The translations under genes were made by a program, and so were the position numbers. Below the pieces are notes generated by a model that saw nothing but the letters and a program-made list of their open reading frames with translations, was not told the origin of the DNA and did not search any database. Below are positions 1 to 64,000 of a DNA stretch of 64,000 nt, one piece after another. Origin of the DNA: Methylorubrum extorquens (GTDB lineage Bacteria; Pseudomonadota; Alphaproteobacteria; Rhizobiales; Beijerinckiaceae); contig NZ_JALJXF010000001.1 in assembly GCF_024169925.1 (NCBI RefSeq), forward strand, positions 3,106,001 through 3,170,000, in the 5' to 3' direction. Each line of letters opens with the position of its first letter. The stretch's first letter is position 1.

Positions 1-1111
1 CCTCCAGGCCGCCCTCGCCGTCACGGACGAGAGTGACGCGGACGAATTCGCGGCGGCCCGCCTTCTTGCGGTAGCTGAAGCCCGCCCGCACCGGCCAGGA
101 CAAGGGCGGCTCGTAGCCTGCGCCGCCGAGCCGGGCGAGCAAAGGCCGCACGACGAAGAGCAGCGTGACGTAAACTGCCACCGGATTGCCCGGCAGTCCC
201 ACGAAGGGCGTACCGGCGACCAGCCCCACCGCCACCGGACGGCCCGGCTTGATCGCGAGCCGCCAGAGCATCAGCCGGCCCTGCGCCTCGACGGCTGTCT
301 TCACGTGATCCTCCTCCCCGGTCGAGACGCCGCCGGAGGTCAGGATCAGGTCGTGGTCCCGCGCCGCCTCGGCGAGGTGGGCCGGCAGGGTCGCGGGGTC
401 GTCGCGCAGGATGCCGAGGTCGTCCACCGCGACGCCGAGCCGGGTCAGCAGGGTCACGAGCAGCACGCGGTTCGAATCGTGGATCGCGCCGGGGCGAAGG
501 GGGGCGCCGGGCTCGGTCAGCTCGTCGCCGGTCGAGAAGACGGCAACCCGCAGCCGGCGGCGCACGGCAATCTGCGCGTGGCCGGTCGCGGCGGCCAGCG
601 CCAGATCCTGCGGGCGTAGGCGCTGCCCGGCGGGGATCGCGAGGCCGTCCGCCGCCAGATCCTCGCCCGCGGGCCGGGCATTGGCGCCGGGCTTCAGCCC
701 CGGCGGCAGGACGACCCGCTCGCCCTCGCGGCGCACGTCCTCCTGCATGAAGACGGTCTCGGCGCCGGGCGGCATCGGCGCACCGGTGAAGATGCGGATC
801 GCCGTCCCTGCGGGCAGCTCGCCGGCCGCCGCGCCGGCCGCGAGCCGGCCGCTGACCGGCAGGACGGTCTCGGCCCCTGCGGCGAGGTCGGCAAAGCGCA
901 CGGCGTAACCATCGACCGCCGCGTTGGCGAAGGGCGGCAGGTCGTGACCCGCAAAGACGTCCTCGGCGGCGATCCGCCCGTCGGCGAGGCCGAGCGGCAC
1001 CGTCTCCGTGCCGGCGACCACGGGGAAGCGCTCGGCGATCAGCGCCACCGCCTCCTCGATCCGCATCGGCTTGCCCCCGAAGGCGAAGCAATCATCGGTG
1101 AGCTGTGCCAT
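1..1111 (-). CDS. moeA: Molybdopterin molybdenumtransferase MoeA (partial, C-terminus beyond window)
   Basis: Translating the minus strand from the ATG at 1111 gives an uninterrupted frame to the window edge (about 370 codons), so the stop lies outside. It reads as a canonical MoeA: N-terminal MoeA domain with PPFANAAVDGYAVR, the central molybdopterin-binding fold with FSTGDELTEPG and LTSGGVSTGEEDH, then KPGRPVAVG and LPGNPVAVYVTLL, and the start of the C-terminal beta-barrel domain IV. MoeA inserts molybdate into adenylylated molybdopterin in the cytoplasm. It is the last gene of a four-gene minus-strand Mo-cofactor operon and follows mobB by about 100 bases holding a repeat and a hairpin. 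Of the three MoeA-like proteins here it is the most conventional, so it is probably the housekeeping enzyme. Confidence 0.9.
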   Translation of the reverse strand, partial: MAQLTDDCFAFGGKPMRIEEAVALIAERFPVVAGTETVPLGLADGRIAAEDVFAGHDLPPFANAAVDGYAVRFADLAAGAETVLPVSGRLAAGAAAGELPAGTAIRIFTGAPMPPGAETVFMQEDVRREGERVVLPPGLKPGANARPAGEDLAADGLAIPAGQRLRPQDLALAAATGHAQIAVRRRLRVAVFSTGDELTEPGAPLRPGAIHDSNRVLLVTLLTRLGVAVDDLGILRDDPATLPAHLAEAARDHDLILTSGGVSTGEEDHVKTAVEAQGRLMLWRLAIKPGRPVAVGLVAGTPFVGLPGNPVAVYVTLLFVVRPLLARLGGAGYEPPLSWPVRAGFSYRKKAGRREFVRVTLVRDGEGGLE

Positions 1112-1118
1112 GGCTAAA

Positions 1119-1164
1119 GCTTCGTCCCGAAAGGTGGCCACCGGCTTTCGGAAAAGACGATGCC
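1119..1164. repeat. Dispersed palindromic repeat, copy 1
   Basis: An imperfect palindrome: CCGAAAG and CTTTCGG arms enclose the self-complementary core GGTGGCCACC, with outer TCGTC/GACGA pairs. A related element in opposite orientation lies at 29335-29374 (shared TCGTCCCGAAAG at one end and a degenerate GGAACGATGC at the other). Both sit directly next to coding genes. It looks like a REP/RIME-type intergenic repeat, and any function is inferred. Confidence 0.6.
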
Positions 1165-1174
1165 AAAACAATAA

Positions 1175-1219
1175 CCTAGGGTATTGCCCTGGATCCGATA
1201 TCCAGGACGATACTCTAGG
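1175..1219. terminator. Long hairpin at the 3' end of mobB
   Basis: Nested inverted repeats: inner arms CCTGGAT/ATCCAGG around a 5-base loop, outer arms CCTAGGGTAT and ATACTCTAGG with one G:U-type mismatch. The structure overlaps the mobB stop codon. On the minus strand it is followed by a T-rich stretch (TTATTGTTTT), so it may terminate or attenuate transcription before moeA. It directly abuts the palindromic repeat at 1119-1164 and could instead be part of that element. Confidence 0.45.
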
Positions 1220-1751
1220 GTCTTTCCAGCCGGGCGAGCACGGACTCGAGGGCCTCGGCGCGCGCGATCACGAGATCGGCGATGGCCTCGACGTCGTCGA
1301 GCCCGACCACCGGCACTGTCGCCTGCGGGAAGGGCACGTCGCTGGCGATGCCGACGACGCGCGGATCGTCTCCGTGCAGTGGCGCACGGCCGTTGGCCGC
1401 GCGGAACACCTCAAGCTTCGGATGCGCCTCGCATTTGAAGCCTTCGACCAGGGCGAGACCGCTCGGTGTCAGCCGCCGCAGCAATTCGGGCAAGGTCGCT
1501 TCCGCACCCTCCTCGACCTCGCGGATCTGCGCCCAGCGCCGGGCGGAGGATACGATCACTTCGCTCGCACCGGCCTGCCGGTGGACGAAGGAATCCTTGC
1601 CCGGATGATCGATGTCGAAGGCGTGGTGGGCATGCTTGAGGGTCGCGACCCGTACCCCGCGGGCGACGAGCACGGGGATGAGGCGGGCGAGAAGCGTGGT
1701 CTTGCCCGCCCCGCTCCAGCCGGCAAGGCCGATGATGCGCAGGTCGCTCAC
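1215..1751 (-). CDS. mobB: Molybdopterin-guanine dinucleotide biosynthesis adapter MobB
   Basis: A 178-residue protein starting with GTG at 1751, whose GTGA overlaps the stop of the upstream moeA-PBP gene. That overlap is why I reject the longer upstream reading. It carries a P-loop (GWSGAGKTTLL, residues about 9-19), then KHAHHAFDIDHPGKDS and a Walker-B-like ALVEGFK, the pattern of MobB GTPases that assist MobA in building bis-MGD cofactor. Length matches the family (about 170-180). It is translationally coupled within the Mo-cofactor operon. bis-MGD is used by DMSO-reductase-family enzymes such as formate dehydrogenases, which suggests such an enzyme is encoded nearby outside the window. 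Confidence 0.9.
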   Translation of the reverse strand: MSDLRIIGLAGWSGAGKTTLLARLIPVLVARGVRVATLKHAHHAFDIDHPGKDSFVHRQAGASEVIVSSARRWAQIREVEEGAEATLPELLRRLTPSGLALVEGFKCEAHPKLEVFRAANGRAPLHGDDPRVVGIASDVPFPQATVPVVGLDDVEAIADLVIARAEALESVLARLERP

Positions 1752-3724
1752 GATTCGCCTCCGCCGGGTTCGAACCCGAGTTCGTTGAGGGCCGCATCCG
1801 CCTCGGCGGTCCCGAGCAGCGCCAGGAAGGCTGCGAGCGCGGGCTTCTCGCAATCCGCCTCGCGGTAGGCGAAATCGTAGTGCTCCTGCGCCAGCGGCAG
1901 GAAGCCGAGGCCGTAGGCCGTGGCGACGCTCGCGATCGCGACCCCCCAATCGGCCCGACCCTGCGCCACCGCCGTCGCGACGGCGTTGTGCGAACGCGGT
2001 TGGTTCCAGAATCCGGCCGGCCGGGCCGCGCCGATCAGGCCGTCCACGAGGAGCCGGGTGCCGGAGCCGGCATTGCGGTTGACCATCACCGCCTCCGGAT
2101 CGGCCAGCGCCGCGCTCACCGCGTCGGCGGCGCCTCGGCCCTTGAAGCGGGCGTCACCCGTGCGGAACACCACGCCCTGGAGCCTGCGCCAACCGAGGGC
2201 GAGTGTCATGCCGGGTTCGAGGAAGGGCGCGTTGTAGCGGCCGGTCTCCGGGTCGAACAGGTGCATGGCGGCCAGATCGCACTCGCCGCGGCGCAGGGCC
2301 GCCAGTCCCCCGGCCGAACCGACCCACACGGTGCGGGCGCGAAAACCACGCGCGGCGAGCAGACCGACCACCCGGTCGAGCCCGATGCAGTGACTTCCGA
2401 TGACCGTGAGGTCCGGCGGCCGCACGCCGGCCCCGAGACGCACCACCGAGACCGTTTCACCCGCTTCGACGCCCGAGCGCGCGGCGGGCACGGCGAAGAA
2501 GCCGTCGGCCTGGGAGAAGGCGGTGACGGAGCCGGAGCCTTTCGGCAGCGGCAGGGCGACCAGGCCGTCACGCGCTTGCGCAAGCGAGGCCATCACGAAT
2601 TCGGTGCGGCCGAGTTCGGAGGTCAACCGCTGCGGCAGGCGGGCCGATACCGCTTCCTCCTCCCGCGGCGGCAGGCCGGCGAGGGCGCGCACCAGCGGCA
2701 CCACGAATTCGTGGAAGGTGAACATCGCCGAGGTCGGGAAGCCCGGCAGCACCACCACCGCCTTGCCTTCGGCGACGGCAAGGCAGAGCGGCTTGCCGGG
2801 TTTCAGCGCGACGCCGTGAACGAGGATGCCGGGCGGGCCGAGCCGAGACAGGATGCGGTGCGAGACATCGCCCGCGCCCTTCGAGGTGCCCCCGGAGAGT
2901 ACGACGAGATCGCTCCGCGCCAGCGCATCGCGCAGGGCGACCCCGAGCGCCGCCTCGTCGTCAGGGACGATGCCGAGCGGCACCGGCACGCCGCCATTCT
3001 CAGCGACCGAGGCCGCGACGATGGCGCCGTTCGAATCGTAGATCGCGCCCGGTCGCAGTTCCGCCCCCGGGGCGACGAGTTCGTCGCCCGTCGAGAGCAC
3101 GGCGACGCGGGGGCGGCGCACCACCGCGATCTCGGCGAGTCCGCAGGCGGCGAGCATGCCGATCTCGCGGGCGGTCACCACCACACCTTTTCGCAGGACA
3201 GTTTCGCCGGAGGCCATGTCGGCGCCGGCATAGCCGACGAACTGCCCCGGCCGGACCGGACCTGTCACGTCGATGGCCAAGTCGGCTTCGAAGAACTCGG
3301 TCTGCTCGACCATCACTACCGCGTCGGCCCCGCGCGGGATCATGCCGCCGGTGGCGATCGGCGTCGCGGTGCCGGCGGCGACGGGAAGCGTCGGGGCGAC
3401 GCCGCAGGCCAGGATTTCGCGGTTGAGGGCGAGCCGGCGGGGCCGCGCCGCGTTGGCGCCCTCGGTGTCGGCGGCGCGAAGCGCGAAGCCATCGACCAGA
3501 GCGCGGTCGAACGGCGGCACGTCGATCGGCGAGGCGATGTCGTCGGCGAGCACCCGCCCGAGCGCCTGGGCCAGCGGCACGGTCTCCGGCGGCAGTGCCA
3601 CGTGCGGGACCGCCGCGCGGAAAGCCGCATGCGCGTCCTCGCGGCTCATCACCGTCAGGAACTGCTCCTGCCGGGCGGCCGCGGCGAGGCGCCGGGCGAA
3701 GTCCGTCTCGCGATCCGCGCTCAC
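1748..3724 (-). CDS. MoeA fused to a periplasmic-binding-protein-like (LysR-substrate/COG1910-type) domain
   Basis: A 658-residue two-part protein. Residues about 20-420 are MoeA: PPFDRALVDGFALR, VLSTGDELVAPG, LSGGTSKGAGDVSH, KPGKPLCLAV and a GFPTSAMFTFHEF segment. Residues about 440-645 form a type-2 periplasmic-binding-like domain (DLTVIGSHCIGLDRVVGLL, GECDLAAMHLFDPETG, NRNAGSGTRLLVDGL, SHNAVATAVAQGRADWGVA). No signal peptide is visible, so it is cytoplasmic. In related fusions the second domain is thought to sense molybdate/tungstate or a cofactor ligand. The gene overlaps moeA-like upstream (ATGA) and mobB downstream (GTGA). The MoeA part would insert metal, and the PBP part might set metal choice; the latter is inference. 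Confidence 0.85.
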   Translation of the reverse strand: MSADRETDFARRLAAAARQEQFLTVMSREDAHAAFRAAVPHVALPPETVPLAQALGRVLADDIASPIDVPPFDRALVDGFALRAADTEGANAARPRRLALNREILACGVAPTLPVAAGTATPIATGGMIPRGADAVVMVEQTEFFEADLAIDVTGPVRPGQFVGYAGADMASGETVLRKGVVVTAREIGMLAACGLAEIAVVRRPRVAVLSTGDELVAPGAELRPGAIYDSNGAIVAASVAENGGVPVPLGIVPDDEAALGVALRDALARSDLVVLSGGTSKGAGDVSHRILSRLGPPGILVHGVALKPGKPLCLAVAEGKAVVVLPGFPTSAMFTFHEFVVPLVRALAGLPPREEEAVSARLPQRLTSELGRTEFVMASLAQARDGLVALPLPKGSGSVTAFSQADGFFAVPAARSGVEAGETVSVVRLGAGVRPPDLTVIGSHCIGLDRVVGLLAARGFRARTVWVGSAGGLAALRRGECDLAAMHLFDPETGRYNAPFLEPGMTLALGWRRLQGVVFRTGDARFKGRGAADAVSAALADPEAVMVNRNAGSGTRLLVDGLIGAARPAGFWNQPRSHNAVATAVAQGRADWGVAIASVATAYGLGFLPLAQEHYDFAYREADCEKPALAAFLALLGTAEADAALNELGFEPGGGES

Positions 3725-4809
3725 AGCGGCACCACCTCGACCACGCTGCCGGCCGGGTAACCCTCCCGCTCCGGCGGAACCAGCACGATTCCGTCTGCCT
3801 CGATCAATCGGCGCAGGGCAAGATCGGCCCCGCCGAGGGGTTCGACCTCCGACCCCTGGACGCGTACGAAGACGATCTCCGCAAGTCCGACGGTCGAGGT
3901 GATCTTGCGCGCGGTCGGCCCTGTCCGCGGGGCCGGTTCGACAGCGCCGGTCAGGGCCGCGATCAGCGGCCGACCGAGCGCCAGGAGAACCGCGAGTGCC
4001 GCATCGGGCCCGCCGGGCAGGAGCAGGACCGGGCGATCCCCGGCCTCGCCGATCCCCGCCGTCTCGCCGGGCCGCAGGGCGAGGCCATGCGCGATCACGC
4101 GGCCGGCTTGCGCCAAACCTTCGGCGCTGCGGTCGGTGCGCCCGAAACCGCTGCCGCCGAGGACGAACACCGCATCCGCTCCCTCGGCCGCGATGGTGCG
4201 GGCGATCTGTTCGGGGTCATCCGGCACCGCCACGGTCTCGGTGAGGCCGCCCGCCCGCGCGATCACGGCGCCGAGAAGCGGCGACAGGAAGTCCGGCGCC
4301 CCCGTGACCACGAGGCGAATCCGGGCTTGCCGAATGGCGACCTCGAAAAACCCCGCGGCAGCAAGGCCGAGAAGGTGGCGCGGTGCGATCCGCTCGCCTG
4401 CCCTCAGGAGGGTGTCGCCTTCGGAAAAATCCTCGCCCTTAGCGCGGGTGCCCTCGCCCGGACCGACTTCCGCCACGGCGCTGCGGTGCTCCACCCCCTC
4501 GGCGGGCAGCACCGCGTCGGTGCCGGGCGGCAGGCGCTCGCCCGCTTCGACCCAAACAGGTGCGCGTGGCAGCAACACCGGTGCGTAGGGTGAGGCGCCG
4601 CCGACCTGCGCGGCGTCCACCGCGAAGCCGTCGCGCAGGGCGGTGAGCCCGGCCGGGATGTCGTGGGCGATCGTGAGCGATGTCGCGGCAACGTGCCCAG
4701 CCGCCCGATCCAGCGGCACCGATCGCGGCACGACCGGCTTGGCAAGGCGCAGCAGCAGGGCGAGCGCATCGGCGAGCGGTGTCAGGGCGGCAGAGGGGGC
4801 GCGCATCAC
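3721..4809 (-). CDS. Divergent MoeA-like molybdopterin-binding protein
   Basis: A 362-residue protein, the first gene of the Mo-cofactor operon. The MoeA fold is recognisable (ALRDGFAVDAAQVGG, LPPGTDAVLP, RAGERIAPRHLLGLAAAGF, LALRPGETAGIG, LLLPGGPDAALAVLLALG) but the motifs are degraded. The usual STGDEL is replaced by VTGAPDFLSP and the SGG segment by LGGSGFGRT. That argues for a non-catalytic or specialised partner rather than a second housekeeping enzyme. Two adjacent ATG codons (4809 and 4806) could serve as start. The stop overlaps the next gene by four bases. Hits to MoeA/MogA-type domains are expected; the substrate is unknown. Confidence 0.75.
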   Translation of the reverse strand: MMRAPSAALTPLADALALLLRLAKPVVPRSVPLDRAAGHVAATSLTIAHDIPAGLTALRDGFAVDAAQVGGASPYAPVLLPRAPVWVEAGERLPPGTDAVLPAEGVEHRSAVAEVGPGEGTRAKGEDFSEGDTLLRAGERIAPRHLLGLAAAGFFEVAIRQARIRLVVTGAPDFLSPLLGAVIARAGGLTETVAVPDDPEQIARTIAAEGADAVFVLGGSGFGRTDRSAEGLAQAGRVIAHGLALRPGETAGIGEAGDRPVLLLPGGPDAALAVLLALGRPLIAALTGAVEPAPRTGPTARKITSTVGLAEIVFVRVQGSEVEPLGGADLALRRLIEADGIVLVPPEREGYPAGSVVEVVPL

Positions 4810-5024
4810 TCAGGCGTCCGCGCGCGCCGGCAATGCGGCGGGCCGAACGGCGAGGATGCGTGAGGCTCCGTCCTGTGTCATCGCCGCGAGCGATGCGCCA
4901 TCGCCGGGCGCGGATCAAGGTTTTGCATTCCGCCCCTCCGGCGCCTGAGACACAAACCCTCACCTCCGGCGGGCGGACGGCGTCCCGACCGGTCGCGTAT
5001 GGTCCGCCGGGGAAACGGAGTGGG

Positions 5025-6332
5025 ATGCAGATACCAATGTGGGCGACGCGGAGTCTCGGTCTGATCGCGGCCCTTCTGCTCGCGGTGCCCGCGGCGGCGC
5101 AGATGCGCGGCCACGGCGGGCCGGTTCGGGCGCTGGCCGTGACCGGCGACGGTCGCCTGGCGGTCTCGGGCGGGTTCGATCAGGCGGCGATCGTCTGGGG
5201 TCTCGAGGCCGGCGCGGCGCTGAGCGTCCTGCGCTTCCACGACGGCGCGGTGAACGCCGTGGCGGCCCTCGCCGACGGGCGCTTCGCCAGCGCCTCGGAG
5301 GACGGGCGCATCGCCCTGTGGCGGCTGGGACAGGCCGAGCCGGAGCGCGTGCTCGAAGGACATGCCGGCCCCGTCGCCGGGCTCGCCGTCTCGCCCGACG
5401 GCACCATGCTGGCCTCCGCCGCCTGGGACGGCACTGCGCGGATCTGGCCCCTGGCGGGCGGGCCGGCGCGGGTTCTCGAAGGACACAGGGGCAACGTCAA
5501 CGCGGTCGCCTTCCTGCCCGATGGGCGCCTCGTCACGGCCGGAGCGGACGCGAGCGTGCGGATCTGGACGTCGCAGGGGGAGACGTCTCTGACCGTGACG
5601 CTTCCGAGCGCCCTCAGCGCGCTGGCGGTGACCGGGGATGGCGAGATCGCCGCGGCGGGGGCGGATGCCACGGTGCGGTTCCTCGCGCCCGACGGGCAGG
5701 TGCGGGCAGAGGTCGAACTCGGCCCTGCCCCGGTGATCGCGCTGGCGCCGGCGCCCAACGGCACCCGGATCGCCGCCGCAAGCGCGGGCGGAACCGTCGC
5801 GATGATCGAGCGGGCGAGCGGAAAGATCCTGTTCACGCTGGTCGGGCCGGGCCTTCCGGTCTGGTCCGTGGTGTGGCGGCCGGATGGGAGCGAACTCGTC
5901 ACCGGTGGGGGCGACCGCCTCGTGCGGCGCTGGAACGCCGCGACCGGCGAGCCGATCGGCCCCCTCGCCATGCCCCGGCCCGCGGACGCGCTCGCTACGT
6001 TCCACGGCGAGCGGGGCGCGGAGGTGTTCCGCGCCTGTGTCGCCTGTCACACCCTCACGCCCGGCGACGCACCCCGCGCCGGGCCGACGCTCGCCGGCCT
6101 CTTCGGCCGGCGCATCGCGACGGTCGCGGGCTACCGCTACTCGGAAGCGCTCAAGGGCATGGACATCGTCTGGACGCCGGAGACGGTCGCCCGCCTGTTC
6201 GAACTCGGCCCGGCGCGCTTCACCCCCGGCACGCGGATGCCGGAGCAGACGATCAACAGTGCCGAGGACCGCGACGCGCTGATGCGCTTCCTGGCCAAGG
6301 CAACGGCGACGCCGCCGACCGGGGCGAACTGA
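5025..6332 (+). CDS. Exported WD40 seven-blade propeller fused to class I cytochrome c
   Basis: A 435-residue protein. The start at 5025 has GGAG four bases upstream and gives a signal peptide ending about ...VPAAAQ (residues 1-26). Seven WD40-type repeats follow, each with a GPV/GNV turn and a terminal W or equivalent, enough for one closed propeller. From about residue 325 there is a cytochrome c domain with the haem motif CVACH, GPTLAGLFGRR and a distal-Met candidate in TPGTRMPEQ. It should lie in the periplasm as an electron-transfer protein with a docking propeller. It is divergent from the Mo-cofactor operon, so it may donate or accept electrons for a periplasmic dehydrogenase; the partner is not evident. 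Confidence 0.85.
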   Translation: MQIPMWATRSLGLIAALLLAVPAAAQMRGHGGPVRALAVTGDGRLAVSGGFDQAAIVWGLEAGAALSVLRFHDGAVNAVAALADGRFASASEDGRIALWRLGQAEPERVLEGHAGPVAGLAVSPDGTMLASAAWDGTARIWPLAGGPARVLEGHRGNVNAVAFLPDGRLVTAGADASVRIWTSQGETSLTVTLPSALSALAVTGDGEIAAAGADATVRFLAPDGQVRAEVELGPAPVIALAPAPNGTRIAAASAGGTVAMIERASGKILFTLVGPGLPVWSVVWRPDGSELVTGGGDRLVRRWNAATGEPIGPLAMPRPADALATFHGERGAEVFRACVACHTLTPGDAPRAGPTLAGLFGRRIATVAGYRYSEALKGMDIVWTPETVARLFELGPARFTPGTRMPEQTINSAEDRDALMRFLAKATATPPTGAN

Positions 6333-6359
6333 GGCGCGCCCGGTCGCGCCTTCGACGGA

Positions 6360-6533
6360 TCAGCCGTGGCAGCTACAGCCGGCGTGGTCGCAGCCGGCAT
6401 GGTCGGGGTGGCCTTCGGCACACTCGTCGCAGCAGAAGGCCTTCTCGTCGCGCTTCACCGCCTTGGTGACCGAGACCACGCACACGCAGTCCGGGCAGGC
6501 GCACTTCACCATATCGACATCGACGCTCGCCAT
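6360..6533 (-). CDS. Small prokaryotic metallothionein
   Basis: A 57-residue protein from ATG 6533, chosen because AAAGGA lies eight bases upstream; an in-frame ATG at 6542 is the alternative. It has ten cysteines (CACPDCVC at 11-18, CCDEC at 34-38, then C48, C53, C55) and several histidines in the tail (DHAGCDHAGCSCHG). This is the pattern of SmtA/BmtA-type metallothioneins that sequester Zn, Cd or Cu in the cytoplasm. It is convergent with the cytochrome gene with only 27 bases between. No ArsR/SmtB-type regulator is adjacent. Confidence 0.85.
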   Translation of the reverse strand: MASVDVDMVKCACPDCVCVVSVTKAVKRDEKAFCCDECAEGHPDHAGCDHAGCSCHG

Positions 6534-6838
6534 CGGGGTCATCCTTTTCGAGACGAATCTTTTCGCGCCCCGAAGTAGCGCGGCGCACATCCATCTTCCT
6601 GCGGGCCGATGCGGAGCGCAATCCTTGCGCGCACGCGATCGCCGGGCGTGGCGCGAATGTGTCATAGCAAATCCGGTTGATCCCTTCGGGATGGCGGATT
6701 TGGGCTTCGCTCAAGCGCCGCGCGGGCTTGCTGATCTGGTCCCCGCTTGGATCGAGCGGAAAACGTATCAGGTGCGCTGCGCTCCCGAGAGGGGCGGAGC
6801 ACTCCTCGCGAGGCTAGTGAAGCGGGAATGATGCCCGA
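6534..6838. other. Gene-free stretch between metallothionein and kinase genes, with a hairpin
   Basis: About 305 bases without a convincing gene. The part next to 6533 must hold the metallothionein promoter. At 6669-6701 there is a nested hairpin: AAATCCG/CGGATTT enclosing ATCCC-TTC-GGGAT. It lies about 140 bases downstream of the chemosensory operon and has no U-run, so a REP-like element is as likely as a terminator. Confidence 0.5.
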
Positions 6839-8707
6839 TCAGGCTGGGGAGTCGAGAAGCTGCGAGACCCGCGCCGCGAGTTCGGCGGAGGCGAAGGGCT
6901 TCGTCATCACCGGCAGATCCTCAGGGATCTGCACGGCCTCCGCATGGCCCGTCAGCAACAGGATCGGCACGCTGGAGAAACGCTCGCGGATCGCGGCGGC
7001 AAGCTCGACGCCTGTCATGCCGGGCATGGCGAGGTCGGCCACGACGAGGTCGAAATGCTCGCCCTGCTCCATCAGGCTCAGCGCCGTGCGCCCGTCCGAG
7101 GCCTCGGTTTCGTTGTAGCCGAAATCGCTGAGGAAAGAGGCGGTGACGTGTCTCACCTCCTCGTCGTCGTCGACCACGAGGATGCGGGCCGGGATTGCCG
7201 CGGTCACCACCGCCGGGGCGGTCGTCTCTTCGGTGTCTTGGGCGGCGCTCTGGGCGCGCGGGAGGGCGAGTTCGATCCGGGTTCCCTGGCCGACTTCGCT
7301 GGTGATGCGAAGCCGCCCGCCCGCCTGCTGAGCGAGGCCGAACACCATGGCGAGGCCGAGGCCGGTGCCTTGCCCGACCGCCTTGGTGGTGAAGAACGGC
7401 TCGCAGACCCGTTCCAGAATCTCCGGCGGGATGCCGGTGCCCTCGTCTGCGACCGTGACGACCGCGTAGGTGCCGGGTTTGAGATCGGGATCGTCGGCGA
7501 TCTCGGCGCGACGGGTCGAGATGGTGACGGTGCCGCCGTCCGGCATCGCGTCGCGGGCGTTGATGCAGAGGTTGAGCACGGCGAGTTCGAGCTGGTCGGG
7601 ATCGACCAGAGCGAAGGGCATGTCGGGTTCGAGATCCCGCACGACGCGCACATGGCTGCCGAGGCTGGAGCCGAACAGCGCGCTCATCCCCTCGATCAGC
7701 GCGTTCGGGTCGACGGGCCGGGCATGGGCGTCGTTGGAGCGGCTGAAGCTCAGGAGCCGCTTGGTCAGCGCCGAGCCGCGTTGCGCCGCGCCGGTGGCGT
7801 TGTCCACGAGGCGCTTGACCCGGGGCTGGTCAGCGATCTTGGGGCCGACGAGTTCGAGGCTGCCGAGGATCGCGGTGAGCAGGTTGTTGAAGTCGTGTGC
7901 GATGCCGCCGGCCAGCGTGCCGAGCGCCTGCATCTTGTCGGATTGGCGCAGCCGCGCCTCCAGGCTCTTCTGCTCGGTCACGTCCCGCTCGATCGTGGCG
8001 AGATGCGTGACCTCGCCGGCCCCGCCGCGGATCGGCACGCGGATGACGTGCGACCAGCGCTCGGCACCGAGCGCGCCGCGGGCGATCACCGTCGAGCCGG
8101 CTTCACCGGCTGCGACCGCGCGGCGGTCGGCGGCCTCCGCCTCTTGGGCCTGAGGGGTTCCGGCGATCTCTGTCTCGGTGCGGCCGAGGCAGGTCTCGAC
8201 CGTGCCGCCGACAAGACCCGCCTTGCGCGTATTGAGGCGCACGAAGCGGCCTGCCGCGTCCTTGAAGGAGATCGCCTCCTCGGCGTGGTCCAGGAGGCCG
8301 CGCAGCAGGGCCCGCTCGGTGGCGAGATCGCGGCCGAGGCGGTGACGCTCGTAGGCGTTGCGCACCGTGGCGCGCAGCAAAGTCGGGTCCCAGGGCTTGG
8401 CGACGTAGCCGATGATGCCGCCGCGATTGAGCGCCGCGATCACCGCCGAGATGTCGGCATAGCCGGTGAGCAGGATGGCCTGCGCCTCGTGGAAGCCGCG
8501 CGCCTCGGCCAGCAGCGCGTCGCCGGTCATGCCGGGCATGCGCTGATCGGAGACGACGACCGCGATGTCCGGGTCGTCGCGAAGGATATCGAGCGCCTCT
8601 TCGGGCTTGGCCGAGGTGAGCACCCGGTACTCGTCCTCGAACAAGTCCTCCAGAGCGATCAGGATGTCCGGCTCGTCATCGACGGCCAGAATCGTGCCTT
8701 TGCTCAT
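6839..8707 (-). CDS. Hybrid histidine kinase, REC-PAS-HisKA-HATPase-REC
   Basis: A 622-residue soluble protein with no membrane segment. An N-terminal receiver (residues about 5-120, phosphoacceptor D54 in [11 protein letters not shown]) is followed by a PAS domain (about 135-250), a dimerisation domain with H-box [11 protein letters not shown], an ATPase with N-box [14 protein letters not shown] and G2 box GTGLGLAM, and a second receiver (about 505-620, [13 protein letters not shown]). It is the last gene of the chemosensory operon and overlaps the upstream kinase by four bases (ATGA). The first receiver can accept phosphate from the CheA or kinase encoded upstream and the last can pass it on. 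It is the probable end of the in-operon relay, with the final output outside the window. Confidence 0.9.
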
Positions 8708-10437
8708 ACCGGTGCCGGTTGCCTCGGAATTCCGATGACGAAGCTCGCGCCGCCGCCCGGCGCCGTCTCGACGATCAGCGAGCCGCTATGCGCCTGAACG
8801 ACGCTGTAGGCAATCGCCAAGCCAAGCCCGGTGCCCGATCCGACCGGCTTCGTCGTGAAGAACGGCTCGAAGATCTTTTCGCGTAACTCCTCGGGAATAC
8901 CGGGTCCGGTATCGCTGATGCGGATCATGTCGAATTCGGCATCCGAATAGGTCGCCACCGTGATGGTCCCGTCACCATGGATCGCATCCGCTGCATTGCC
9001 GAGGATGTTCATGACGACCTGATTCAACAGGGCCGGCGTACAGGAGATCTCCGCGCGTCCCGAGAAGTCGCGCGTCACCGTGATCCGGGTACCGAGCTTG
9101 TGCTGGATCAGAGCCAGCACCGTCTCGATCGCCTCCGGCACGTTGACGAGGCCGCGCTCGCCCTCGTCGAGCCGCGAGAACTTCCGCAGGTTGAGAACGA
9201 GATCCTGAATCCGGGTAAGCCCGAGGCGCATCGAGCCGACCCGGTCGCGCGCCTTGGTCAGCGCCCGCTGGCCCTCGGGCGCATCGGGTGGCGGCAACTC
9301 GCCGAGCAGGCGCTCCACCGTGCCCTGATGCGCCAGGATGAAGGCGAGCGGATTGTTGATCTCGTGGGCGATGCCCGCGACCAGTTCGCCGAGCGAAGCC
9401 ATCTTGGCGGCCTGGACCAGCTTGGCCTGCGCCTCCGTCAGCTTGCGGTTGGCGTCTTCCAGGTCGCGGTTGGCCTGTCCGAGTGCGTCGGCCAGCGCCG
9501 CGCGGGCGGCGGCCGTCTCGGCCTCGGCGCGGGCGCGCTCCACCGCACGCTCGCGGTCGCCGAACTCGCCGGAGATGCGGCGATTATCTTCCTCCAGCAG
9601 ACGGCGGCGGACGAGGCCGCGCACCCGCATCGCCAGAACTTCGCCGTCGGCCTTCGACACCACGTCGTCGGCGCCGGCGGCGAAGGCCGCGACCAGGAGG
9701 CTCTTGTCCGGCTTGTCGCCGGCCATGCCGACGAGGGGAAAGGCGTTGCCGCCGCCCTCCGGCGCCTTCATGCGGCGCTCGGCGATCTCGGTGCAGAGCG
9801 CGATGCCGTCATAGGCGCTGCCGACGAGGTCGAGGGTCACGCAGTCGAAGCCCGCACCGGGCTCGTCGAGGGCTGCGAGCGCCCCCGTGCGGTCCGCCAC
9901 GGCGACCACGGTGTGGCCCTCCTGGGTCAGCAGGCCGGTGAAGAAGGCGCGGTAGGTGGCGCTGCCGTCGACGATCAGCACCCGGCCGCGGCGGAAGGCG
10001 GCGCCGGACGGCCCCTCCGTGGCGGAACTCTTGCGTTCGCGCAGCAGGGCGCGGATGCGCAGCACGAGGAGATCGCGGTCGGCCGACTTTTCGACGTAGG
10101 CGTCGGCGCCGCTCTCGAAGCCGTGGCGCTCGCCGTTGCGGGCGCTAGTGAGCATCACGACGGGCAGCGCCCGCGTTCGCAGCGACAGGCGCATCTGCCG
10201 GGTGAATTCGTCGCCGTTCATGCCGGGCAGGTGGTGGTCGGCGACGACGAGATCGGGGAGGTCGGTGTTGAGTAGGTCGAGCGCGGCCTCGGCGGTCGCG
10301 CAGCGCTGCACGGAAAAGCCATGCCCTTCGAGCTGAAGCCTCAATTCGAGCGCCTGGGTCTCCGAATCCTCGACCAGCAGCAGCCGGTGGCCGGGCGGGG
10401 CGGATGATGCGCCGGAGGGCGATGCACTCGCGGTCAT
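8704..10437 (-). CDS. REC-REC-coiled-coil histidine kinase (CheS3-like architecture)
   Basis: A 577-residue soluble protein. Two N-terminal receivers (D67 in [11 protein letters not shown], and a second around residue 200 in [13 protein letters not shown]) are joined by a charged Ala/Arg/Glu-rich coiled coil (about 285-340) to a kinase core: H-box [14 protein letters not shown]-box [11 protein letters not shown] boxes DTGPGIPEE and [10 protein letters not shown]. There is no sensor or membrane domain, so input must come through the receivers, most simply from the CheA of the same operon. The layout matches that described for CheS3, the CheA3 partner in Rhodospirillum centenum. It overlaps cheB and the next kinase gene by four bases on each side. 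Confidence 0.9.
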
Positions 10438-11519
10438 GCCGGCTTCCTCTGCGCGAGCCGCACGAGATGGTGCGCTACATGGTCGAGGGGCAGCACCCGG
10501 GCCGCCGCGTTGAGGCGCACCGCCGCGGCGGGCATACCGTAGACGACGGCGCTGCTCTCGTGCTCGGCCACCGTGGCGGCGCCGGCCTTGCGCATGTCAA
10601 GCAAGCCCTGTGCACCGTCCTCGCCCATGCCCGTGAGCAGCACGCCGATGCCCTGCGGCCCGGCCTGACGGGCGACGGAGCGGAACAGCACGGTCGCCGC
10701 CGGGCGCTGGCCTCCGACCGGAGCCAAGTCGCTGACCCGAAGCAGCCCGTTCGCCCCGAGTTCGAGATGACGGTCGCCGGGGGCGACGTAGACATGGCCG
10801 GGCTGCATCGTCTGCCCGTCCCGCGCCACCCCGACGGCGAGCGGCACCACGCCGTCGAGCCAGCTGGCAAAGCCGTCCATGAAGGCGGCGCCCATATGCT
10901 GAACCAGAAGGATCGGAAGCGGGAAATCCGCCGACAGGCCGCCGATCACCTTGGCGAGTGCCGGCGGGCCGCCGGTCGATGCGGCGACCGCCAGCACGCT
11001 CGGCGCGGCCTCTGACTCGGAGAGGATCGGCAGGTCGGGGGTGGGAGCCGTCCTGCGCGCATTCCATTCCGCTCCGATCGGCCGGCGGCGGATGACCGGG
11101 ACCGCGGCCATGATGCGCAACTGTGTGCAGATCTGCCCAGCGACCGCCTCGTAGCCGTCATTGGTCGTCGCCACGGGCTTCTCGACCACCGAAAGCGCGC
11201 CAGCCCGGAGCGCGTTCATCGAGATCTTGAGCGAGGAATCCTCAATCGAATCGGCGATCACCACGATCGGCGTCGGCCGGCTCGCCATGATCCGGCGGGT
11301 CGTCTCAAGCCCGTCGATGCCGGGTAGGCGGATGTCCATCGAGATCACGTCCGGCCGCACGGTCTCGATCGCCGCGAGCGCCGCCTCGCCGGATTCAACC
11401 GCTCCGGCCAGTTCCAGCCGCGGGTCGCGGGCGATGATGTGGGTGAGGAGGATGCGCACCACGAGCGAATCCTCGACAACCAGCACGCGCACGCGCGGAT
11501 TCTCAGCCCCTCCGTTCAC
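10434..11519 (-). CDS. cheB: Chemoreceptor glutamate methylesterase/deamidase CheB
   Basis: A 361-residue protein with an N-terminal receiver (residues about 10-125, D62 in VISMDIRLPGIDG) and a C-terminal esterase domain holding the catalytic triad motifs AASTGG (Ser), VQHMGAAF (His) and LTGMGEDG (Asp). When phosphorylated by CheA it demethylates the receptor, giving adaptation. Length and domain order are standard. The stop overlaps the downstream kinase gene and the start overlaps cheA by four bases, so the three are translationally coupled. A hydrophilic linker of about 55 residues joins the domains. Confidence 0.95.
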   Translation of the reverse strand: MNGGAENPRVRVLVVEDSLVVRILLTHIIARDPRLELAGAVESGEAALAAIETVRPDVISMDIRLPGIDGLETTRRIMASRPTPIVVIADSIEDSSLKISMNALRAGALSVVEKPVATTNDGYEAVAGQICTQLRIMAAVPVIRRRPIGAEWNARRTAPTPDLPILSESEAAPSVLAVAASTGGPPALAKVIGGLSADFPLPILLVQHMGAAFMDGFASWLDGVVPLAVGVARDGQTMQPGHVYVAPGDRHLELGANGLLRVSDLAPVGGQRPAATVLFRSVARQAGPQGIGVLLTGMGEDGAQGLLDMRKAGAATVAEHESSAVVYGMPAAAVRLNAAARVLPLDHVAHHLVRLAQRKPA

Positions 11520-13750
11520 AGCAACTGACCGATGGTATCCAAGAGTTCGCGCTGATCGAATTTCTGCTTGGTGAGATAGGCGTCGGCCCCGAGTTCCAAC
11601 CCGCGCGCCACATCCTCCTCGTCACCGCGCGACGTCATCAGGACGATGGGGAGGCGTGCGAAATCCTCTTCGGCGCGCAAAGCCTCGACGAGGCCGAAGC
11701 CGGTGAGGCGCGGCATCTCGACGTCGGCGACCACGAGATCGACCGGCTCGATGCGCGCGCGCAGACGGTCGAGCGCCTCTTGCCCGTCGACGCAGACGAT
11801 CACGCGGTAGCCCGCCGCTTCCAAGATGCTCTTCTCCAAGGTGCGGGTGGTGATCGAGTCGTCCACGACAAGAATCGTCGAACGTCGCGTTTCCGGGATC
11901 GTTCCGCTGCCGTCCCCAAGTCCCTTCGACGGGGGCCGGACGGCCCGCGGACCGGCGCGACCGAGCCGGTCGATCAGTCCGTCCGGATCGAGAACGAGGG
12001 CGGGCGTATCGGTGCCGAGGATGACCGTGCCGGTGACGAGGGCGGGATCGCTGCCGATCGGCGGTGCGGGCAGGACCAGCAGCGTGCGCACCTCTTCCAG
12101 GCGATCGACCGCGAGCAGGCACCGCCCCCGCGTGCCGCGCAGACGCACCACCGGGATCGTCGCGCCCTCCGGGCGGTCGATGCCGAGGCCGAGCAGGTCG
12201 CCGAGTTCGGCGAGCGGTAGCGTGACGCTCTCTCCGCCCTCCCCCGCCACCTGCGCCACCGGCCGGCCCGCCACCGTGGACAGGGCCGAGGCATCGAGCC
12301 GCGAGAGCGCTTCCGCGGCACCGCTCGGCAGGGCGAAGCGCGTGCCGCCGGCCGAGACGATCAGCACCGGCCGGCGCGCAGCCGAGAGCGGCAGGGTGAG
12401 GATCAGCGAGGTGCCGTACGGATGACGGCGGGCGAGTTGCACCCCTCCGTGCAGCGCGCGGGCGACCTCGGCCACCACCGACAGGCCCATGCCGCGACCC
12501 GACAGGGCATCGACCGCGCCGGCGGTGGAGAAGCCCGGCTCGAACGGCAGCGCGAGCAGCGCGTCCGCATCGAGGCTCTCGCCCGGCGCGATCAAACCGC
12601 GGGCGCGACCCGTCGTCTCGATCGCCGCGAGGTCGGGCCCGCGACCATCGTCGTGAATGCCGAGGACGAGTCGCCCACCCTTCGCCTCGACGGTCAACCC
12701 GATCGAGAGGGAGGCGGGCTTACCCTGGCGCTGCCGGCTCTCCGGACTCTCCGCCCCGTGGCTCAGCGCGTTGCGCAGGGCGTGCAGCACCGGATCCTTG
12801 AGCGCCTGGAGCATCGCCCGGTCGACCGGCAGGTCGAGGCCGCGCGTCGTGACCTCGACGTCCTGACCGTCGGAGCGGGCCATGTCGCGCACCGCGCGGG
12901 CGAGGCCGCCGAACACCGTCTCGGCCGGCACCAGCGCGAGGCGCTCGGTTTCCTCGCGCAGGCGGCGCGCAGCGGTCTCGACGGACAGGATGACGGCCTT
13001 GTGCCCTTGTGCGAGGTCGGAGGCTTCGCGTGACAAGGCGGCCAGCCCGCTCTCGATCTCGGCGAGCGCCCGCCGCAAAGCCGCAACCTCCGTCTCCTCG
13101 GCCCCGCCGGGGACGGTATCCGGAACGCGGCGGGCGGCCTCCGTGCGGCGGCGAAGGGCGCCCGCGTTCGCCGAGAGCCGCGCGATGCGCTCGGCGACGG
13201 CCCCATGCCCCGGCAGCGCGGTCCAGAGCCCGTAGCTCGCCCGCGTCAGCGACTCGACCGCGGCGGCGGGAACGCGCAGCACCGCCTGCGTCGGTTCGGC
13301 GGTCGGCTCGGTCGCGGCAGCCGGCGCGGCGGGCGAGGTGGCGGGCTGCGAATCCGGTTCGGGTCGAGCGGGCTCCGAAGCGACGGCCTCGGGGTCGAGG
13401 CAGGCGTTCAGCGCGGCCAGCGCGTCCTCGGGCATGCTCGCCTGCCCCGTCGCGGTCGCGGCGACGTAAGCCTCGATCCGGTCGAGAGCCAGATGAGTCG
13501 CGGCCCGCGCCGCCCTGTCGAGCGGGCGCTGTCCGGCGCTGATGCGCTCGAACAGGGTCTCGAGCTGATGCGAGACCGCCTCCACGGGAGGCAGATCGAC
13601 GGCACGCGCCGCCCCCTTCAGGCTGTGGGCGCGACGGAACACGTCGTGCCAATCGACCGGTCCCTCCGCCGCGAGAGCGGCGCGGATCGCGTCGAGATGC
13701 TCGCGATGCTCGATCTCGAAGGCGGCGAGAAGCTGCTGGCGGATGTCCAT
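11516..13750 (-). CDS. cheA: Hybrid chemotaxis kinase CheA with C-terminal receiver
   Basis: A 744-residue kinase. The Hpt domain has H42 in RRAHSLKGAARA. An Ala/Pro-rich linker (about 130-175) and a dimerisation region follow. The ATPase shows DPVLHALRNALSHGAE, HDDGRGPDL and GRGMGLSVVAEV. Then come a CheW-like regulatory domain and a receiver (from about residue 625; D in LVVADVEMPRLTG). A P2 domain is not obvious. CheA with a fused receiver is typical of Wsp/ACF and Frz-like systems: the REC can act as phosphate sink or relay. Encoded between the receptor and cheB, overlapping cheB by four bases. Likely phosphate targets are its own REC, CheB and the receivers of the two downstream kinases. 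Confidence 0.93.
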   Translation of the reverse strand: MDIRQQLLAAFEIEHREHLDAIRAALAAEGPVDWHDVFRRAHSLKGAARAVDLPPVEAVSHQLETLFERISAGQRPLDRAARAATHLALDRIEAYVAATATGQASMPEDALAALNACLDPEAVASEPARPEPDSQPATSPAAPAAATEPTAEPTQAVLRVPAAAVESLTRASYGLWTALPGHGAVAERIARLSANAGALRRRTEAARRVPDTVPGGAEETEVAALRRALAEIESGLAALSREASDLAQGHKAVILSVETAARRLREETERLALVPAETVFGGLARAVRDMARSDGQDVEVTTRGLDLPVDRAMLQALKDPVLHALRNALSHGAESPESRQRQGKPASLSIGLTVEAKGGRLVLGIHDDGRGPDLAAIETTGRARGLIAPGESLDADALLALPFEPGFSTAGAVDALSGRGMGLSVVAEVARALHGGVQLARRHPYGTSLILTLPLSAARRPVLIVSAGGTRFALPSGAAEALSRLDASALSTVAGRPVAQVAGEGGESVTLPLAELGDLLGLGIDRPEGATIPVVRLRGTRGRCLLAVDRLEEVRTLLVLPAPPIGSDPALVTGTVILGTDTPALVLDPDGLIDRLGRAGPRAVRPPSKGLGDGSGTIPETRRSTILVVDDSITTRTLEKSILEAAGYRVIVCVDGQEALDRLRARIEPVDLVVADVEMPRLTGFGLVEALRAEEDFARLPIVLMTSRGDEEDVARGLELGADAYLTKQKFDQRELLDTIGQLL

Positions 13751-13774
13751 GCGGCGGGACGCTCGGCCGGACCG

Positions 13775-15532
13775 CTAAAGCCGGTAGCGCTCGGCCAGAG
13801 CCATCAGCCCCTGTGCCAGCTCGGTCAGGTTGGCCGAGGCGGTCTCGACCTCGCGGGTGCCGGCCGCCGTCTGCTGGCTCGCCTGCCGAATGTTCTGCAA
13901 CGCTCCCATCACCTGCTCGATGCCGAGCTGCTGCTGGTTGGTCGAGGCCACGATCTGCTGGAAGGTCTGCACGCCCTCCTCCACGCGCGCGGCCATCTCC
14001 TCGATGGTGCGGACCGTCGAATCGGTGCGGGTCTTGCCGGCGGCGGCGCGCTTGACCGCCTCCTCGGTGAGCATGACCGAGGCGTTGATGCCGCGCTGGA
14101 TCTCCCCGAGGATGCCGCGCACCTGCGCGGTCGCGCCCTTCGCCTGGTCGGCAAGCAGCTTCATCTCGGAGGCGACGATGGCGAAGCTGCGCCCGCTCTC
14201 GCCCGCCGCCGCCGCCTCGATGGCGGCGTTGAGGGCGAGCAGGTGGGTGCGCTCCGAGATGTCGTTCACCGTGACGATGATCTCGCCGATCGCCTGCGTC
14301 TTCTCACTGAGGGAGACGATGTTCCCCGCCACCGCCTCGCCCTGTTCACGGATCGAATCCATCGCCTTGGCGGTGTCGGTGGCAGCGCGCAGGCCCGAAC
14401 GCGCGGTCTGCGCCGCGGCCTGGGCGGTGGCGATGACTTCGGTGGCGCGCTTCGAGATCTGCGCGCCCGAATGGGTGATCTCGTCCACGGTCGCCGCGGT
14501 CTCTTGGACGGCGGCGAATTGCTCCTCGACGCTTGCGGCCTGTTCCTGGGCGGAGGCGCGAATCTCGGCCGCTGCGGCGTTGAGGTCGGCCGTGGCTGCG
14601 CGGTTGGTGCGGGCGAGGTCGGACAGGCCGGCGACCATTCCGTTGAGCGTGTCGCCGAGCCGCCCGATCTCGTCGTTGCCGGAGCGGTTCAGGCGCCCCG
14701 TCAGGTCGCCGGCCCCGATCTGCGCCACGAAACGCATCACGTCCTCCAGCGGGCGCACCACCGCGCGGCTGATCAGCACCGTCACCAGGATGGAGAGCAG
14801 GATCGAGGCGGCGACCGTGATCGCGACGGAGAGGAGGCTGTTGCGGTAGATGTCGTTCACGCTGCGCTGCCCTGCGGCGATGACCCCGTCGAGGGCCGTG
14901 CGGGCGTTGGCGATGCTGCGCAGCAAGCCATCGTGCAGGCGGTTGACCTCCTCGTTCCGGGCTTCGACCTGCACGATGTCGCGGGCATCCACCGCGCGAA
15001 GCTGTTGCTCGCTCGCGTTGCGCACCAGGCGGAAGGCCTCGCCCGTCTCGCTGAAGACGGCACCGAGGCGTTTCCAGGCTTCCAGGCGCTCGGACGAGAT
15101 CGCGGCGGCCTGATATTCCTTCACCTCACCGGAAATGGTGCTGAGGAGCCGTTCCAGTTCCGCCACGTTCTGGCGCCAACTGCCCAAGAAATCATCGGAG
15201 CGGGCCGGCGTCGAGGCCGAATTCGCCTGCGCCTGATTCTGCGCCTGCGTCAGAACAGCGATCACTGCGTTGCGCCGCACGAGCCCCATGTTGCGCGCGA
15301 TGTTGCCGAGATCGTCGAGCTGACGCAGCACGCCGATATCGCGGGTCACGATCAGGTCGGTCATGTCGCGCACGCTGCCGATCTGGCGCAATGCGTAAGC
15401 GCCCAGAGCCGCCACGATCAGGCTCGCCGCCACGAAGCCGAGGAGGATGCGTTTTCCGATCGAGATCGACACGGGCGACATGGCTCCGGCAGGCGGTGCG
15501 GGGGAGGGTTCGGGTCTCGGGGCCGCCCCCAT
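13775..15532 (-). CDS. Methyl-accepting chemotaxis protein (transmembrane receptor)
   Basis: A 585-residue receptor. The ATG at 15532 is preceded by TTTGGAG at good spacing; an inner ATG at 15481 has poor spacing. TM1 lies at about residues 25-48, a periplasmic helical segment of about 165 residues follows, then TM2 near 210-235, HAMP, and a long coiled-coil signalling domain. The hairpin tip reads ISERTHLLALNAAIEAA then AAGESGRSFAIVASE, so the Arg of the canonical AARAGE is Ala here. There is no C-terminal NWETF-type pentapeptide to tether CheR/CheB. The ligand is unknown. The frame stays open far upstream, but that extension is antisense to and inside the cheW/cheR region and is not used. 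Confidence 0.93.
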   Translation of the reverse strand: MGAAPRPEPSPAPPAGAMSPVSISIGKRILLGFVAASLIVAALGAYALRQIGSVRDMTDLIVTRDIGVLRQLDDLGNIARNMGLVRRNAVIAVLTQAQNQAQANSASTPARSDDFLGSWRQNVAELERLLSTISGEVKEYQAAAISSERLEAWKRLGAVFSETGEAFRLVRNASEQQLRAVDARDIVQVEARNEEVNRLHDGLLRSIANARTALDGVIAAGQRSVNDIYRNSLLSVAITVAASILLSILVTVLISRAVVRPLEDVMRFVAQIGAGDLTGRLNRSGNDEIGRLGDTLNGMVAGLSDLARTNRAATADLNAAAAEIRASAQEQAASVEEQFAAVQETAATVDEITHSGAQISKRATEVIATAQAAAQTARSGLRAATDTAKAMDSIREQGEAVAGNIVSLSEKTQAIGEIIVTVNDISERTHLLALNAAIEAAAAGESGRSFAIVASEMKLLADQAKGATAQVRGILGEIQRGINASVMLTEEAVKRAAAGKTRTDSTVRTIEEMAARVEEGVQTFQQIVASTNQQQLGIEQVMGALQNIRQASQQTAAGTREVETASANLTELAQGLMALAERYRL

Positions 15533-15612
15533 CGCGGGCGGCTCCAAACGTCTGTCTTGATGCGCGCCGAACCGAACCGGTGTCCGGTTCGGCGTAACAG
15601 CGCTCGCGACGA

Positions 15613-16170
15613 TCAGGTCATGAAGCGGGCAAGTAGGGCCCGGATATCGACGAGGGAAAAGTCCTCGGGAATCCCGCCCGTCCTGTCCGAGCCGGGCGGT
15701 GCATAGCCCGAAAGCGGCCCGCGGCCCAGACTTTCCGACTCCGGTGCCAGCCGCGTCAGCGTCGTTTCGATCTGCGCGATGCCGAGCACGCGGTCGACGG
15801 CGAGGGCGACCGGCGGCTCCTGCGCGCGGAGACGCACCACGTGCCCGCCTTCGTCGGCCTTCGCGGGGTCCAGCCCGAGGCAGGCGGCGAGGTCGAGGAC
15901 ACTGACGATCACCCCCGACACCGCCGTGATGCCCCGCAGCATCGGCGGTGAACCCGGCAGCGCCGTGCAGGGCCGCTCGGGTGCGACGCTCGCGACCGTA
16001 GAGAGCGGCAGGCCGTAGCGCTCCGCTCCGCAGGCGCAGACGAGATAGGCGGCGGTCTCGATCGCCCGCTCCTGCCCCACCGTTCGGGCCGCAAGCGCGG
16101 CGGCGCGGGCATCGAGCAACACGGCCGTGCGCGCTTCGGCATCGGATCCGGCGGTCACGCCGATCTTCAT
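15613..16170 (-). CDS. cheW: Chemotaxis coupling protein CheW (first of two)
   Basis: A 185-residue protein from ATG 16170, overlapping the cheR stop by four bases. The CheW fold is seen from about residue 42: YLVCACGAERYGLPLSTVAS, then LPGSPPMLRGITAVSG, VIVSVLDLAACLG and LAVDRVLGIAQIE. The first 40 residues are an extra Ala-rich leader. CheW links receptor and CheA in the signalling array. Two different CheW proteins flank CheR, as WspB and WspD do in Wsp systems. Confidence 0.9.
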   Translation of the reverse strand: MKIGVTAGSDAEARTAVLLDARAAALAARTVGQERAIETAAYLVCACGAERYGLPLSTVASVAPERPCTALPGSPPMLRGITAVSGVIVSVLDLAACLGLDPAKADEGGHVVRLRAQEPPVALAVDRVLGIAQIETTLTRLAPESESLGRGPLSGYAPPGSDRTGGIPEDFSLVDIRALLARFMT

Positions 16171-17621
16171 GCGTCTCGGCCCGTGATTCCGGCCAGGGCA
16201 CGGCGTGCACTCTCGGCCAAGCGTGCGGCGCTCACTCCGTCTCCCTCCGGCAGGATCGTTTCGGGCGGCAGTCCTTGCGCGAGGCGCAGGGCGTTGTCGA
16301 GGGCGCGGGCGGCTTCGCCCCGGCGTCCGACGCGGGCGAGCAGCAAACCGAGCTGAAAATGGGCCATGACGAAGGCGCGGTCGAGGAACAGCGCCCCCCG
16401 CAGGGCTCGTTCGGCTTCCCGCTCCCGCCCGAGATCGAGGGCGAGGAGACCCTCGTAGTAGCGCAAGGGAGGATCGGTGGCGTAGCCGTCGATCTCTTCG
16501 TGCAATCGGCGCCATGCCCGCGCGGTTTCGCCCGCATCGGCCAGCACGCGGATCTCGGCCAGGAGATCGCCCGGCGACAGGGGATGCTCGATCGCCGGCG
16601 CCACCGGTCTCGGGGCCGGCACCGGCCGGGCCGGCGCGGCGGCAGCGACGGGTTCCGGCGGCGGGGCGAACAGGATCGGCGCCATGTCCGGCAGCGCGGG
16701 CACAAGAACAGGCGGCGGCTGAGACGCCGGCGTGTCGATCGGGCGGTAGGCAACCGTTCCCGGCAGGGCCACAGGCTGCAGCCATTGCCCGAAGGTGGGA
16801 TTGGGCTCGGCATGCCCGATCAGGAGCCAGCCCTGCGGGTTGAGCCGCTCGCCGAGCGCCCGCACGATGCGGGTGACATGGTCGGCGCTAAAATAGATCA
16901 GGACGTTGCGGCACAGGATCAGGTCGAAGCCTCCCGGCATCCGGTCGCTGCCGTCGATCAGGGTCAGGAGGTTCTGCCGCTCGAAGCGCACCATGCGGCG
17001 AAACGCCGGCCGCAAGGCGTAGCCGCCATGCGGCAATCCCGGCCGGGCGGGAGTGCGGCGGAACCAGCGTGCGCGCTCCTCCGTGTCGAGGGTGCGCAGG
17101 GCCCAGGGGCCGAACTCCCCCTCGCGCGCGACCGCGAGCGCGGCGGCGCTGAGATCGGTGCCGAGGATCGTCACGGACCAGTCGACAAGGGCGTCGCCGA
17201 GAAGGTCGTGCACGAGGATGGCGAGGGAATACGGCTCGGCCCCGGTGGAGCAGCCGGCACTCCAGATCCGCAGACGGCGGATCTCGCGGCGTGCCTCGAT
17301 CAATTCCGGAAGGATCGTTCGGCGCAGGGCCGCGAATTGCTCCGCGTAGCGAAAGAAGAAGGTCTCGCCGATGGTGATCTCGGCCTCGAGTGCGGCCCAT
17401 TCCTCCCGGCCGGCCGCGCCGTCGAGCAGGAGTGAGTAGGCAGCGCAGTCGGCGACCCCACACGTTCGTATCCGCTTGCGCAGGCGATCGTAGAGGAGGT
17501 CGTCCTTGTCTTCGTAATAATTGTGCCCGGTCCGGGCGATCACCCGATCCTTGAGAGCCGGAAAACCGGGATCCACCGCCGCGCTCGCGCCGCGTCGGGG
17601 CCGCTCGACGGGAGCCGTCAC
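16167..17621 (-). CDS. cheR: Receptor methyltransferase CheR with C-terminal TPR region (WspC-like)
   Basis: A 484-residue protein. The N-terminal helical domain and SAM-dependent methyltransferase (residues about 20-280) show ITIGETFFFRYAEQF, RIWSAGCSTGAEPYSLA, ILGTDLSAAAL, ILCRNVLIYF and LLIGHAEP. A Pro/Ala linker (about 290-350) leads to about 130 residues of tetratricopeptide-like helices (AWRRLHEEIDGYATDPPLRY, then ALFLDRAFVMAHFQLGLLLA). TPR-fused CheR occurs in Wsp and other non-flagellar chemosensory systems, where the TPR region may replace pentapeptide tethering. The receptor here lacks that pentapeptide, which fits. It lies 11 bases downstream of the second cheW. Confidence 0.93.
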   Translation of the reverse strand: MTAPVERPRRGASAAVDPGFPALKDRVIARTGHNYYEDKDDLLYDRLRKRIRTCGVADCAAYSLLLDGAAGREEWAALEAEITIGETFFFRYAEQFAALRRTILPELIEARREIRRLRIWSAGCSTGAEPYSLAILVHDLLGDALVDWSVTILGTDLSAAALAVAREGEFGPWALRTLDTEERARWFRRTPARPGLPHGGYALRPAFRRMVRFERQNLLTLIDGSDRMPGGFDLILCRNVLIYFSADHVTRIVRALGERLNPQGWLLIGHAEPNPTFGQWLQPVALPGTVAYRPIDTPASQPPPVLVPALPDMAPILFAPPPEPVAAAAPARPVPAPRPVAPAIEHPLSPGDLLAEIRVLADAGETARAWRRLHEEIDGYATDPPLRYYEGLLALDLGREREAERALRGALFLDRAFVMAHFQLGLLLARVGRRGEAARALDNALRLAQGLPPETILPEGDGVSAARLAESARRALAGITGRDA

Positions 17622-17632
17622 GACCGTTGTCC

Positions 17633-18133
17633 TCAGACGGCTCGCGCCCCCTCTGGCTCGAACCGGGCAAGTCGGGTCGTCGCCTGCCGGGTCAGCGCGT
17701 CGAGACGGGTCCGCTCTTCGAGCGTCAGGATGCGGTCGAGCGAGAGGAGATGCACGAGGCTGTCGCCCCGCGCGAATTCGCCGATGACGCAGCCATTGAG
17801 ACTACGGGCGGATTCGACCGGCCGCAGCGACTCCTCCTCGACTTGGACGAGGTCGAGCGCCCGGTCGACGAGAAAGGCGATGTCGCCCCCGCGGGCCAGC
17901 ACGACGTGCCGGTAGGGATCGCGACCGCTACCGGCGTCGCGAAGTGCGAACAGGGCGGCGAGATCGATGACGGGCACCGGCTCGCCGGCTAGATTGAGAA
18001 AGCCCACGAGAGGCCCGCCCGCGGCCGGCGGTGCATGCAGGCGCGGCAGAGGGAGGATCTCGCGGATCTCGGCCCGCGGCAAGGCGCAGGTCGTCCCGGC
18101 GATGTCGAGAAGCAGGGTCGGCAGACGCGCCAT
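17633..18133 (-). CDS. cheW: CheW-domain protein, promoter-proximal gene of the chemosensory operon
   Basis: A 166-residue protein. I start it at ATG 18133 because CCAAGGA lies six bases upstream; the frame runs open to 18229 without a better site. CheW-like features include LLLDIAGTTCALPRAEIREI, VGFLNLAGEPVPVIDLAALF, VVLARGGDIAFLVDRALDLV and a C-terminal Arg-rich helix. It is probably the first cistron of the operon that runs to 6839, and corresponds in position to the first CheW of Wsp-type clusters. Its promoter should lie in the 140 bases between it and the regulator gene at 18272. Confidence 0.85.
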   Translation of the reverse strand: MARLPTLLLDIAGTTCALPRAEIREILPLPRLHAPPAAGGPLVGFLNLAGEPVPVIDLAALFALRDAGSGRDPYRHVVLARGGDIAFLVDRALDLVQVEEESLRPVESARSLNGCVIGEFARGDSLVHLLSLDRILTLEERTRLDALTRQATTRLARFEPEGARAV

Positions 18134-18271
18134 CGCATGTCCTTGGGGCGGTTCGCCGCGGGAGCGGACGACGGGACCGCTCGTCACCTCGATCATGCGG
18201 TTGACGCTCGCCGAACGCAAAGGTTTCACGAACGACCGGTCCGGCCGTCCGTTCCTGCGGCGAGCGCCGGC

Positions 18272-18760
18272 TCAGGCGACCTTCTGGCGCGAACGCGACT
18301 TCGTCGCGGGCTCGGGCGCGGGGGCCTCTTCCTCGATACGGCCACCCGGCCGGCCGAGGCCGATCGACTTCGCGAGGGCGGAACGCTGCGCGGCGTAGTT
18401 CGGCGCGACCATCGGATAGTCGTTCGGGAGGCCGTAGCGCTGGCGATACGAGTAGGGATCGAGGCCGTGCGTGCCGAGATGGCGCTTGAGCGTCTTGTAA
18501 GCCTTGCCGTCGATGAAGCTGATGATCGCATCCGGCGTCACCGATTTGCGGACCTGCCCGGAGGACGGCTTCTCGATCGCTTCCTCGGCGGGAGCGGCCA
18601 CGGCCTCGGGACTGCTGAGGGTCGTCAGCGCCGTATGCACGCTGATGATCAGGCCCGGAAGCTCGGAAGCGGGGACTGAGTTGTTCGACACATAGGACGA
18701 GACGATATCGCTCGCCAGTTCGACGAAATCGTTGAACGATTTCTGGTTTTCTTCTGTCAT
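18272..18760 (-). CDS. MucR/Ros-family transcriptional regulator lacking the zinc Cys
   Basis: A 162-residue protein from ATG 18760. The N-terminal oligomerisation region (residues 1-50, FNDFVELASDIVSSYVSNN) and the C-terminal DNA-binding core (residues about 72-140: IDGKAYKTLKRHLGTHGLDP, YGLPNDYPMVAPNYA) are clearly MucR. The zinc-site Cys of Ros/MucR (C-x2-D-x9-H-x3-H) is Ser81 here, while D84, H94 and H98 remain. Zinc-less members of the family are known to keep the fold by other contacts. MucR proteins bind AT-rich targets and act in an H-NS-like way on envelope, exopolysaccharide and motility genes. It sits immediately upstream of the chemosensory operon in the same orientation and may regulate it. 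Confidence 0.9.
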   Translation of the reverse strand: MTEENQKSFNDFVELASDIVSSYVSNNSVPASELPGLIISVHTALTTLSSPEAVAAPAEEAIEKPSSGQVRKSVTPDAIISFIDGKAYKTLKRHLGTHGLDPYSYRQRYGLPNDYPMVAPNYAAQRSALAKSIGLGRPGGRIEEEAPAPEPATKSRSRQKVA

Positions 18761-19339
18761 TCTGCCTGTCCGTTCCGTAGGCCCCCGGGCGCCAAAATCA
18801 TACGTGATGCGCACCGATGCAAGAGAAGAATTCGAAAAACTATGTCAAGCTTGTGGGTATTGAGGATGGCACACTCAAGTCCAGCGTCGTCGTTGAAGCG
18901 TAGAACGTTAAATGGAAGCCGTGCTCACACGATCCAGTGGTGTGTCATAGCTCAACCTTTCCGGCGCTGACCCGGAGCGTTGCCGCAACCGGAACGTCCT
19001 ATAAGCGACGGACGGACCGAGAGTTTCAGTTCGGCTTCCGCAATTGGCACAGTGGAGCGGAAGGACGCTGCCGCACCGTGTCCGCACTCCCGTCAACCCC
19101 GCAGGGAGAAAGCGGGAAACGGGTGACGCTTTGACGTCTTAAGCACCCATATTCTTCGCTATACAACCGGTGCGAGACGATCCGTCGCGCCGTCATCAAG
19201 CCTCGATTTGTGTCTCCAAGTCCAATGAAGAGAGCGATTTCGGGCAGCAAATGTCATTCTTGTGAACGCCGGGACTGCCGCACGCATTGCCCGCCGGCCT
19301 CTGTTGATGGCGGGCCGTCCGTGCTACGGGTCAAGGACA
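18761..19339. other. Gene-free stretch upstream of the regulator and efflux genes
   Basis: About 580 bases between the divergent mucR-like gene and the efflux operon. It must hold both promoters. The first 150 bases next to the regulator are AT-richer than their surroundings, as expected for a MucR-autoregulated promoter. Short open frames exist on both strands but lack a ribosome site or protein-like composition. I see no recognisable RNA, riboswitch or mobile element. Confidence 0.5.
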
Positions 19340-19773
19340 ATGAAGTCCGCTGGTCCCATAGCGCTCTGGCTGGCGGCGGTGATCGTGATGGTCGCCGCCG
19401 TGCTGTTGCCGTCCGGCGCCCAAGCGCACGGCGTGCACGAGCATGTGGCTCGGACGCAGCCGGTCGTTGCCGCGACGCGTGACCTCGTGATCGCGGGATC
19501 GGACGTCCGGCTCGCCGCTCGATGCCGATCGTTCGAGCGGACGCGATACCGGTGATCGAGCCATCCCGGATGGACTGTGCCTGCCCGGATTGCGCAGCCG
19601 GAGGCACATGCGGCCATGCGCCGTCGTCCTGCTGCGCGACCGGACTTGCCCCGTCACCGGTTCCGGCCCTTCCGCCGGCCGCCGCGCAGGCCTGTGCTCC
19701 TGCGCGCGACGGGCCGCGTCTGTCGGGCATCGTGCCCGAGGCGCAGATCGAGCCGCCCCGAACCTTCGCCTGA
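19340..19773 (+). pseudogene. Cys-rich exported protein gene, apparently split by a frameshift
   Basis: The first part (ATG 19340, AAGGA just upstream) encodes a signal peptide and mature start (LLPSGAQAHGVHEHV ... LVIAGSDVRLAA), then leaves frame and stops at 19555. The +2 frame continues without a start-site signal from about 19500 to 19773 with a coherent tail: six cysteines in DCACPDC, GGTCGH and SSCCATG, then GPRLSGIVPEAQIEPPRTFA. Together they look like one protein of about 140 residues preceding the metal-efflux adaptor gene. The shift lies roughly at 19500-19550. It may be a real lesion, a sequencing error, or two short genes; I favour a single broken gene. Confidence 0.5.
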
Positions 19774-19844
19774 CGCCCGATCCCCATCCGGTACGCTTCG
19801 TACCGGGTGATGTCGTTGCTAATCCGGCGAAGGTTTGGTTCTCC

Positions 19845-21575
19845 ATGTCCATCCGTATCGCGGCGGCGCTTCGGGCGCTTGCCGTCTCGCTCGTGCTGGC
19901 CGCTGCATCGACCGCAGGCAGTGTCGCCCTGGCCCATGAGGGGCACAGCCACGGCGTCGAGGCGCCGGCCCTCCCCGTCCGGACCACCCCTCGGGCCGAA
20001 GCGGCCTCGGCCACCTTCGAACTCGTGGCGGTGGCGTCGAGCGACCGGATACGATTCTATCTCGATCGCTTCACCAGCAATGAGCCCGTGAACGGCGCCC
20101 AGATCGAGATCGAGACGCCGGACGGCCCGGCCGAAACGCGGGCCGTCGGCGACGGCGTCTACGAGATCGCCGCACCCTGGCTCGCTCGGGGTCAGCGATA
20201 CGACCTGCTTGCCACCGTGACCGCTGACAGAACGACGGATGTGCTGGCCCTCGACCTGCACCTGCCCGAACCGGAGGCGGCAGCGAGGCCGGTCCAGGCC
20301 GAGGCGTCGGCGTGGCTTGCCAATCTCCGGCGCCATCTCACTCATCAGGGTCCGATCGGTGCGGCCGCGGGTGGATTCCTGCTCGGGCTCGCCGTCATCA
20401 TGCTCGTGCGCTCGCGCCGGGCGCTCCCCGCGTTCGCGGTCCTCGCCCTGACCCTGACGCTACTCCTTGGTACGGCCGCCCTCGCCCATGAGGGGCATGA
20501 TCACGAGAAAAATGGGTCCGGCGAAGAGGAGGCCGCACCGGTCCAGGGGGCGGCGCTCACCGCGCCCACGGCTGCACCCGTCGAGCGCGCCCGGCGCCTG
20601 CCGGGCGGTGCGGTGTTCGTCCCCAAATCGATGCAGCGCCTGCTCGCTTTGCGCACCGGCCTGACCGGCATCGCCGACCATCGCCGTACCGTCGAACTGC
20701 CGGGGCGCGTCGTCGCCGATCCGAATGCCAGCGGCGTGGTGCAATCGTCGGTCGGCGGCCGCCTCGCCCCCCCGCCCGGTGGCTTCCCGAATCTCGGCAC
20801 ACGGGTTCGCAAGGGTGAGGTGCTGGCCACCGTCACGCCGCCGGTCCAGGCGGTCGACCTCTCCGACATGCGCCAGACTCAAGGCGACCTTGACCAGCAG
20901 ATCGCCATCACCGGCCGCAAGGTCGCCCGCTACGAGCGCCTCGCCGCGACCGGCGCGGTGGCGCAGACCGCCTTGGAGGATGCCCGCGCCGAACTCGCCG
21001 GCCTGAAGGACCGCCGCGCCGCCCTCGACACGATCCGCCGCGCGCCGGAAGAACTGATCGCTCCGGTGGACGGCGTGGTCGCCGAGCGGGCGGCGGTGGC
21101 CGGCCAGATGGCGGCGGCGGGCACGATGGTGTTCCGCATCGTCGATCCGGACAAGCTCTATGTCGAGGCGCTGAGCTTCGTCGGCCTGGAGCCCGGCGCC
21201 GCCGCCACCGCACGGCTGCCCGATGGGCGCACGCTGGCGCTGGCCTCCCGCGGCGCCGGCCTCGCCGACCGCAACCAAGCGGTGCCGGTGCAGTTCGCGA
21301 TCACCGGAAGCGCCGAAGGCGTCCGGCTCGGTCAGTTCGTGACCGTGCTGGCGCCGACCGGCGAGACCATCGGGGGATTGGCCGTGCCCCGAGCGGGAAT
21401 CGTCCGCACCGAGAGCGGTGCGGTCGTCTACGAGCACGTCTCTGCCGAGCGGTTCGAGCCGCGGCCCGTGCGGGTCGAGCCGCTGGACGCCGAGCAGGTG
21501 ATCGTGGCCGGCGGCCTCAATGCCGGCCGGCGCGTCGTGGTGCAGGGCGCCGAACTGCTCGATCAGGTCCGGTGA
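19845..21575 (+). CDS. RND heavy-metal efflux periplasmic adaptor with N-terminal His-rich membrane module
   Basis: A 576-residue protein. Residues 1-33 form a signal peptide ending before HEGHSHG. An Ig-like periplasmic segment follows (to about 150), then a membrane helix near 170-185 and a second hydrophobic segment (about 195-210) ending in a second HEGHDHE. Residues 260-576 are a membrane-fusion protein: [20 protein letters not shown], a short helical hairpin, [18 protein letters not shown] (lipoyl-like) and a beta-barrel. It would bridge the RND pump to an outer-membrane channel. It lies 13 bases before the pump gene. The two HEGHxH boxes suggest metal capture. It looks like a fusion of a small metal-binding membrane protein with an adaptor. 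Confidence 0.85.
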
Positions 21576-21588
21576 GGAGAGACGCGCC

Positions 21589-24500
21589 ATGTTCGCCCTC
21601 CTCGTCCGCGCCGCCCTGCTCAACCGGGTGCTGGTTCTCGCCCTCTGTCTCGGCCTGGTGCTGGCCGGCGGCCTTGCGCTCACGCGCCTGCCCGTCGATG
21701 TGCTGCCCGATCTCAACCGTCCCACCGTCACGGTGATGACGGAAGCCGAGGGCTACGCCCCACCGGAGGTGGAGCAACTCGTCACCTATCCGATCGAGAC
21801 CCGGATGAACGGCTTGCCCGGCGTCACCCGTGTCCGCTCGGTGTCGAGTGCGGGGCTCTCCATCGTCACCGTCGAATTCGGCTGGGAGACCGACCTCTAC
21901 CGCGACCGCCAGTTCGTGGCCGAACGCCTCGCCCTGGTGCGCTCCGAGCTGCCGGCCGGCATCGTCCCGCAGATGGGTCCGGTCGCCTCGATCATGGGCG
22001 GCATCCTGCTCGTCGCCGTGACGAGCGAGACATCGAACCCGATGCAGGTCCGCGAGACCGCGGACTTCACCCTCCGCCCGCGCCTGCTCTCGATCCCCGG
22101 CGTCGCGCAGGTGATCCCCATCGGCGGCGAGGTGCGCCAGTTCCGCGTCAGCCCGAACCCGGCGGCGATGCGGGCGCTCGGCGTCAGCAACGAGGCGCTC
22201 GCCACTGCCTTGTCCGGCTTCGGCACCAATGCCGGCGGCGGGTTTGCCGATGCCAATGCCCGCGAGATCCTGATCCGCAACATCGGCCGCACCCTGAGCC
22301 TGGAAGATCTGCGCAACCTCGTGATCCCGGCCGCCCCGCAGGACGCGAACGCGGCAGCCGACCTATCCGGCACGGGCAACCCGGGAATCGAGGGCCGGGT
22401 CTACCTGCGCCAGATCGCCGAGGTGGCGTTCGCGGCGCGGCCCAAGCGCGGCGATGGCGGTTATCGCGGTGAGCCGGCGGTGATCCTCTCGGTCGAGAAG
22501 CAGCCCGGCGTCGATACCGTGCGCCTGACGCAGGCCGTCGAGGCGGCGTTGAAGGAGATTGCGCCCACCCTGCCGAAGGGCATGGACGCCCAGAAGATCC
22601 TGTTCCGGCAGGCGGACTTCATCGAGACCTCGCTCGCCAATGTCGAGCGGGTGCTGCTGGAGGCGGTCGCGGTGGTGGCCGTGGTGCTGTTCGCCTTCCT
22701 GATGAACGCACGCACGACCCTGATCTCGCTCACCGCGATCCCGGTCTCGATCCTGGCCACGGCCCTGGTGTTCTGGCTGTTGGGTTTCTCGATCAACACC
22801 ATGACGCTCGGCGGGCTCGCCATTGCCATCGGCGAACTGGTCGATGACGCGGTGGTCGATGTCGAGAACATCTTCCGCCGGCTTCGCGAAAATCGGGCCG
22901 AGGGCTCGCCCCGCAGCGTGTTCGATGTGGTGGTGGCTGCCTCCAGCGAGGTGCGCTCCGGCATCGTCTACGCCACCGCGATCATCGTGCTCGTCTTCGT
23001 GCCGCTGTTCGCGCTTTCCGGCATCGAGGGCCGTCTCTTCGCCCCGCTCGGCCAAGCCTATATCGTCGCGATCCTCGCGAGCCTGCTCGTTTCCATCACC
23101 CTGACGCCGGTTCTCGCCTCCTGGCTGTTGCCGGGTATGAAGAGCCTGGCCGAGCGCGAACCGCTGCTGGTGCGGCGGCTTAAGGCCGGCAACGCGGCGC
23201 TGCTCGAGGTGGCGCTGGCCCATCCGCGGGTGCTGATGGCCGGCATCGCCCTCTGCGTCGTCGCGGCGGGAATTGCCGCGGCACATCTGCCGCGCGCCTT
23301 CCTGCCGGCCTTCAACGAGGGCTCGCTCACCATCAACGCCACCTTCCGCCCCGGCATCTCGCTCGCTGAGAGCAGCCGCGTCGGCGCCATCGCCGAGCGG
23401 CTTCTCATCGATGTGCCGGAAGTCGCCACCGTCGGGCGCCGCACCGGCCGCGCCGAACTCGACGAGCACGCGGAAGGCGTCCACTCCTCCGATCTCGAGG
23501 TGCGGCTGAAGGCGGGCCGCCCCCGCGAGACGGTGATCGCGGAGATCCGCGAACGGCTCGCGGTTCTGCCGGTGACGGTCAATGTCGGCCAGCCGATCTC
23601 GCACCGGCTCGACCACATGCTCTCGGGCGTGCGCGCCGAGATCGCCCTGAAGCTGTTCGGAGACGACCTCGACGCCTTGCGCGCCGCGGCCGAGGGCCTT
23701 CGCGAGGCAATTGCGGCAGCGGTGCCCGGCGTCACCGACCTTCAGGTCGAGCGGCAGGTGCGCATCCCGCAACTCGACATCCGGGTCGATTACGGCCGCG
23801 CCGCCCTCTACGGCGTCTCGCCCTCGACCGTGGTCGAGACCATCGCCCGGCTCGCCAACGGGCGCACCCTCTCGACCATCGCCGACGGGCCGCGCCGCTT
23901 CGATGTCACCCTGCGTCTGCCTGAGGCGCGGCGCAGCCCGCAGGCGCTCGGCGACCTGCTGATCGAGACGCCCTCGGGCTGGGTGCCGGCCCGCGAAATC
24001 GCCGACATCCGCGAGACCGACGGGCCGAACCAGATCCTGCGCGAGAACGGGCGGCGCCGGATCGTGGTGCAGGCCAACTCCGACGGCCGCACCGATATGG
24101 CAGCCATCATCACCGGCATCCGCCGCGTGCTCGACGAGACCCGCTTGCCCGAGGGCGTGAGCGCCCGGCTGGAGGGCAGCTACGAGGCGCAAGGGGAGGC
24201 CGCGCGCACCATCGGCGGGCTCAGCCTCGTGTCGCTGGCCCTCGTCTTCGCCCTGCTGCACGGACGCTACCGCTCGGTGCCGTTGGCCCTGATCGTGATG
24301 GGCAACGTGCCGCTGGCCTTGATCGGCAGCGTTCTGGCCCTCTGGATCGCCGACCTGCCGCTCTCGGTCGCCTCGATGATCGGTTTCGTCACGCTCACCG
24401 GCATCGTCGCCCGCAACGGCATCCTCAAGATCAGCCACATGCTGAACCTCGCCCGCGACGAAGGGCTGGCCCTCGGCCCCCCTCTCGTCACTCGGGCGAG

Positions 24501-24765
24501 CCTGGAGCGGATGACGCCGGTGCTGATGACGGCGCTGTCAGCCGGCATCGCCCTGGTGCCGCTCCTCATCGACGGCACCGCGCCGGGTAAGGAGATCCTC
24601 CACCCCGTCGCCGTGACGATCTTCGGCGGCCTGATGAGCGCGACCCTGCTCGATGCCGTGCTCACCCCCGTCCTCGTCCTGACGTTCGGGCGGGGCGCCT
24701 TCGCTCGGCTTCATGCCCCGGCCGGAGCCGACGCGCTTCACGCACCCGTGGGTGAAGCCTTCTGA
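21589..24765 (+). CDS. Heavy-metal RND efflux pump, CzcA/CusA family
   Basis: A 1058-residue inner-membrane pump. ATG 21589 has GGAGAG about ten bases upstream. The N-terminal TM with [20 protein letters not shown], the first porter domain, a TM block with [39 protein letters not shown], a second porter domain, and TM segments with [19 protein letters not shown] and [14 protein letters not shown] are all typical of the HME branch. The TM4 proton-relay region reads [10 protein letters not shown], where CzcA-type pumps usually have VDGAVV; this may mark a separate subgroup. The metal cannot be read from sequence. It probably exports Cu/Ag or Co/Zn/Cd/Ni with the adaptor encoded just upstream. 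No outer-membrane channel gene is present. Confidence 0.92.
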
Positions 24766-24790
24766 TCCATCGCATTCAAGGAGACGATCG

Positions 24791-25174
24791 ATGAATCGCG
24801 CTATGTCCTGCGCCGTGCTGGCTTTGCTTCTGCTGGCCGCACCCGCGAGCGCCCAGCACGCCCAAGCTCACGACCATCCGCGCGGCCCCAATGGCGGTCG
24901 TATCGAGGATGCGGGCGCATGGCACGCCGAACTCGTGACGCGGGCCGAGGCCGTCTCGGTCTATCTCAGCGACGGAGACGGGAAGCCCCTGCCGGTCGAG
25001 GGGTTCAAGGCGGTCGCCATCCTCAAATCCGGCACTAAGGCCGCCCGCGTCCTCCTCAGTCCTGCGGGCAACCGGCTCGCCGGCACGGCCGAGGCGAGCC
25101 TGGGAGACCGTCCCAGCGGCGCCGTGCGCATCACCGGGCCCGGCGGCGTCACCGCCAGCGCCCGCTTCGATTGA
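24791..25174 (+). CDS. Small exported protein of the metal-efflux operon
   Basis: A 127-residue protein with AAGGAGA seven bases before ATG 24791. It has a clear signal peptide (MNRAMSCAVLALLLLAAPAS), then a His-containing start (HAQAHDHPRGPNGG) and a compact beta-rich domain (VSVYLSDGDGKPLPVEGFKA, ending TGPGGVTASARFD). I do not recognise a named family, but similar small exported proteins accompany HME-RND genes. The His-rich N-terminus suggests periplasmic metal binding. It is 25 bases downstream of the pump gene and 29 upstream of the DUF305 gene, so it is part of the same transcript. Confidence 0.8.
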   Translation: MNRAMSCAVLALLLLAAPASAQHAQAHDHPRGPNGGRIEDAGAWHAELVTRAEAVSVYLSDGDGKPLPVEGFKAVAILKSGTKAARVLLSPAGNRLAGTAEASLGDRPSGAVRITGPGGVTASARFD

Positions 25175-25203
25175 TTTCCGTCCCCGATCCAGGAGCATTC
25201 TCG

Positions 25204-25590
25204 ATGCCGAAAACAATCCCCGCCGGTCTCTTCGTCTGCATGTTGGCCGGTGCAGCCTTCGCCCAGGACCCGCACCACCATTACGGCCATGGTCGACCGG
25301 ACGCGAAGGCCGCGGCGAATGACAGCGCGGCGACCAAAGCCTTTCGCGCGGCCGACGCGCGCATGCATCGCGAGATGGACATCCGCTACACCAACGACAT
25401 CGATGTCGATTTCGTGCGCGGGATGATCCCGCACCATCGCGGCGCGATCGATATGGCGAAGATCGCTCTCGAACACTCGAAGGATCCCGAGATCCGCAAG
25501 CTCGCCGAAGACATCGTGAAGGCGCAGGACACGGAAATCGCGCAGATGGAAGCCTTCCTCAAGCGCAAGCAGGCCGCCGGGCACCGCTGA
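25204..25590 (+). CDS. DUF305 (CopM-like) periplasmic protein
   Basis: A 128-residue protein. ATG 25204 has AGGAG eight bases upstream, which I prefer to the frame's earlier codon at 25171 inside the preceding gene. A signal peptide (about 1-20, LFVCMLAGAAFAQ) is followed by HHHYGHGRPD and the DUF305 helical core: FVRGMIPHHRGAIDMAKIA, then QDTEIAQMEAFL. DUF305 members such as cyanobacterial CopM bind copper in the periplasm through Met and His. This supports copper or silver as the operon's substrate, though it does not prove it. Last gene of the operon. Confidence 0.88.
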   Translation: MPKTIPAGLFVCMLAGAAFAQDPHHHYGHGRPDAKAAANDSAATKAFRAADARMHREMDIRYTNDIDVDFVRGMIPHHRGAIDMAKIALEHSKDPEIRKLAEDIVKAQDTEIAQMEAFLKRKQAAGHR

Positions 25591-26425
25591 GAGGCTGTCG
25601 CCAGATCGCTTCCAAGAACATGGCGGTTCTTGAAACTGCTCGGCTTCGAAGCATTCCGCTCGATCGATGCCACGGGATCGACCGTCCGAGACGCTTCGAA
25701 GCTGGGATCTCGCGCCAGATCTCAATGTGAGGGGTCAACGAGAGCGTTGGAAAGCGAAGGCCTACAAGACTTGGGGCGGAACCCATGCTCCAGGCGAGTA
25801 TATTATATCGCAACAAATTTACTTCGAGATTGCTTGAGGCAGATAAACGTCGATTCGGTGCAGACGAGTGAGATCGAAATATGTCTGTATTTCTATAACT
25901 TTTATCGGGAAACGGTCGATCCGCAGCGTATGCTGCTATACTCATAAATATTCTTAAAGTTTTTATCCTCTTCGCGTCTCCTTTTTGCAACTCATCGCTT
26001 TGCTCCAATGTGAGGCTGATCGCGTCAAGTCTGCCGATCCGATCCGGCTGTCCGACGACTGCTTGGTCCAATCGCGGTGGTGGTCCCTACCCTCGTTCAA
26101 ACGCTACGACGTGTTGCCGGTCCACTGAAATTGAGGATCGATCGCTATTCGCGGCATCGATGAACGATCAGAGAAACTGTTCAAAGTGCAGTTGGATTTA
26201 ATCCTGGAAAATCACAATAAATTTTCATCCGTCGATCACGGCTAGTTTATCGCCGAAATGTGCCGTAGCGCACGAAGCAAGCAATCTGCCAGGATTAAAC
26301 TGAAAGTATATTCCGGTGATAAAACGCACTTTCCAAATATAATTCCGGGAATTACTGTCTTATTGCGACACCTGAAGAAGACGAAAAAAAGTTCGCCACT
26401 CAGGGATTACGAGAGGATGTTCGAC
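25591..26425. other. AT-richer gene-free island
   Basis: About 835 bases with no gene I can support. From about 25790 to 26410 base composition is clearly more AT-rich than the rest of the window, with runs such as TATTATATCG and GACGAAAAAAAG. Open frames on both strands lack ribosome sites and resemble no family I know. It may be a decayed foreign insertion or a regulatory spacer; the last 100 bases should hold the promoter of the gene at 26426. Confidence 0.5.
25613..25632 (+). terminator. Possible terminator of the metal-efflux operon
   Basis: A short stem, CAAGAAC/GTTCTTG around a six-base loop, starts 23 bases after the DUF305 stop. It lacks a clear U-run, so factor-independent termination is uncertain. 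Confidence 0.3.
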
Positions 26426-26737
26426 ATGAAGCGCATTGTGACACTCGGTTTCCTGGCGGCTGCGGCCGTTGCCCTGCCGCTCACGGCGCAGGCGCAGGAC
26501 GGTGGAAACGGCAGCCGCCAGCAGGCTGGCGGCGGTTTCATGAGCAGCTACGTGGACGATCCCTACCACGACCCCCGCTCGCTCCACTCGCAGCGTGCCG
26601 GCTCGGGCCAGATCCTCGGCGCGCCGATGCTGAGTGAGAACGCTGGCGCCAAGGGCGGCGTCCCCACCGCCGCTCTGCGTCAGGGTACGGTGCAGCCGCG
26701 CTGGTCCGCCGGCACCGCTCCGCGCCGGGCCCGCTAA
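26426..26737 (+). CDS. Small exported protein of unknown function
   Basis: A 103-residue protein. I use ATG 26426 because GAGAGG precedes it by eight bases; an ATG nine bases earlier would leave no room for a ribosome site. The signal peptide is clear (MKRIVTLGFLAAAAVALPLT, cleavage near AQA/QDGG). The mature part is small, Gly/Ser/Arg-rich and probably unstructured (VDDPYHDPRSLHSQRAGSGQ, ending APRRAR). It stands alone: AT-rich DNA upstream, a GC hairpin downstream. No family recognised. Confidence 0.75.
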   Translation: MKRIVTLGFLAAAAVALPLTAQAQDGGNGSRQQAGGGFMSSYVDDPYHDPRSLHSQRAGSGQILGAPMLSENAGAKGGVPTAALRQGTVQPRWSAGTAPRRAR

Positions 26738-27036
26738 CGAAGGCTTGTCCGGCGGCGGCGCTCAACCCGCGCCGCCGGCCACGTCCCTGCTATCCGATCT
26801 CCGGCCGCGCCGCCTCGGGCCGACCGGATTCCCGGACGACATCGAGCCGGCTCACACGTCGTCGCAGGCCATGCGACGGCGCTGGCTGCCCCGTGCCTGA
26901 CGGAGGCGCCGGCATCACCGCGTCTTGCCTGATTGGACTTCGCGGATCGGCGGGCGGAACGCGCCCGTCATCCAGCCAGCATCTCATGCGTCCCGGCGTG
27001 TCGGCTCACGCGTGGTGACGGACAGCGGGGTTTGAC
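26738..27036. other. Intergenic region with a GC-rich hairpin (26749-26778)
   Basis: About 300 bases before the carbonic anhydrase gene. A stem CCGGCGGCG/CGCCGCCGG with a 12-base loop lies 12 bases after the preceding stop and may end that transcript, though no U-run follows. The remainder should carry the promoter of the carbonic anhydrase gene. No gene seen. Confidence 0.45.
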
Positions 27037-27744
27037 GTGGACGGCATCATCCAAGGCCTCTCGAACTTCCGAGGATTGGTCTTCCCAGGCCAGCAGCGGA
27101 TGTATCAGCGGCTGGTGCGCGACGGCCAGCAGCCGCAGGCGCTGATTATCGCCTGCGCCGATTCCCGCGTCTCGCCCGAGCACATCACGCAGTCCGGTCC
27201 CGGCGACCTCTTCGTGTGCCGGAACGCCGGCAATATCGTGCCACCCTTCTCGCAGCAGAACGGCGGCGTGTCCTCCGCGATCGAGTACGCGGTCGTCGCC
27301 CTCGGCGTGCTCGACATCGTGATCTGCGGGCATTCCGATTGCGGCGCGATGAAGGGCCTCATGGATCCTGAGGCGCTCGGCAACATGCCCAACGTGGCGG
27401 CTTGGTTGCGCCACAGCCATGCGGCGAAACAGATCGTCTGCGAAGCCTATCCCGAGGGAATGGGCCCGAAGGAGCGCCACCGCGCGATCGCCCTCGAGAA
27501 TGTTGTGGTGCAGCTCAGCAATCTGCGCACGCATCCGAGCGTGGCGACGGCGTTGGCCCGCGGCAAGCTGCGCCTGCACGGCTGGTTCTTCGAAATCGAG
27601 AGTGGCCAGGTGCTCGCCTATTGCGGCGAGCGCAGCCGCTTCGTCCCCATCGATGAAGCCACAGGCGTCCCCGTCGCCCAGGCTTCGGCATCCCGGATCG
27701 CCACGCCGGAATTCGCCGGCCCTCACGCCATCGCAGCGGAGTAG
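27037..27744 (+). CDS. Beta-class carbonic anhydrase
   Basis: A 235-residue cytoplasmic enzyme interconverting CO2 and bicarbonate, starting with GTG. Zinc ligands and the Asp-Arg dyad of beta-CAs are all present: C40-A-D42-S-R44 and H99-S-D-C102 (motif CGHSDCGAMKG). Length is normal for the bacterial plant-type clade. It is followed eight bases later by a SulP-family transporter gene, so the pair may be co-transcribed for inorganic carbon handling. In serine-cycle methylotrophs bicarbonate feeds PEP carboxylase; that link is inference. Confidence 0.93.
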   Translation: MDGIIQGLSNFRGLVFPGQQRMYQRLVRDGQQPQALIIACADSRVSPEHITQSGPGDLFVCRNAGNIVPPFSQQNGGVSSAIEYAVVALGVLDIVICGHSDCGAMKGLMDPEALGNMPNVAAWLRHSHAAKQIVCEAYPEGMGPKERHRAIALENVVVQLSNLRTHPSVATALARGKLRLHGWFFEIESGQVLAYCGERSRFVPIDEATGVPVAQASASRIATPEFAGPHAIAAE

Positions 27745-27752
27745 AATTTGCT

Positions 27753-29321
27753 ATGCGCGCCTCCCTCGCCCGGCTGATGCCGTCCACTATCGGTCGGGAT
27801 CTCCCGTCCTCCTTTGTCGTCTTTCTTGTGGCGATGCCCCTCTGCATGGGCATCGCCATGGCCTCCGGTGTACCGGCCGAGCGCGGCCTCATCACCGGCA
27901 TCATCGGCGGCATCGTTGTCGGCTTCCTTGCCGGCTCGCCGCTTCAGGTCAGCGGCCCGGCCGCGGGCCTCGCCGTCATCGTCTTCGAGTTCGTGCGTGA
28001 GCACGGCATCGACGCCCTCGGGCCGGTCCTCGTCGCGGCCGGCGCGATCCAACTCCTCGCCGGGGCGCTCCGGGTCGGCGGCTGGTTCCGGGCGATCTCC
28101 CCGGCGGTCGTTCACGGCATGCTGGCCGGCATCGGCATCCTGATCGTGCTCGCCCAGATCCACGTGTTGACCGACGCCCTGCCCAAGGCCAGCGGCCTCG
28201 ACAACCTCATCGCCATCCCCGCCGCCTTCTTCAACTTCGTCTCCGGTCCGGAAGGCAACCGCCCCGGAGCCGTCATCGTCGGCCTCGCCACCATCGTCGC
28301 GATGATCGGTTGGGAGAAGATCCGTCCGGCCAAGCTCAAGCTGATCCCCGGCGCCCTGATGGGCGTCCTGGCTGGCACGATCGTCGCGGTCGTCGGCAGC
28401 ATGGACGTCAAGCGCGTCGAGGTCCCGGAGAACATCTTCTCCGCCGTCACCATGCCGGGTATGGGCGACTGGAGCCGCCTGGCCGAGCCAGCGATGATCC
28501 TGATGGCGGTGACCCTCGCGGTCATCGCCAGCGCCGAGAGCCTGCTCTCGGCGGCGGCGGTGGACCGGATGCATGACGGCCCGCGCACGCAGTACAACCG
28601 CGAACTCGGTGCTCAGGGTATCGGCAACATCCTCTGCGGCCTCGCGGGTGGCCTGCCGATGACCGGCGTGATCGTCCGCTCCTCGGCCAACGTCCAGGCC
28701 GGTGCGGCTTCGCGGGCCTCCACCATCCTGCACGGCACCTGGATTCTCGCCTTCCTGCTGGTCCTGCCGATGGTTCTGAAGGTCGTGCCGACCGCCTCCC
28801 TCGCCGGCATTCTCGTCGTGACCGGCTGGCGCCTCGTCAGCCCCGCCCACGCCTTCCACCTGCACGAGCGTTACGGCCTGCCCACCGCCGCGATCTGGCT
28901 CGCCACCATGGTGATGGTCGTCGCCACCGATCTGCTCACCGGCGTGCTCACCGGCCTCGCGCTCAGCCTGCTGCAGGTGATCCCGCACTACATCCGCGGC
29001 CCGCTCAAGATCGAGGGCGGCGCGGCGCAGGCGGTGCAGGGTGGAGCGCTTCAGGCGGTGCCGGAACTGCGGCTCTCGGGCTCGGCGACCTTCCTGCAAC
29101 TGCCGCACCTCACGGCGGCGCTGGAGCGGACGCCGGAAGGCTCGCCGGTCCGGCTCGAGGCGCAGGATCTGCGCCATGTCGATCACACCTGCCTGGAGAT
29201 GATCCGGGAATGGGCGACGCGGCGAGCCAAGACCGGGTCGAGGGTCGAAGTCGTGGGCGGCGGCGCGAGCGGTCTGCACCACAGCCTCGCGATGGTGGCC
29301 CACGCTGCGCCGAAGGATTGA
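27753..29321 (+). CDS. SulP-family anion transporter with STAS domain, candidate bicarbonate transporter
   Basis: A 522-residue inner-membrane protein. The membrane part (residues about 15-410) has the SulP signature near the start (VAMPLCMGIAMASGVPAERG, PLQVSGPAAGLAV) and many hydrophobic helices. A short cytoplasmic STAS domain (about 430-515: RLSGSATFLQLPHL, DLRHVDHTCLEMI) closes it. SulP proteins carry sulfate, bicarbonate or dicarboxylates. Substrate is not readable, but adjacency to carbonic anhydrase (eight bases) argues for bicarbonate, as in BicA-like and CA-SulP pairs. A bidirectional terminator follows. Confidence 0.9.
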   Translation: MRASLARLMPSTIGRDLPSSFVVFLVAMPLCMGIAMASGVPAERGLITGIIGGIVVGFLAGSPLQVSGPAAGLAVIVFEFVREHGIDALGPVLVAAGAIQLLAGALRVGGWFRAISPAVVHGMLAGIGILIVLAQIHVLTDALPKASGLDNLIAIPAAFFNFVSGPEGNRPGAVIVGLATIVAMIGWEKIRPAKLKLIPGALMGVLAGTIVAVVGSMDVKRVEVPENIFSAVTMPGMGDWSRLAEPAMILMAVTLAVIASAESLLSAAAVDRMHDGPRTQYNRELGAQGIGNILCGLAGGLPMTGVIVRSSANVQAGAASRASTILHGTWILAFLLVLPMVLKVVPTASLAGILVVTGWRLVSPAHAFHLHERYGLPTAAIWLATMVMVVATDLLTGVLTGLALSLLQVIPHYIRGPLKIEGGAAQAVQGGALQAVPELRLSGSATFLQLPHLTAALERTPEGSPVRLEAQDLRHVDHTCLEMIREWATRRAKTGSRVEVVGGGASGLHHSLAMVAHAAPKD

Positions 29322-29334
29322 CGCAAACGCAAAA

Positions 29335-29374
29335 GCATCGTTCCGGAAGCGGCCATTGGCTTTCGGGACGATAC
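29335..29374. repeat. Dispersed palindromic repeat, copy 2 (inverted relative to copy 1)
   Basis: An imperfect palindrome, CGTTCCGGAAG ... CTTTCGGGACG, 13 bases after the SulP stop. Its reverse complement shares TCGTCCCGAAAG and the GATGC end with the element at 1119-1164. Likely a member of an intergenic repeat family. Confidence 0.55.
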
Positions 29375-29387
29375 TCTGAAACAAGAA

Positions 29388-29424
29388 AAGGCCAGAGCCG
29401 CGATGAGCGGCTCCGGCCTTTTTG
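29388..29424. terminator. Bidirectional rho-independent terminator
   Basis: Stem AAGGCC-A-GAGCCGC / GCGGCTC-C-GGCCTT with loop GATGA, flanked by A-rich DNA on the left and TTTTTG on the right. It lies between the convergent SulP and hflX genes and can stop transcription from both sides. Confidence 0.85.
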
Positions 29425-29475
29425 TTTACTGGAATCTTCTCTTCGAAGAATTCTGACCCGCAAGCGGGCGAGGCT

Positions 29476-30891
29476 CTATGCGGCCGGTGAACTCTGCGGA
29501 CCACCGACGCGCTGCGCCGCCTCGAACCGGTTGAGGAAGCGGGGCTCCTTCTCTGGGGCGATGCGGATCTTAAGCGCGATCGCACCGCCGGTCTCGGATT
29601 GGCGGTCGAGCACCTCGGCGTTCTCGTAGAGCCAGTTGAGGGCGGCGCCGTCCTCGGGCGGAAGCGTCACGGCGAAGGTCGATCGCGCCCGCGCCACCTG
29701 CCCCTCGATCCGCTCGGTGAGTTCCGGAAGACCTTCCCCCGTCAGAGCCGAGACGAGTATCGGTGCCGGCCCGGCCCCGCGATGCGCGGCGCTGAGATTG
29801 AGTAGCCGGGTGCGCTCGCCGTCATCGAGCAGGTCGGCCTTGTTCCACACTTCGATGATCCGCTCCGCATCCGCCTCGATTCCGAGTTCGCGCAGCACGC
29901 CCTCGACATCCTCGGCCTGGGCCTGGGTGTCGCCATGCGAGACGTCGCGCACGTGGAGCAGGATATCCGCCTCGATCACATCCTCCAGCGTGGCGCGGAA
30001 GGCGGCGATCAGCGAGGTTGGAAGGTCGGAGATGAAGCCGACCGTATCGGACAGGATGACCGTTTCGCCGTGCGGCAGCTTGGTCGCCCGCGCGGTCGGG
30101 TCGAGGGTGGCAAACAGCATGTCCTGCGCCCGCACCTCGGCCTTGGTCAGGGCGTTGAACAGCGTCGATTTGCCTGCGTTGGTGTACCCGACCAGCGCCA
30201 CGATCGGATAAGGCACCCGCGCGCGGCTCTTGCGGTGGAGGCCGCGGGTGCGGGTAACGGCTTCGAGGTCGCGCTCGATCCGGGTCATCCGCTCCTGGAT
30301 CATCCGCCGATCGGCCTCGATCTGGGTCTCACCGGGTCCGCCGAGGAAGCCGAAGCCGCCGCGCTGCCGCTCCAGGTGGGTCCACGACCGCACCAGACGC
30401 GACTTCTGATAGGCGAGATGGGCGTGCTCGACCTGAAGCGTGCCCTCGCGGGTCGAGGCGCGCCGGCCGAAGATCTCGAGGATCAGGCCGGTCCGGTCGA
30501 TGACCTTCGCGCCCCAAGCCTTTTCGAGGTTGCGCTGCTGCACCGGCGAGAGGGCGCAATCCATCACCACGAGGCCGATTTCCTCGGCTTTGATGAGCCC
30601 GGCGACCTCCTCGACCCGGCCCTTGCCGAGATAGGTCGAGGGACGCGGGCGCTGGATGTGCACCGAGATCGCCCGGAACACGTCGAGCTCGATGGCGGCG
30701 GCCAAGCCGACGGCCTCGTCGAGCCGCGCTTCGTCGGAGCGCACGGTCTCCGTCTGTCCCGGGGCAAGCCGTTGAGCGGCGCGTGTGAGATAGGGGCCGA
30801 GAACCAGCGTGCGGGTCGCGGCGGCAATCTCGCCCTCGGGGGCGGCCTTCGCCTGCAAGCGTGCTTCGCCGGGCGGAAGGATTTCAGTCAT
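29476..30891 (-). CDS. hflX: Ribosome-associated GTPase HflX
   Basis: A 471-residue GTPase that rescues or splits stalled ribosomes under stress. The N-terminal HflX domain has [20 protein letters not shown] and [19 protein letters not shown] coiled-coil linker containing [19 protein letters not shown] precedes the GTPase domain: G1 [13 protein letters not shown]3 [13 protein letters not shown]4 VWNKADLL. The C-terminal domain is also present. Length is normal for Alphaproteobacteria. It follows hfq by 97 bases in the conserved hfq-hflX order. Confidence 0.95.
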
Positions 30892-30988
30892 GGCGTCTCC
30901 GTGTCATCGCTCCCTTATGTTGGAACGATGACACCATTTTACATCCGTCGACGTCCGCAAATGGCGGAAACCGGCTCGCTTCGCACAG

Positions 30989-31243
30989 TCAGGCTTTTTC
31001 AGGCGCCGTTTCGTCCGGCTCGAACAGTTGCACCGGATGACCCGGCATGATCGTCGAGATCGCGTGCTTGTAGACGAGCTGGGAGTGCCCGTCCCGACGA
31101 AGCAGGACGCAGAAGTTGTCGAACCACGTCACGACACCTTGAAGCTTGACCCCGTTGACGAGGAAGATCGTCAGCGGGATCTTGTTCTTGCGGACATGAT
31201 TCAGGAACGTATCCTGGAGGTTCTGAGCGCGCTCGCCCGCCAT
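30989..31243 (-). CDS. hfq: RNA chaperone Hfq
   Basis: An 84-residue Sm-like protein forming hexameric rings that pair small RNAs with mRNAs. It has [19 protein letters not shown], the Sm1 region [16 protein letters not shown] and the Sm2 signature YKHAISTI. The C-terminal tail is short (ending DETAPEKA), as in other Hyphomicrobiales. It lies downstream of ntrYX and upstream of hflX, the classical alphaproteobacterial order. Confidence 0.97.
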
Positions 31244-31430
31244 TTCTTTTTATCCTTAGTTTTGAGACCCGCGCCACGGATCAGCAGGGTCCCGTGGCTG
31301 AAGCGCGGGGCGGCGCTCTCACGTGTTGGGACCGCTCTGCCGGGCCATTTCCATTACAGGGCGAAGCTTGCCGCGATGCAAGAGGTCCCCCGCAGCGCAA
31401 AGCGTCAATATCCACCCCTTGCAACTGCTC

Positions 31431-31463
31431 CCGCCGCCCGTCCTCCCGAGAGGCGGGCGGCGG
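31431..31463 (-). terminator. Hairpin just downstream of ntrX
   Basis: A ten-base stem CCGCCGCCCG/CGGGCGGCGG starts eight bases past the ntrX stop, and a further GGGCCAT/ATGGCC palindrome adjoins it. No U-run follows, so it may only stabilise the transcript or attenuate readthrough into hfq. Confidence 0.45.
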
Positions 31464-31470
31464 CCGGCCA

Positions 31471-32841
31471 TTATGGCCCGATGCCGAGCGACTTCAGTTT
31501 CCGGTGGAGGGCCGAGCGCTCCATGCCGATGAATTCGGCCGTGCGGGAGATGTTGCCGGAGAAGCGGGCGATCTGCGCGATGAGGTATTCCCGCTCGAAG
31601 ATCTCGCGCGCCTCGCGCAGGGCCAGGCTCATCAGCTTCTCGCCGCCCGCACCGGTCGGTGTCGTCGGCACGAGCGCGCCGATCTCGGTCGGCAGCATCT
31701 CGGACGTCACCTCCTGCTCCGGATCGCTCTGGGTCAGGATCATCAGCCGCTCGACGTTGTTGCGCAACTGACGGACGTTGCCGGGCCAGTCGTGCGACTG
31801 GAGCACCGCCATCGCGTCCTCGGCGATGCGGCGCCGCGGCAGTCCGGTGGCCGCCGAGATCTGCTCCATGAAGAAGGTGATGAGTTCCGGCACGTCCTCG
31901 CGCCGCTCGGCGAGCGAGGGAATGCGGATCGGCACCACCGAGAGGCGGTGGAACAGATCCTCGCGGAAGCGCCCGGCGGCGATCTCCTCGGTCAGGTCGC
32001 GGGAGGAGGACGAGACGATGCGGACATCGACGTGGACGCGGGCGGTGCCGCCGACACGCTGGAAGTTCTGATCGACGAGGACGCGCAGGATCCGGCTCTG
32101 CGTCTCCTTGGGCATGTCGGCGACTTCGTCGATGTAGAGGGAGCCTCCATGGGCCTCTTCCAGGGCGCCGACGCGCCGTACCCGGCCCTCTCCGCCTTCG
32201 ACGCCGAACAGCTCGGCTTCCATCGTCTCCGGCGTGATCGTCGCCGCGTTGATGACGACGAAGGGCCCGCTCGCCCGCGAGGAGGCGGCGTGCAGGGTGC
32301 GCGCCGAGAGTTCCTTGCCCGCACCCGGCGCGCCCGAGATCATCACGCGGGCGTTGGTCGGGGCCACGCGCTCGATGGTCTGACGGAGCTGGTTGACCGC
32401 GACCGAGGCGCCGACGATGCGGCTGGCCTGTCCTGAGCGGACCTTGAGGTCGCGCACCTCGCGCTTGAGGCGCGAAGCTTCGAGCGCCCGCTCGGCGACG
32501 AGGATCAGGCGGTCGGCCTTGAACGGCTTCTCGATGAAGTCGTAGGCGCCGGATTTGATCGCCGCCACCGCGGTCTCGATGTTGCCGTGGCCCGAGATCA
32601 TCACCACCGGCAGGTCTGGATGGCCCGCCTTGATGAGGTCGAGCACCTGCAACCCGTCGAGGCGCGAGCCCTGGAGCCAGATGTCGAGGAAGACGAGGTG
32701 GGGCCGGCGCGATTCGATCGCCGCCAGTGCCTCGTCGGACCCGGCCGCGGTTCGGGTGCGGTGCCCCTCGTCGTCCAAGATGCCCGCGACCAGATCGCGG
32801 ATGTCGGCTTCGTCGTCGACGATCAGGATATCGGCGCTCAT
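31471..32841 (-). CDS. ntrX: Nitrogen/redox response regulator NtrX
   Basis: A 456-residue regulator: receiver (D53 in LVFLDIWLQGSRLDG), AAA+ domain (Walker A ISGAPGAGKELSAR, SLYIDEVADMP), and a C-terminal Fis-type helix-turn-helix (NISRTAEFIGMERSALHRKL). The GAFTGA loop needed to contact sigma-54 is absent: the stretch reads ELFGVEGGEGRVRRVG. This is characteristic of NtrX, which usually acts with sigma-70. Its gene overlaps ntrY by four bases, so the two-component pair is coupled. Confidence 0.95.
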   Translation of the reverse strand: MSADILIVDDEADIRDLVAGILDDEGHRTRTAAGSDEALAAIESRRPHLVFLDIWLQGSRLDGLQVLDLIKAGHPDLPVVMISGHGNIETAVAAIKSGAYDFIEKPFKADRLILVAERALEASRLKREVRDLKVRSGQASRIVGASVAVNQLRQTIERVAPTNARVMISGAPGAGKELSARTLHAASSRASGPFVVINAATITPETMEAELFGVEGGEGRVRRVGALEEAHGGSLYIDEVADMPKETQSRILRVLVDQNFQRVGGTARVHVDVRIVSSSSRDLTEEIAAGRFREDLFHRLSVVPIRIPSLAERREDVPELITFFMEQISAATGLPRRRIAEDAMAVLQSHDWPGNVRQLRNNVERLMILTQSDPEQEVTSEMLPTEIGALVPTTPTGAGGEKLMSLALREAREIFEREYLIAQIARFSGNISRTAEFIGMERSALHRKLKSLGIGP

Positions 32842-35240
32842 GGCAGCACCTCCGCGACGCGTCGCGCTTCCATGGCGTCCTCCGTGTTCTTATCCATCGT
32901 TGTCCTGTCACGCGCGTCCGGTGCCGCGGAGCGATCCCGCTCCTGTCCCGCACCGGTCCCGGAATTCCGTTCGTCCGGCCGTCCGACTTCCCGCGGCAGC
33001 CGCATGCGGACCAGTCCGCCGCGCCCTTCCGGGTTGTCGTTCAACTCGATCCCCCCGCCATGCTCCTCGAGCACCTTGGAAACGATCGCGAGCCCGAGGC
33101 CGGTCCCGCCTTCGCGGGTCGTCATATAGGGTTCGAGCAGGCGCTGGCGCCCCTCTGCCGGAAAGCCTTTTCCGTTGTCGGTGACTTCGATCACCACGAA
33201 CGCGTCTTCGACGAGGAGTTGCAGGCGTACCTGACCCTTGCCGCCATCGGCCGTCAGCACGTCTTCCGGCACCGCCTGAACCGCCTCGACGGCGTTCTTG
33301 AGAATGTTGGTGAGCGCCTGGGAGAACAGCCGAACGTCGAAGGCGGCGACGACGCGGCCCTTCTCGTCCTCGCCGGCGGTTTCGAACGGGAAGTCGAGGT
33401 CGGGATGCGCCATGCGCAGCATGAACAGGTTCTGGCGGGCGATCTCGGCCAGATCCTGCTGCGTGATCGCCGGTTTCGGCATTCGGGCGAAGGAGGAGAA
33501 CTCGTCCACCATCCGCTTGATCTCATCCACCTGCCGCACGATCGTGGCGGTGCACTGCTCGAAGACGTCCTTGTCGGTGGTGATCACTTTTCCGTACTTA
33601 CGCCGGATGCGCTCGGCCGAGAGCTGGATCGGGGTCAGCGGGTTCTTGATCTCGTGGGCGATGCGGCGGGCCACGTCCGCCCAGGCCGAGGTGCGCTGCG
33701 CCGTGACGAGATCGGTGATGTCGTCGAGCGTCACGACGTAGCCGCGCGCCTCGCCCTGCGCCTGCTCGCTGGTGACGCGGACGGCAATGGTGCGCTCGCG
33801 GCCACCGCGCACGAGCTGGATCTGCTGCTGCAGGGCGCGGTGGCGTCCCTCCGCCTCCGGGAACAGCGCCGCGATCTCCGGCACGACGTTCGTGAGCGGC
33901 TGCCCGACCAGTTCCTTGGCGGTGAGACCGAGAGTCCGCTCCGCGCCGGGATTGGCGATGGTGATGACGCCGTCGGCATCGACACCGAGCACGCCGGGCG
34001 AGACGCCCGACAACACGGCTTCGGTGAAGCGGCGGCGGCGGTCGATCAAGTCGTTGGCTGCGCGCAGGCCGTCGTGCTGGCGGCGCAACTCCAGCGTCAT
34101 CGTGTTGAAGCTCTCGCCGAGATGGGCGAGGTCGCCATCCGATTTCCGGGCCGGCACGCGGGCGTAGAAATTGCCGGCGGCGACCTCGTCGGCGGCGTTG
34201 ATGAGTCGGCGGATCGGCGCGACGAAGCGGTTGGCGAAGTTCAGCCCGAACCACACCGCCGAGAGCAGCGTGATCAGCGCGATCAGGATGAAGACCGAAG
34301 CGAAGGCGATCTGCACGTAGCGGCGCAGCTCGTCGAAGGTCAGGTACTCGGCCGCCGCGGCGCGGGCGACGCCGGGAAAGTCGATGGCGAGCTGACTCAC
34401 CTCGCGCTGCACCAGCAGCACGGCGTTGTCGTAGGCCGGCATCCGCATCAGGGCGGCGAAGACCCGGCCCTCGTTCGGCAGAAGACAGATCGGGTCGCTC
34501 GATTTGGCCGCATCCTCGAAGGCGGCGGCCGAGGGCAGGCGCGTCTGCTTGAGTACGTCGATATTGGCGCGTGCCACGACCTCGTTCGGCCCACGCATGA
34601 TCTTGACGATCGGCAGGCCGAGCGCCTGGGCGCGGGTGGTCATGAAGCCCTCGAACCACTCGCGGTTCACGTCGAAATTCGGCCGCGCGCGGGTCAGGTC
34701 GTCGGCGAAGATGCGGATTTCGCGGGCGAGCGACTGGCAGTGATTCTCCTGGTACGCATCCGCGACCTGCACGGATTTCAGCACCACGTCGCGGACCCGG
34801 TCGGTGAAGCCCAACGATAGGCCGACATCGATCGTGACCGAGGCGACGATGGCGAGCAGGATCGTCGGCAGGATCGCGATCAGGCTGAACAGCCCGACGA
34901 TGCGGGTGTGCAGCCGCGCCACCGAGGCATGGGTGCGCCGGGCATGCAGGAAGACCCGTGCCTCCCAGGCGATCACGACGACGAGCGCGAGAACCAGTGC
35001 GGCGTTGACCGCGAGAAGCACCACGCCCGAGGTCGGGGTTCGCGTGATCTGGATGATGCCGGCGAGGATGAGGAAGGTGACCGACGCCGAGATCAGCGCC
35101 GTGAGCACCACCGCCGCCCCGATCCAGCCCGGCCCGCGCGGGGGCGAGTCGAACCGGCGCGCGACCGCCTCGGCTCCATCCTCGGCGGACGGGGCATCGG
35201 ACGGCACCTTTTGAGAACGTCGCGACAGAAGCGGCATCAC
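32838..35240 (-). CDS. ntrY: Transmembrane sensor histidine kinase NtrY
   Basis: An 800-residue sensor. Three N-terminal TM helices (about 40-60, 75-95, 120-140) precede a periplasmic domain (about 150-315) and a fourth TM (near 320-345). HAMP, PAS (GVLGVDADGVITIANPG), HisKA ([20 protein letters not shown]) and HATPase ([27 protein letters not shown]) follow. The last 50 residues are hydrophilic and low-complexity. It senses nitrogen or redox state and phosphorylates NtrX. ATG at 35240 or 35237 is possible. Confidence 0.95.
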   Translation of the reverse strand: MMPLLSRRSQKVPSDAPSAEDGAEAVARRFDSPPRGPGWIGAAVVLTALISASVTFLILAGIIQITRTPTSGVVLLAVNAALVLALVVVIAWEARVFLHARRTHASVARLHTRIVGLFSLIAILPTILLAIVASVTIDVGLSLGFTDRVRDVVLKSVQVADAYQENHCQSLAREIRIFADDLTRARPNFDVNREWFEGFMTTRAQALGLPIVKIMRGPNEVVARANIDVLKQTRLPSAAAFEDAAKSSDPICLLPNEGRVFAALMRMPAYDNAVLLVQREVSQLAIDFPGVARAAAAEYLTFDELRRYVQIAFASVFILIALITLLSAVWFGLNFANRFVAPIRRLINAADEVAAGNFYARVPARKSDGDLAHLGESFNTMTLELRRQHDGLRAANDLIDRRRRFTEAVLSGVSPGVLGVDADGVITIANPGAERTLGLTAKELVGQPLTNVVPEIAALFPEAEGRHRALQQQIQLVRGGRERTIAVRVTSEQAQGEARGYVVTLDDITDLVTAQRTSAWADVARRIAHEIKNPLTPIQLSAERIRRKYGKVITTDKDVFEQCTATIVRQVDEIKRMVDEFSSFARMPKPAITQQDLAEIARQNLFMLRMAHPDLDFPFETAGEDEKGRVVAAFDVRLFSQALTNILKNAVEAVQAVPEDVLTADGGKGQVRLQLLVEDAFVVIEVTDNGKGFPAEGRQRLLEPYMTTREGGTGLGLAIVSKVLEEHGGGIELNDNPEGRGGLVRMRLPREVGRPDERNSGTGAGQERDRSAAPDARDRTTMDKNTEDAMEARRVAEVLP

Positions 35241-35300
35241 TGATGCGGGGCCACATCAGTGTGGCGAAATTAATACGAATCAGCCCGATCGAGGCGCCGA

Positions 35301-36938
35301 TCAGGCGGCAAGGGTGCCCCAGCGGCGCAGGTCTCGGAACCGCCGACCGTCGGAAAACCGCACCGTCACACTCTCGGAGAGCCGGCCGGCGGCTTCGACC
35401 CGCAGGGTCTCCGGCCGCTCCAACTCGTCGGCCCGTTCCAGGGCCGCGGCGACCGACATTGGCACCGGATCGGCACCGCCGAAGGCGCGCCACCATTGCA
35501 CCGCCTTCTCGCGGGCATGGCCGGAATGTTCGAGGCAGACCTCGACCCGGCATCCGCCGCCGCGCCAGCGAAACGACACTTCGAGCCGGTCTGGGCCCGA
35601 ACCACCGGGGCCGCGGTCGAGGCGCCAGCCGGTCACGTCGCGCCAGTGGGAGATCGATTCGGACAGGATCGGCATGGCGTCCTCCGCGCTCGCGGCGTGG
35701 GGCGCCTCCTCGTCCTCCGGTTCGGGCTCCACCCAGCAGGCCTCGCAGGTGCTGGCGTTGAGGGCGATCAGCGCGCCGCAGCCGGGGCAGGGTTTGGCCC
35801 GCGCGAAGCCGAGAGGCGCCGGCCCGAGCGCAACGCTGCGGGCGGTCACCGCATCCACCGGGCCGTGCATCCGCACCAGTCCGGCATAGTCGAGCACGAT
35901 CGCATCCGACTTGCCCGGCGCCCGGCGCATGGCCCGGCCGACCTGCTGCACGTAGAGCCCGGCCGATTGGGTCGGGCGCAGCAGAGCGATGAGGTCGACT
36001 TCCGGCACGTTGAAGCCCGTCGAGAGCACGCCGACCGAGACGAGGCAGCGAATCCTTCCGGCGCGGAAGTCGCGGACCATCCGGTCCCGCTCGCGCTTGC
36101 CGGTCTCGGCCGTGACGGTCTCGCAGGAAATCCCTTCGGCGCGAATCGCGTCGCACACGGAGGCGGCGTGCGCGAGCCCGGCGCAGAAGGCGAGCCATGC
36201 CCGCCGCTCGCGGCCATAGCCCACCATCTCCTCAACCGCCGCGCGGGTGATCCACTCGCGGTTGACCGCCGCCTCCAGCGCCGAAGGGATGTAGTCGCCG
36301 CCGCGCTTCGGCACCCCCGTGACGTCGAGGGCGAGCGCGGTCGCCTTGCAGACGAGGGGCGCGAGATAGCCCTGATGGATCAGGTCGCCGACCAATGATT
36401 CGTAGACGATCCGCTCGAACACCCGCCCCTCGCCCTCGTCGAGCCGGCCGGAATCGAGCCGGTAGGGCGTGGCGGTGAAGCCGGCGACCTTCAGATCCGG
36501 GTTGCCCGCCCGCGCCGCGGCGAGGAAGCGGCCGTAGCCCGTCTCGCTCGCACGCGGCACGAGATGGGCCTCGTCGATGACGATGAGGTCGATGGCGCCG
36601 AACAGTTCGGCCCGGTCACGGACCGATTGGATCGAGCAGAAGACGACCTGCGCGTGCGCCTCCCGCCGGCCGACACCGGCGGAGAAGATGCCGGCGGGCG
36701 CCCCGGGCCAGTAGGCGAGCAATTCGCCGTGGTTCTGCACCACGAGTTCGCGGACATGGGTGACGACGCAGATCCGCGCGTCTGGCGCCCGATCCAGCCA
36801 TTCGCGGATCAGGGCCGCAATGACGAGCGCCTTGCCGGCGCCGGTCGGCAGCACGACGAGGCCGGGCCCACCGCCCCCGTCCCAGTGATGATCGAGCGCG
36901 TCGAGGGCGGCGCGCTGGTACTCGCGAAGGCGCAGCAT
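35301..36938 (-). CDS. RadD-like superfamily II DEAD/DEAH helicase with zinc ribbon
   Basis: A 545-residue protein. Helicase motifs: Q-like LREYQRAALDAL, motif I VLPTGAGKALVIAAL, motif II IVIDEAHL, motif III GFTATPYRLD, then C-terminal VSVGVLSTGFNVPEVDLI and YVQQVGRAMRRAPGKSDA. A four-Cys zinc ribbon (CPGCGALIALNASTCEAC, about residue 380) and a basic C-terminal domain complete it, resembling RadD/YejH, a DNA-repair ATPase. The Walker A has GKA where Ser/Thr normally coordinates magnesium, so ATPase activity may be altered. It is inserted between ntrC and ntrY, which are usually neighbours. Confidence 0.85.
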   Translation of the reverse strand: MLRLREYQRAALDALDHHWDGGGGPGLVVLPTGAGKALVIAALIREWLDRAPDARICVVTHVRELVVQNHGELLAYWPGAPAGIFSAGVGRREAHAQVVFCSIQSVRDRAELFGAIDLIVIDEAHLVPRASETGYGRFLAAARAGNPDLKVAGFTATPYRLDSGRLDEGEGRVFERIVYESLVGDLIHQGYLAPLVCKATALALDVTGVPKRGGDYIPSALEAAVNREWITRAAVEEMVGYGRERRAWLAFCAGLAHAASVCDAIRAEGISCETVTAETGKRERDRMVRDFRAGRIRCLVSVGVLSTGFNVPEVDLIALLRPTQSAGLYVQQVGRAMRRAPGKSDAIVLDYAGLVRMHGPVDAVTARSVALGPAPLGFARAKPCPGCGALIALNASTCEACWVEPEPEDEEAPHAASAEDAMPILSESISHWRDVTGWRLDRGPGGSGPDRLEVSFRWRGGGCRVEVCLEHSGHAREKAVQWWRAFGGADPVPMSVAAALERADELERPETLRVEAAGRLSESVTVRFSDGRRFRDLRRWGTLAA

Positions 36939-37025
36939 GGCGCGCCTTTAGCGAAGCGCGGCCGTGGAGAACAGAGGGGGATCACCGCCCGGTGCGAAAC
37001 AGGTCGTCGCGAATTGCGGAACGGG

Positions 37026-38498
<1,473 letters not shown>

Positions 38499-38508
38499 GG
38501 CTCTCGAC

Positions 38509-39642
38509 TCAGCGCTCCGCGGCCGATTCACGCCCGTCGCGGGCGCTCGACATGGGAAGGAGGATCCGGAAGGCGGTGCGGCGGGGGACGGGATCGCATT
38601 CAACGATGCCCCCATGGTCGCCGACGATCTTGGCCACCAATGCAAGTCCGAGGCCGGAGCCTTGCACTTTGGTGGTGACGAAGGGGTCGAACAGGTCCGA
38701 CAGCATATCGGGCGGAATGCCTGGCCCGTTGTCGCGCACCGCGACCTCGATCGGCAGGCTGACGCGCTCGCGCGAGCCGGGGATCTGGAGGCGCAGGCCG
38801 GTGCGGAAGGCGGTGGAGAGTGTGATCTCGCCCTCGACCGTGTCCGTGCCGATCGCCTCAGCCGCGTTCTTTACGAGGTTCAGGATCACTTGGATCAACT
38901 GGTCCCGATTGCCGAGGACGGGCGGCAGCGAGGGGTCGTAGTTCTCGATGAAGCGGATGTGACGGGCAAAGCCGGACTGCGCCGAGCGCTTCACCTGATC
39001 GAGCACGCCGTGGACGTTGACGGGGCCTCGCTCCACCGGCCGCTCGTCGCCGAACAGCTCCATCCGCTCGACGATGCGCACGATCCGGTCCGACTCGTCG
39101 CAGATCAGGCGGGTCAGCAGCCGGTCCTCTTCGTCGCTCTCCTGTTCGAGGAGCTGTGCCGCGCCGCGGATGCCGGCGAGCGGGTTCTTGATCTCGTGCG
39201 CGAGCATCGCGCCGAGCGCCACCATCGAGCGGGCGGCACCGCGATGGGTGAGCTGCCGGTTCATCTTGTCGGCGATGGTGCGCTCTTGCAGCATCAGCAC
39301 CACCGAGTCGTCCTCGTCGCGCAGGGGCGTGGCGAAGACATCGACGCTGCGCTCGGTCCCCGAGCGGGGCTGGACCAACTCCACCCGGTATTCCGAGACC
39401 GAGGAGCGGCGGCGGCGCACCTCGGTCACCAATGCGATGATCGGCGAAGAGAACGGGATGATGTCGCGAAGCCGCCCGCGCAGCATCAGCCGGGCAGAGG
39501 CGTCGAAGAACAGTTCGGCGGCGTGGTTGACGCGCAGGATGCGCTCGTCCGGCCCGATGGTGAGGACCGGCAGCGGCAATGAATTGAGCACCGCCTCGGC
39601 CGGCGGCAGGGATTCGGGAGCGGGCTCGTCGGAAAAGGGCAT
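38509..39642 (-). CDS. ntrB: Nitrogen regulation sensor kinase/phosphatase NtrB
   Basis: A 377-residue soluble kinase. I start it at ATG 39642, where TGATG overlaps the dusB stop by one base. A PAS domain ([20 protein letters not shown]) precedes the H-box ([20 protein letters not shown]), the N-box ([11 protein letters not shown]) and G boxes ([19 protein letters not shown]). It responds to PII protein and controls NtrC phosphorylation. There is no membrane segment. Length and order match nifR3-ntrB-ntrC of related bacteria. Confidence 0.95.
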
Positions 39643-40616
39643 CAGGCCGCCTCGCCGAGGGGCGTGGTCGCCGCCCCGGCCGGTTCGAGGAACGCGCGCC
39701 GCAGGAGGCGGAGCGCCTCCGCCGGATCGTGGGTGGTGACGAGACGGCGCCGGTCGTCCGGGGGCAAACCACCTGCGATGTCGGCATAGGCGGCCAGATG
39801 CTTGCGGGCGTGGCGCACGCCCATCGCCGCACCGTAGAGCGCGATCAGCCCCTGATAATGCTCGGCCGCGACCGCCGCCCGCTGCTCGGCCGAGAGCAGC
39901 GGAGCCACGCGTCCGGCAAGCCCGGCGGCGATCTCGCCGACGAGCCAGGGACGCCCGACCGCCGCGCGCCCGACCATCACCCCCGCCGCACCGGATTGGC
40001 TGAGGCAGGCGCGGGCCTCCTCGACGCCGGTGATGTCGCCGTTGGCGATGACGGGGATGCGCACCGCCTCGACCACGGGACGGATCGCCGACCAATCGGC
40101 CCGGCCCTTGTAGAATTGCTGCCGGGTGCGGCCGTGAACCGTCACGCCGTCGAGCCCGATTGCTTCGGCGCGCCGTGCCAGTTCGGCGGCGTTGAGGCTC
40201 GCGTGGTCCCAGCCGAGCCGCATCTTCACGGTCACCGGTACATCGACCGCGCCGCGCACCGCCGCGAGAAGGCGCACGGCGTGGTCGAGGTCGCGCATCA
40301 GCGCCGAACCCGATTCGCCGCCGGTGACGGTCTTGGCCGGGCAGCCCATATTGATGTCGATGGCATCCGCGCCGTTCGCCACGGCGATGCGGGCAGCCTC
40401 GGCCATCGGTTCGGGGGCACAGCCGGCGAGCTGCACCACGTGCGGGTTCACCCCGGCGCCCTCGGCCCGGACCTGCGATTCGGCGTCACCCTTCGCCAGC
40501 TCGGCCGCCGCGACCATCTCGGAGACGACGGCGCTGGCGCCGAGTCGCTGAGCGAGGCGCCGCATATGCAGATCGGTGACGCCTGAGAGCGGCGCCAGCA
40601 GGACCGGCGGGCTCAT
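39642..40616 (-). CDS. dusB: tRNA-dihydrouridine synthase DusB (NifR3)
   Basis: A 324-residue flavoenzyme that reduces uridines in tRNA D-loops. It begins [20 protein letters not shown] and carries [18 protein letters not shown] (catalytic Cys), [22 protein letters not shown] and [13 protein letters not shown]. The start at 40616 gives normal family length; an in-frame ATG at 40670 would add 18 residues and has no ribosome site. It leads the dusB-ntrB-ntrC operon and is divergent from ispDF. Confidence 0.93.
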
Positions 40617-40797
40617 CACCCCCCGATCGTCGGCTCCGCGCAGCGCGCTCAAATAATGGTCACGTGTCATTGTGCCCAATAAGTAGCCAAATGGCGGGCG
40701 GACGCAAGCGCCTGCTGCGTTTGCCTTCGCGCATCTTGACGCATAAGGACGCGGCGATCCCCATCCATCCCCAGATGATTTCCATTCGAGGCCCAGC

Positions 40798-42132
40798 ATG
40801 TCCGACCACGCCGCACGGCCGTATGGGCAGGAGCCGGGGACTAAATCGGTGGCGGCGGTCGTGGTGGCGGCCGGCAAGGGCCTGCGTGTCGGCGGAGACC
40901 TGCCCAAGCAATATCGCCGCGTCGGCGGCCGGGCCGTCCTGACGCGGACGCTGGCGGCGCTGGCGCAATCGCCCCGCATCACCCGCATCCAGCCGGTGAT
41001 CGCGCCGGACGCGAGGGACTTCTACCGCGAATGCCTCGCTGACCTCGAACCAGCGCATCGCGAAAAACTCGCCGAACCGGTGCCGGGCGGAGCGACGCGA
41101 CAGCAATCGGTGGCGGCCGGGCTCGAAGGGCTCGCCCGCTCCGGTGCGCCCGACCTCGTGCTCGTGCACGACGCAGCGCGTCCCTTCGTGGACGAGGCGC
41201 TGATCGCCCGCGCGGTCGCGGCCGGCTCCGAGCACGGCGCATCGGTGCCGGGCATCGCGGTCTCCGACACGATCAAGCTTGTGGAAGAGATCGCGCCCGG
41301 CATCGGCCGCGTCCACGAGACCCCGGCTCGCGAAAATCTTCGCGCGGTGCAAACCCCGCAGAGCTTCCGTTTCAGCCTGCTCCTCGACGCGCATCGCCGC
41401 GCCGTCGCCGAGGGCCGCGACGGCTTCACCGATGACGGGGCGCTCGCCGAATGGGCCGGGTTGCCGGTCGTGGTGTTCGAGGGCGATGCCCGCAACCGCA
41501 AGATCACCCAGGCGGCGGACCTGATTGAGGCCGATCGGGCCTTCTCCGGACGGGCTTTCTCTGAGCTCACGCCCGCGATATCGGATGACTCCATGACCAC
41601 TTACGTGACCCGCCTCGGCACCGGCTTCGACGTCCACGCTTTCACGGAGGGCGACCATGTCTGGCTCGGCGGCGTGAAGATCCCCGCCGACCGGGGCGTT
41701 CTCGCCCATTCCGACGGTGACGTGGCGCTGCACGCACTCACCGACGCGCTGCTCGGCGCCATCGCCGACGGCGACATCGGCACCCACTTCCCACCCTCCG
41801 ACGAGAAGTGGCGCGGCGCGGCCTCCGACCAGTTCCTGGCCCATGCCTGCGAGCTGGTGCGCGCCCGCGGCGGCAAGATCGATCATCTCGACATCACGGT
41901 GCTGGCGGAAGCCCCGCGTATCGGGGCGCACCGCGAGGCGATCCGCGCGCGCATCGCCGAGATCGCGGGCGTGCCGCTCTCCTCCGTCTCGATCAAGGCG
42001 ACGACCACGGAAAAGCTCGGCTTCGTCGGCCGCGCCGAGGGCCTCGCCGCCCAGGCCGCCGCGACGGTGCGGCTACCGGAGGCCTGCGCGGAGCTGGAGA
42101 CCGAGGCGGAGACCAGCGAGCGCCGCTCGTGA
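40798..42132 (+). CDS. ispDF: Bifunctional IspD-IspF of the MEP isoprenoid pathway
   Basis: A 444-residue fusion. The N-terminal IspD (residues about 15-245) shows [29 protein letters not shown] and [11 protein letters not shown]; it makes CDP-methylerythritol. The C-terminal IspF (about 270-435) shows [11 protein letters not shown], the metal site [30 protein letters not shown] and [11 protein letters not shown]; it makes the cyclic diphosphate. The fusion skips IspE and is common in Alphaproteobacteria. It overlaps cinA by four bases (GTGA). Confidence 0.97.
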
Positions 42133-42656
42133 TCGAAGACGCCGCCTTGCTCGCCCGCGCCGAGGCGCTGGTGCGGGCCTATGCGGCGGCGGGCAAAAAG
42201 ATCGCGACCGCCGAGTCCTGCACCGGCGGTCTCGTGGCCGGGCTGCTCACGGCGGTGCCCGGTTCCTCGGCGGTGATGGAGCGCGGCTTCGTCACCTATT
42301 CCAACGAGGCGAAGGCCGAGGCGATCGGCGTGCCGATGGACCTCATCACGACGCACGGCGCGGTGAGCGAGCCGGTGGCCCGCGCCATGGCAGACGGCGC
42401 GCTGAAGGCGTCACGGGCGGACGTGGCAGTCTCCGTCACCGGCATTGCCGGGCCGGGCGGCGGCAGCGACGCCAAGCCGGTCGGGCTGGTGCATTTCGGG
42501 CTCGCCGTGAAGGGCGGAGCCACCCGCCACGCCGAGCAGCGTTTCGGCGATCCGGGACGGGCCGAGATCCGGCGGCTTTCGGTGGCGGAGGCGCTGAGGC
42601 TTCTGGAGGATGCCCTCGGTCTCCGCCCTGACACGCCATCCGATAGAGATATCTGA
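42129..42656 (+). CDS. pncC: CinA-family nicotinamide-nucleotide amidohydrolase (PncC)
   Basis: A 175-residue protein corresponding to the C-terminal CinA domain alone. It starts at GTG 42129, overlapping the ispDF stop. Motifs: [55 protein letters not shown] and [17 protein letters not shown]. It deamidates nicotinamide mononucleotide for NAD salvage. The ispDF-cinA order is conserved in relatives. It is followed by a large palindrome. Confidence 0.92.
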
Positions 42657-42680
42657 GCGCGCCTCCCCAACCCCGATTTT

Positions 42681-42778
42681 CATCCTGAGGTGCGCAGCGA
42701 GGCGGCCACGAAGGATCCTTCAGGGATCGCGTGGGGACTGGAAGATCCTTCGTGGCCGCCTCGCGGCACCTCAGGATG
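42681..42778. repeat. Large palindromic repeat with 35-37-base arms
   Basis: The left arm (42681-42717) begins CATCCTGAGGTGCGCAGCGA and the right arm (42744-42778) ends GGCACCTCAGGATG. They are complementary throughout apart from a two-base insertion. A 26-base loop separates them. It lies between the convergent cinA and paoC genes, so as RNA it could end both transcripts. It resembles long intergenic palindromes dispersed in related genomes. Confidence 0.8.
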
Positions 42779-42811
42779 GGGGCGCGAGTGGGCGACCCAC
42801 CCTCAGCATCG

Positions 42812-45055
42812 TCACCCCAATAACCGATCCAGCGTGATCGGCGTCTTGCGCACCCGGATCCCCGTCGCGTGATACACTGCGTTGGCGATGGCACCCGCCG
42901 TGCCGGTGATGCCGATCTCGCCGACCCCCTTGATGCCGAGCGGGTTCACGTGCGGGTCGTGCTCGTCCACGAGGATCGCCTCGATCGACGGCACGTCTGC
43001 GTTCACGGGCACATGGTACTCGCCGAGATTGGCGTTCATCACGCGTCCCGAGCGGGGATCGACCACGGCGTTCTCGTGGAGCGCGAAAGACACCCCCCAG
43101 ATCATGCCGCCGTAATACTGGCTCGTGACGAGGCGCGGGTTGACGATTCGTCCAGCTGCGAACGCGCCGACGAGGCGGGTGACGCGGATCTGGCCGAGAT
43201 CGGGATCGACGCTGACCTCGGCAAAGACCGCGCCGTGGGCGTGCATGGCGTAGGCCTCGCGCGCGGCCGGATCGGCGGCGCCCTGTCCCTGCGCCGAGAC
43301 CGACGCGCGGCCGGCCCGGTTCAGGATCTCCGAGAACGACTCGCTGCGGCCCTCGTCGTCCCGGCGCACGAGCCGGCCGCCGCGGGCGTAGACGCCCGCA
43401 TTGCCGGCGCCATAGAGGGCCGAGCGCTCGTCGTTGGTGGCGAGATCCGCGAGTTGGGCCAGCACCGCGGCGGCGGCGGAATGGATCGCCGTACCGGCGG
43501 TGGCGGTGTGGGCCGAGCCGCCGGCGATGCCGGCATTCGGCAGGTCCGACGTGCCGCTCTGGAAATCGAGCTGCGCAAGGTCGATCCCGAGGCCGTCGGC
43601 GGCGATCTGGGCCAGCGCGGTCCAGGCGCCCTGCCCCATGTCGTGGGCGCCGAGCGCCACCGTGCCGGTGCCGTCGGCGCGAATCTCGGCCCGCGCCTCC
43701 GCCTGCATCATCAGGGCCGGGAACAGGGCGGTGCCCATGCCGTAGCCGACGAGGCGCCCGGCGGAATCACGCATCGAGCGGGGCGCCGGGGGGCGCTTGT
43801 CCCAGCCGAAGCGGGCGGCACCCTGCGCGTAACATTCGCGCAGGGCCTTCGAGGAGAATGGCCGTCCTGAGATCGGCTCGTCCTCGGCGTAGTTCTTCAG
43901 GCGGAATTCGAGCGGGTCGAGGCCGCAGGCTTCCGCCATCTCGTCGATGGCGCCCTCCAGAGCGACGCTGCCCGAAGCCTCGCCGGGCGCGCGCATGAAG
44001 AGCGGCGTGCCGGTATCGACCCGGACGCCGGAATGGCGCGTCGAGAGTGCGGGGGCGGCGTAGAGGTAGCGGGAGATGGCGCTGGCCGGCTCGTAGAAGT
44101 CGTCGAAGCGGCTCGTGGCCGTCAGCGTGTGGTGGTCGAGGGCGGTGAGCGCGCCCGACGCGTCGGTGCCGAGCCGCAGCGTCTGGCGCGTCTCGGCGCG
44201 GTGGCCGACGGGGCCGAACATCTGCTCCCGACGCAGCACGAGCTTCACCGGCCGGCCGACGAGCTTGGCCGCCATCACACCGAGAACCTGCGGCCCGGAG
44301 AGAAACCCCTTCGAGCCGAAGCCGCCGCCGAGGAAGGGCGAGCGGACCAGGATGTTCTTCGGGTTGAGCCCGAACAGGCCAGCGAGCCGCATCTTGGCCA
44401 TGGCGAGGCCCTGGCTCGGCGTATCGACGATGAGCCGGTCTCCGTCCCATTGCGCCACGACGGCGTGGGGTTCGAGGGCGTTGTGATACTGCGCCGGCGT
44501 CTCGTAGGTCGCCTCGACCCGGCGCTCGGCCTGTCCCAGCCCGGCCTCGACATCGCCGCGCGACACGATCGTCTTGTCGCCCGCACCGACGCCCTCGGGC
44601 TCCTGTGGCTCTTCCGCATCGAGCCCGATGCGCGGCGGATCTACCTCGTAGCGTGGCGCCAGCAGTTCGGCGCCCTCGGTCGCGGCTTCCAGCGTCTGCG
44701 CGATCACCACCGCGATCGGCTGGTGTGCGTAGCGGACGCGGTCGTTCTGCAGCAGATCGAGCCGGAACATGAAGGGGTTGTCCTTCGCGTCCGGGTCCTG
44801 GGCGAGCCGCGGCGCGTTGGCGCCCGTCATCACCTCGACCACGCCGGGATGGGCCTTGGCCGCCGCGACGTCGAGACCGGCCACCCGGCCGCGGGCGATG
44901 CGGCTCACCGCCACCACCGCGTGGAGCAAGCCTTCCGGCCGGTTGTCGGCGGCGTAGGTCGCCTGCCCGGTGACCTTCAGAAGGCCGTCGCGGCGGGTCA
45001 GCGGCTGGCCGATGCTCGACCCGTGCCGGGCCTGCTCGTAGGCGATGTCAGGCAT
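42812..45055 (-). CDS. Aldehyde/xanthine dehydrogenase molybdopterin-binding subunit (PaoC-like)
   Basis: A 747-residue large subunit of the xanthine oxidase family. It has the entry motif LTRRDGLLKVTGQATYAAD, SPFLGGGFGSKGF, RAPGEASGSVALEGAIDEMA, ALGAHDMGQGAWTALAQIAA, GGSAHTATAG and the active-site Glu in GIKGVGEIGITG. It oxidises aldehydes or N-heterocycles using Mo cofactor and passes electrons to the FeS and FAD subunits encoded upstream. The start overlaps the FAD-subunit gene by eight bases. PaoC-type enzymes use MCD cofactor and need a PaoD/XdhC chaperone; none is encoded here. Confidence 0.92.
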   Translation of the reverse strand: MPDIAYEQARHGSSIGQPLTRRDGLLKVTGQATYAADNRPEGLLHAVVAVSRIARGRVAGLDVAAAKAHPGVVEVMTGANAPRLAQDPDAKDNPFMFRLDLLQNDRVRYAHQPIAVVIAQTLEAATEGAELLAPRYEVDPPRIGLDAEEPQEPEGVGAGDKTIVSRGDVEAGLGQAERRVEATYETPAQYHNALEPHAVVAQWDGDRLIVDTPSQGLAMAKMRLAGLFGLNPKNILVRSPFLGGGFGSKGFLSGPQVLGVMAAKLVGRPVKLVLRREQMFGPVGHRAETRQTLRLGTDASGALTALDHHTLTATSRFDDFYEPASAISRYLYAAPALSTRHSGVRVDTGTPLFMRAPGEASGSVALEGAIDEMAEACGLDPLEFRLKNYAEDEPISGRPFSSKALRECYAQGAARFGWDKRPPAPRSMRDSAGRLVGYGMGTALFPALMMQAEARAEIRADGTGTVALGAHDMGQGAWTALAQIAADGLGIDLAQLDFQSGTSDLPNAGIAGGSAHTATAGTAIHSAAAAVLAQLADLATNDERSALYGAGNAGVYARGGRLVRRDDEGRSESFSEILNRAGRASVSAQGQGAADPAAREAYAMHAHGAVFAEVSVDPDLGQIRVTRLVGAFAAGRIVNPRLVTSQYYGGMIWGVSFALHENAVVDPRSGRVMNANLGEYHVPVNADVPSIEAILVDEHDPHVNPLGIKGVGEIGITGTAGAIANAVYHATGIRVRKTPITLDRLLG

Positions 45056-46097
45056 GGAGCGCGTCTCCCGAGAAGGCGGAGGCCGGAAGCGCCGGCATGC
45101 GCTCCGGGGTGCCGGCGGCGGCCAGCGTCAGGGCCCGCACGATCAGGCGGCGGGCCAACTCGATCTTGTAGGCGTTGTCGCCGGAGGGCCGAGCCTCAGC
45201 CAGAGCCGCGTCGGCCGCCTCCCGGAAGCTCCGCTCGCTCAGTTCCGCGCCGGCCAACACCGCCTCGGCCGCGCGGGCGCGCCAGGGCTTGAGGGCGACG
45301 CCGCCCAGCGCGATCCGCGCCTCGTCGATCCGGCCGCCGTCGAGCCGCAGCGAGGCCGAGGCCGAGACCACGGCGAAGGCGTAGGAGGTGCGGTCGCGGA
45401 CCTTGAGGTAGCGGGAATGCCCGGCAAAGCCCGCGGCATCCGCCGGCAGGCGCAGGGCGACGATGAGGTCGCCGGGTTCCAGAACGGTCTCCCGGTCCGG
45501 CCGGTTTTCCGGCAGACGGTAGAGTGCTTCGAGCGGTACTTCGCGGGTGCCGGCCTTGCCCTCGATCTCGACGGTCGCGTCGAGCGAGACCAGCGGCACG
45601 CAGAAATCGGAGGGGTGGGTGGCGATGCAGTGCTCGCTCCAACCGAGCACGGCATGGAGCCGCGTCTCGCCGCCGCGCGCCTCGCAGCCGACACCGGGTT
45701 CGCGCTTGTTGCAGGCGCTGGCCGGGTCGTAGAAGTAGGGGCAGCGGGTCCGCTGCAGCAGGTTGCCGGCCACCGTCGCCGCGTTGCGCAATTGCGCCGA
45801 GGCCCCCGACAGTAGGGCTTCCGCCACGGCGGGGTGCGCTTTCGACACGTGCGGATCGTAGGCGAGGTCGCTGTTGCGCACGAGCGCGCCGATGCGGACG
45901 CCGCCATTCGGCCCCTGCTCGATCCGGTCGAGGCCGGGCAGATGCGTGACATCCACGAGGCGGCCGGGTCGGGTGATGCCGCCCTTCATCAGGTCGAGCA
46001 GGTTAGTGCCGGCGGCGAGATAGGCCGCGCCCGGCTCGGCAGCCGCGGCAACGGCCTCGGCGATGCTGCCGGCGCGGATGTAATCGAAACGATTCAC
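45048..46097 (-). CDS. Aldehyde dehydrogenase FAD-binding subunit with extra 4Fe-4S insert (PaoB-like)
   Basis: A 349-residue subunit starting GTG 46097 in a GTGA overlap with paoA. FAD motifs of the family are present: YLAAGTNLLDLMKGG and ASAQLRNAATVAGNLLQRTR. The Cys-rich insert CPYFYDPASACNKREPGVGC matches the additional 4Fe-4S cluster loop described for E. coli PaoB and 4-hydroxybenzoyl-CoA reductases. It transfers electrons from the FeS subunit to FAD. Confidence 0.9.
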   Translation of the reverse strand: MNRFDYIRAGSIAEAVAAAAEPGAAYLAAGTNLLDLMKGGITRPGRLVDVTHLPGLDRIEQGPNGGVRIGALVRNSDLAYDPHVSKAHPAVAEALLSGASAQLRNAATVAGNLLQRTRCPYFYDPASACNKREPGVGCEARGGETRLHAVLGWSEHCIATHPSDFCVPLVSLDATVEIEGKAGTREVPLEALYRLPENRPDRETVLEPGDLIVALRLPADAAGFAGHSRYLKVRDRTSYAFAVVSASASLRLDGGRIDEARIALGGVALKPWRARAAEAVLAGAELSERSFREAADAALAEARPSGDNAYKIELARRLIVRALTLAAAGTPERMPALPASAFSGDALHA

Positions 46098-46591
46098 GCG
46101 GCGTCTCCCTGCCCGATACCGGCGCTGCGGGCCTGGGCGTCGAGGACCGCCTCGGTGATGCCGATATAGGCCCCGCAACGGCAGAGATTGCCGCTCATCC
46201 CCTCGCGCACCCGCTCGGGATCGTCGCCCGCATGGCCCTCGCGGATCAGGCCGACGGCGCTCATGATCTGCCCCGGCGTGCAGAAGCCGCACTGGAAGCC
46301 GTCATGATCGATGAAGGCGGCCTGGACCGGGTGGAGCTGATCGCCCACCGCCAAGCCTTCGATGGTCAGAACCTCCGCCCCGTCGAGGCTCACGGCGAGC
46401 GCGAGGCAAGAGTTGACCCGCCGCCCGTTCACCAGAACGGTGCAGGCGCCGCACTGGCCCCGGTCGCAGCCCTTCTTCGAGCCCGTGAGGGCGAGTCGCT
46501 CGCGCAAGAGGTCGAGGAGGGTGACGCGCGGATCGTCGAGTTCGATTGCGCGCGGCTCACCGTTGACGGTCAGCGTCAGACGAAACGTCAT
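46094..46591 (-). CDS. Aldehyde dehydrogenase 2Fe-2S subunit (PaoA-like)
   Basis: A 165-residue small subunit. The N-terminal plant-ferredoxin-like cluster has C42, C47 and C50 in KKGCDRGQCGACTVLVNG with a fourth Cys at about 62. The second cluster uses FQCGFCTPGQIMS and GNLCRCGAYIGI. Unlike E. coli PaoA there is no N-terminal twin-arginine signal, so this complex is expected in the cytoplasm. First gene of the three-gene minus-strand operon. Confidence 0.93.
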   Translation of the reverse strand: MTFRLTLTVNGEPRAIELDDPRVTLLDLLRERLALTGSKKGCDRGQCGACTVLVNGRRVNSCLALAVSLDGAEVLTIEGLAVGDQLHPVQAAFIDHDGFQCGFCTPGQIMSAVGLIREGHAGDDPERVREGMSGNLCRCGAYIGITEAVLDAQARSAGIGQGDAA

Positions 46592-46709
46592 GCGAAAGAC
46601 GGCTCCCAGGCCCGCATCCTCTCTGGAAGCGTTTCAATTAGCCCGGCTGTCGCGCGCGACCAGGGGATGGAACCGATGGTCGCGCTCATCTTCTGAACGG
46701 TAAGCCGCG

Positions 46710-47336
46710 CTACGCCGCCCCGCCCGGTGCGTGGGCGCTCAAACACAGCAGCGCGGTGATGAGCGGCTCGGCGGATTCCGCGACGGCGTGGTCGCGGGTT
46801 TGGAGCGCGAGGTCCGGTTCGGTCGGTGCCTCGTAGGGGGCTGAAATTCCGGTGAAATTGGGAATCTGGCCCGCTCGTGCCCGATCGTAGAGGCCCTTCG
46901 GATCGCGGGCCTCACAGACCGAGAGTGGCGTGTCGATGAACACTTCGAGGAAGGGGATGTCGCCCGCGATCGCTCGGGCCTCGGCACGCTCGGCTCGAAA
47001 CGGCGAGATCAGGGAGACGATCACCACAAGCCCGGCCTCCGCCATGAGGCGTGCGGCCTCGGCGGCACGGCGAATGTTCTCGATGCGGTCGGCCGCAGTG
47101 AAGCCGAGATCGCGATTGAGGCCCTGACGCAGGTTGTCGCCATCGAGTACCATGGTGCAACGGCCGGCCTCCGTCAGCGCGCGATCGACCGCATCGGCAA
47201 TGGTCGATTTGCCGGCACCGGACAAACCCGTCAGCCAGGCGATGGCCGGCCGCTGCCCCATCTGCGCGCAACGTCTCTCGCGCGGTTGCAGCGGCTGCCA
47301 GGTCAGGTTCGACGGGGGACCTGCGGTTCGCGTCAT
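46710..47336 (-). CDS. cysC: Adenylylsulfate kinase CysC
   Basis: A 208-residue APS kinase that makes PAPS. The P-loop is LTGLSGAGKSTIAD, followed by VLDGDNLRQGLNRDLGFTAA, SLISPFRAERAEAR and the substrate-lid region DPKGLYDRARAGQIPNFTGI. I choose ATG 47336, with GGGAG five bases upstream; the adjacent ATG at 47339 is too close. It stands alone without cysD, cysN or cysH, so PAPS may serve sulfation or a sulfate pathway encoded elsewhere. Confidence 0.93.
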   Translation of the reverse strand: MTRTAGPPSNLTWQPLQPRERRCAQMGQRPAIAWLTGLSGAGKSTIADAVDRALTEAGRCTMVLDGDNLRQGLNRDLGFTAADRIENIRRAAEAARLMAEAGLVVIVSLISPFRAERAEARAIAGDIPFLEVFIDTPLSVCEARDPKGLYDRARAGQIPNFTGISAPYEAPTEPDLALQTRDHAVAESAEPLITALLCLSAHAPGGAA

Positions 47337-47865
47337 CATAACTCCCAATCGTCATGTCGAGCGATTTCCTCGACGATGACGAATCGCCTTTGGCGCTGCT
47401 GGTAGCCTGCTTGCCGCGCGCTGTCTTCGCCTCGGTCGGAGACAATATTTTCTCCGCTATGCCGGACAGAGGCAATGATGGGAGACGGATCACGCCGCCA
47501 AACGAGAAGATGTCGGTGCAACAGCCCACGGGTGCCCGTGGTTTCAGATTTCGTCTCTGCCGCTCTCCAGAAAGTCGAAGGGTTGCGCCGACCCGTACTG
47601 GACGTTGCGAATCAGAGCTTCGTCCGTTACCCGTCGATTTGGTCGCGTTCGAACAGGGAGGCGCAGCATGGTTATCCGCATCGTCTTCCGTCGTGCAGGA
47701 ATCGCTGTAGCGCCTGCTGGAATCGCCTAGGCGTATTCCCACGCCGCCCGGCCTGACGGCTCTCGCGGCTCACGCACCCTCCCCGATCTGACCTCGCCGG
47801 CCCGCGCTCTTCATTTCGCGGCGTCCGCGTCTTTCGGAGCCGACGCTTCGTCGTCGGGCACTGCC
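47337..47865. other. Gene-free stretch between divergent cysC and ABC exporter genes
   Basis: About 530 bases holding two divergent promoters. A 118-codon open frame on the plus strand (47354-47710) has no ribosome site, atypical composition and no recognisable fold, so I do not annotate it. Nothing else seen. Confidence 0.45.
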
Positions 47866-49653
47866 ATGTCCCTGTCTTCTCCCCGCCGCGCGGACGTTGT
47901 CCGCCGCGTCCTCGCCTTCGTCGTCCGCGGCTGGCGCCAACGGCTCGGCCTCGTTTCCGCCCTTGTGGCCGCGATCACGCTCGCCACGCTGGCCGACGTG
48001 ATGCTGCCGCTCTATGCCGGGCGCCTCGTCGATGCGCTCGCCGGTGCCGAGCGCCACGTTGCTCTCCAAGCCGCGCTGCCGGCCTTTGCCGTCATGACGG
48101 CTCTGAGCCTCGCGACGGTGCTGTTGCGCCATGTCGCCTGGAGCCTCGTGGTGCCGCTGACGCTCGGCACGATGTCCGACATCGCGAGCCAGAGCTTCGC
48201 CCGCGTCCAGCGCTTCTCGACCGAGTGGCACGCCAACACCTTCTCGGGCTCCACCGTTCGCAAGATCTCGCGCGGGATGTGGGCGCTCGATGGGCTCAAC
48301 GACGTTCTGCTGCTCTCGATCCTGCCCTCCGTCGTCGTGCTCGCGGGGACGACGGTGGTGCTCGGCCTGCACTGGCCGGCGATGGGCGCGGTGATCGGGA
48401 TCGGCGCGCTCGCCTATGTCGGTACCGCCGTGTTCCTGGCGACGCGGGTGATCGCACCTGCGGCGACGCTCTCGAACGCCCTCGACACGCGGCTCGGCGG
48501 CGCCCTCAGCGATACGATCGGCAACAACGCGGTGGTGAAGGCGTTCGGCGCCGAGGCGCGGGAGGACGCGCGGCTCGCCCGCGTCCTGTCGAAGTGGCGG
48601 CGGCGCACCCGGCGCACCTGGATGATCGTGACTTGGAGCGGCACGATTCAGCTCGGGCTGCTTCTGGCCTTCCGCAGCGCCATTGTCGCAACGGCGCTGT
48701 GGCTGTGGTGGCAGGGCCAAGCCAGCCCCGGCGAGGTCGCCTACGTGCTCACCACCTACTTCGTGGTGCACGGCTATCTCCGCGACATCGGCGGGCACAT
48801 CAACCACCTGCAACGCTCGGTCAACGAGATGGAGGAACTGGTCGCCCTCGAAGCCGAGCCGGTGGGCGTCGCCGACCGCCCCGGCGCGGTGCCGCTCACC
48901 GTGAACGGCGGCGCGATCCGCTTCGACGCGGTGCGCTTCCACTACGGCACCCACGGCACGCCGCTCTATGACGGGCTGTCGGTGACGATTCCGGCCGGGC
49001 AGCGCGTCGGTCTCGTCGGGCGCTCGGGGTCGGGCAAGACGACCTTCGTCAAGCTGGTCCAGCGGCTCTACGACGTGAGCGGCGGGCAGGTGCTCATCGA
49101 CGGGCAGGACGTGGCGGGCGCGACGCAGGCGAGCCTGCGGGCGCAGGTCGCCATCGTCCCGCAGGAGCCGGTGCTGTTCCACCGCTCGCTCGCCGAGAAC
49201 ATCGCCTACGCCCGGCCCGGCGCCTCGCCCGAAGAGATCGAGCGGGCAGCGCGGCTTGCCAACGCCCACGACTTCATCGCGCGGCTGCCGAAAGGCTACG
49301 CCACGCTGGTGGGCGAGCGCGGCGTCAAGCTCTCCGGGGGCGAGCGGCAGCGGGTGGCGCTGGCCCGCGCCTTCCTCGCGGATGCGCCGATTCTGATCTT
49401 GGACGAGGCGACGTCCAGCCTCGATTCCGAATCGGAGGCGCTGGTGCAGGAGGCGATGGAGCGGCTGATGCGCGGGCGAACGGCGATCGTCATCGCCCAC
49501 CGTCTCTCGACGGTGCGCGCCCTCGACCGCATCCTCGTGTTCGACCGGGGCCGCGTCGTCGAGGACGGTCCGCACGCCGCGCTGATGCGGCGCCCGAACG
49601 GGGCCTACCGCGCCCTGTTCGAGCGGCAATCGGCGCTGGCGGAGAGCGCGTGA
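47866..49653 (+). CDS. ABC exporter, fused membrane and ATPase domains (MsbA/HlyB-like half-transporter)
   Basis: A 595-residue half-transporter. Six TM helices lie within residues about 25-320 (type I exporter fold). The ATPase domain shows Walker A LVGRSGSGKTTFVKLVQRLY, Q-loop VAIVPQEPVLFH, signature KLSGGERQRVALARAF, Walker B ILILDEATSSLDSES and the H-loop IVIAHRLSTV. It should homodimerise. Substrate unknown; lipids, drugs or peptides are possible. It overlaps the phosphatase gene by four bases. Confidence 0.92.
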   Translation: MSLSSPRRADVVRRVLAFVVRGWRQRLGLVSALVAAITLATLADVMLPLYAGRLVDALAGAERHVALQAALPAFAVMTALSLATVLLRHVAWSLVVPLTLGTMSDIASQSFARVQRFSTEWHANTFSGSTVRKISRGMWALDGLNDVLLLSILPSVVVLAGTTVVLGLHWPAMGAVIGIGALAYVGTAVFLATRVIAPAATLSNALDTRLGGALSDTIGNNAVVKAFGAEAREDARLARVLSKWRRRTRRTWMIVTWSGTIQLGLLLAFRSAIVATALWLWWQGQASPGEVAYVLTTYFVVHGYLRDIGGHINHLQRSVNEMEELVALEAEPVGVADRPGAVPLTVNGGAIRFDAVRFHYGTHGTPLYDGLSVTIPAGQRVGLVGRSGSGKTTFVKLVQRLYDVSGGQVLIDGQDVAGATQASLRAQVAIVPQEPVLFHRSLAENIAYARPGASPEEIERAARLANAHDFIARLPKGYATLVGERGVKLSGGERQRVALARAFLADAPILILDEATSSLDSESEALVQEAMERLMRGRTAIVIAHRLSTVRALDRILVFDRGRVVEDGPHAALMRRPNGAYRALFERQSALAESA

Positions 49654-49973
49654 GGGTCCTGTTCGTCTGCGGTCGGGCGCGCGCCCGCAGCCCGACCGCG
49701 GAGCAGATTTTCTCGCGATGGCTCGGCCTGGAGACGGCCTCGGCGGGTGTCTCGGATGACGCGGACGAGCCTGTGGAGGCCGATCACCTCGCCTGGGCCG
49801 AGACTATCGTGGTGATGGAGCGCGCGCATCGGCGCAAGCTGATGCGTCGCTTCGGACCGGCGCTCCGGCATGCCCGGATCGTCTGCCTCGATGTCCGCGA
49901 CGACTATGTCTTCATAGAGCCGTCGTTGGTGCGCCTGCTCGAAGCGCGGGCGGGGCGGTTTCTCGCACGCTGA
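49650..49973 (+). CDS. Small low-molecular-weight protein tyrosine phosphatase-like protein
   Basis: A 107-residue protein starting GTG 49650 in a GTGA overlap with the ABC exporter. The N-terminus RVLFVCGRARARSPTAEQIF carries the C-x5-R-S phosphatase loop. The family's distal Asp motif is altered: near the end one sees CLDVRDDYVFIEPSLV. It is shorter than classical enzymes (about 150), matching a compact bacterial subgroup. Coupled translation suggests a tie to the exporter, but that is inference. Confidence 0.8.
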   Translation: MRVLFVCGRARARSPTAEQIFSRWLGLETASAGVSDDADEPVEADHLAWAETIVVMERAHRRKLMRRFGPALRHARIVCLDVRDDYVFIEPSLVRLLEARAGRFLAR

Positions 49974-50005
49974 GATAGGTCGAACTGACCGGATCGGAGA
50001 GGGTG

Positions 50006-50464
50006 TCAGGCCGGCGCGCCGTAGATCTTGGCGGCGCGGCCCTCGAAGGCATCGGTGAACTTGCGGAAGGCACGGTCGAACATCGTGCCCATCAGGATGC
50101 CGAGCGTCCGGCTCTTGAACTCGTAGGTGATGAAGAAATCGACCTCGCAGCCCCCGCCCTCGGCATCGCGGAAGGACCAGCGGTTCTCCAAATGCTTGAA
50201 CGGACCGTCGATGTATTCGGCGACGATCTTGCGGTTCTCGCGGTCGAGGCTGACGCGGGTGGTGAAGCGCTCACGGATCGCCTTGTAGCCGACGCCCATC
50301 TCCGCGACCCGCACAACCGTGCCGTTCGGTCCCTCCGCGTCGCGCAGAACCCGCAGCGATTCACAGAGGGGGAGGAACTCAGGGTAGCGCTCGACGTCGG
50401 CGACGAGGTCATACATCTGCGTCGCCGAGTGACGCACGTTCCTCGTGATGCGGAAGGATGGCAT
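50006..50464 (-). CDS. START/SRPBCC-fold protein, RatA/COQ10 family
   Basis: A 152-residue protein of the polyketide cyclase/START superfamily: FRITRNVRHSATQMYDLVAD, VERYPEFLPLCESLRVL, FKHLENRWSFRDAEGGGCEV, VDFFITYEFKSRTLGILMG. Family members bind ubiquinone or other hydrophobic ligands (COQ10) or, in E. coli RatA, act on 70S assembly. In Alphaproteobacteria it sits next to lipA, as here (six bases downstream). The COQ10-like quinone role is more likely than a toxin role. Confidence 0.88.
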   Translation of the reverse strand: MPSFRITRNVRHSATQMYDLVADVERYPEFLPLCESLRVLRDAEGPNGTVVRVAEMGVGYKAIRERFTTRVSLDRENRKIVAEYIDGPFKHLENRWSFRDAEGGGCEVDFFITYEFKSRTLGILMGTMFDRAFRKFTDAFEGRAAKIYGAPA

Positions 50465-50470
50465 TCGGTC

Positions 50471-51490
50471 TCAGGCGTTGACGGCGCGGATGCTGGCAGC
50501 CAGCGGTGCGGGCCCGAGCTTGGCCAGACGAGCCGCCTTCAGCCGGGCGAAATCCTCGCCGGCGTGATGCGACGAGCGCGTGAGCGGCGTCGCCGAGACC
50601 AGCAGGAAGCCTTTGGCATAGGCCGTGGTCTCGTAGGCTTTGAACTCGTCCGGCGGCACGAAGCGCACGACCTCATGGTGCTTGCGGGTCGGTTGCAGAT
50701 ATTGGCCGATGGTGAGGAAGTCGACCTCTGCCGAGCGCAGATCGTCCATGAGCTGCACGACCTCGTTCCGCTCCTCGCCGAGTCCGACCATGATGCCGGA
50801 CTTGGTGAAGATCGTCGGATCGAGTTCCTTCACCCGCTGCAGCAGGCGCACCGAGTGGAAGTAGCGGGCGCCGGGCCGCACGGTCACGTACTTGCCGGGC
50901 ACGGTCTCCATATTGTGGTTGAACACGTCGGGCTTGGCCGCGACCACCACTTCGAGGGCGCCGGGCTTACGCAGGAAGTCGGGCGTCAGGATCTCGACGG
51001 TGGTGCCGGGGCTCGCCCGGCGGATCGCAGCGATGGTGCGCGCGAAATGCTCGGCGCCGCCATCCTTCAGGTCGTCGCGATCAACCGAGGTGACCACGAC
51101 GTGGTGCAGCCCGAGTTTGGCCACCGCCTCGGCGACCTTCTCCGGCTCGGCCTCGTCGAGCGCCGCCGGAAGGCCCGTGCGCACGTTGCAGAACGAGCAG
51201 GCACGGGTGCAGGTGTCCCCCATGATCATGAAGGTGGCGTGCCGCTTCTCCCAGCACTCGCCGATATTCGGGCAGCCCGCTTCCTCGCAGACCGTGACGA
51301 GGTTGTTGGCGCGGACGATGTCCTTGGTCTCGGCCCAAAGCTTCGAGCCCGGAGCCTTCACCCGGATCCAGTCCGGCTTGCGCTGGATGGCGGTGTCCGG
51401 CCGGTGCGCCTTCTCGGGATGGCGCGGACGCGCGGGCGCATCCAGCTTGGGCCGGGTGTCTTTGTTCAGGAGATCGAGGACGACGGCCAT
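50471..51490 (-). CDS. lipA: Lipoyl synthase LipA
   Basis: A 339-residue radical SAM enzyme that inserts two sulfurs into octanoyl groups on E2 and H proteins. It has the auxiliary cluster motif [12 protein letters not shown], the radical SAM motif CTRACSFC, and the C-terminal [11 protein letters not shown] that completes the auxiliary cluster. Length is standard. It provides the lipoyl groups for the pyruvate dehydrogenase subunits encoded from 59 kb onward. Confidence 0.97.
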
Positions 51491-51605
51491 GGCGATGCGG
51501 GGTGAGCCTCACGGAAGCCGGACCGGGCAACCCGGCCGCACCCCTGACTTAAGGCCTTGCGGAGGTTACGCATAGGGCGGGGGCGACAACCCGCCCCGGC
51601 CGTAA

Positions 51606-51788
51606 CAGGGCAATCGCTTGAAGCGATTGCCCTCGTTTGTTGGCTTGCCTCAATCGCCGGCGCCCGCTTCCGCGGGCTCAGGCTTCCGCTCCGCTCGATG
51701 CTTTCCAGGACCAAGTCCTGAAAAGCCCGCTCCGTGAGGCGCTCTTCGCACCGCGAAGCCGCCACAGCGGCTTCGAGCGATTGCCCTG
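51606..51788. mobile_element. MITE-like element, 183 bp, 19-bp inverted repeats, 10-bp target duplication
   Basis: The ends are inverted repeats: left CAGGGCAATCGCTTGAAGC (51606-51624) and right, read inverted, the same with one T-to-C change (51770-51788). The element is flanked on both sides by the perfect direct repeat CCGGCCGTAA (51596-51605 and 51789-51798), as expected for a target-site duplication. The left end also forms a 27-base palindrome with its inner neighbour. There is no transposase gene. The 10-bp duplication is compatible with an IS4-type transposase acting in trans, but the family is inferred. Confidence 0.75.
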
Positions 51789-51817
51789 CCGGCCGTAACC
51801 CCGTCGATTGATCGTTC

Positions 51818-52555
51818 TTAATGCTTGTCGCGGCCGGGAGCCGAGGCGTAGCGGGCCGGGCCGGGGATGCGCAGTTCGGGTGCCGTCGGGGCGGTGTACT
51901 CAGCGGTCAGCGTCGGCTGGACGCGGCCGGTGAGCGGAAGGCCGATCATGCCCGAAGTCGCGGCGGCGACCTGAAGCGGCATCAGGCGGCCGGTGGCGGT
52001 CTGCACCACGGCGCGGGGCTGGACTGCCGGGAGATAACCCTCCCGGTCGCTCTTCTCGTAGAAGACGTTGCCGCCGGCCGCGACGACGTAGTGCATGTTG
52101 TTGTACGGGAACTTGTAGCCCGCCGTGTGGAAGTGCAGCGCCGGCCCCACCCCGTCGTGGCGCTTGCCCGAGAGCAGCGCGTCGGCGACCCGCTCCAGCC
52201 GCGGCCGGTCCTGATCGCGGACGGGCTTCGTCAGCACGCCGTTGGCGAATTGCCGCTTCTGTCCGACGACCTCGCAGATCCGGCCGGGATAGGCCGGCGC
52301 GTCGAGGCGGTTCATCACCACCGTGCCGACGGCGAGCAGCCCGTCCTCGTCGCTGCGGTTCGATTCGAAGTACATCGCCCGGGCAAGGCACTCCTTGTCG
52401 GCGGCGGTCGGCGCCTGCACGACCTTGGCGTTCGCCGCAATCGAGCCCGTGGTCAGCTCAGCCTGATGCGGGAACAGACCGCATCCCCCCAGACCCGAAC
52501 CGGTCAGCGCTAGCCCAGAAAGGCAGAGGAGACGGAGGGTCCGGTCGGCTCGCAT
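51818..52555 (-). CDS. Putative lipoprotein cell-wall hydrolase, SleB-like
   Basis: A 245-residue protein with a lipobox-type start (LTGSGLGGC, Cys at about residue 25). The hydrolase domain (about 50-180) shows ECLARAMYFESNRSDEDGLL, VGTVVMNRLDAPAYPGRICE, VVGQKRQFANGV and GPALHFHTAGYKFPYNN, the SleB/cell-wall-hydrolase pattern with the early Glu as likely catalytic residue. Acts on peptidoglycan in the periplasm. A Pro/Ala-rich tail follows. Divergent from the gene at 52767. Confidence 0.85.
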   Translation of the reverse strand: MRADRTLRLLCLSGLALTGSGLGGCGLFPHQAELTTGSIAANAKVVQAPTAADKECLARAMYFESNRSDEDGLLAVGTVVMNRLDAPAYPGRICEVVGQKRQFANGVLTKPVRDQDRPRLERVADALLSGKRHDGVGPALHFHTAGYKFPYNNMHYVVAAGGNVFYEKSDREGYLPAVQPRAVVQTATGRLMPLQVAAATSGMIGLPLTGRVQPTLTAEYTAPTAPELRIPGPARYASAPGRDKH

Positions 52556-52766
52556 GCAGGCTCCTGAAGGCTAACGACGCTGGGTAACCAAGCTGGACCA
52601 TTCCGCCCACAGGAGCAAAGAAACTGTTAAGCCTGGGCATCGAATCCGGGGTGGTGTGTCGTTTGGCACACGCTCGCCCTCCGCTGTCCTCGCGCGACCG
52701 GCATTGAACGGAGTCTCGACCTTGGGCGTTGACAGCATTGGAGCAACGTCAGCGAAGGGCCGGACC

Positions 52767-52982
52767 ATGAAGGAAACGCGTTCGGAATCCCCCGCCGCCT
52801 TCGACGAGCGGATGCGCGAGGAAGCGACCGCGGCCGGGCGCACGGCGCTGGAAGCCTCGCTCCAACGCTTCACCCTCGAGCAGCGCGACGCGTTCTGGAA
52901 CGCAATCGGGCTCTACTATTCGAGCCGCCGCCATCCGGGCGCCGACGAGGCGGCCGTGCAACCGGCCGCCACCGCCGCCTGA
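52767..52982 (+). CDS. Small hypothetical protein
   Basis: A 71-residue, probably helical, charged protein from ATG 52767 with AAGGG eight bases upstream. It reads ESPAAFDERMREEATAAGRT, then LQRFTLEQRDAFWNAIGLYY. No signal or membrane segment and no recognised family. It lies 21 bases upstream of the sorbosone-dehydrogenase-like gene and may be co-transcribed. Confidence 0.6.
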   Translation: MKETRSESPAAFDERMREEATAAGRTALEASLQRFTLEQRDAFWNAIGLYYSSRRHPGADEAAVQPAATAA

Positions 52983-53003
52983 TCCGTTTTCGCAGGGTTT
53001 TCG

Positions 53004-54350
53004 ATGCGTACCTCCGCCAAGGTCGGCCTTGCCGCACTCGCCGTCTTCCTGCTTGGAGGGGCGGCGTTCCTGCGTTTCGTCGTCTACCCGGAATCCGCCT
53101 CGCTCGACGTGGCGGCGAGCAGCGGATCGAGCCCGGCCCTGCCGGCCCCGAACCCGACGCTGATGCCGACCGTCAACATCGCCCGCGTTGCACGCTGGGC
53201 GGAGGGCGCTAAGCCGAAAGCGGCGGAGGGCCTGAGCGTCGCTGCCTTCGCGACGGGTCTCGACCATCCGCGCTGGCCCCTGGTGCTGCCCAATGGCGAC
53301 GTGCTCGTCGCCGAGAGCCAGGCACCGAAATCCGGCGACCACTCGACCGGCGTCACCGATTGGGTGGCCGACAAGGTGAAGAGTCTCGCCGGCGCCGGCG
53401 GCGCGAGCCCGGACCGCATCGTGCTGCTGCGCGACCGGGACGGGGACGGTGTGGCCGAAGAGCGCCACGTCTTCCTCAAGGGGCTCACATCGCCCTTCGG
53501 CATGGCGCTTGTCGGGTCCGACCTTTACGTCGCCAATGCCGACGCGCTGGTTCGTGTGCCCTACGCTGAGGGCCAGAACGAGATCACGGCGAGGCCCGAA
53601 AAGGTTGTCGATCTGCCCGCCGGCATCAACCACCACTGGACCAAGAACGTCGTCGCGAGCCCCGACGGACAAAAGCTCTTCATGACCGTCGGCTCGAACA
53701 GCAATGTCGGCGAGAACGGCCTCGATATCGAGAAGGGCCGCGCCGCGATCTGGGAATACACCATCGCCACCAAGGCGATGCGCGAATTCGCCACCGGCCT
53801 GCGCAACCCCAACGGCCTCGCCTTCGAACCGGTGACGCGCGACCTGTGGACCGCGGTGAACGAGCGCGACGAGATCGGCAGCGACCTCGTGCCGGACTAC
53901 GTCACCCGCGTGAAGGAGGGTGCCTTTTATGGCTGGCCGTGGAGCTACTGGGGTCAGCACGTGGACGAACGGGTGCAGCCGCCGCAGCCTGAGAAGGTGA
54001 AGCAGGCGATTGCCCCCGATTACGCCGTCGGCACCCACACCGCCTCGCTGGGGATTGCTTTCGCGAAGGGAGCGAGCCTTCCGGATGCCTGGAAGAGCGG
54101 TCTCTTCGTCGCTCAGCACGGATCCTGGAACCGCCGGCCGAAGAGCGGCTACAAGGTGATCTACGTGCCTTTCAAGGATGGCCAGCCAGCCGGCGCCCCG
54201 GTCGATGTGCTGACCGGCTTCCTCAACGCCGACGAGAAGGCCCAGGGGCGGCCCGTCGGCGTTGCGATCGACAAGGCCGGTGCGCTTCTCGTGACGGACG
54301 ACGTCGGCAATGCGGTGTGGCGGGTGACGGGCGCGACGGCCTCGAATTGA
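53004..54350 (+). CDS. Glucose/sorbosone dehydrogenase-family beta-propeller protein (membrane-anchored)
   Basis: A 448-residue protein. One N-terminal hydrophobic helix ([20 protein letters not shown]) anchors a periplasmic propeller. Family motifs: [101 protein letters not shown] and [18 protein letters not shown]. Members are often PQQ-dependent sugar dehydrogenases, but many bind no PQQ. Substrate unknown. Methylotrophs make PQQ, so a quinoprotein role is plausible. Confidence 0.85.
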
Positions 54351-54507
54351 GCGACAGCCGGGACTTTTCAGCCCGACCGATCCGCGACGACGACGCGATT
54401 CGTCCGTCCGTCAGCGCGAGACGTCGTTCATGCACCACGGACCGCTGACTTCACCCAGCGATTGCGCTGGGATCATTCGACCTTCAGGGCCTTAGATCGC
54501 TCGGCCC

Positions 54508-55161
54508 TCAATACAGATCGCCATACCCGACGCCCGAGCCATATCCATCGTCGAACGCATTCGGGTAGCGGCGGCGCACAGGCGCCCTATAGGCCTCATC
54601 CTCCCAGGTTTGTCCCCGGGAGCGCACAGCGACCACGCCTTCGTCATAGCCCGGGCCGGCCGAACGCGTCCGATCTGGGCGCTGGGTCTCGGCAACCGGG
54701 GGGGCATCGCCGACGCTGCCCTCAATGACGACGCGGGTGTTGGCCATCTTCTGCTGTTTCACCAGGGTGAAGAGCGTCGCGGCGTTGCGCTGGGAGAGGC
54801 GGACGCAGCCGTGCGAGGCGGCGTGACCGAGGCGGCGGGTCTGCGTGGTGCCGTGGATCGCGTGGCCGACTTGCGTGAAGAAGATCGCGTGCGGCATCGG
54901 CGCGTTGTCCCACTCGCGGGAGAAATGCGTCTTCTCCATACGGAACGGGCGGTGGCTGCCGTTCGGCGTATCGTGCCCCGCGACTCCGCTCGAGACCGGC
55001 CAATCGTAGAGCGGTGTTCCATCGACGACCACGCTCATCCGCTGCGCATCCTTATCGACCGCGATGAGGAGATCCGCCCGTGCCGCCGAGGACGCAGCGG
55101 CGAGGGAGAAGCTCGCGAGAATCGTGAGGAGAGGCAGGCGCATAGCGTTTGTCCCAAACAT
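54508..55161 (-). CDS. L,D-transpeptidase (YkuD family), exported
   Basis: A 217-residue protein with a signal peptide ending near SSAARA/DL. The YkuD domain (about 30-150) has DWPVSSGVAGHDTPNGSH, FFTQVGHAIHGT and the catalytic ASHGCVRLSQRNAATLFTLV with His and Cys in place. A Tyr/Arg/Gly-rich tail of about 60 residues follows. It forms 3-3 peptidoglycan cross-links or attaches proteins. ATG 55161 has GAGGGA at five bases; ATG 55143 is an alternative. Confidence 0.9.
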   Translation of the reverse strand: MFGTNAMRLPLLTILASFSLAAASSAARADLLIAVDKDAQRMSVVVDGTPLYDWPVSSGVAGHDTPNGSHRPFRMEKTHFSREWDNAPMPHAIFFTQVGHAIHGTTQTRRLGHAASHGCVRLSQRNAATLFTLVKQQKMANTRVVIEGSVGDAPPVAETQRPDRTRSAGPGYDEGVVAVRSRGQTWEDEAYRAPVRRRYPNAFDDGYGSGVGYGDLY

Positions 55162-55229
55162 CGTTCCCTCGAAATGCCCCCTTCCGGCCCCGCTTCAAGC
55201 GGTGCGTCCCACCGCCACGCCCCAAATCG

Positions 55230-55490
55230 CTACCAATGCGGCCGTGTGTTGCGGACAAAGCCGCGCGAGATGAGACGGCTGTTCTCACGGTCGCGCCGCT
55301 CGGCCTCCATCAGATCGGACAGGGCATCGGTGATCGCGCAACGCAACGCGATGCCTGCGTCGCCATTCGTGCAACGGAGATAGGCCTGAGCGATGTCCTC
55401 CACGGGGCAGGAGGCGGTCCGCTCGGGGTCGAGATCTGCCGCGGGTGTGAATGTGCCTTGGCTCCGCTCGGCACTCTGGGGCTTGAGCAT
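55230..55490 (-). CDS. Hypothetical protein with conserved-looking core
   Basis: An 86-residue protein. I start it at ATG 55490 because GGAGAAAG lies just upstream; earlier ATGs in frame lack ribosome sites. The middle reads CPVEDIAQAYLRCTNGDAGI, then ALRCAITDALSDLMEAERRD, a helical segment with three Cys. No signal or membrane helix. I do not recognise the family. Confidence 0.5.
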   Translation of the reverse strand: MLKPQSAERSQGTFTPAADLDPERTASCPVEDIAQAYLRCTNGDAGIALRCAITDALSDLMEAERRDRENSRLISRGFVRNTRPHW

Positions 55491-55607
55491 CATCTTTCTC
55501 CGACTCGGCATGAGAACGAAGATAGAACACATCGATAGGGTTAACGAGACCTTACCGAGGCCGGTTCAGAGTGTGGACATCCCGGCCGGAGACACCACTC
55601 CATGCCG

Positions 55608-56105
55608 TCAGCGCAGGCCGGAGCCGGAGAGCGGGTCGAAATAAGCATCGGTCGGTCTGCGGGAAAAGCCTGCACCACCGGCGATGCCGGCACTTGCCGG
55701 CGCACCCCCTCCCCCGCCCGATCCGGAATTGGCGACCACGTCGTCGAGGGGGCGGCGCCCCAGGGCCCCGCCGCCCGCCGAACGCAGTCCGGAGCCGCCG
55801 ACGGCCGTCGCGGCCGCGCCACCGAAGCTCAAACCCCCGGCATTGCCACTGGACGGTGTGGACGCGCCGAGGCCGGATACGCGGGAGGCGCCGCCGAAAC
55901 TCAGGCCGCCGGGATTGGCAAGGGCCATGGTCGGACTTGGCGACGCCACCGTCGCAACCGACGAAGTCGGGCCGAAGGGAAGGCCGGGCGCGGTGAAGCC
56001 AGAAGGCAATCCGGTGCCGCCGGATGTCTGGGCCAGAGCGGGTACACCGCCAAGGCCGACGCCCGTGACCACAAGGCCAACCCAAACCGTGCGCGTGATG
56101 GTCAT
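55608..56105 (-). CDS. Exported Gly/Ser-rich protein with short repeats
   Basis: A 165-residue protein with a signal peptide (TVWVGLVVTGVGLGGVPALA, cleavage near AQ/TSGG). The mature part is low-complexity Gly/Ser/Ala/Pro with a repeated GGLSFGGA box (about residues 67 and 90) and a C-terminal RRPTDAYFDPLSGSGLR. Likely disordered in the periplasm or at the surface. Function unknown. Divergent from the gene at 56378. Confidence 0.65.
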   Translation of the reverse strand: MTITRTVWVGLVVTGVGLGGVPALAQTSGGTGLPSGFTAPGLPFGPTSSVATVASPSPTMALANPGGLSFGGASRVSGLGASTPSSGNAGGLSFGGAAATAVGGSGLRSAGGGALGRRPLDDVVANSGSGGGGGAPASAGIAGGAGFSRRPTDAYFDPLSGSGLR

Positions 56106-56377
56106 GGTGGTTTCCCGCTTCCGTGCCGGGCCGGCTGGCGTCCGAGTGAGGGACCAACGCCGCGCCGATGGGACGGTTTCCGGATGCGACCGGAAGTTGG
56201 CCGTTCATGGCCCCGGTTGGAGCGGAGAGCGTGTCAGCGGTGCCGAGATGACGTCGACGCGATCCTCGAGTGCAGGCCGAGGCAACCTTCGCGGAACCGA
56301 CGGGTTGGCCTTCGAGCGCCGGCGCTACGGGCTCCGCCGCTCCCATCGCAGACGATTTGAAGGAACCGGGAGAGACC

Positions 56378-56890
56378 ATGTCCGTATCGCGACGCCGTGA
56401 GGAACGGCTGCTGGATGCCGGCGAGACCGAGTTGGTGAAGCGCTCGCATCACCCGGAGCTGGATGCGGAAGACGACAAGGCCCTGCCCGACTTGATCCGC
56501 CTGCTCCGCGAACGCCGCGACCGCGCGCGCGACGTGTCGCGCCGCCAGAGGCGCGAGCTGCGTGGCAAGGCTGCCCCGTCCGGAGCGAACCCGGCCTCCG
56601 ACAACTCCGGCACCCGCGAGAAGGCCGCTTTGCTCGCCGCGGCGGTGAAGCGCGTCAGCAAGGAGCATGAGCGCCGCCGCAACGCCGACGCTCGCGGCCG
56701 GACGGTCTCCGGGGCCCGCCGGGCCCTTGCTCTGAAACGCGCGGCCGGGAACCCGGCCGACGGCCGGCCGTCCTCGCGCACCGCAAACGAGGGCATGTAT
56801 CCAGTCCCCAATGAGCGGAACGCTCCCTCGGGTGCGGTAAACCAGGAAGGTCAGGAAATCGCTATGCGCCGCGGTGGCGGCCCGCGCTGA
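56378..56890 (+). CDS. Hypothetical basic soluble protein
   Basis: A 170-residue protein from ATG 56378 with GGGAGAG four to five bases upstream. It is very basic and helical: ETELVKRSHHPELDAEDDKA, LPDLIRLLRERRDRARDVSR, then EKAALLAAAVKRVSKEHERR. No membrane segment. The Arg/Lys-rich helical pattern could bind nucleic acid, but no family is recognised. A good terminator follows. Confidence 0.7.
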   Translation: MSVSRRREERLLDAGETELVKRSHHPELDAEDDKALPDLIRLLRERRDRARDVSRRQRRELRGKAAPSGANPASDNSGTREKAALLAAAVKRVSKEHERRRNADARGRTVSGARRALALKRAAGNPADGRPSSRTANEGMYPVPNERNAPSGAVNQEGQEIAMRRGGGPR

Positions 56891-56921
56891 CCGAACCACT
56901 CCCTTTTCGACCTGCGTGAAG

Positions 56922-56954
56922 AGGGCGTGACCGCTTCAGCGGTCACGCCCTTTG
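56922..56954 (+). terminator. Rho-independent terminator
   Basis: A perfect 13-base stem AGGGCGTGACCGC/GCGGTCACGCCCT with a four-base loop and a short T-run, about 30 bases after the stop of the gene at 56378. As a palindrome it can also serve the convergent small gene at 56989. Confidence 0.8.
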
Positions 56955-56988
56955 CCTATCGGAGGGGCTCGGGCGTGTCCTCCGACGC

Positions 56989-57141
56989 CTATTCGTGCTC
57001 TTCTCGAAAGACGAGGTAGCTCAACGGCCCGGCACTCAAAAACAGGATCAGAAAAGTGACGTAGAGATGGACGCGCAACGTCGCCAACGCGGCGTAGATC
57101 GCACCGAGTCCGAGGCCGAGCAGTAGAACGTGTAGGATCAT
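56989..57141 (-). CDS. Possible small membrane protein
   Basis: A 50-residue frame from ATG 57141 with two hydrophobic helices (ILHVLLLGLGLGAIYAALAT and VTFLILFLSAGPLSYLVF) and a charged end (REEHE). That composition is unlikely by chance, but no Shine-Dalgarno site is visible, so the start and the gene itself are uncertain. A TTG-started reading from 57204 is the alternative. Confidence 0.35.
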   Translation of the reverse strand: MILHVLLLGLGLGAIYAALATLRVHLYVTFLILFLSAGPLSYLVFREEHE

Positions 57142-57401
57142 GAGAGGGTGAGCTTCCGCATCCAGGACGCAAGATTCCTGGTATACGGCACGCCTCGGCT
57201 TCAAAAGTTCAACCGAGACGTTTCACTCGACATCCCGACCGAATTCCACCGGGAAATTCTTTGCGCTCGCTCGATACGCTGCGGGGCCGAACCCGCTTGG
57301 AGACACGTGCAGAACGAAGCGGGCGCGCAGGGCCAGGGCATCGAGCCCGATCCTGCACGCCCATCGATGTCGTTACCCTCGTGGGGAGCGATCGCTCCGG
57401 G

Positions 57402-58841
57402 TCAGGTGTGGATCACGCGGCCATACGCATCGAGCACGCTCTCGTGCATCATCTCGGAGAGCGTCGGGTGCGGGAAGACCGTGTGCATCAGCTCTTCCTC
57501 CGTCGATTCCAGGGTCATCGCAACGACGTAGCCCTGGATCAGCTCGGTGACTTCGGCGCCGATCATGTGCGCGCCGAGCAACTGGCCGGTCTTGGCATCG
57601 AAGATCGTCTTGATGAGACCGTCCGGCTCGCCCAGCGCGATCGCCTTGCCGTTGCCCGCAAAGGGGAAGCGGCCGACCTTGATCGAGAGGCCGAGCTCCT
57701 TGGCCTTCCCCTCGGTAACGCCGACGCTGGCGATCTGCGGGTGGCAGTAGGTGCAGCCGGGGATCTTGGCCTTGTCCATCGGGTGGGTGTGCAGACCCTT
57801 GATGGTCTCGACGCAGATGACACCCTCGTGCTCGGCTTTGTGGGCGAGCATCGGCGGGCCGGCCACGTCGCCGATGGCGTAGATGCCGGGAACATTGGTC
57901 CGGCCGAGCCCATCATTGACGACGACGCCGCGCTCGATCTTCACCCCGAGCTTCTCGAGACCCAGATTCTCGATGTTGCCGACGACGCCGACGGCCGAGA
58001 TCAGCTTCTCAGCGGTAAGCTGCTGCGTCTTGCCCTTGTCGTCCTCGACCGTGGCGGTGACGGAGTCGGCGCCCTTCTCGACCTTCGTCACCTTGGCGCC
58101 GGTCAGGATCTTGATGCCCTGCTTCTCGAATCGCTTGCGGGCGAGACCGGCGATCTCCGCATCCTCGACCGGCAGAATCTGCGGCAGCAACTCGATGACC
58201 GTCACGTCGGCGCCCATCGTGCGGTAGAACGAGGCGAACTCAATGCCGATCGCGCCCGAACCCATCACCAACAGGCTCTTGGGCATCTTCTCGGGGACCA
58301 TAGCCTCGTAATAGGTCCAGATCTGCTTCTTGTCGGGCTCGATGCCGGGCAGCACGCGCGGGCGGGCGCCGGTCGCGACGACGATGTGCTTGGCCGAGTA
58401 GGTGCCCGCACCCTTGGCGCCCTTCGGCGGCTCGGCGCGCTTGGTTTCCTTGACCGTGACCTTGCCGGGTTCGTTGCCCTTGGCGGCGGAGTCGATCGAG
58501 GCCTCGCCCCAGATCACATCGACCTTGTTCTTCTTGAGCAGCATGCCGACGCCGCCGTTGAGCCGGCCCGACACCCCGCGCGAGCGCTTGACGATGGCTG
58601 CCGCGTCGAAGCTAACCTCCTTGGCGGAGAGCCCATAATCGGAGGCGTGCTGCATGTAGTGGTAGATCTCGGCCGAGCGCAGCAGGGCCTTGGTCGGGAT
58701 GCAGCCCCAGTTCAGGCAGATGCCGCCGAGATGCTCGCGGTCGATCACGGCGGTCTTGAAACCGAGCTGTGCCGAGCGGATCGCGGTGACGTAGCCGCCA
58801 GGCCCCGCGCCGATGATGAGGACGTCGTAGGTTTCGGACAT
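57402..58841 (-). CDS. lpd: Dihydrolipoyl dehydrogenase (E3)
   Basis: A 479-residue flavoprotein; ATG 58841 has AGGAGG five bases upstream. FAD motif VLIIGAGPGGYVTAIRSAQL, redox disulfide GGICLNWGCIPTKALL, NAD motif VMGSGAIGIEFASFYRTMG, YAIGDVAGPPMLAHKAEHEG, and the C-terminal catalytic His-Glu in TVFPHPTLSEMMHE. It reoxidises dihydrolipoyl groups of the E2 encoded upstream. Residues about 135-150 hold a Lys/Pro/Gly-rich insertion. Last gene of the pdh operon. Confidence 0.97.
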   Translation of the reverse strand: MSETYDVLIIGAGPGGYVTAIRSAQLGFKTAVIDREHLGGICLNWGCIPTKALLRSAEIYHYMQHASDYGLSAKEVSFDAAAIVKRSRGVSGRLNGGVGMLLKKNKVDVIWGEASIDSAAKGNEPGKVTVKETKRAEPPKGAKGAGTYSAKHIVVATGARPRVLPGIEPDKKQIWTYYEAMVPEKMPKSLLVMGSGAIGIEFASFYRTMGADVTVIELLPQILPVEDAEIAGLARKRFEKQGIKILTGAKVTKVEKGADSVTATVEDDKGKTQQLTAEKLISAVGVVGNIENLGLEKLGVKIERGVVVNDGLGRTNVPGIYAIGDVAGPPMLAHKAEHEGVICVETIKGLHTHPMDKAKIPGCTYCHPQIASVGVTEGKAKELGLSIKVGRFPFAGNGKAIALGEPDGLIKTIFDAKTGQLLGAHMIGAEVTELIQGYVVAMTLESTEEELMHTVFPHPTLSEMMHESVLDAYGRVIHT

Positions 58842-58854
58842 CAAGACCTCCTGC

Positions 58855-59010
58855 TCCCCTCCCGCTTGCGGGGAGGGGGTGAGAGTGAGGATCGGGCCGC
58901 TCGGCTGGCGGTGACGGACTGGATGACGAGGGCAGTCGCCTCGCTGCGGATCGCACCGTAGCGCTCGGCTCGGGCCACCTCACCATCCCGCTCGCCCCAC
59001 GCGGGGAGCG
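58855..59010. repeat. Two GC hairpins in the pdhC-lpd spacer
   Basis: CTCCCCTCCCGCTTGCGGGG near 58855-58880 and CGCTCGCCCCACGCGGGGAG near 58988-59010 are imperfect inverted repeats of related make-up bracketing the spacer. They may be intergenic repeat debris or transcript-processing structures. Confidence 0.4.
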
Positions 59011-59030
59011 ACGGTGCGAGTCGGCTGTCC

Positions 59031-60428
59031 TTAGACGAGCATCCCCATCGGGTTCTCGATCAGCCCCTTGAAGGCCGCGATCAGCTCGGCGCCGAGCGCA
59101 CCATCGAGGACGCGGTGATCGCAGGAGAGGGTCGCCGTCATCACCTGGGCGACGGTCGGCTGTCCATCCTTCACGACGACGCGCTTCTCGCCGGCGCCGA
59201 CCGCGAGGATGCTCGATTGCGGCGGATTGATCACGGCCGTGAAGTGCTTGATGCCGAACATGCCGAGGTTCGACACCGAGGTCACGCCGCCCTGATACTC
59301 TTCCGGCTTCAGCTTCTTGGCACGCGCCCGGCCCGCGAAATCCTTCATCTCGTTGGAGATGGTGGAGAGCGTCTTCTGATCGGCCTTGCGGATCACCGGC
59401 GTGAACAGGCCGCCATCGATGGCCACGGCGACGCCGACCTCGGCGTGCTTGAAGCGCAGGATGCGGTCTTCGGCCCAGACGGCGTTGGCGGCGGGGACGC
59501 GGGTGAGCGCGAGGCCCATCGCCTTGATGACGAAGTCGTTGACCGAGAGCTTGAACAGCGGCTTGCCGTCCTTGTCCTTGCCGGCCGAGCCGTTGAGCGT
59601 TTCGCGCAGCTTCATCAGCGCGTCGAGTTCGCAATCGACCGTCAGGTAGAAGTGCGGCGCGACCTGCATCGCCTCGGTGAGGCGCTTGGCGATGGTCTTG
59701 CGCATGCCGTCGAGCGGCACTTCCTCGAAGCTGCCCTTCTCGTAGAAGCCCCGGACCTGATCGAGGCTGAGACCAGCCGGTGTGCCGCCGGAAGCCGCCT
59801 TCGGCGCGGGCTTCTCGGGCGCGGGGGCGCTCTTGGCTTCGGGCTTGGCCGCCGCACCGGCTTTCGCCGTGCCGCCTTCGATCGCCGCCTGCACGTCACG
59901 CTGGATCACGCGGCCATGCGGACCCGAGCCCTTCACCGCCGAGAGATCGACGCCCTCCTGCTTGGCGATGCGGCGCGCGAGCGGCGAGGCGAAGACGCGG
60001 TCGCCGGAGCCCGCCGGCTGCGCAGCACCATTCGGCTTGGCCCCTTCCGGCGCCTGATCGACCCGCGCGTAGGAGGCATGGGCGCCGTCGGGCGCTGCGT
60101 TCTGGTCGGGCGTGCCCTTCGGCTCGACGGGGGCGGTCTTCGCCTCGGCGCCGCCCTTGGGAGCCCGGACGCTGCCCGGATCCTCGCCCTCCTCGGCGAT
60201 CAGCGCGATCAATTCGTTGACCGGGACGTCGGCGGTGCCTTCGGCCACGAGGATCTTGGCGAGCACGCCCTCATCGACCGCCTCGACCTCCATGGTCGCC
60301 TTGTCGGTCTCGATCTCGGCGATGACGTCGCCGGACTTGATGGCGTCGCCCTCCTTCTTGAGCCACTTGGCGAGGTTGCCCTTCTCCATGGTCGGGGAGA
60401 GCGCGGGCATCAGGACGTTGATCGGCAT
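59031..60428 (-). CDS. pdhC: Pyruvate dehydrogenase dihydrolipoyl acetyltransferase (E2)
   Basis: A 465-residue E2 with one N-terminal lipoyl domain (lipoyl-Lys in [13 protein letters not shown]), an Ala/Pro linker, the subunit-binding domain (ASPLARRIAKQEGVDLSAVK, GSGPHGRVIQRDV), another linker, and the catalytic domain with the C-terminal active site TLSCDHRVLDGALGAE. Forms the core of the complex. Upstream lies the DUF5076 gene and pdhB. Confidence 0.97.
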   Translation of the reverse strand: MPINVLMPALSPTMEKGNLAKWLKKEGDAIKSGDVIAEIETDKATMEVEAVDEGVLAKILVAEGTADVPVNELIALIAEEGEDPGSVRAPKGGAEAKTAPVEPKGTPDQNAAPDGAHASYARVDQAPEGAKPNGAAQPAGSGDRVFASPLARRIAKQEGVDLSAVKGSGPHGRVIQRDVQAAIEGGTAKAGAAAKPEAKSAPAPEKPAPKAASGGTPAGLSLDQVRGFYEKGSFEEVPLDGMRKTIAKRLTEAMQVAPHFYLTVDCELDALMKLRETLNGSAGKDKDGKPLFKLSVNDFVIKAMGLALTRVPAANAVWAEDRILRFKHAEVGVAVAIDGGLFTPVIRKADQKTLSTISNEMKDFAGRARAKKLKPEEYQGGVTSVSNLGMFGIKHFTAVINPPQSSILAVGAGEKRVVVKDGQPTVAQVMTATLSCDHRVLDGALGAELIAAFKGLIENPMGMLV

Positions 60429-60461
60429 CGTATCGTTCCCGAGCGGCCTTGAGAGGGAGGA

Positions 60462-60740
60462 TCAGTTAAGGGCGTTGTTAGGATCGAGGCTTTCCGCCTC
60501 CCACCCGGCACGGATGCGCTCGAAGGCTTCCTCCTCCGAGGTGTCCGTTTCCATCGCGTAGGCGCGGGCAGCCTGCCGGGCGAGGTCGATGAGCAGGCGG
60601 CCCCAGATCGCCGGGTCGTCGAAGGCCCGCCGGAGCGCCACGCTCACGGCACCATCGACGATGGAGGCACGCACGATCTCGATCCCGCCCTGTTCCAGAG
60701 CGTCGGGCGGGATCTCGAGTTCTTCAAACGCTTCCGACAT
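60462..60740 (-). CDS. DUF5076-like small protein within the pdh operon
   Basis: A 92-residue acidic protein: ALEQGGIEIVRASIVDGAVS, LRRAFDDPAIWGRLLIDLAR, then TSEEEAFERIRAGWEAE. It lies ten bases after pdhB and 33 before pdhC, in the position where Rhizobiales encode a DUF5076 protein. Role unknown; its constant position suggests a link with the complex. ATG 60740 gives the family length. Confidence 0.8.
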   Translation of the reverse strand: MSEAFEELEIPPDALEQGGIEIVRASIVDGAVSVALRRAFDDPAIWGRLLIDLARQAARAYAMETDTSEEEAFERIRAGWEAESLDPNNALN

Positions 60741-60750
60741 GTACCTGAAT

Positions 60751-62199
60751 TTACTTGTAGCAGACGCTTTTGACCGCCTCGATGACTTCCGCCACGTTGG
60801 GCAGAGCAAGCTTCTCGAGGTTGGCCGCGTAAGGCATCGGCACGTCCTTGCCGGTGACCCGCAGGACCGGTGCATCGAGATAGTCGAAGGCATCGACCAT
60901 CAGGCGCGCGACGATTTCGGCGCCGACGCCCGATTGTGGGAAGCCCTCTTCGACGCAGACGCAGCGGCCGGTCTTCTTGACCGATTCCACCACAGTAGCG
61001 CTGTCCATCGGGCGGATCGTGCGCAGGTCGATCACCTCCGCTTCGATGCCTTCCTCGGCCAGCGCCTGGGCCGCCTTGAGCGCGTAGGTCATGCCGATGG
61101 AGAAGGAGACGATGGTGACGTCCTTACCGGGGCGGTGGATACGCGCCTTGCCGATCGGCAGGACGAGATCCTCGATCTCCGGCACCGGGAAGGACTGGCC
61201 GTAGAGAATCTCGTTCTCGAGGAAGATGACCGGGTTGGGATCGCGGATCGCGGCCTTGAGCAGGCCCTTGGCGTCGGAGGCGGTGTAGGGCGCGATGACC
61301 TTGAGGCCCGGCACGTTCGAGTACCACGCGGCGTAGTCGTGGCTGTGCTGGGCACCGACGCGGGCGGCCGCGCCGTTGGGGCCGCGGAACACGATCGGAC
61401 AACCGAGCTGGCCGCCGGACATGTAGAGGGTCTTGGCCGCCGAGTTGATGATGTGGTCGATCGCCTGCATGGCGAAGTTAAAGGTCATGAACTCGACGAT
61501 GGGCTTGAGGCCCATGAAGGCCGCACCGACGCCGATGCCGGCAAAGCCATGCTCGGTGATCGGGGTATCGACCACGCGGCGCGCGCCGAACTCCTGAAGC
61601 AAGCCTTGCGTAATCTTGTAGGCGCCCTGGTACTCGGCGACTTCCTCACCCATCACGAGGACTTTGTCGTCCTTGCGCATCTCCTCGGCCATGGCGTCGC
61701 GCAGGGCCTCGCGCACGGTCGTGGTCTTCATCGGCGAGTCGGCCGGGAACTCCTCCATCACCGGGTCCGGCGCCTTGTTGGTGATGACGGCGGGCGAGGC
61801 CGGGGCCTTCTGCGCGTCGTCGCTGGTCTTGGACGTCGCGGCCGAGGTGTCGGCCATGCCCTCGGCCTGCATGTCGGGGGTGGGAGCGGGCGTTCCGCCG
61901 GAGTCGCCGGCGGGCTTGCCCTTGCCGCCGCTGGCAGCGGCCGCCGCCACGTCCTCGCCCTCTTCGGCGATGATGGCGATCGGCGTGTTGACGGCGACGT
62001 TCTCGGTGCCGTCCGCAACGAGGATCTTGGCGAGGACGCCCTCGTCGATCGCCTCGACCTCCATCGTCGCCTTATCGGTCTCGATCTCGGCCAGGATGTC
62101 GCCGGCCTTGACCGGATCGCCCTCCTTTTTCAGCCATTTGGCGAGCTTTCCCTCCTCCATGGTCGGAGAAAGGGCGGGCATCAGGATGTCGGTCGCCAT
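60751..62199 (-). CDS. pdhB: Pyruvate dehydrogenase E1 beta subunit with N-terminal lipoyl domain
   Basis: A 482-residue protein. Residues 1-80 are a lipoyl domain (lipoyl-Lys in [13 protein letters not shown], near-identical to that of E2), then an Ala/Pro/Thr linker (about 80-150), then E1 beta: [53 protein letters not shown] and [16 protein letters not shown] lipoyl domain on E1 beta is a known alphaproteobacterial feature. Pairs with PdhA. Confidence 0.97.
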
Positions 62200-62308
62200 A
62201 TGCGCTGCTCTATCGATCCGGGTGCGTCGACGGTCGGGCGTGTTTTTTTCGAATGCGTCGCTCAGGACCTCCGAACCGAGACGGCTCGGGGGCGTGTCAG
62301 GGACACAG

Positions 62309-63358
62309 TCAGGCGCGGGCTTCGAGAAGGATGTCGGTCCAGAGTTCCGACGGATCGGGCTCGGGATCGTGGGTCGCGAAATCCGCCGACTCGTTGACGA
62401 TCTCGCGGACCTTGGCGTCGATGCTCTTCAGCTCCGCCTCGGGCACGCCGTGCGCCTCGAGCAGGCGCTTGCGTACCATCTCGATCGGATCGTGCTCGTC
62501 ACGCATCTTCGAGACCTCGTCCTTGGTCCGGTACTTGGCCGGGTCGGACATCGAGTGGCCGCGATAGCGGTAGGTCTGCATCTCGAGGATGTAAGGGCCC
62601 TCACCCGAACGTGCGTGGTTGATGGCGCGCGCCGCCGCCTCGCGGACGGTGCGGACGTCCATGCCATCCACTTGCTCGCCGGGGATGCCGAAGGAAAGGC
62701 CGCGCTTGGAGAAGTCCGTCTGCGCCGAGGCGCGGGCCACCGAAGTGCCCATGGCGTAGCGGTTGTTCTCGATCACGTAGACCACCGGCAGCTTCCACAG
62801 AGCCGCCATGTTGAAGCTTTCGTAGACCTGACCCTGGTTGGCCGCGCCGTCACCCATATAGGTGAAGCTGACCTTGCCGTTCTTGAGGTAGGCGTCGGCG
62901 AAGGCAAGGCCGGTGCCGAGCGACACCTGCGCGCCGACAATGCCGTGGCCGCCGAAGAACTGCTTCTCGCGGCTGAACATATGCATCGAGCCGCCCTTGC
63001 CGCGGGAATAACCGCCGCGGCGCCCGGTCAACTCGGCCATCACGCCCTTGGGGTCCATGCCGCAAGCGAGCATGTGGCCGTGGTCGCGGTACCCGGTGAT
63101 ATTCTGGTCACCGTCCTCGCCGGCCATCTGCATGCCGACGACCACGGCTTCCTGGCCGATATAGAGGTGGCAGAAGCCGCCGATCAGGCCCATGCCGTAG
63201 AGCTGGCCCGCCTTCTCCTCGAAGCGGCGAATACTCAGCATCTCGCGGTAGGCGTGAAGGTCTTCGTCCTTCGTGAACTGCGGAATATTAGGCGCCGGTC
63301 GATGTTGCGGCGCGTCTGTTTCCGCCGCAGGTTTCCCCGCCTCGCTGCCCGCACCCAT
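62309..63358 (-). CDS. pdhA: Pyruvate dehydrogenase E1 alpha subunit
   Basis: A 349-residue subunit with [29 protein letters not shown] in the active-site region, the thiamine-diphosphate motif [20 protein letters not shown] (closing in [12 protein letters not shown]), and the phosphorylation-loop-like [16 protein letters not shown]. Decarboxylates pyruvate with PdhB. First pdh gene of the operon; the 170 bases upstream to ftsB should hold the main promoter. Confidence 0.97.
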
Positions 63359-63532
63359 CGGTGTCCTCCCGCAATCGCGTTGTTGGAGAGGGTTCTAGGG
63401 CAGCGACTTACGGAAATCGAGGGGCGGGCTGACAGCCATCAAATGCTGTTACCGTCACGGTTGCACCGGTGGATAAATCGCAAGGACAGTGCAAATGAAT
63501 ATTTATCGTAGCTAGTCTTGCAGAAATAAAAT

Positions 63533-63844
63533 TTATGGGCCGATGATGACGAGGTCATTGGCGTGGACACGGCCGAGCACGACACGGGCGCGCTCCTCCA
63601 GAAGATCGCGGTCGATCTGCTCGCTGCGCAGCAGGGAGACACGATGCTCCCAGGTCGACCGCTCGGCCTTGGCGGCGTTCAACTCCTGGGTGAGCCCGTA
63701 GGCTTCGACCTTGAGCACCCGCTTGGCTTCGAGGCCGCGGCTTCCGCTCTCGGCCTGATGCACGAAGTAGCCCACGACGAGAGCCGAGACCGTCCAGAGG
63801 ACGGCGGGAACGACGATGGCGCGGACGCGGCGACGAATGACCAT
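63533..63844 (-). CDS. ftsB: Septum formation initiator FtsB/DivIC family
   Basis: A 103-residue bitopic membrane protein: a basic N-terminus, one TM helix (IVVPAVLWTVSALVVGYFVH), then a periplasmic coiled coil (LTQELNAAKAERSTWEHRVS, LLRSEQIDRDLLEERARVVL) and the family's end DLVIIGP. Part of the FtsQBL divisome link. The ftsB-pdhA arrangement downstream of eno is typical of Alphaproteobacteria. Confidence 0.9.
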   Translation of the reverse strand: MVIRRRVRAIVVPAVLWTVSALVVGYFVHQAESGSRGLEAKRVLKVEAYGLTQELNAAKAERSTWEHRVSLLRSEQIDRDLLEERARVVLGRVHANDLVIIGP

Positions 63845-63924
63845 GGCAGCGGGAGCTTCACCCGAACAAGGTGAAGAAATGGTTTCCGCGCGGTGAGATC
63901 ACCCTCCCCTCCGGTCCGTGAACG

Positions 63925-63959
63925 AAAAAAGCGCGGCGGACCTGTTCGGCCTGCCGCGC
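63925..63959 (-). terminator. Rho-independent terminator of the gene entering from the right
   Basis: On the minus strand: stem GCGCGGC-AGGCC / GGTCC-GCCGCGC with a GAACA loop, followed by TTTTTT. It lies 25 bases after the stop of the partial gene at 63984 and ahead of ftsB. Confidence 0.8.
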
Positions 63960-63983
63960 CCCGACTGCTAATTCGGTGACCGA

Positions 63984-64000
63984 TCAGCGGCCGGCAAGCT
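63984..64000 (-). CDS. Last codons of a minus-strand gene (enolase by synteny)
   Basis: Only L-A-G-R-stop is visible on the minus strand, directly upstream of a strong terminator. Enolase is expected here from the usual eno-ftsB-pdhA order, but four residues cannot identify it. Confidence 0.3.

Follow-up and report, generated by a model that had tools for sequence, protein, structure and literature searches.

Where does a chemosensory array send its signal when its operon encodes no CheY and ends in two histidine kinases? Could such an operon be a form of Wsp, the surface sensing system with WspR as its output, or does it belong to another lineage? We addressed these questions for a locus of Methylorubrum extorquens, using as the window the whole 64,000-nucleotide stretch of DNA in which it lies.

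Make-up of the operon

ORF coordinates and Pfam define a minus-strand operon of eight genes, listed here from first to last.

17633..18229, minus strand: cheW1, first gene, 198 aa; Pfam CheW 74.2 bits; 11 bases before cheR
16167..17621, minus strand: cheR, 484 aa, C-terminal TPR-like region; Pfam CheR 155.5 bits, TPR_2 23.3 bits (cut-off 27)
15613..16170, minus strand: cheW2; Pfam CheW 66.3 bits; likely start at 16170, with a 4-base cheR overlap
13775..15481, minus strand: MCP gene, 568 aa; Pfam HAMP and MCPsignal, hydropathy; start inferred
11516..13750, minus strand: cheA-REC, 744 aa, Hpt (H42), HATPase, CheW and C-terminal REC (D676); Pfam, conserved catalytic residues
10434..11519, minus strand: cheB, 361 aa, REC and methylesterase; Pfam CheB_methylest 187.1 bits
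8704..10437, minus strand: kin1, 577 aa, REC1-REC2-long helix-HisKA-HATPase; Pfam, CheS3 comparison, AlphaFold2 model
6839..8707, minus strand: kin2, last gene, 622 aa, REC1-PAS_4-HisKA (HDFNNLL)-HATPase-REC2; Pfam

Every domain named in the initial annotation was recovered by Pfam, that of the TPR region weakly, as TPR_2 stays under its cut-off. With kin1 reading REC-REC-HisKA-HATPase and kin2 REC-PAS-HisKA-HATPase-REC, Pfam counts six receivers across the operon, in agreement with the second of two counts given initially. The claim that most junctions are four-base overlaps holds for four of the seven (cheR/cheW2, cheA/cheB, cheB/kin1 and kin1/kin2); at the remaining three, 11, 131 and 24 bases separate the genes. 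Two reading frames call for comment: that of cheW2, as listed, begins too early, and that of the MCP has a second in-frame Met slightly upstream of the inferred start. As noted at the outset, the operon holds no cheY or other single-receiver gene by ORFs and Pfam, and no flagellar family occurs among the window ORFs scanned. Scanning for promoters and terminators returned neither a sigma-70-like promoter nor, after kin2, a terminator-like site.

MucR was rejected as a component. Its gene lies 42 bases upstream on the same strand (18272-18814), but its grown profile matched the window only and not loci L027-L086, nor was it seen in loci L087-L166. A fixed neighbour gene was likewise rejected: families found beside at least three of 14 related loci (the 25 widest were examined) are restricted to close relatives. 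Generic ABC ATPases are the exception; they occur in L051, L055 and L056, each time at another distance (the L051 and L056 members were scanned).

Hydropathy and Pfam give the MCP a first transmembrane segment, about 190 aa between the two hydrophobic stretches, a second transmembrane segment, HAMP and a signalling domain. Across 12 loci its signalling part is 66-86% identical and its sensor region 29-47%, and different species may therefore sense different signals. H42, the kinase boxes and the receiver of CheA are conserved, and Pfam found neither a P2 nor a P3 domain at E 0.001. A CheA with REC and without P2 is described for ACF, among other classes, in the available text of PMC10782961; here, too, CheA carries a receiver and P2 is undetected. 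The R. centenum Che3 system is termed one of alternative cellular functions in the available part of PMC3868531. In the CheB receiver, the Thr position is occupied by Ala in 14/14 loci.

Descent: Che3 or Wsp

The initial annotation labelled the operon as Wsp/ACF-type. Wsp shares the set of MCP, two CheW, CheR, CheA-REC and CheB; in descent the Wsp label fails. In eight loci defined by Wsp gene order the MCP comes first in seven, the eighth locus being cut, and the two tails scanned end in REC-GGDEF (L115) and REC-SpoIIE (L117). The M. extorquens operon neither starts with the MCP nor ends in a REC-GGDEF (WspR) gene. In a tree of the CheA core with 59 rows, the Wsp-order proteins form a separate clade (100/99). 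The two-kinase proteins form another (100/99), nested in a 100/99 group with Rhodospirillum centenum Che3, Azospirillum oryzae and L102; of 16 additional rows taken from the A. oryzae family, four were placed outside this group. The phylogeny proposed at the outset, run for CheA, thus groups the operon with R. centenum Che3, and tree and gene order together argue against Wsp by descent.

Locus L187 is R. centenum Che3 itself: D54, A191 and H453 of CheS3 and D663 of CheA3 match the phosphosites given in the available text of PMC3868531. This CheA3-CheS3-CheY3 system, which controls cyst formation, has the order cheW-cheR-cheW-mcp-cheA(REC)-cheB followed by a tandem-receiver kinase, and the same order is found here. 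Identity amounts to 41% for CheA, 50% for CheB and 38% for the REC-REC-linker of kin1; of the MCP, only residues 217-568 align, the sensor region giving no significant alignment. CheS3 had been proposed as a parallel from its layout, and homology now underlies that parallel, both in the CheA tree and in the REC-REC-linker. The match does not extend to the kinase module. CheS3 is a REC-REC-PAS-HWE kinase, with the PAS domain and HWE kinase described in the portion of PMC3868531 available, whereas kin1 has HisKA without PAS, and its kinase part shows no significant similarity to that of CheS3. Moreover, cheY3 of R. centenum is missing and kin2 is added. Judged by sequence, the operon represents, within the alphaproteobacterial lineage of Che3 systems of the R. 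centenum type, the branch found in Methylobacterium.

A. oryzae (L145) and genomes of its family (L188, L189 and L196-L200) fall in the same CheA group and keep the order to cheB, with the receivers directly after cheB. Here the tandem receivers form a kinase-less protein and a separate kinase-REC gene comes next. Degeneration was detected in four of these loci, where it affects receiver 1 and leaves receiver 2 intact. CheB matches at 36-45% identity were not accepted as members, as most of the loci opened showed a single receiver before a receiver-less cheA.

The two kinases

Is the pair of kinases a fixed part of the operon? In the survey suggested initially, kin1 was found in 111/111 genomes of the genus and kin2 in 110/111, the two being adjacent in 110/110. 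In all 14 related loci opened, both kinase genes come after cheB; the arrangement is thus not due to chance, and the description of a CheY-less operon with two integral kinases at its end stands. Some matches in the genus are incomplete: two of kin2 contain an in-frame TGA (G601, G583) and one spans residues 3-404 only (G595), while four of kin1 span 54-78% of the protein, two of these at contig ends. An apparent kin1-kin2 fusion in L052 is merely an over-long reading frame. The parts of the kinases considered below are:

10054..10386, minus strand: kin1 REC1, intact receiver (E23, D24, D67, T97, K117); residue alignment
9622..9984, minus strand: kin1 REC2, atypical receiver; residue alignment
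9298..9645, minus strand: kin1 predicted single helix, residues 265-380; AlphaFold2 model, mean pLDDT 82.6
8363..8695, minus strand: kin2 REC1, intact receiver (D54); residue check
6866..7186, minus strand: kin2 REC2 (C-terminal), intact receiver (D558); residue check

The catalytic set of kin1 REC1 is intact in 14/14 loci and in every site-covering row among 121 (the window and its best 120 matches). REC2 has lost the second acidic residue in the genus and retained the phospho-Asp, which is lost in five of seven loci outside it. In 121/121 rows (again the window and best 120 matches) REC2 retains D203 and K262, so that this receiver may still be phosphorylated. A degenerate or atypical second receiver is common to kin1 and CheS3. 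Which receiver is live varies by lineage: L102, L190 and L191 have both, R. centenum relatives have the first, A. oryzae with its relatives has the second, and the two-kinase clade has the first, at full strength. In 14/14 loci neither kinase has lost its phospho-acceptor His or any of the three ATP-site residues checked.

Residues 18-335 of kin1, the REC-REC-linker, align with CheS3 at 38% identity (REC1 47.6%) and are, on this alignment, homologous to it; Pfam detects no PAS or other sensor domain in kin1. The helix predicted by AlphaFold2 connects REC2 to the phospho-acceptor helix (H358), with lower confidence (57-70) over residues 331-360. PleD (REC-REC-GGDEF), with a solved structure covering both receivers, matches residues 18-280 by sequence and fold (rmsd 4.2-5.0); its output is a diguanylate cyclase, unlike that of kin1. 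The first fold match is LvrB (REC-kinase), a receiver-gated kinase that is catalogued as a hybrid response regulator from Leptospira and whose whole-protein superposition is poor (rmsd ~39). To our knowledge, neither PleD nor LvrB belongs to a Che operon.

For kin2, the same genome encodes eight further kinase modules with a C-terminal receiver, 37-44% identical to it. Such modules being common, it is its position that ties kin2 to CheA. The resemblance of kin2 to the kinases at the operon ends of L057 and L028 was rejected as a sign of common origin, since own-genome paralogues are about as similar.

Signal flow and output

What, then, does the array control? Our preferred explanation, which we consider probable though far from certain, is a Che3-type array that controls kinases and not a flagellar motor, with phosphate passing from CheA to kin1 REC1 and an output regulator encoded elsewhere. 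The route from CheA to the receivers is drawn in part from R. centenum, where, according to the available text of PMC3868531, CheA3 phosphorylates CheS3 REC1 and the kinase is thereby turned off. The MCP would set CheA activity, and CheW, CheR and CheB would provide coupling and adaptation. CheA would donate phosphate to CheB, to the intact REC1 of kin1 and, as a sink, to the receiver that CheA itself carries. The tandem receivers of kin1 may form a neck like that of PleD, relaying the change along the continuous helix to HisKA and shifting kin1 between kinase and phosphatase activity. As the kinase module of kin1 is unlike that of CheS3, sign and partner may differ. kin2 may be a parallel CheA target or the next step after kin1; with its intact input receiver and PAS domain it could merge the array signal with a cytoplasmic cue, its C-terminal receiver handing phosphate to a phosphotransfer protein. 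The regulator at the end of the pathway would likely control a developmental, surface or stress state and not flagellar steering. CheY3, the R. centenum target, is absent here, which counts against the explanation.

Could the operon nevertheless work like Wsp, its kinases feeding a cyclic-di-GMP enzyme in trans? We hold this to be possible but not probable. Relatives with the order cheW-cheR-cheW-MCP-cheA-cheB do end in such enzymes, namely REC-EAL after a REC-PAS-kinase-REC (L028), REC-GGDEF with REC-kinase-REC (L089) and REC-GAF-GGDEF-EAL (L092, L095), but where placed these four lie outside the Che3 branch. Upstream sequence is available for 13 two-kinase loci, and in two of them a cyclic-di-GMP gene directly precedes cheW1 on the same strand (Cache-GGDEF 121 bases upstream in L050, GGDEF-EAL 12 bases upstream in L052), which makes this reading slightly more likely; no receiver domain was seen in either protein, and GGDEF/EAL profiles built from relatives had no match in the other 12 loci, with ~2-5 kb upstream covered in most. 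kin2 REC1 scores against a NosR-family phosphodiesterase model, below the cut-off.

Accessory control of swimming, in which the kinases would tune either the flagellar che cluster or the expression of flagellar genes, appears distinctly unlikely. Elsewhere in the genome, at a great distance from the operon, there are indeed two flhA genes and a separate che cluster (C1:4252877-4256305) that has a cheY and a cheB of its own; CheY and flagellar genes, which would mark a flagellar cluster, are found neither in nor beside the operon, nor any flagellar family among the scanned window ORFs. In Bradyrhizobium diazoefficiens, deleting cheA3, which belongs to an operon without cheY, increased expansion slightly in one background (available text of PMC13390405), but that CheA3 has 636 aa and is drawn there without a receiver, making it a different protein and its che3 operon a different system. 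Still less probable is it that kin1 and kin2 answer their own inputs, with the receivers of CheA, CheB and the kinases serving as phosphate sinks or being phosphorylated by the kinases. Full catalytic sets are present in all three kinases and, among the six receivers, in the four of CheA REC, kin1 REC1, kin2 REC1 and kin2 REC2, and kin2 has its own PAS domain; against this, kin1 shares REC1 with the R. centenum system, and Pfam finds no sensor elsewhere in it.

Returning to a Che3-type array with an output regulator elsewhere, we searched the genome for that regulator. Of its 92 receiver matches, 20 stretches around short-frame receiver genes were taken, and single receivers of relatives match many of these weakly. 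R. centenum CheY3 finds its best matches among these in the single receivers of stretches L183, L184 and L186 (39-42% identity), elsewhere in the M. extorquens genome. By its broad role, CstR of M. extorquens may be a candidate (available text of PMC13344952); the published CstR primers have no exact match in the loci examined.

We also put forward, as a doubtful extension, that the tandem-receiver neck is a standard socket for exchangeable kinases, and that a cascade runs from CheA through kin1 REC1, kin2 REC1 and the kin2 C-terminal receiver to a phosphotransfer protein, a CckA-like phosphorelay under a chemoreceptor array. If so, the shift of the live receiver between lineages would be a rewiring of the same socket.

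Searches of open-access literature turned up no description of this two-kinase operon. With it, R. centenum Che3, tested but isolated, gains a wider family and a rule, by which the array and tandem receivers are constant and the kinase is variable. The two-kinase variant occurs throughout the genus among the genomes searched, including the genetic model M. extorquens, which makes it testable whether a chemoreceptor array passes phosphate to ordinary histidine kinases. The operon also offers an example of chemosensory arrays being re-plugged to new outputs during evolution.

Gene content and surroundings

All eight genes proposed in the initial annotation are present on the minus strand (6839-18229), every domain being confirmed by Pfam. 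They are transcribed in the order cheW, cheR, cheW, MCP, cheA with a C-terminal receiver, cheB, kin1 (REC-REC-HisKA-HATPase, 8704-10437) and kin2 (REC-PAS-HisKA-HATPase-REC, 6839-8707), with six receivers in total; the TPR match of cheR is sub-threshold. The listed open frames of the second cheW and the MCP start too early, and their true starts lie at about 16170 and 15481. Four-base overlaps occur at four of the seven junctions. No regulator gene was found within the operon, which is flanked by the following genes:

18272-18814, minus strand: MucR/Ros-type regulator, 42 bases upstream of the first cheW, same strand
4680-6332, plus strand: WD40-repeat gene, downstream, convergent with kin2
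1748-4809, minus strand: two tandem, overlapping moeA-type molybdopterin genes, one fused to a PBP-like domain
19590-24765, plus strand: RND-type efflux gene (ACR_tran) and a large frame before it, divergent from the operon

Because no MucR gene was found beside the operon in the other loci searched, its adjacency is probably due to chance; such a regulator could influence expression of the operon in this host. By eye, the C-terminal part of the WD40 protein contains a cytochrome-c-like CxxCH motif. The large frame ahead of the ACR_tran gene, without a Pfam match at 1e-10, has His-rich stretches and may contain the efflux fusion-protein partner.

The nearest public-set proteins belong, where named, to Methylorubrum and Methylobacterium (top kin1 matches 91-96%). 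The window spans C1:3106001-3170000 of the 5.26 Mb host genome. Elsewhere in that genome, a separate che cluster (C1:4252877-4256305) encodes a receiver-bearing CheA of ~923 aa, CheW, CheY and CheB, and there are two flhA genes; motility thus has its own pathway.

Distribution of the two-kinase ending

How widespread is this ending? With cheB as query, a class-wide sample of 190 genomes gave 2 with a match of 58% identity or more (the host's own and G039), and an order-wide sample of 297 gave 11, the next-best match there reaching 42%. These 11 comprise the host's own genome, five more of the Methylobacterium/Methylorubrum group (6/6 sampled members positive), two of one family (G464, G342) and three of another (G193, G279, G243); the six sampled same-family genomes outside the genus gave no match at this level. 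Four cheB matches (G453:C6, G367:C16, G479:C2, G341:C1) contain one in-frame stop each, three TGA and one TAA, for which a true break, a sequencing error or an alignment running beyond the stop may account.

We opened all cheB-positive loci, together with those of Methylobacterium sp. Leaf91 (L139) and Microvirga roseola (L141) from a named-genome scan. That scan kept the best 80 out of 502 confirmed stretches, as scored against a distant CheA, and is no census. Both kinases directly follow cheB in 14/14 loci, and all eight genes are seen in 13. The CheW domain of CheA was undetected in L052, and the operon of L047 is incomplete as its contig ends before the MCP. The overlaps recur at cheA/cheB and cheB/kin1 in 13/14 loci each and at kin1/kin2 in 10/14. 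Flanking families present in at least three loci are shared by close relatives only, except for generic ABC ATPases. Among the two-kinase loci, the sensor region of the MCP (13775-15481) is 29-47% identical, compared with 66-86% for the signalling domain, and is thus much the faster-diverging part.

Within the genus, kin1 is present in 111/111 genomes (four matches span 54-78% of the protein) and kin2 in 110/111, the exception being G596, an assembly of 730 contigs; one kin2 match is incomplete, and two others contain an in-frame TGA. The two genes share contig and strand in 110/110 genomes, their aligned ends being separated by 0-114 bases.

Descent of CheA and variation of the tail

The operon had been likened both to Wsp and to the Che3 system of Rhodospirillum centenum. 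We identified the latter locus (L187, G488) by its published phosphosites: the protein after cheB has, with a start that fits, D54, A191 and H453 as in CheS3, and its CheA has D663 as in CheA3 (passages of PMC3868531). In a 59-row CheA-core tree (IQ-TREE, two support measures), the 14 two-kinase CheAs form one clade (100/99). A further 100/99 branch unites this clade with Azospirillum oryzae and genomes of its family, the R. centenum group and L102, an alphaproteobacterial metagenome genome. Across it lie the Wsp-order rows (100/99), Tfp (100/99), flagellar-type and other chemosensory rows, four of the last from the A. oryzae family. A 66-row quick tree leaving out R. centenum recovered the same clade, again with L145 and L102 nearest. 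The Che3 grouping of CheA thus held, whereas kinship with Wsp did not.

In the Che3 lineage, a tandem receiver right after cheB is constant and the partner joined to the receivers is variable.

Tails following cheB in the Che3 lineage
Two-kinase clade: REC-REC-HisKA kinase (kin1) and kin2
L102: REC-REC-HisKA kinase; both tandem receivers look intact
R. centenum, L192-L194: REC-REC and a long tail (PAS-HWE in R. centenum, passages of PMC3868531), with a single receiver gene ahead of cheW; receiver 2 degenerate
L190, L191: REC-REC-HATPase-REC, ~990 aa; both tandem receivers look intact
A. oryzae and relatives (L145 12528-13295; L188, L189, L196-L200): receivers without kinase, then a separate kinase-REC gene; receiver 1 degenerate in L145, L189, L196 and L200, undetected in L188 and L197-L199

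The strict order cheW-cheR-cheW-MCP-cheA(REC)-cheB occurs in 45 of the 54 loci listed; two kinase genes directly follow cheB in 13 of these 45, all of the two-kinase clade (L047, cut by its contig end, was left out). Outside the lineage, the same order precedes REC-PAS-kinase-REC and REC-EAL (L028), a three-receiver kinase, a single receiver and REC-PAS-kinase-REC (L057), a three-receiver kinase and REC-nucleotide cyclase (L088), REC-GGDEF and REC-kinase-REC (L089), or REC-GAF-GGDEF-EAL (L092, L095). The contig L134, filed as an ANME-2 archaeon, likewise shows this gene order ahead of several genes for kinases and receivers, which may reflect transfer or mis-binning. Two of the two-kinase loci have a c-di-GMP gene lacking a receiver just upstream of the first cheW, on the same strand:

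L050 17789-19327, minus strand: Cache-GGDEF gene
L052 17975-19828, minus strand: GGDEF-EAL gene

None was found in the sequence covered of the other 12. As the two genes differ, they would have been recruited separately, if linked to the operon at all.

Receiver integrity and a proposed signalling route

Receiver 1 of kin1 has the complete catalytic set in 14/14 loci and in every site-covering row among 121 (the window and the 120 best kin1 matches). In receiver 2, the second acidic residue is missing and the phospho-Asp and Lys are kept in 121/121; in the loci outside the genus, Asp is missing in 5/7. In each kin2 receiver, the acidic pair, the Asp and the Lys are retained in 14/14, and Thr is replaced by Ser in a single locus. 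Neither kinase has lost its phospho-acceptor His (H-boxes HEINNPL in kin1, HDFNNLL in kin2) or any of the N, G1 and G2 residues checked in any of the 14. H42, the kinase boxes and the receiver of CheA are all conserved; in the CheB receiver (window CheB 10434-11519), the usual Thr/Ser position is Ala in 14/14.

The AlphaFold2 model of kin1 (35 sequences, mean pLDDT 82.6, pTM 0.53) shows two receivers and a single unbroken helix (residues 265-380) running into the phospho-acceptor domain, with confidence of 57-70 across residues 331-360. For the REC-REC part, sequence and fold comparisons both point to PleD; the top sequence matches are kinase cores and FixL chimeras, and the first fold match is the receiver-gated kinase LvrB, with poor global superposition. 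We propose that CheA phosphorylates receiver 1 of kin1 and thereby would switch its kinase, a step supported by the model, the structural matches and R. centenum biochemistry. Kin2 (model mean pLDDT 82.5, pTM 0.40) joins an intact input receiver to a PAS domain and carries another receiver at its C-terminus; it may be a parallel CheA target or the step following kin1. It resembles CckA models, with scores far under their cut-offs. Since kin2-like modules are frequent in the host genome, the case for its role here depends on the conservation of the kin1-kin2 pair.

We found no published description of the operon among the papers listed, or the passages retrieved from a few of them, on Methylobacterium/Methylorubrum chemosensory systems, hybrid kinases, Wsp or single receivers, and no paper on tandem receivers with CheA. 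According to a 2026 preprint, the CheY-like protein CstR regulates carbon transitions in M. extorquens; the retrieved passages of that paper state no link to the operon (PMC13344952). The che3 cluster of B. diazoefficiens lacks cheY, and cheA3 deletion causes no chemotaxis defect; unlike the CheA here, that CheA3 is drawn without a receiver (passages of PMC13390405).

The operon is real and conserved, and looks functional. It is ordinary in kind, because R. centenum Che3 is a precedent. Compared with that system, however, the kinase module has been exchanged, CheY3 is gone and a second kinase has been added. This variant is new, and in the genomes searched it is present throughout a genetically tractable genus.
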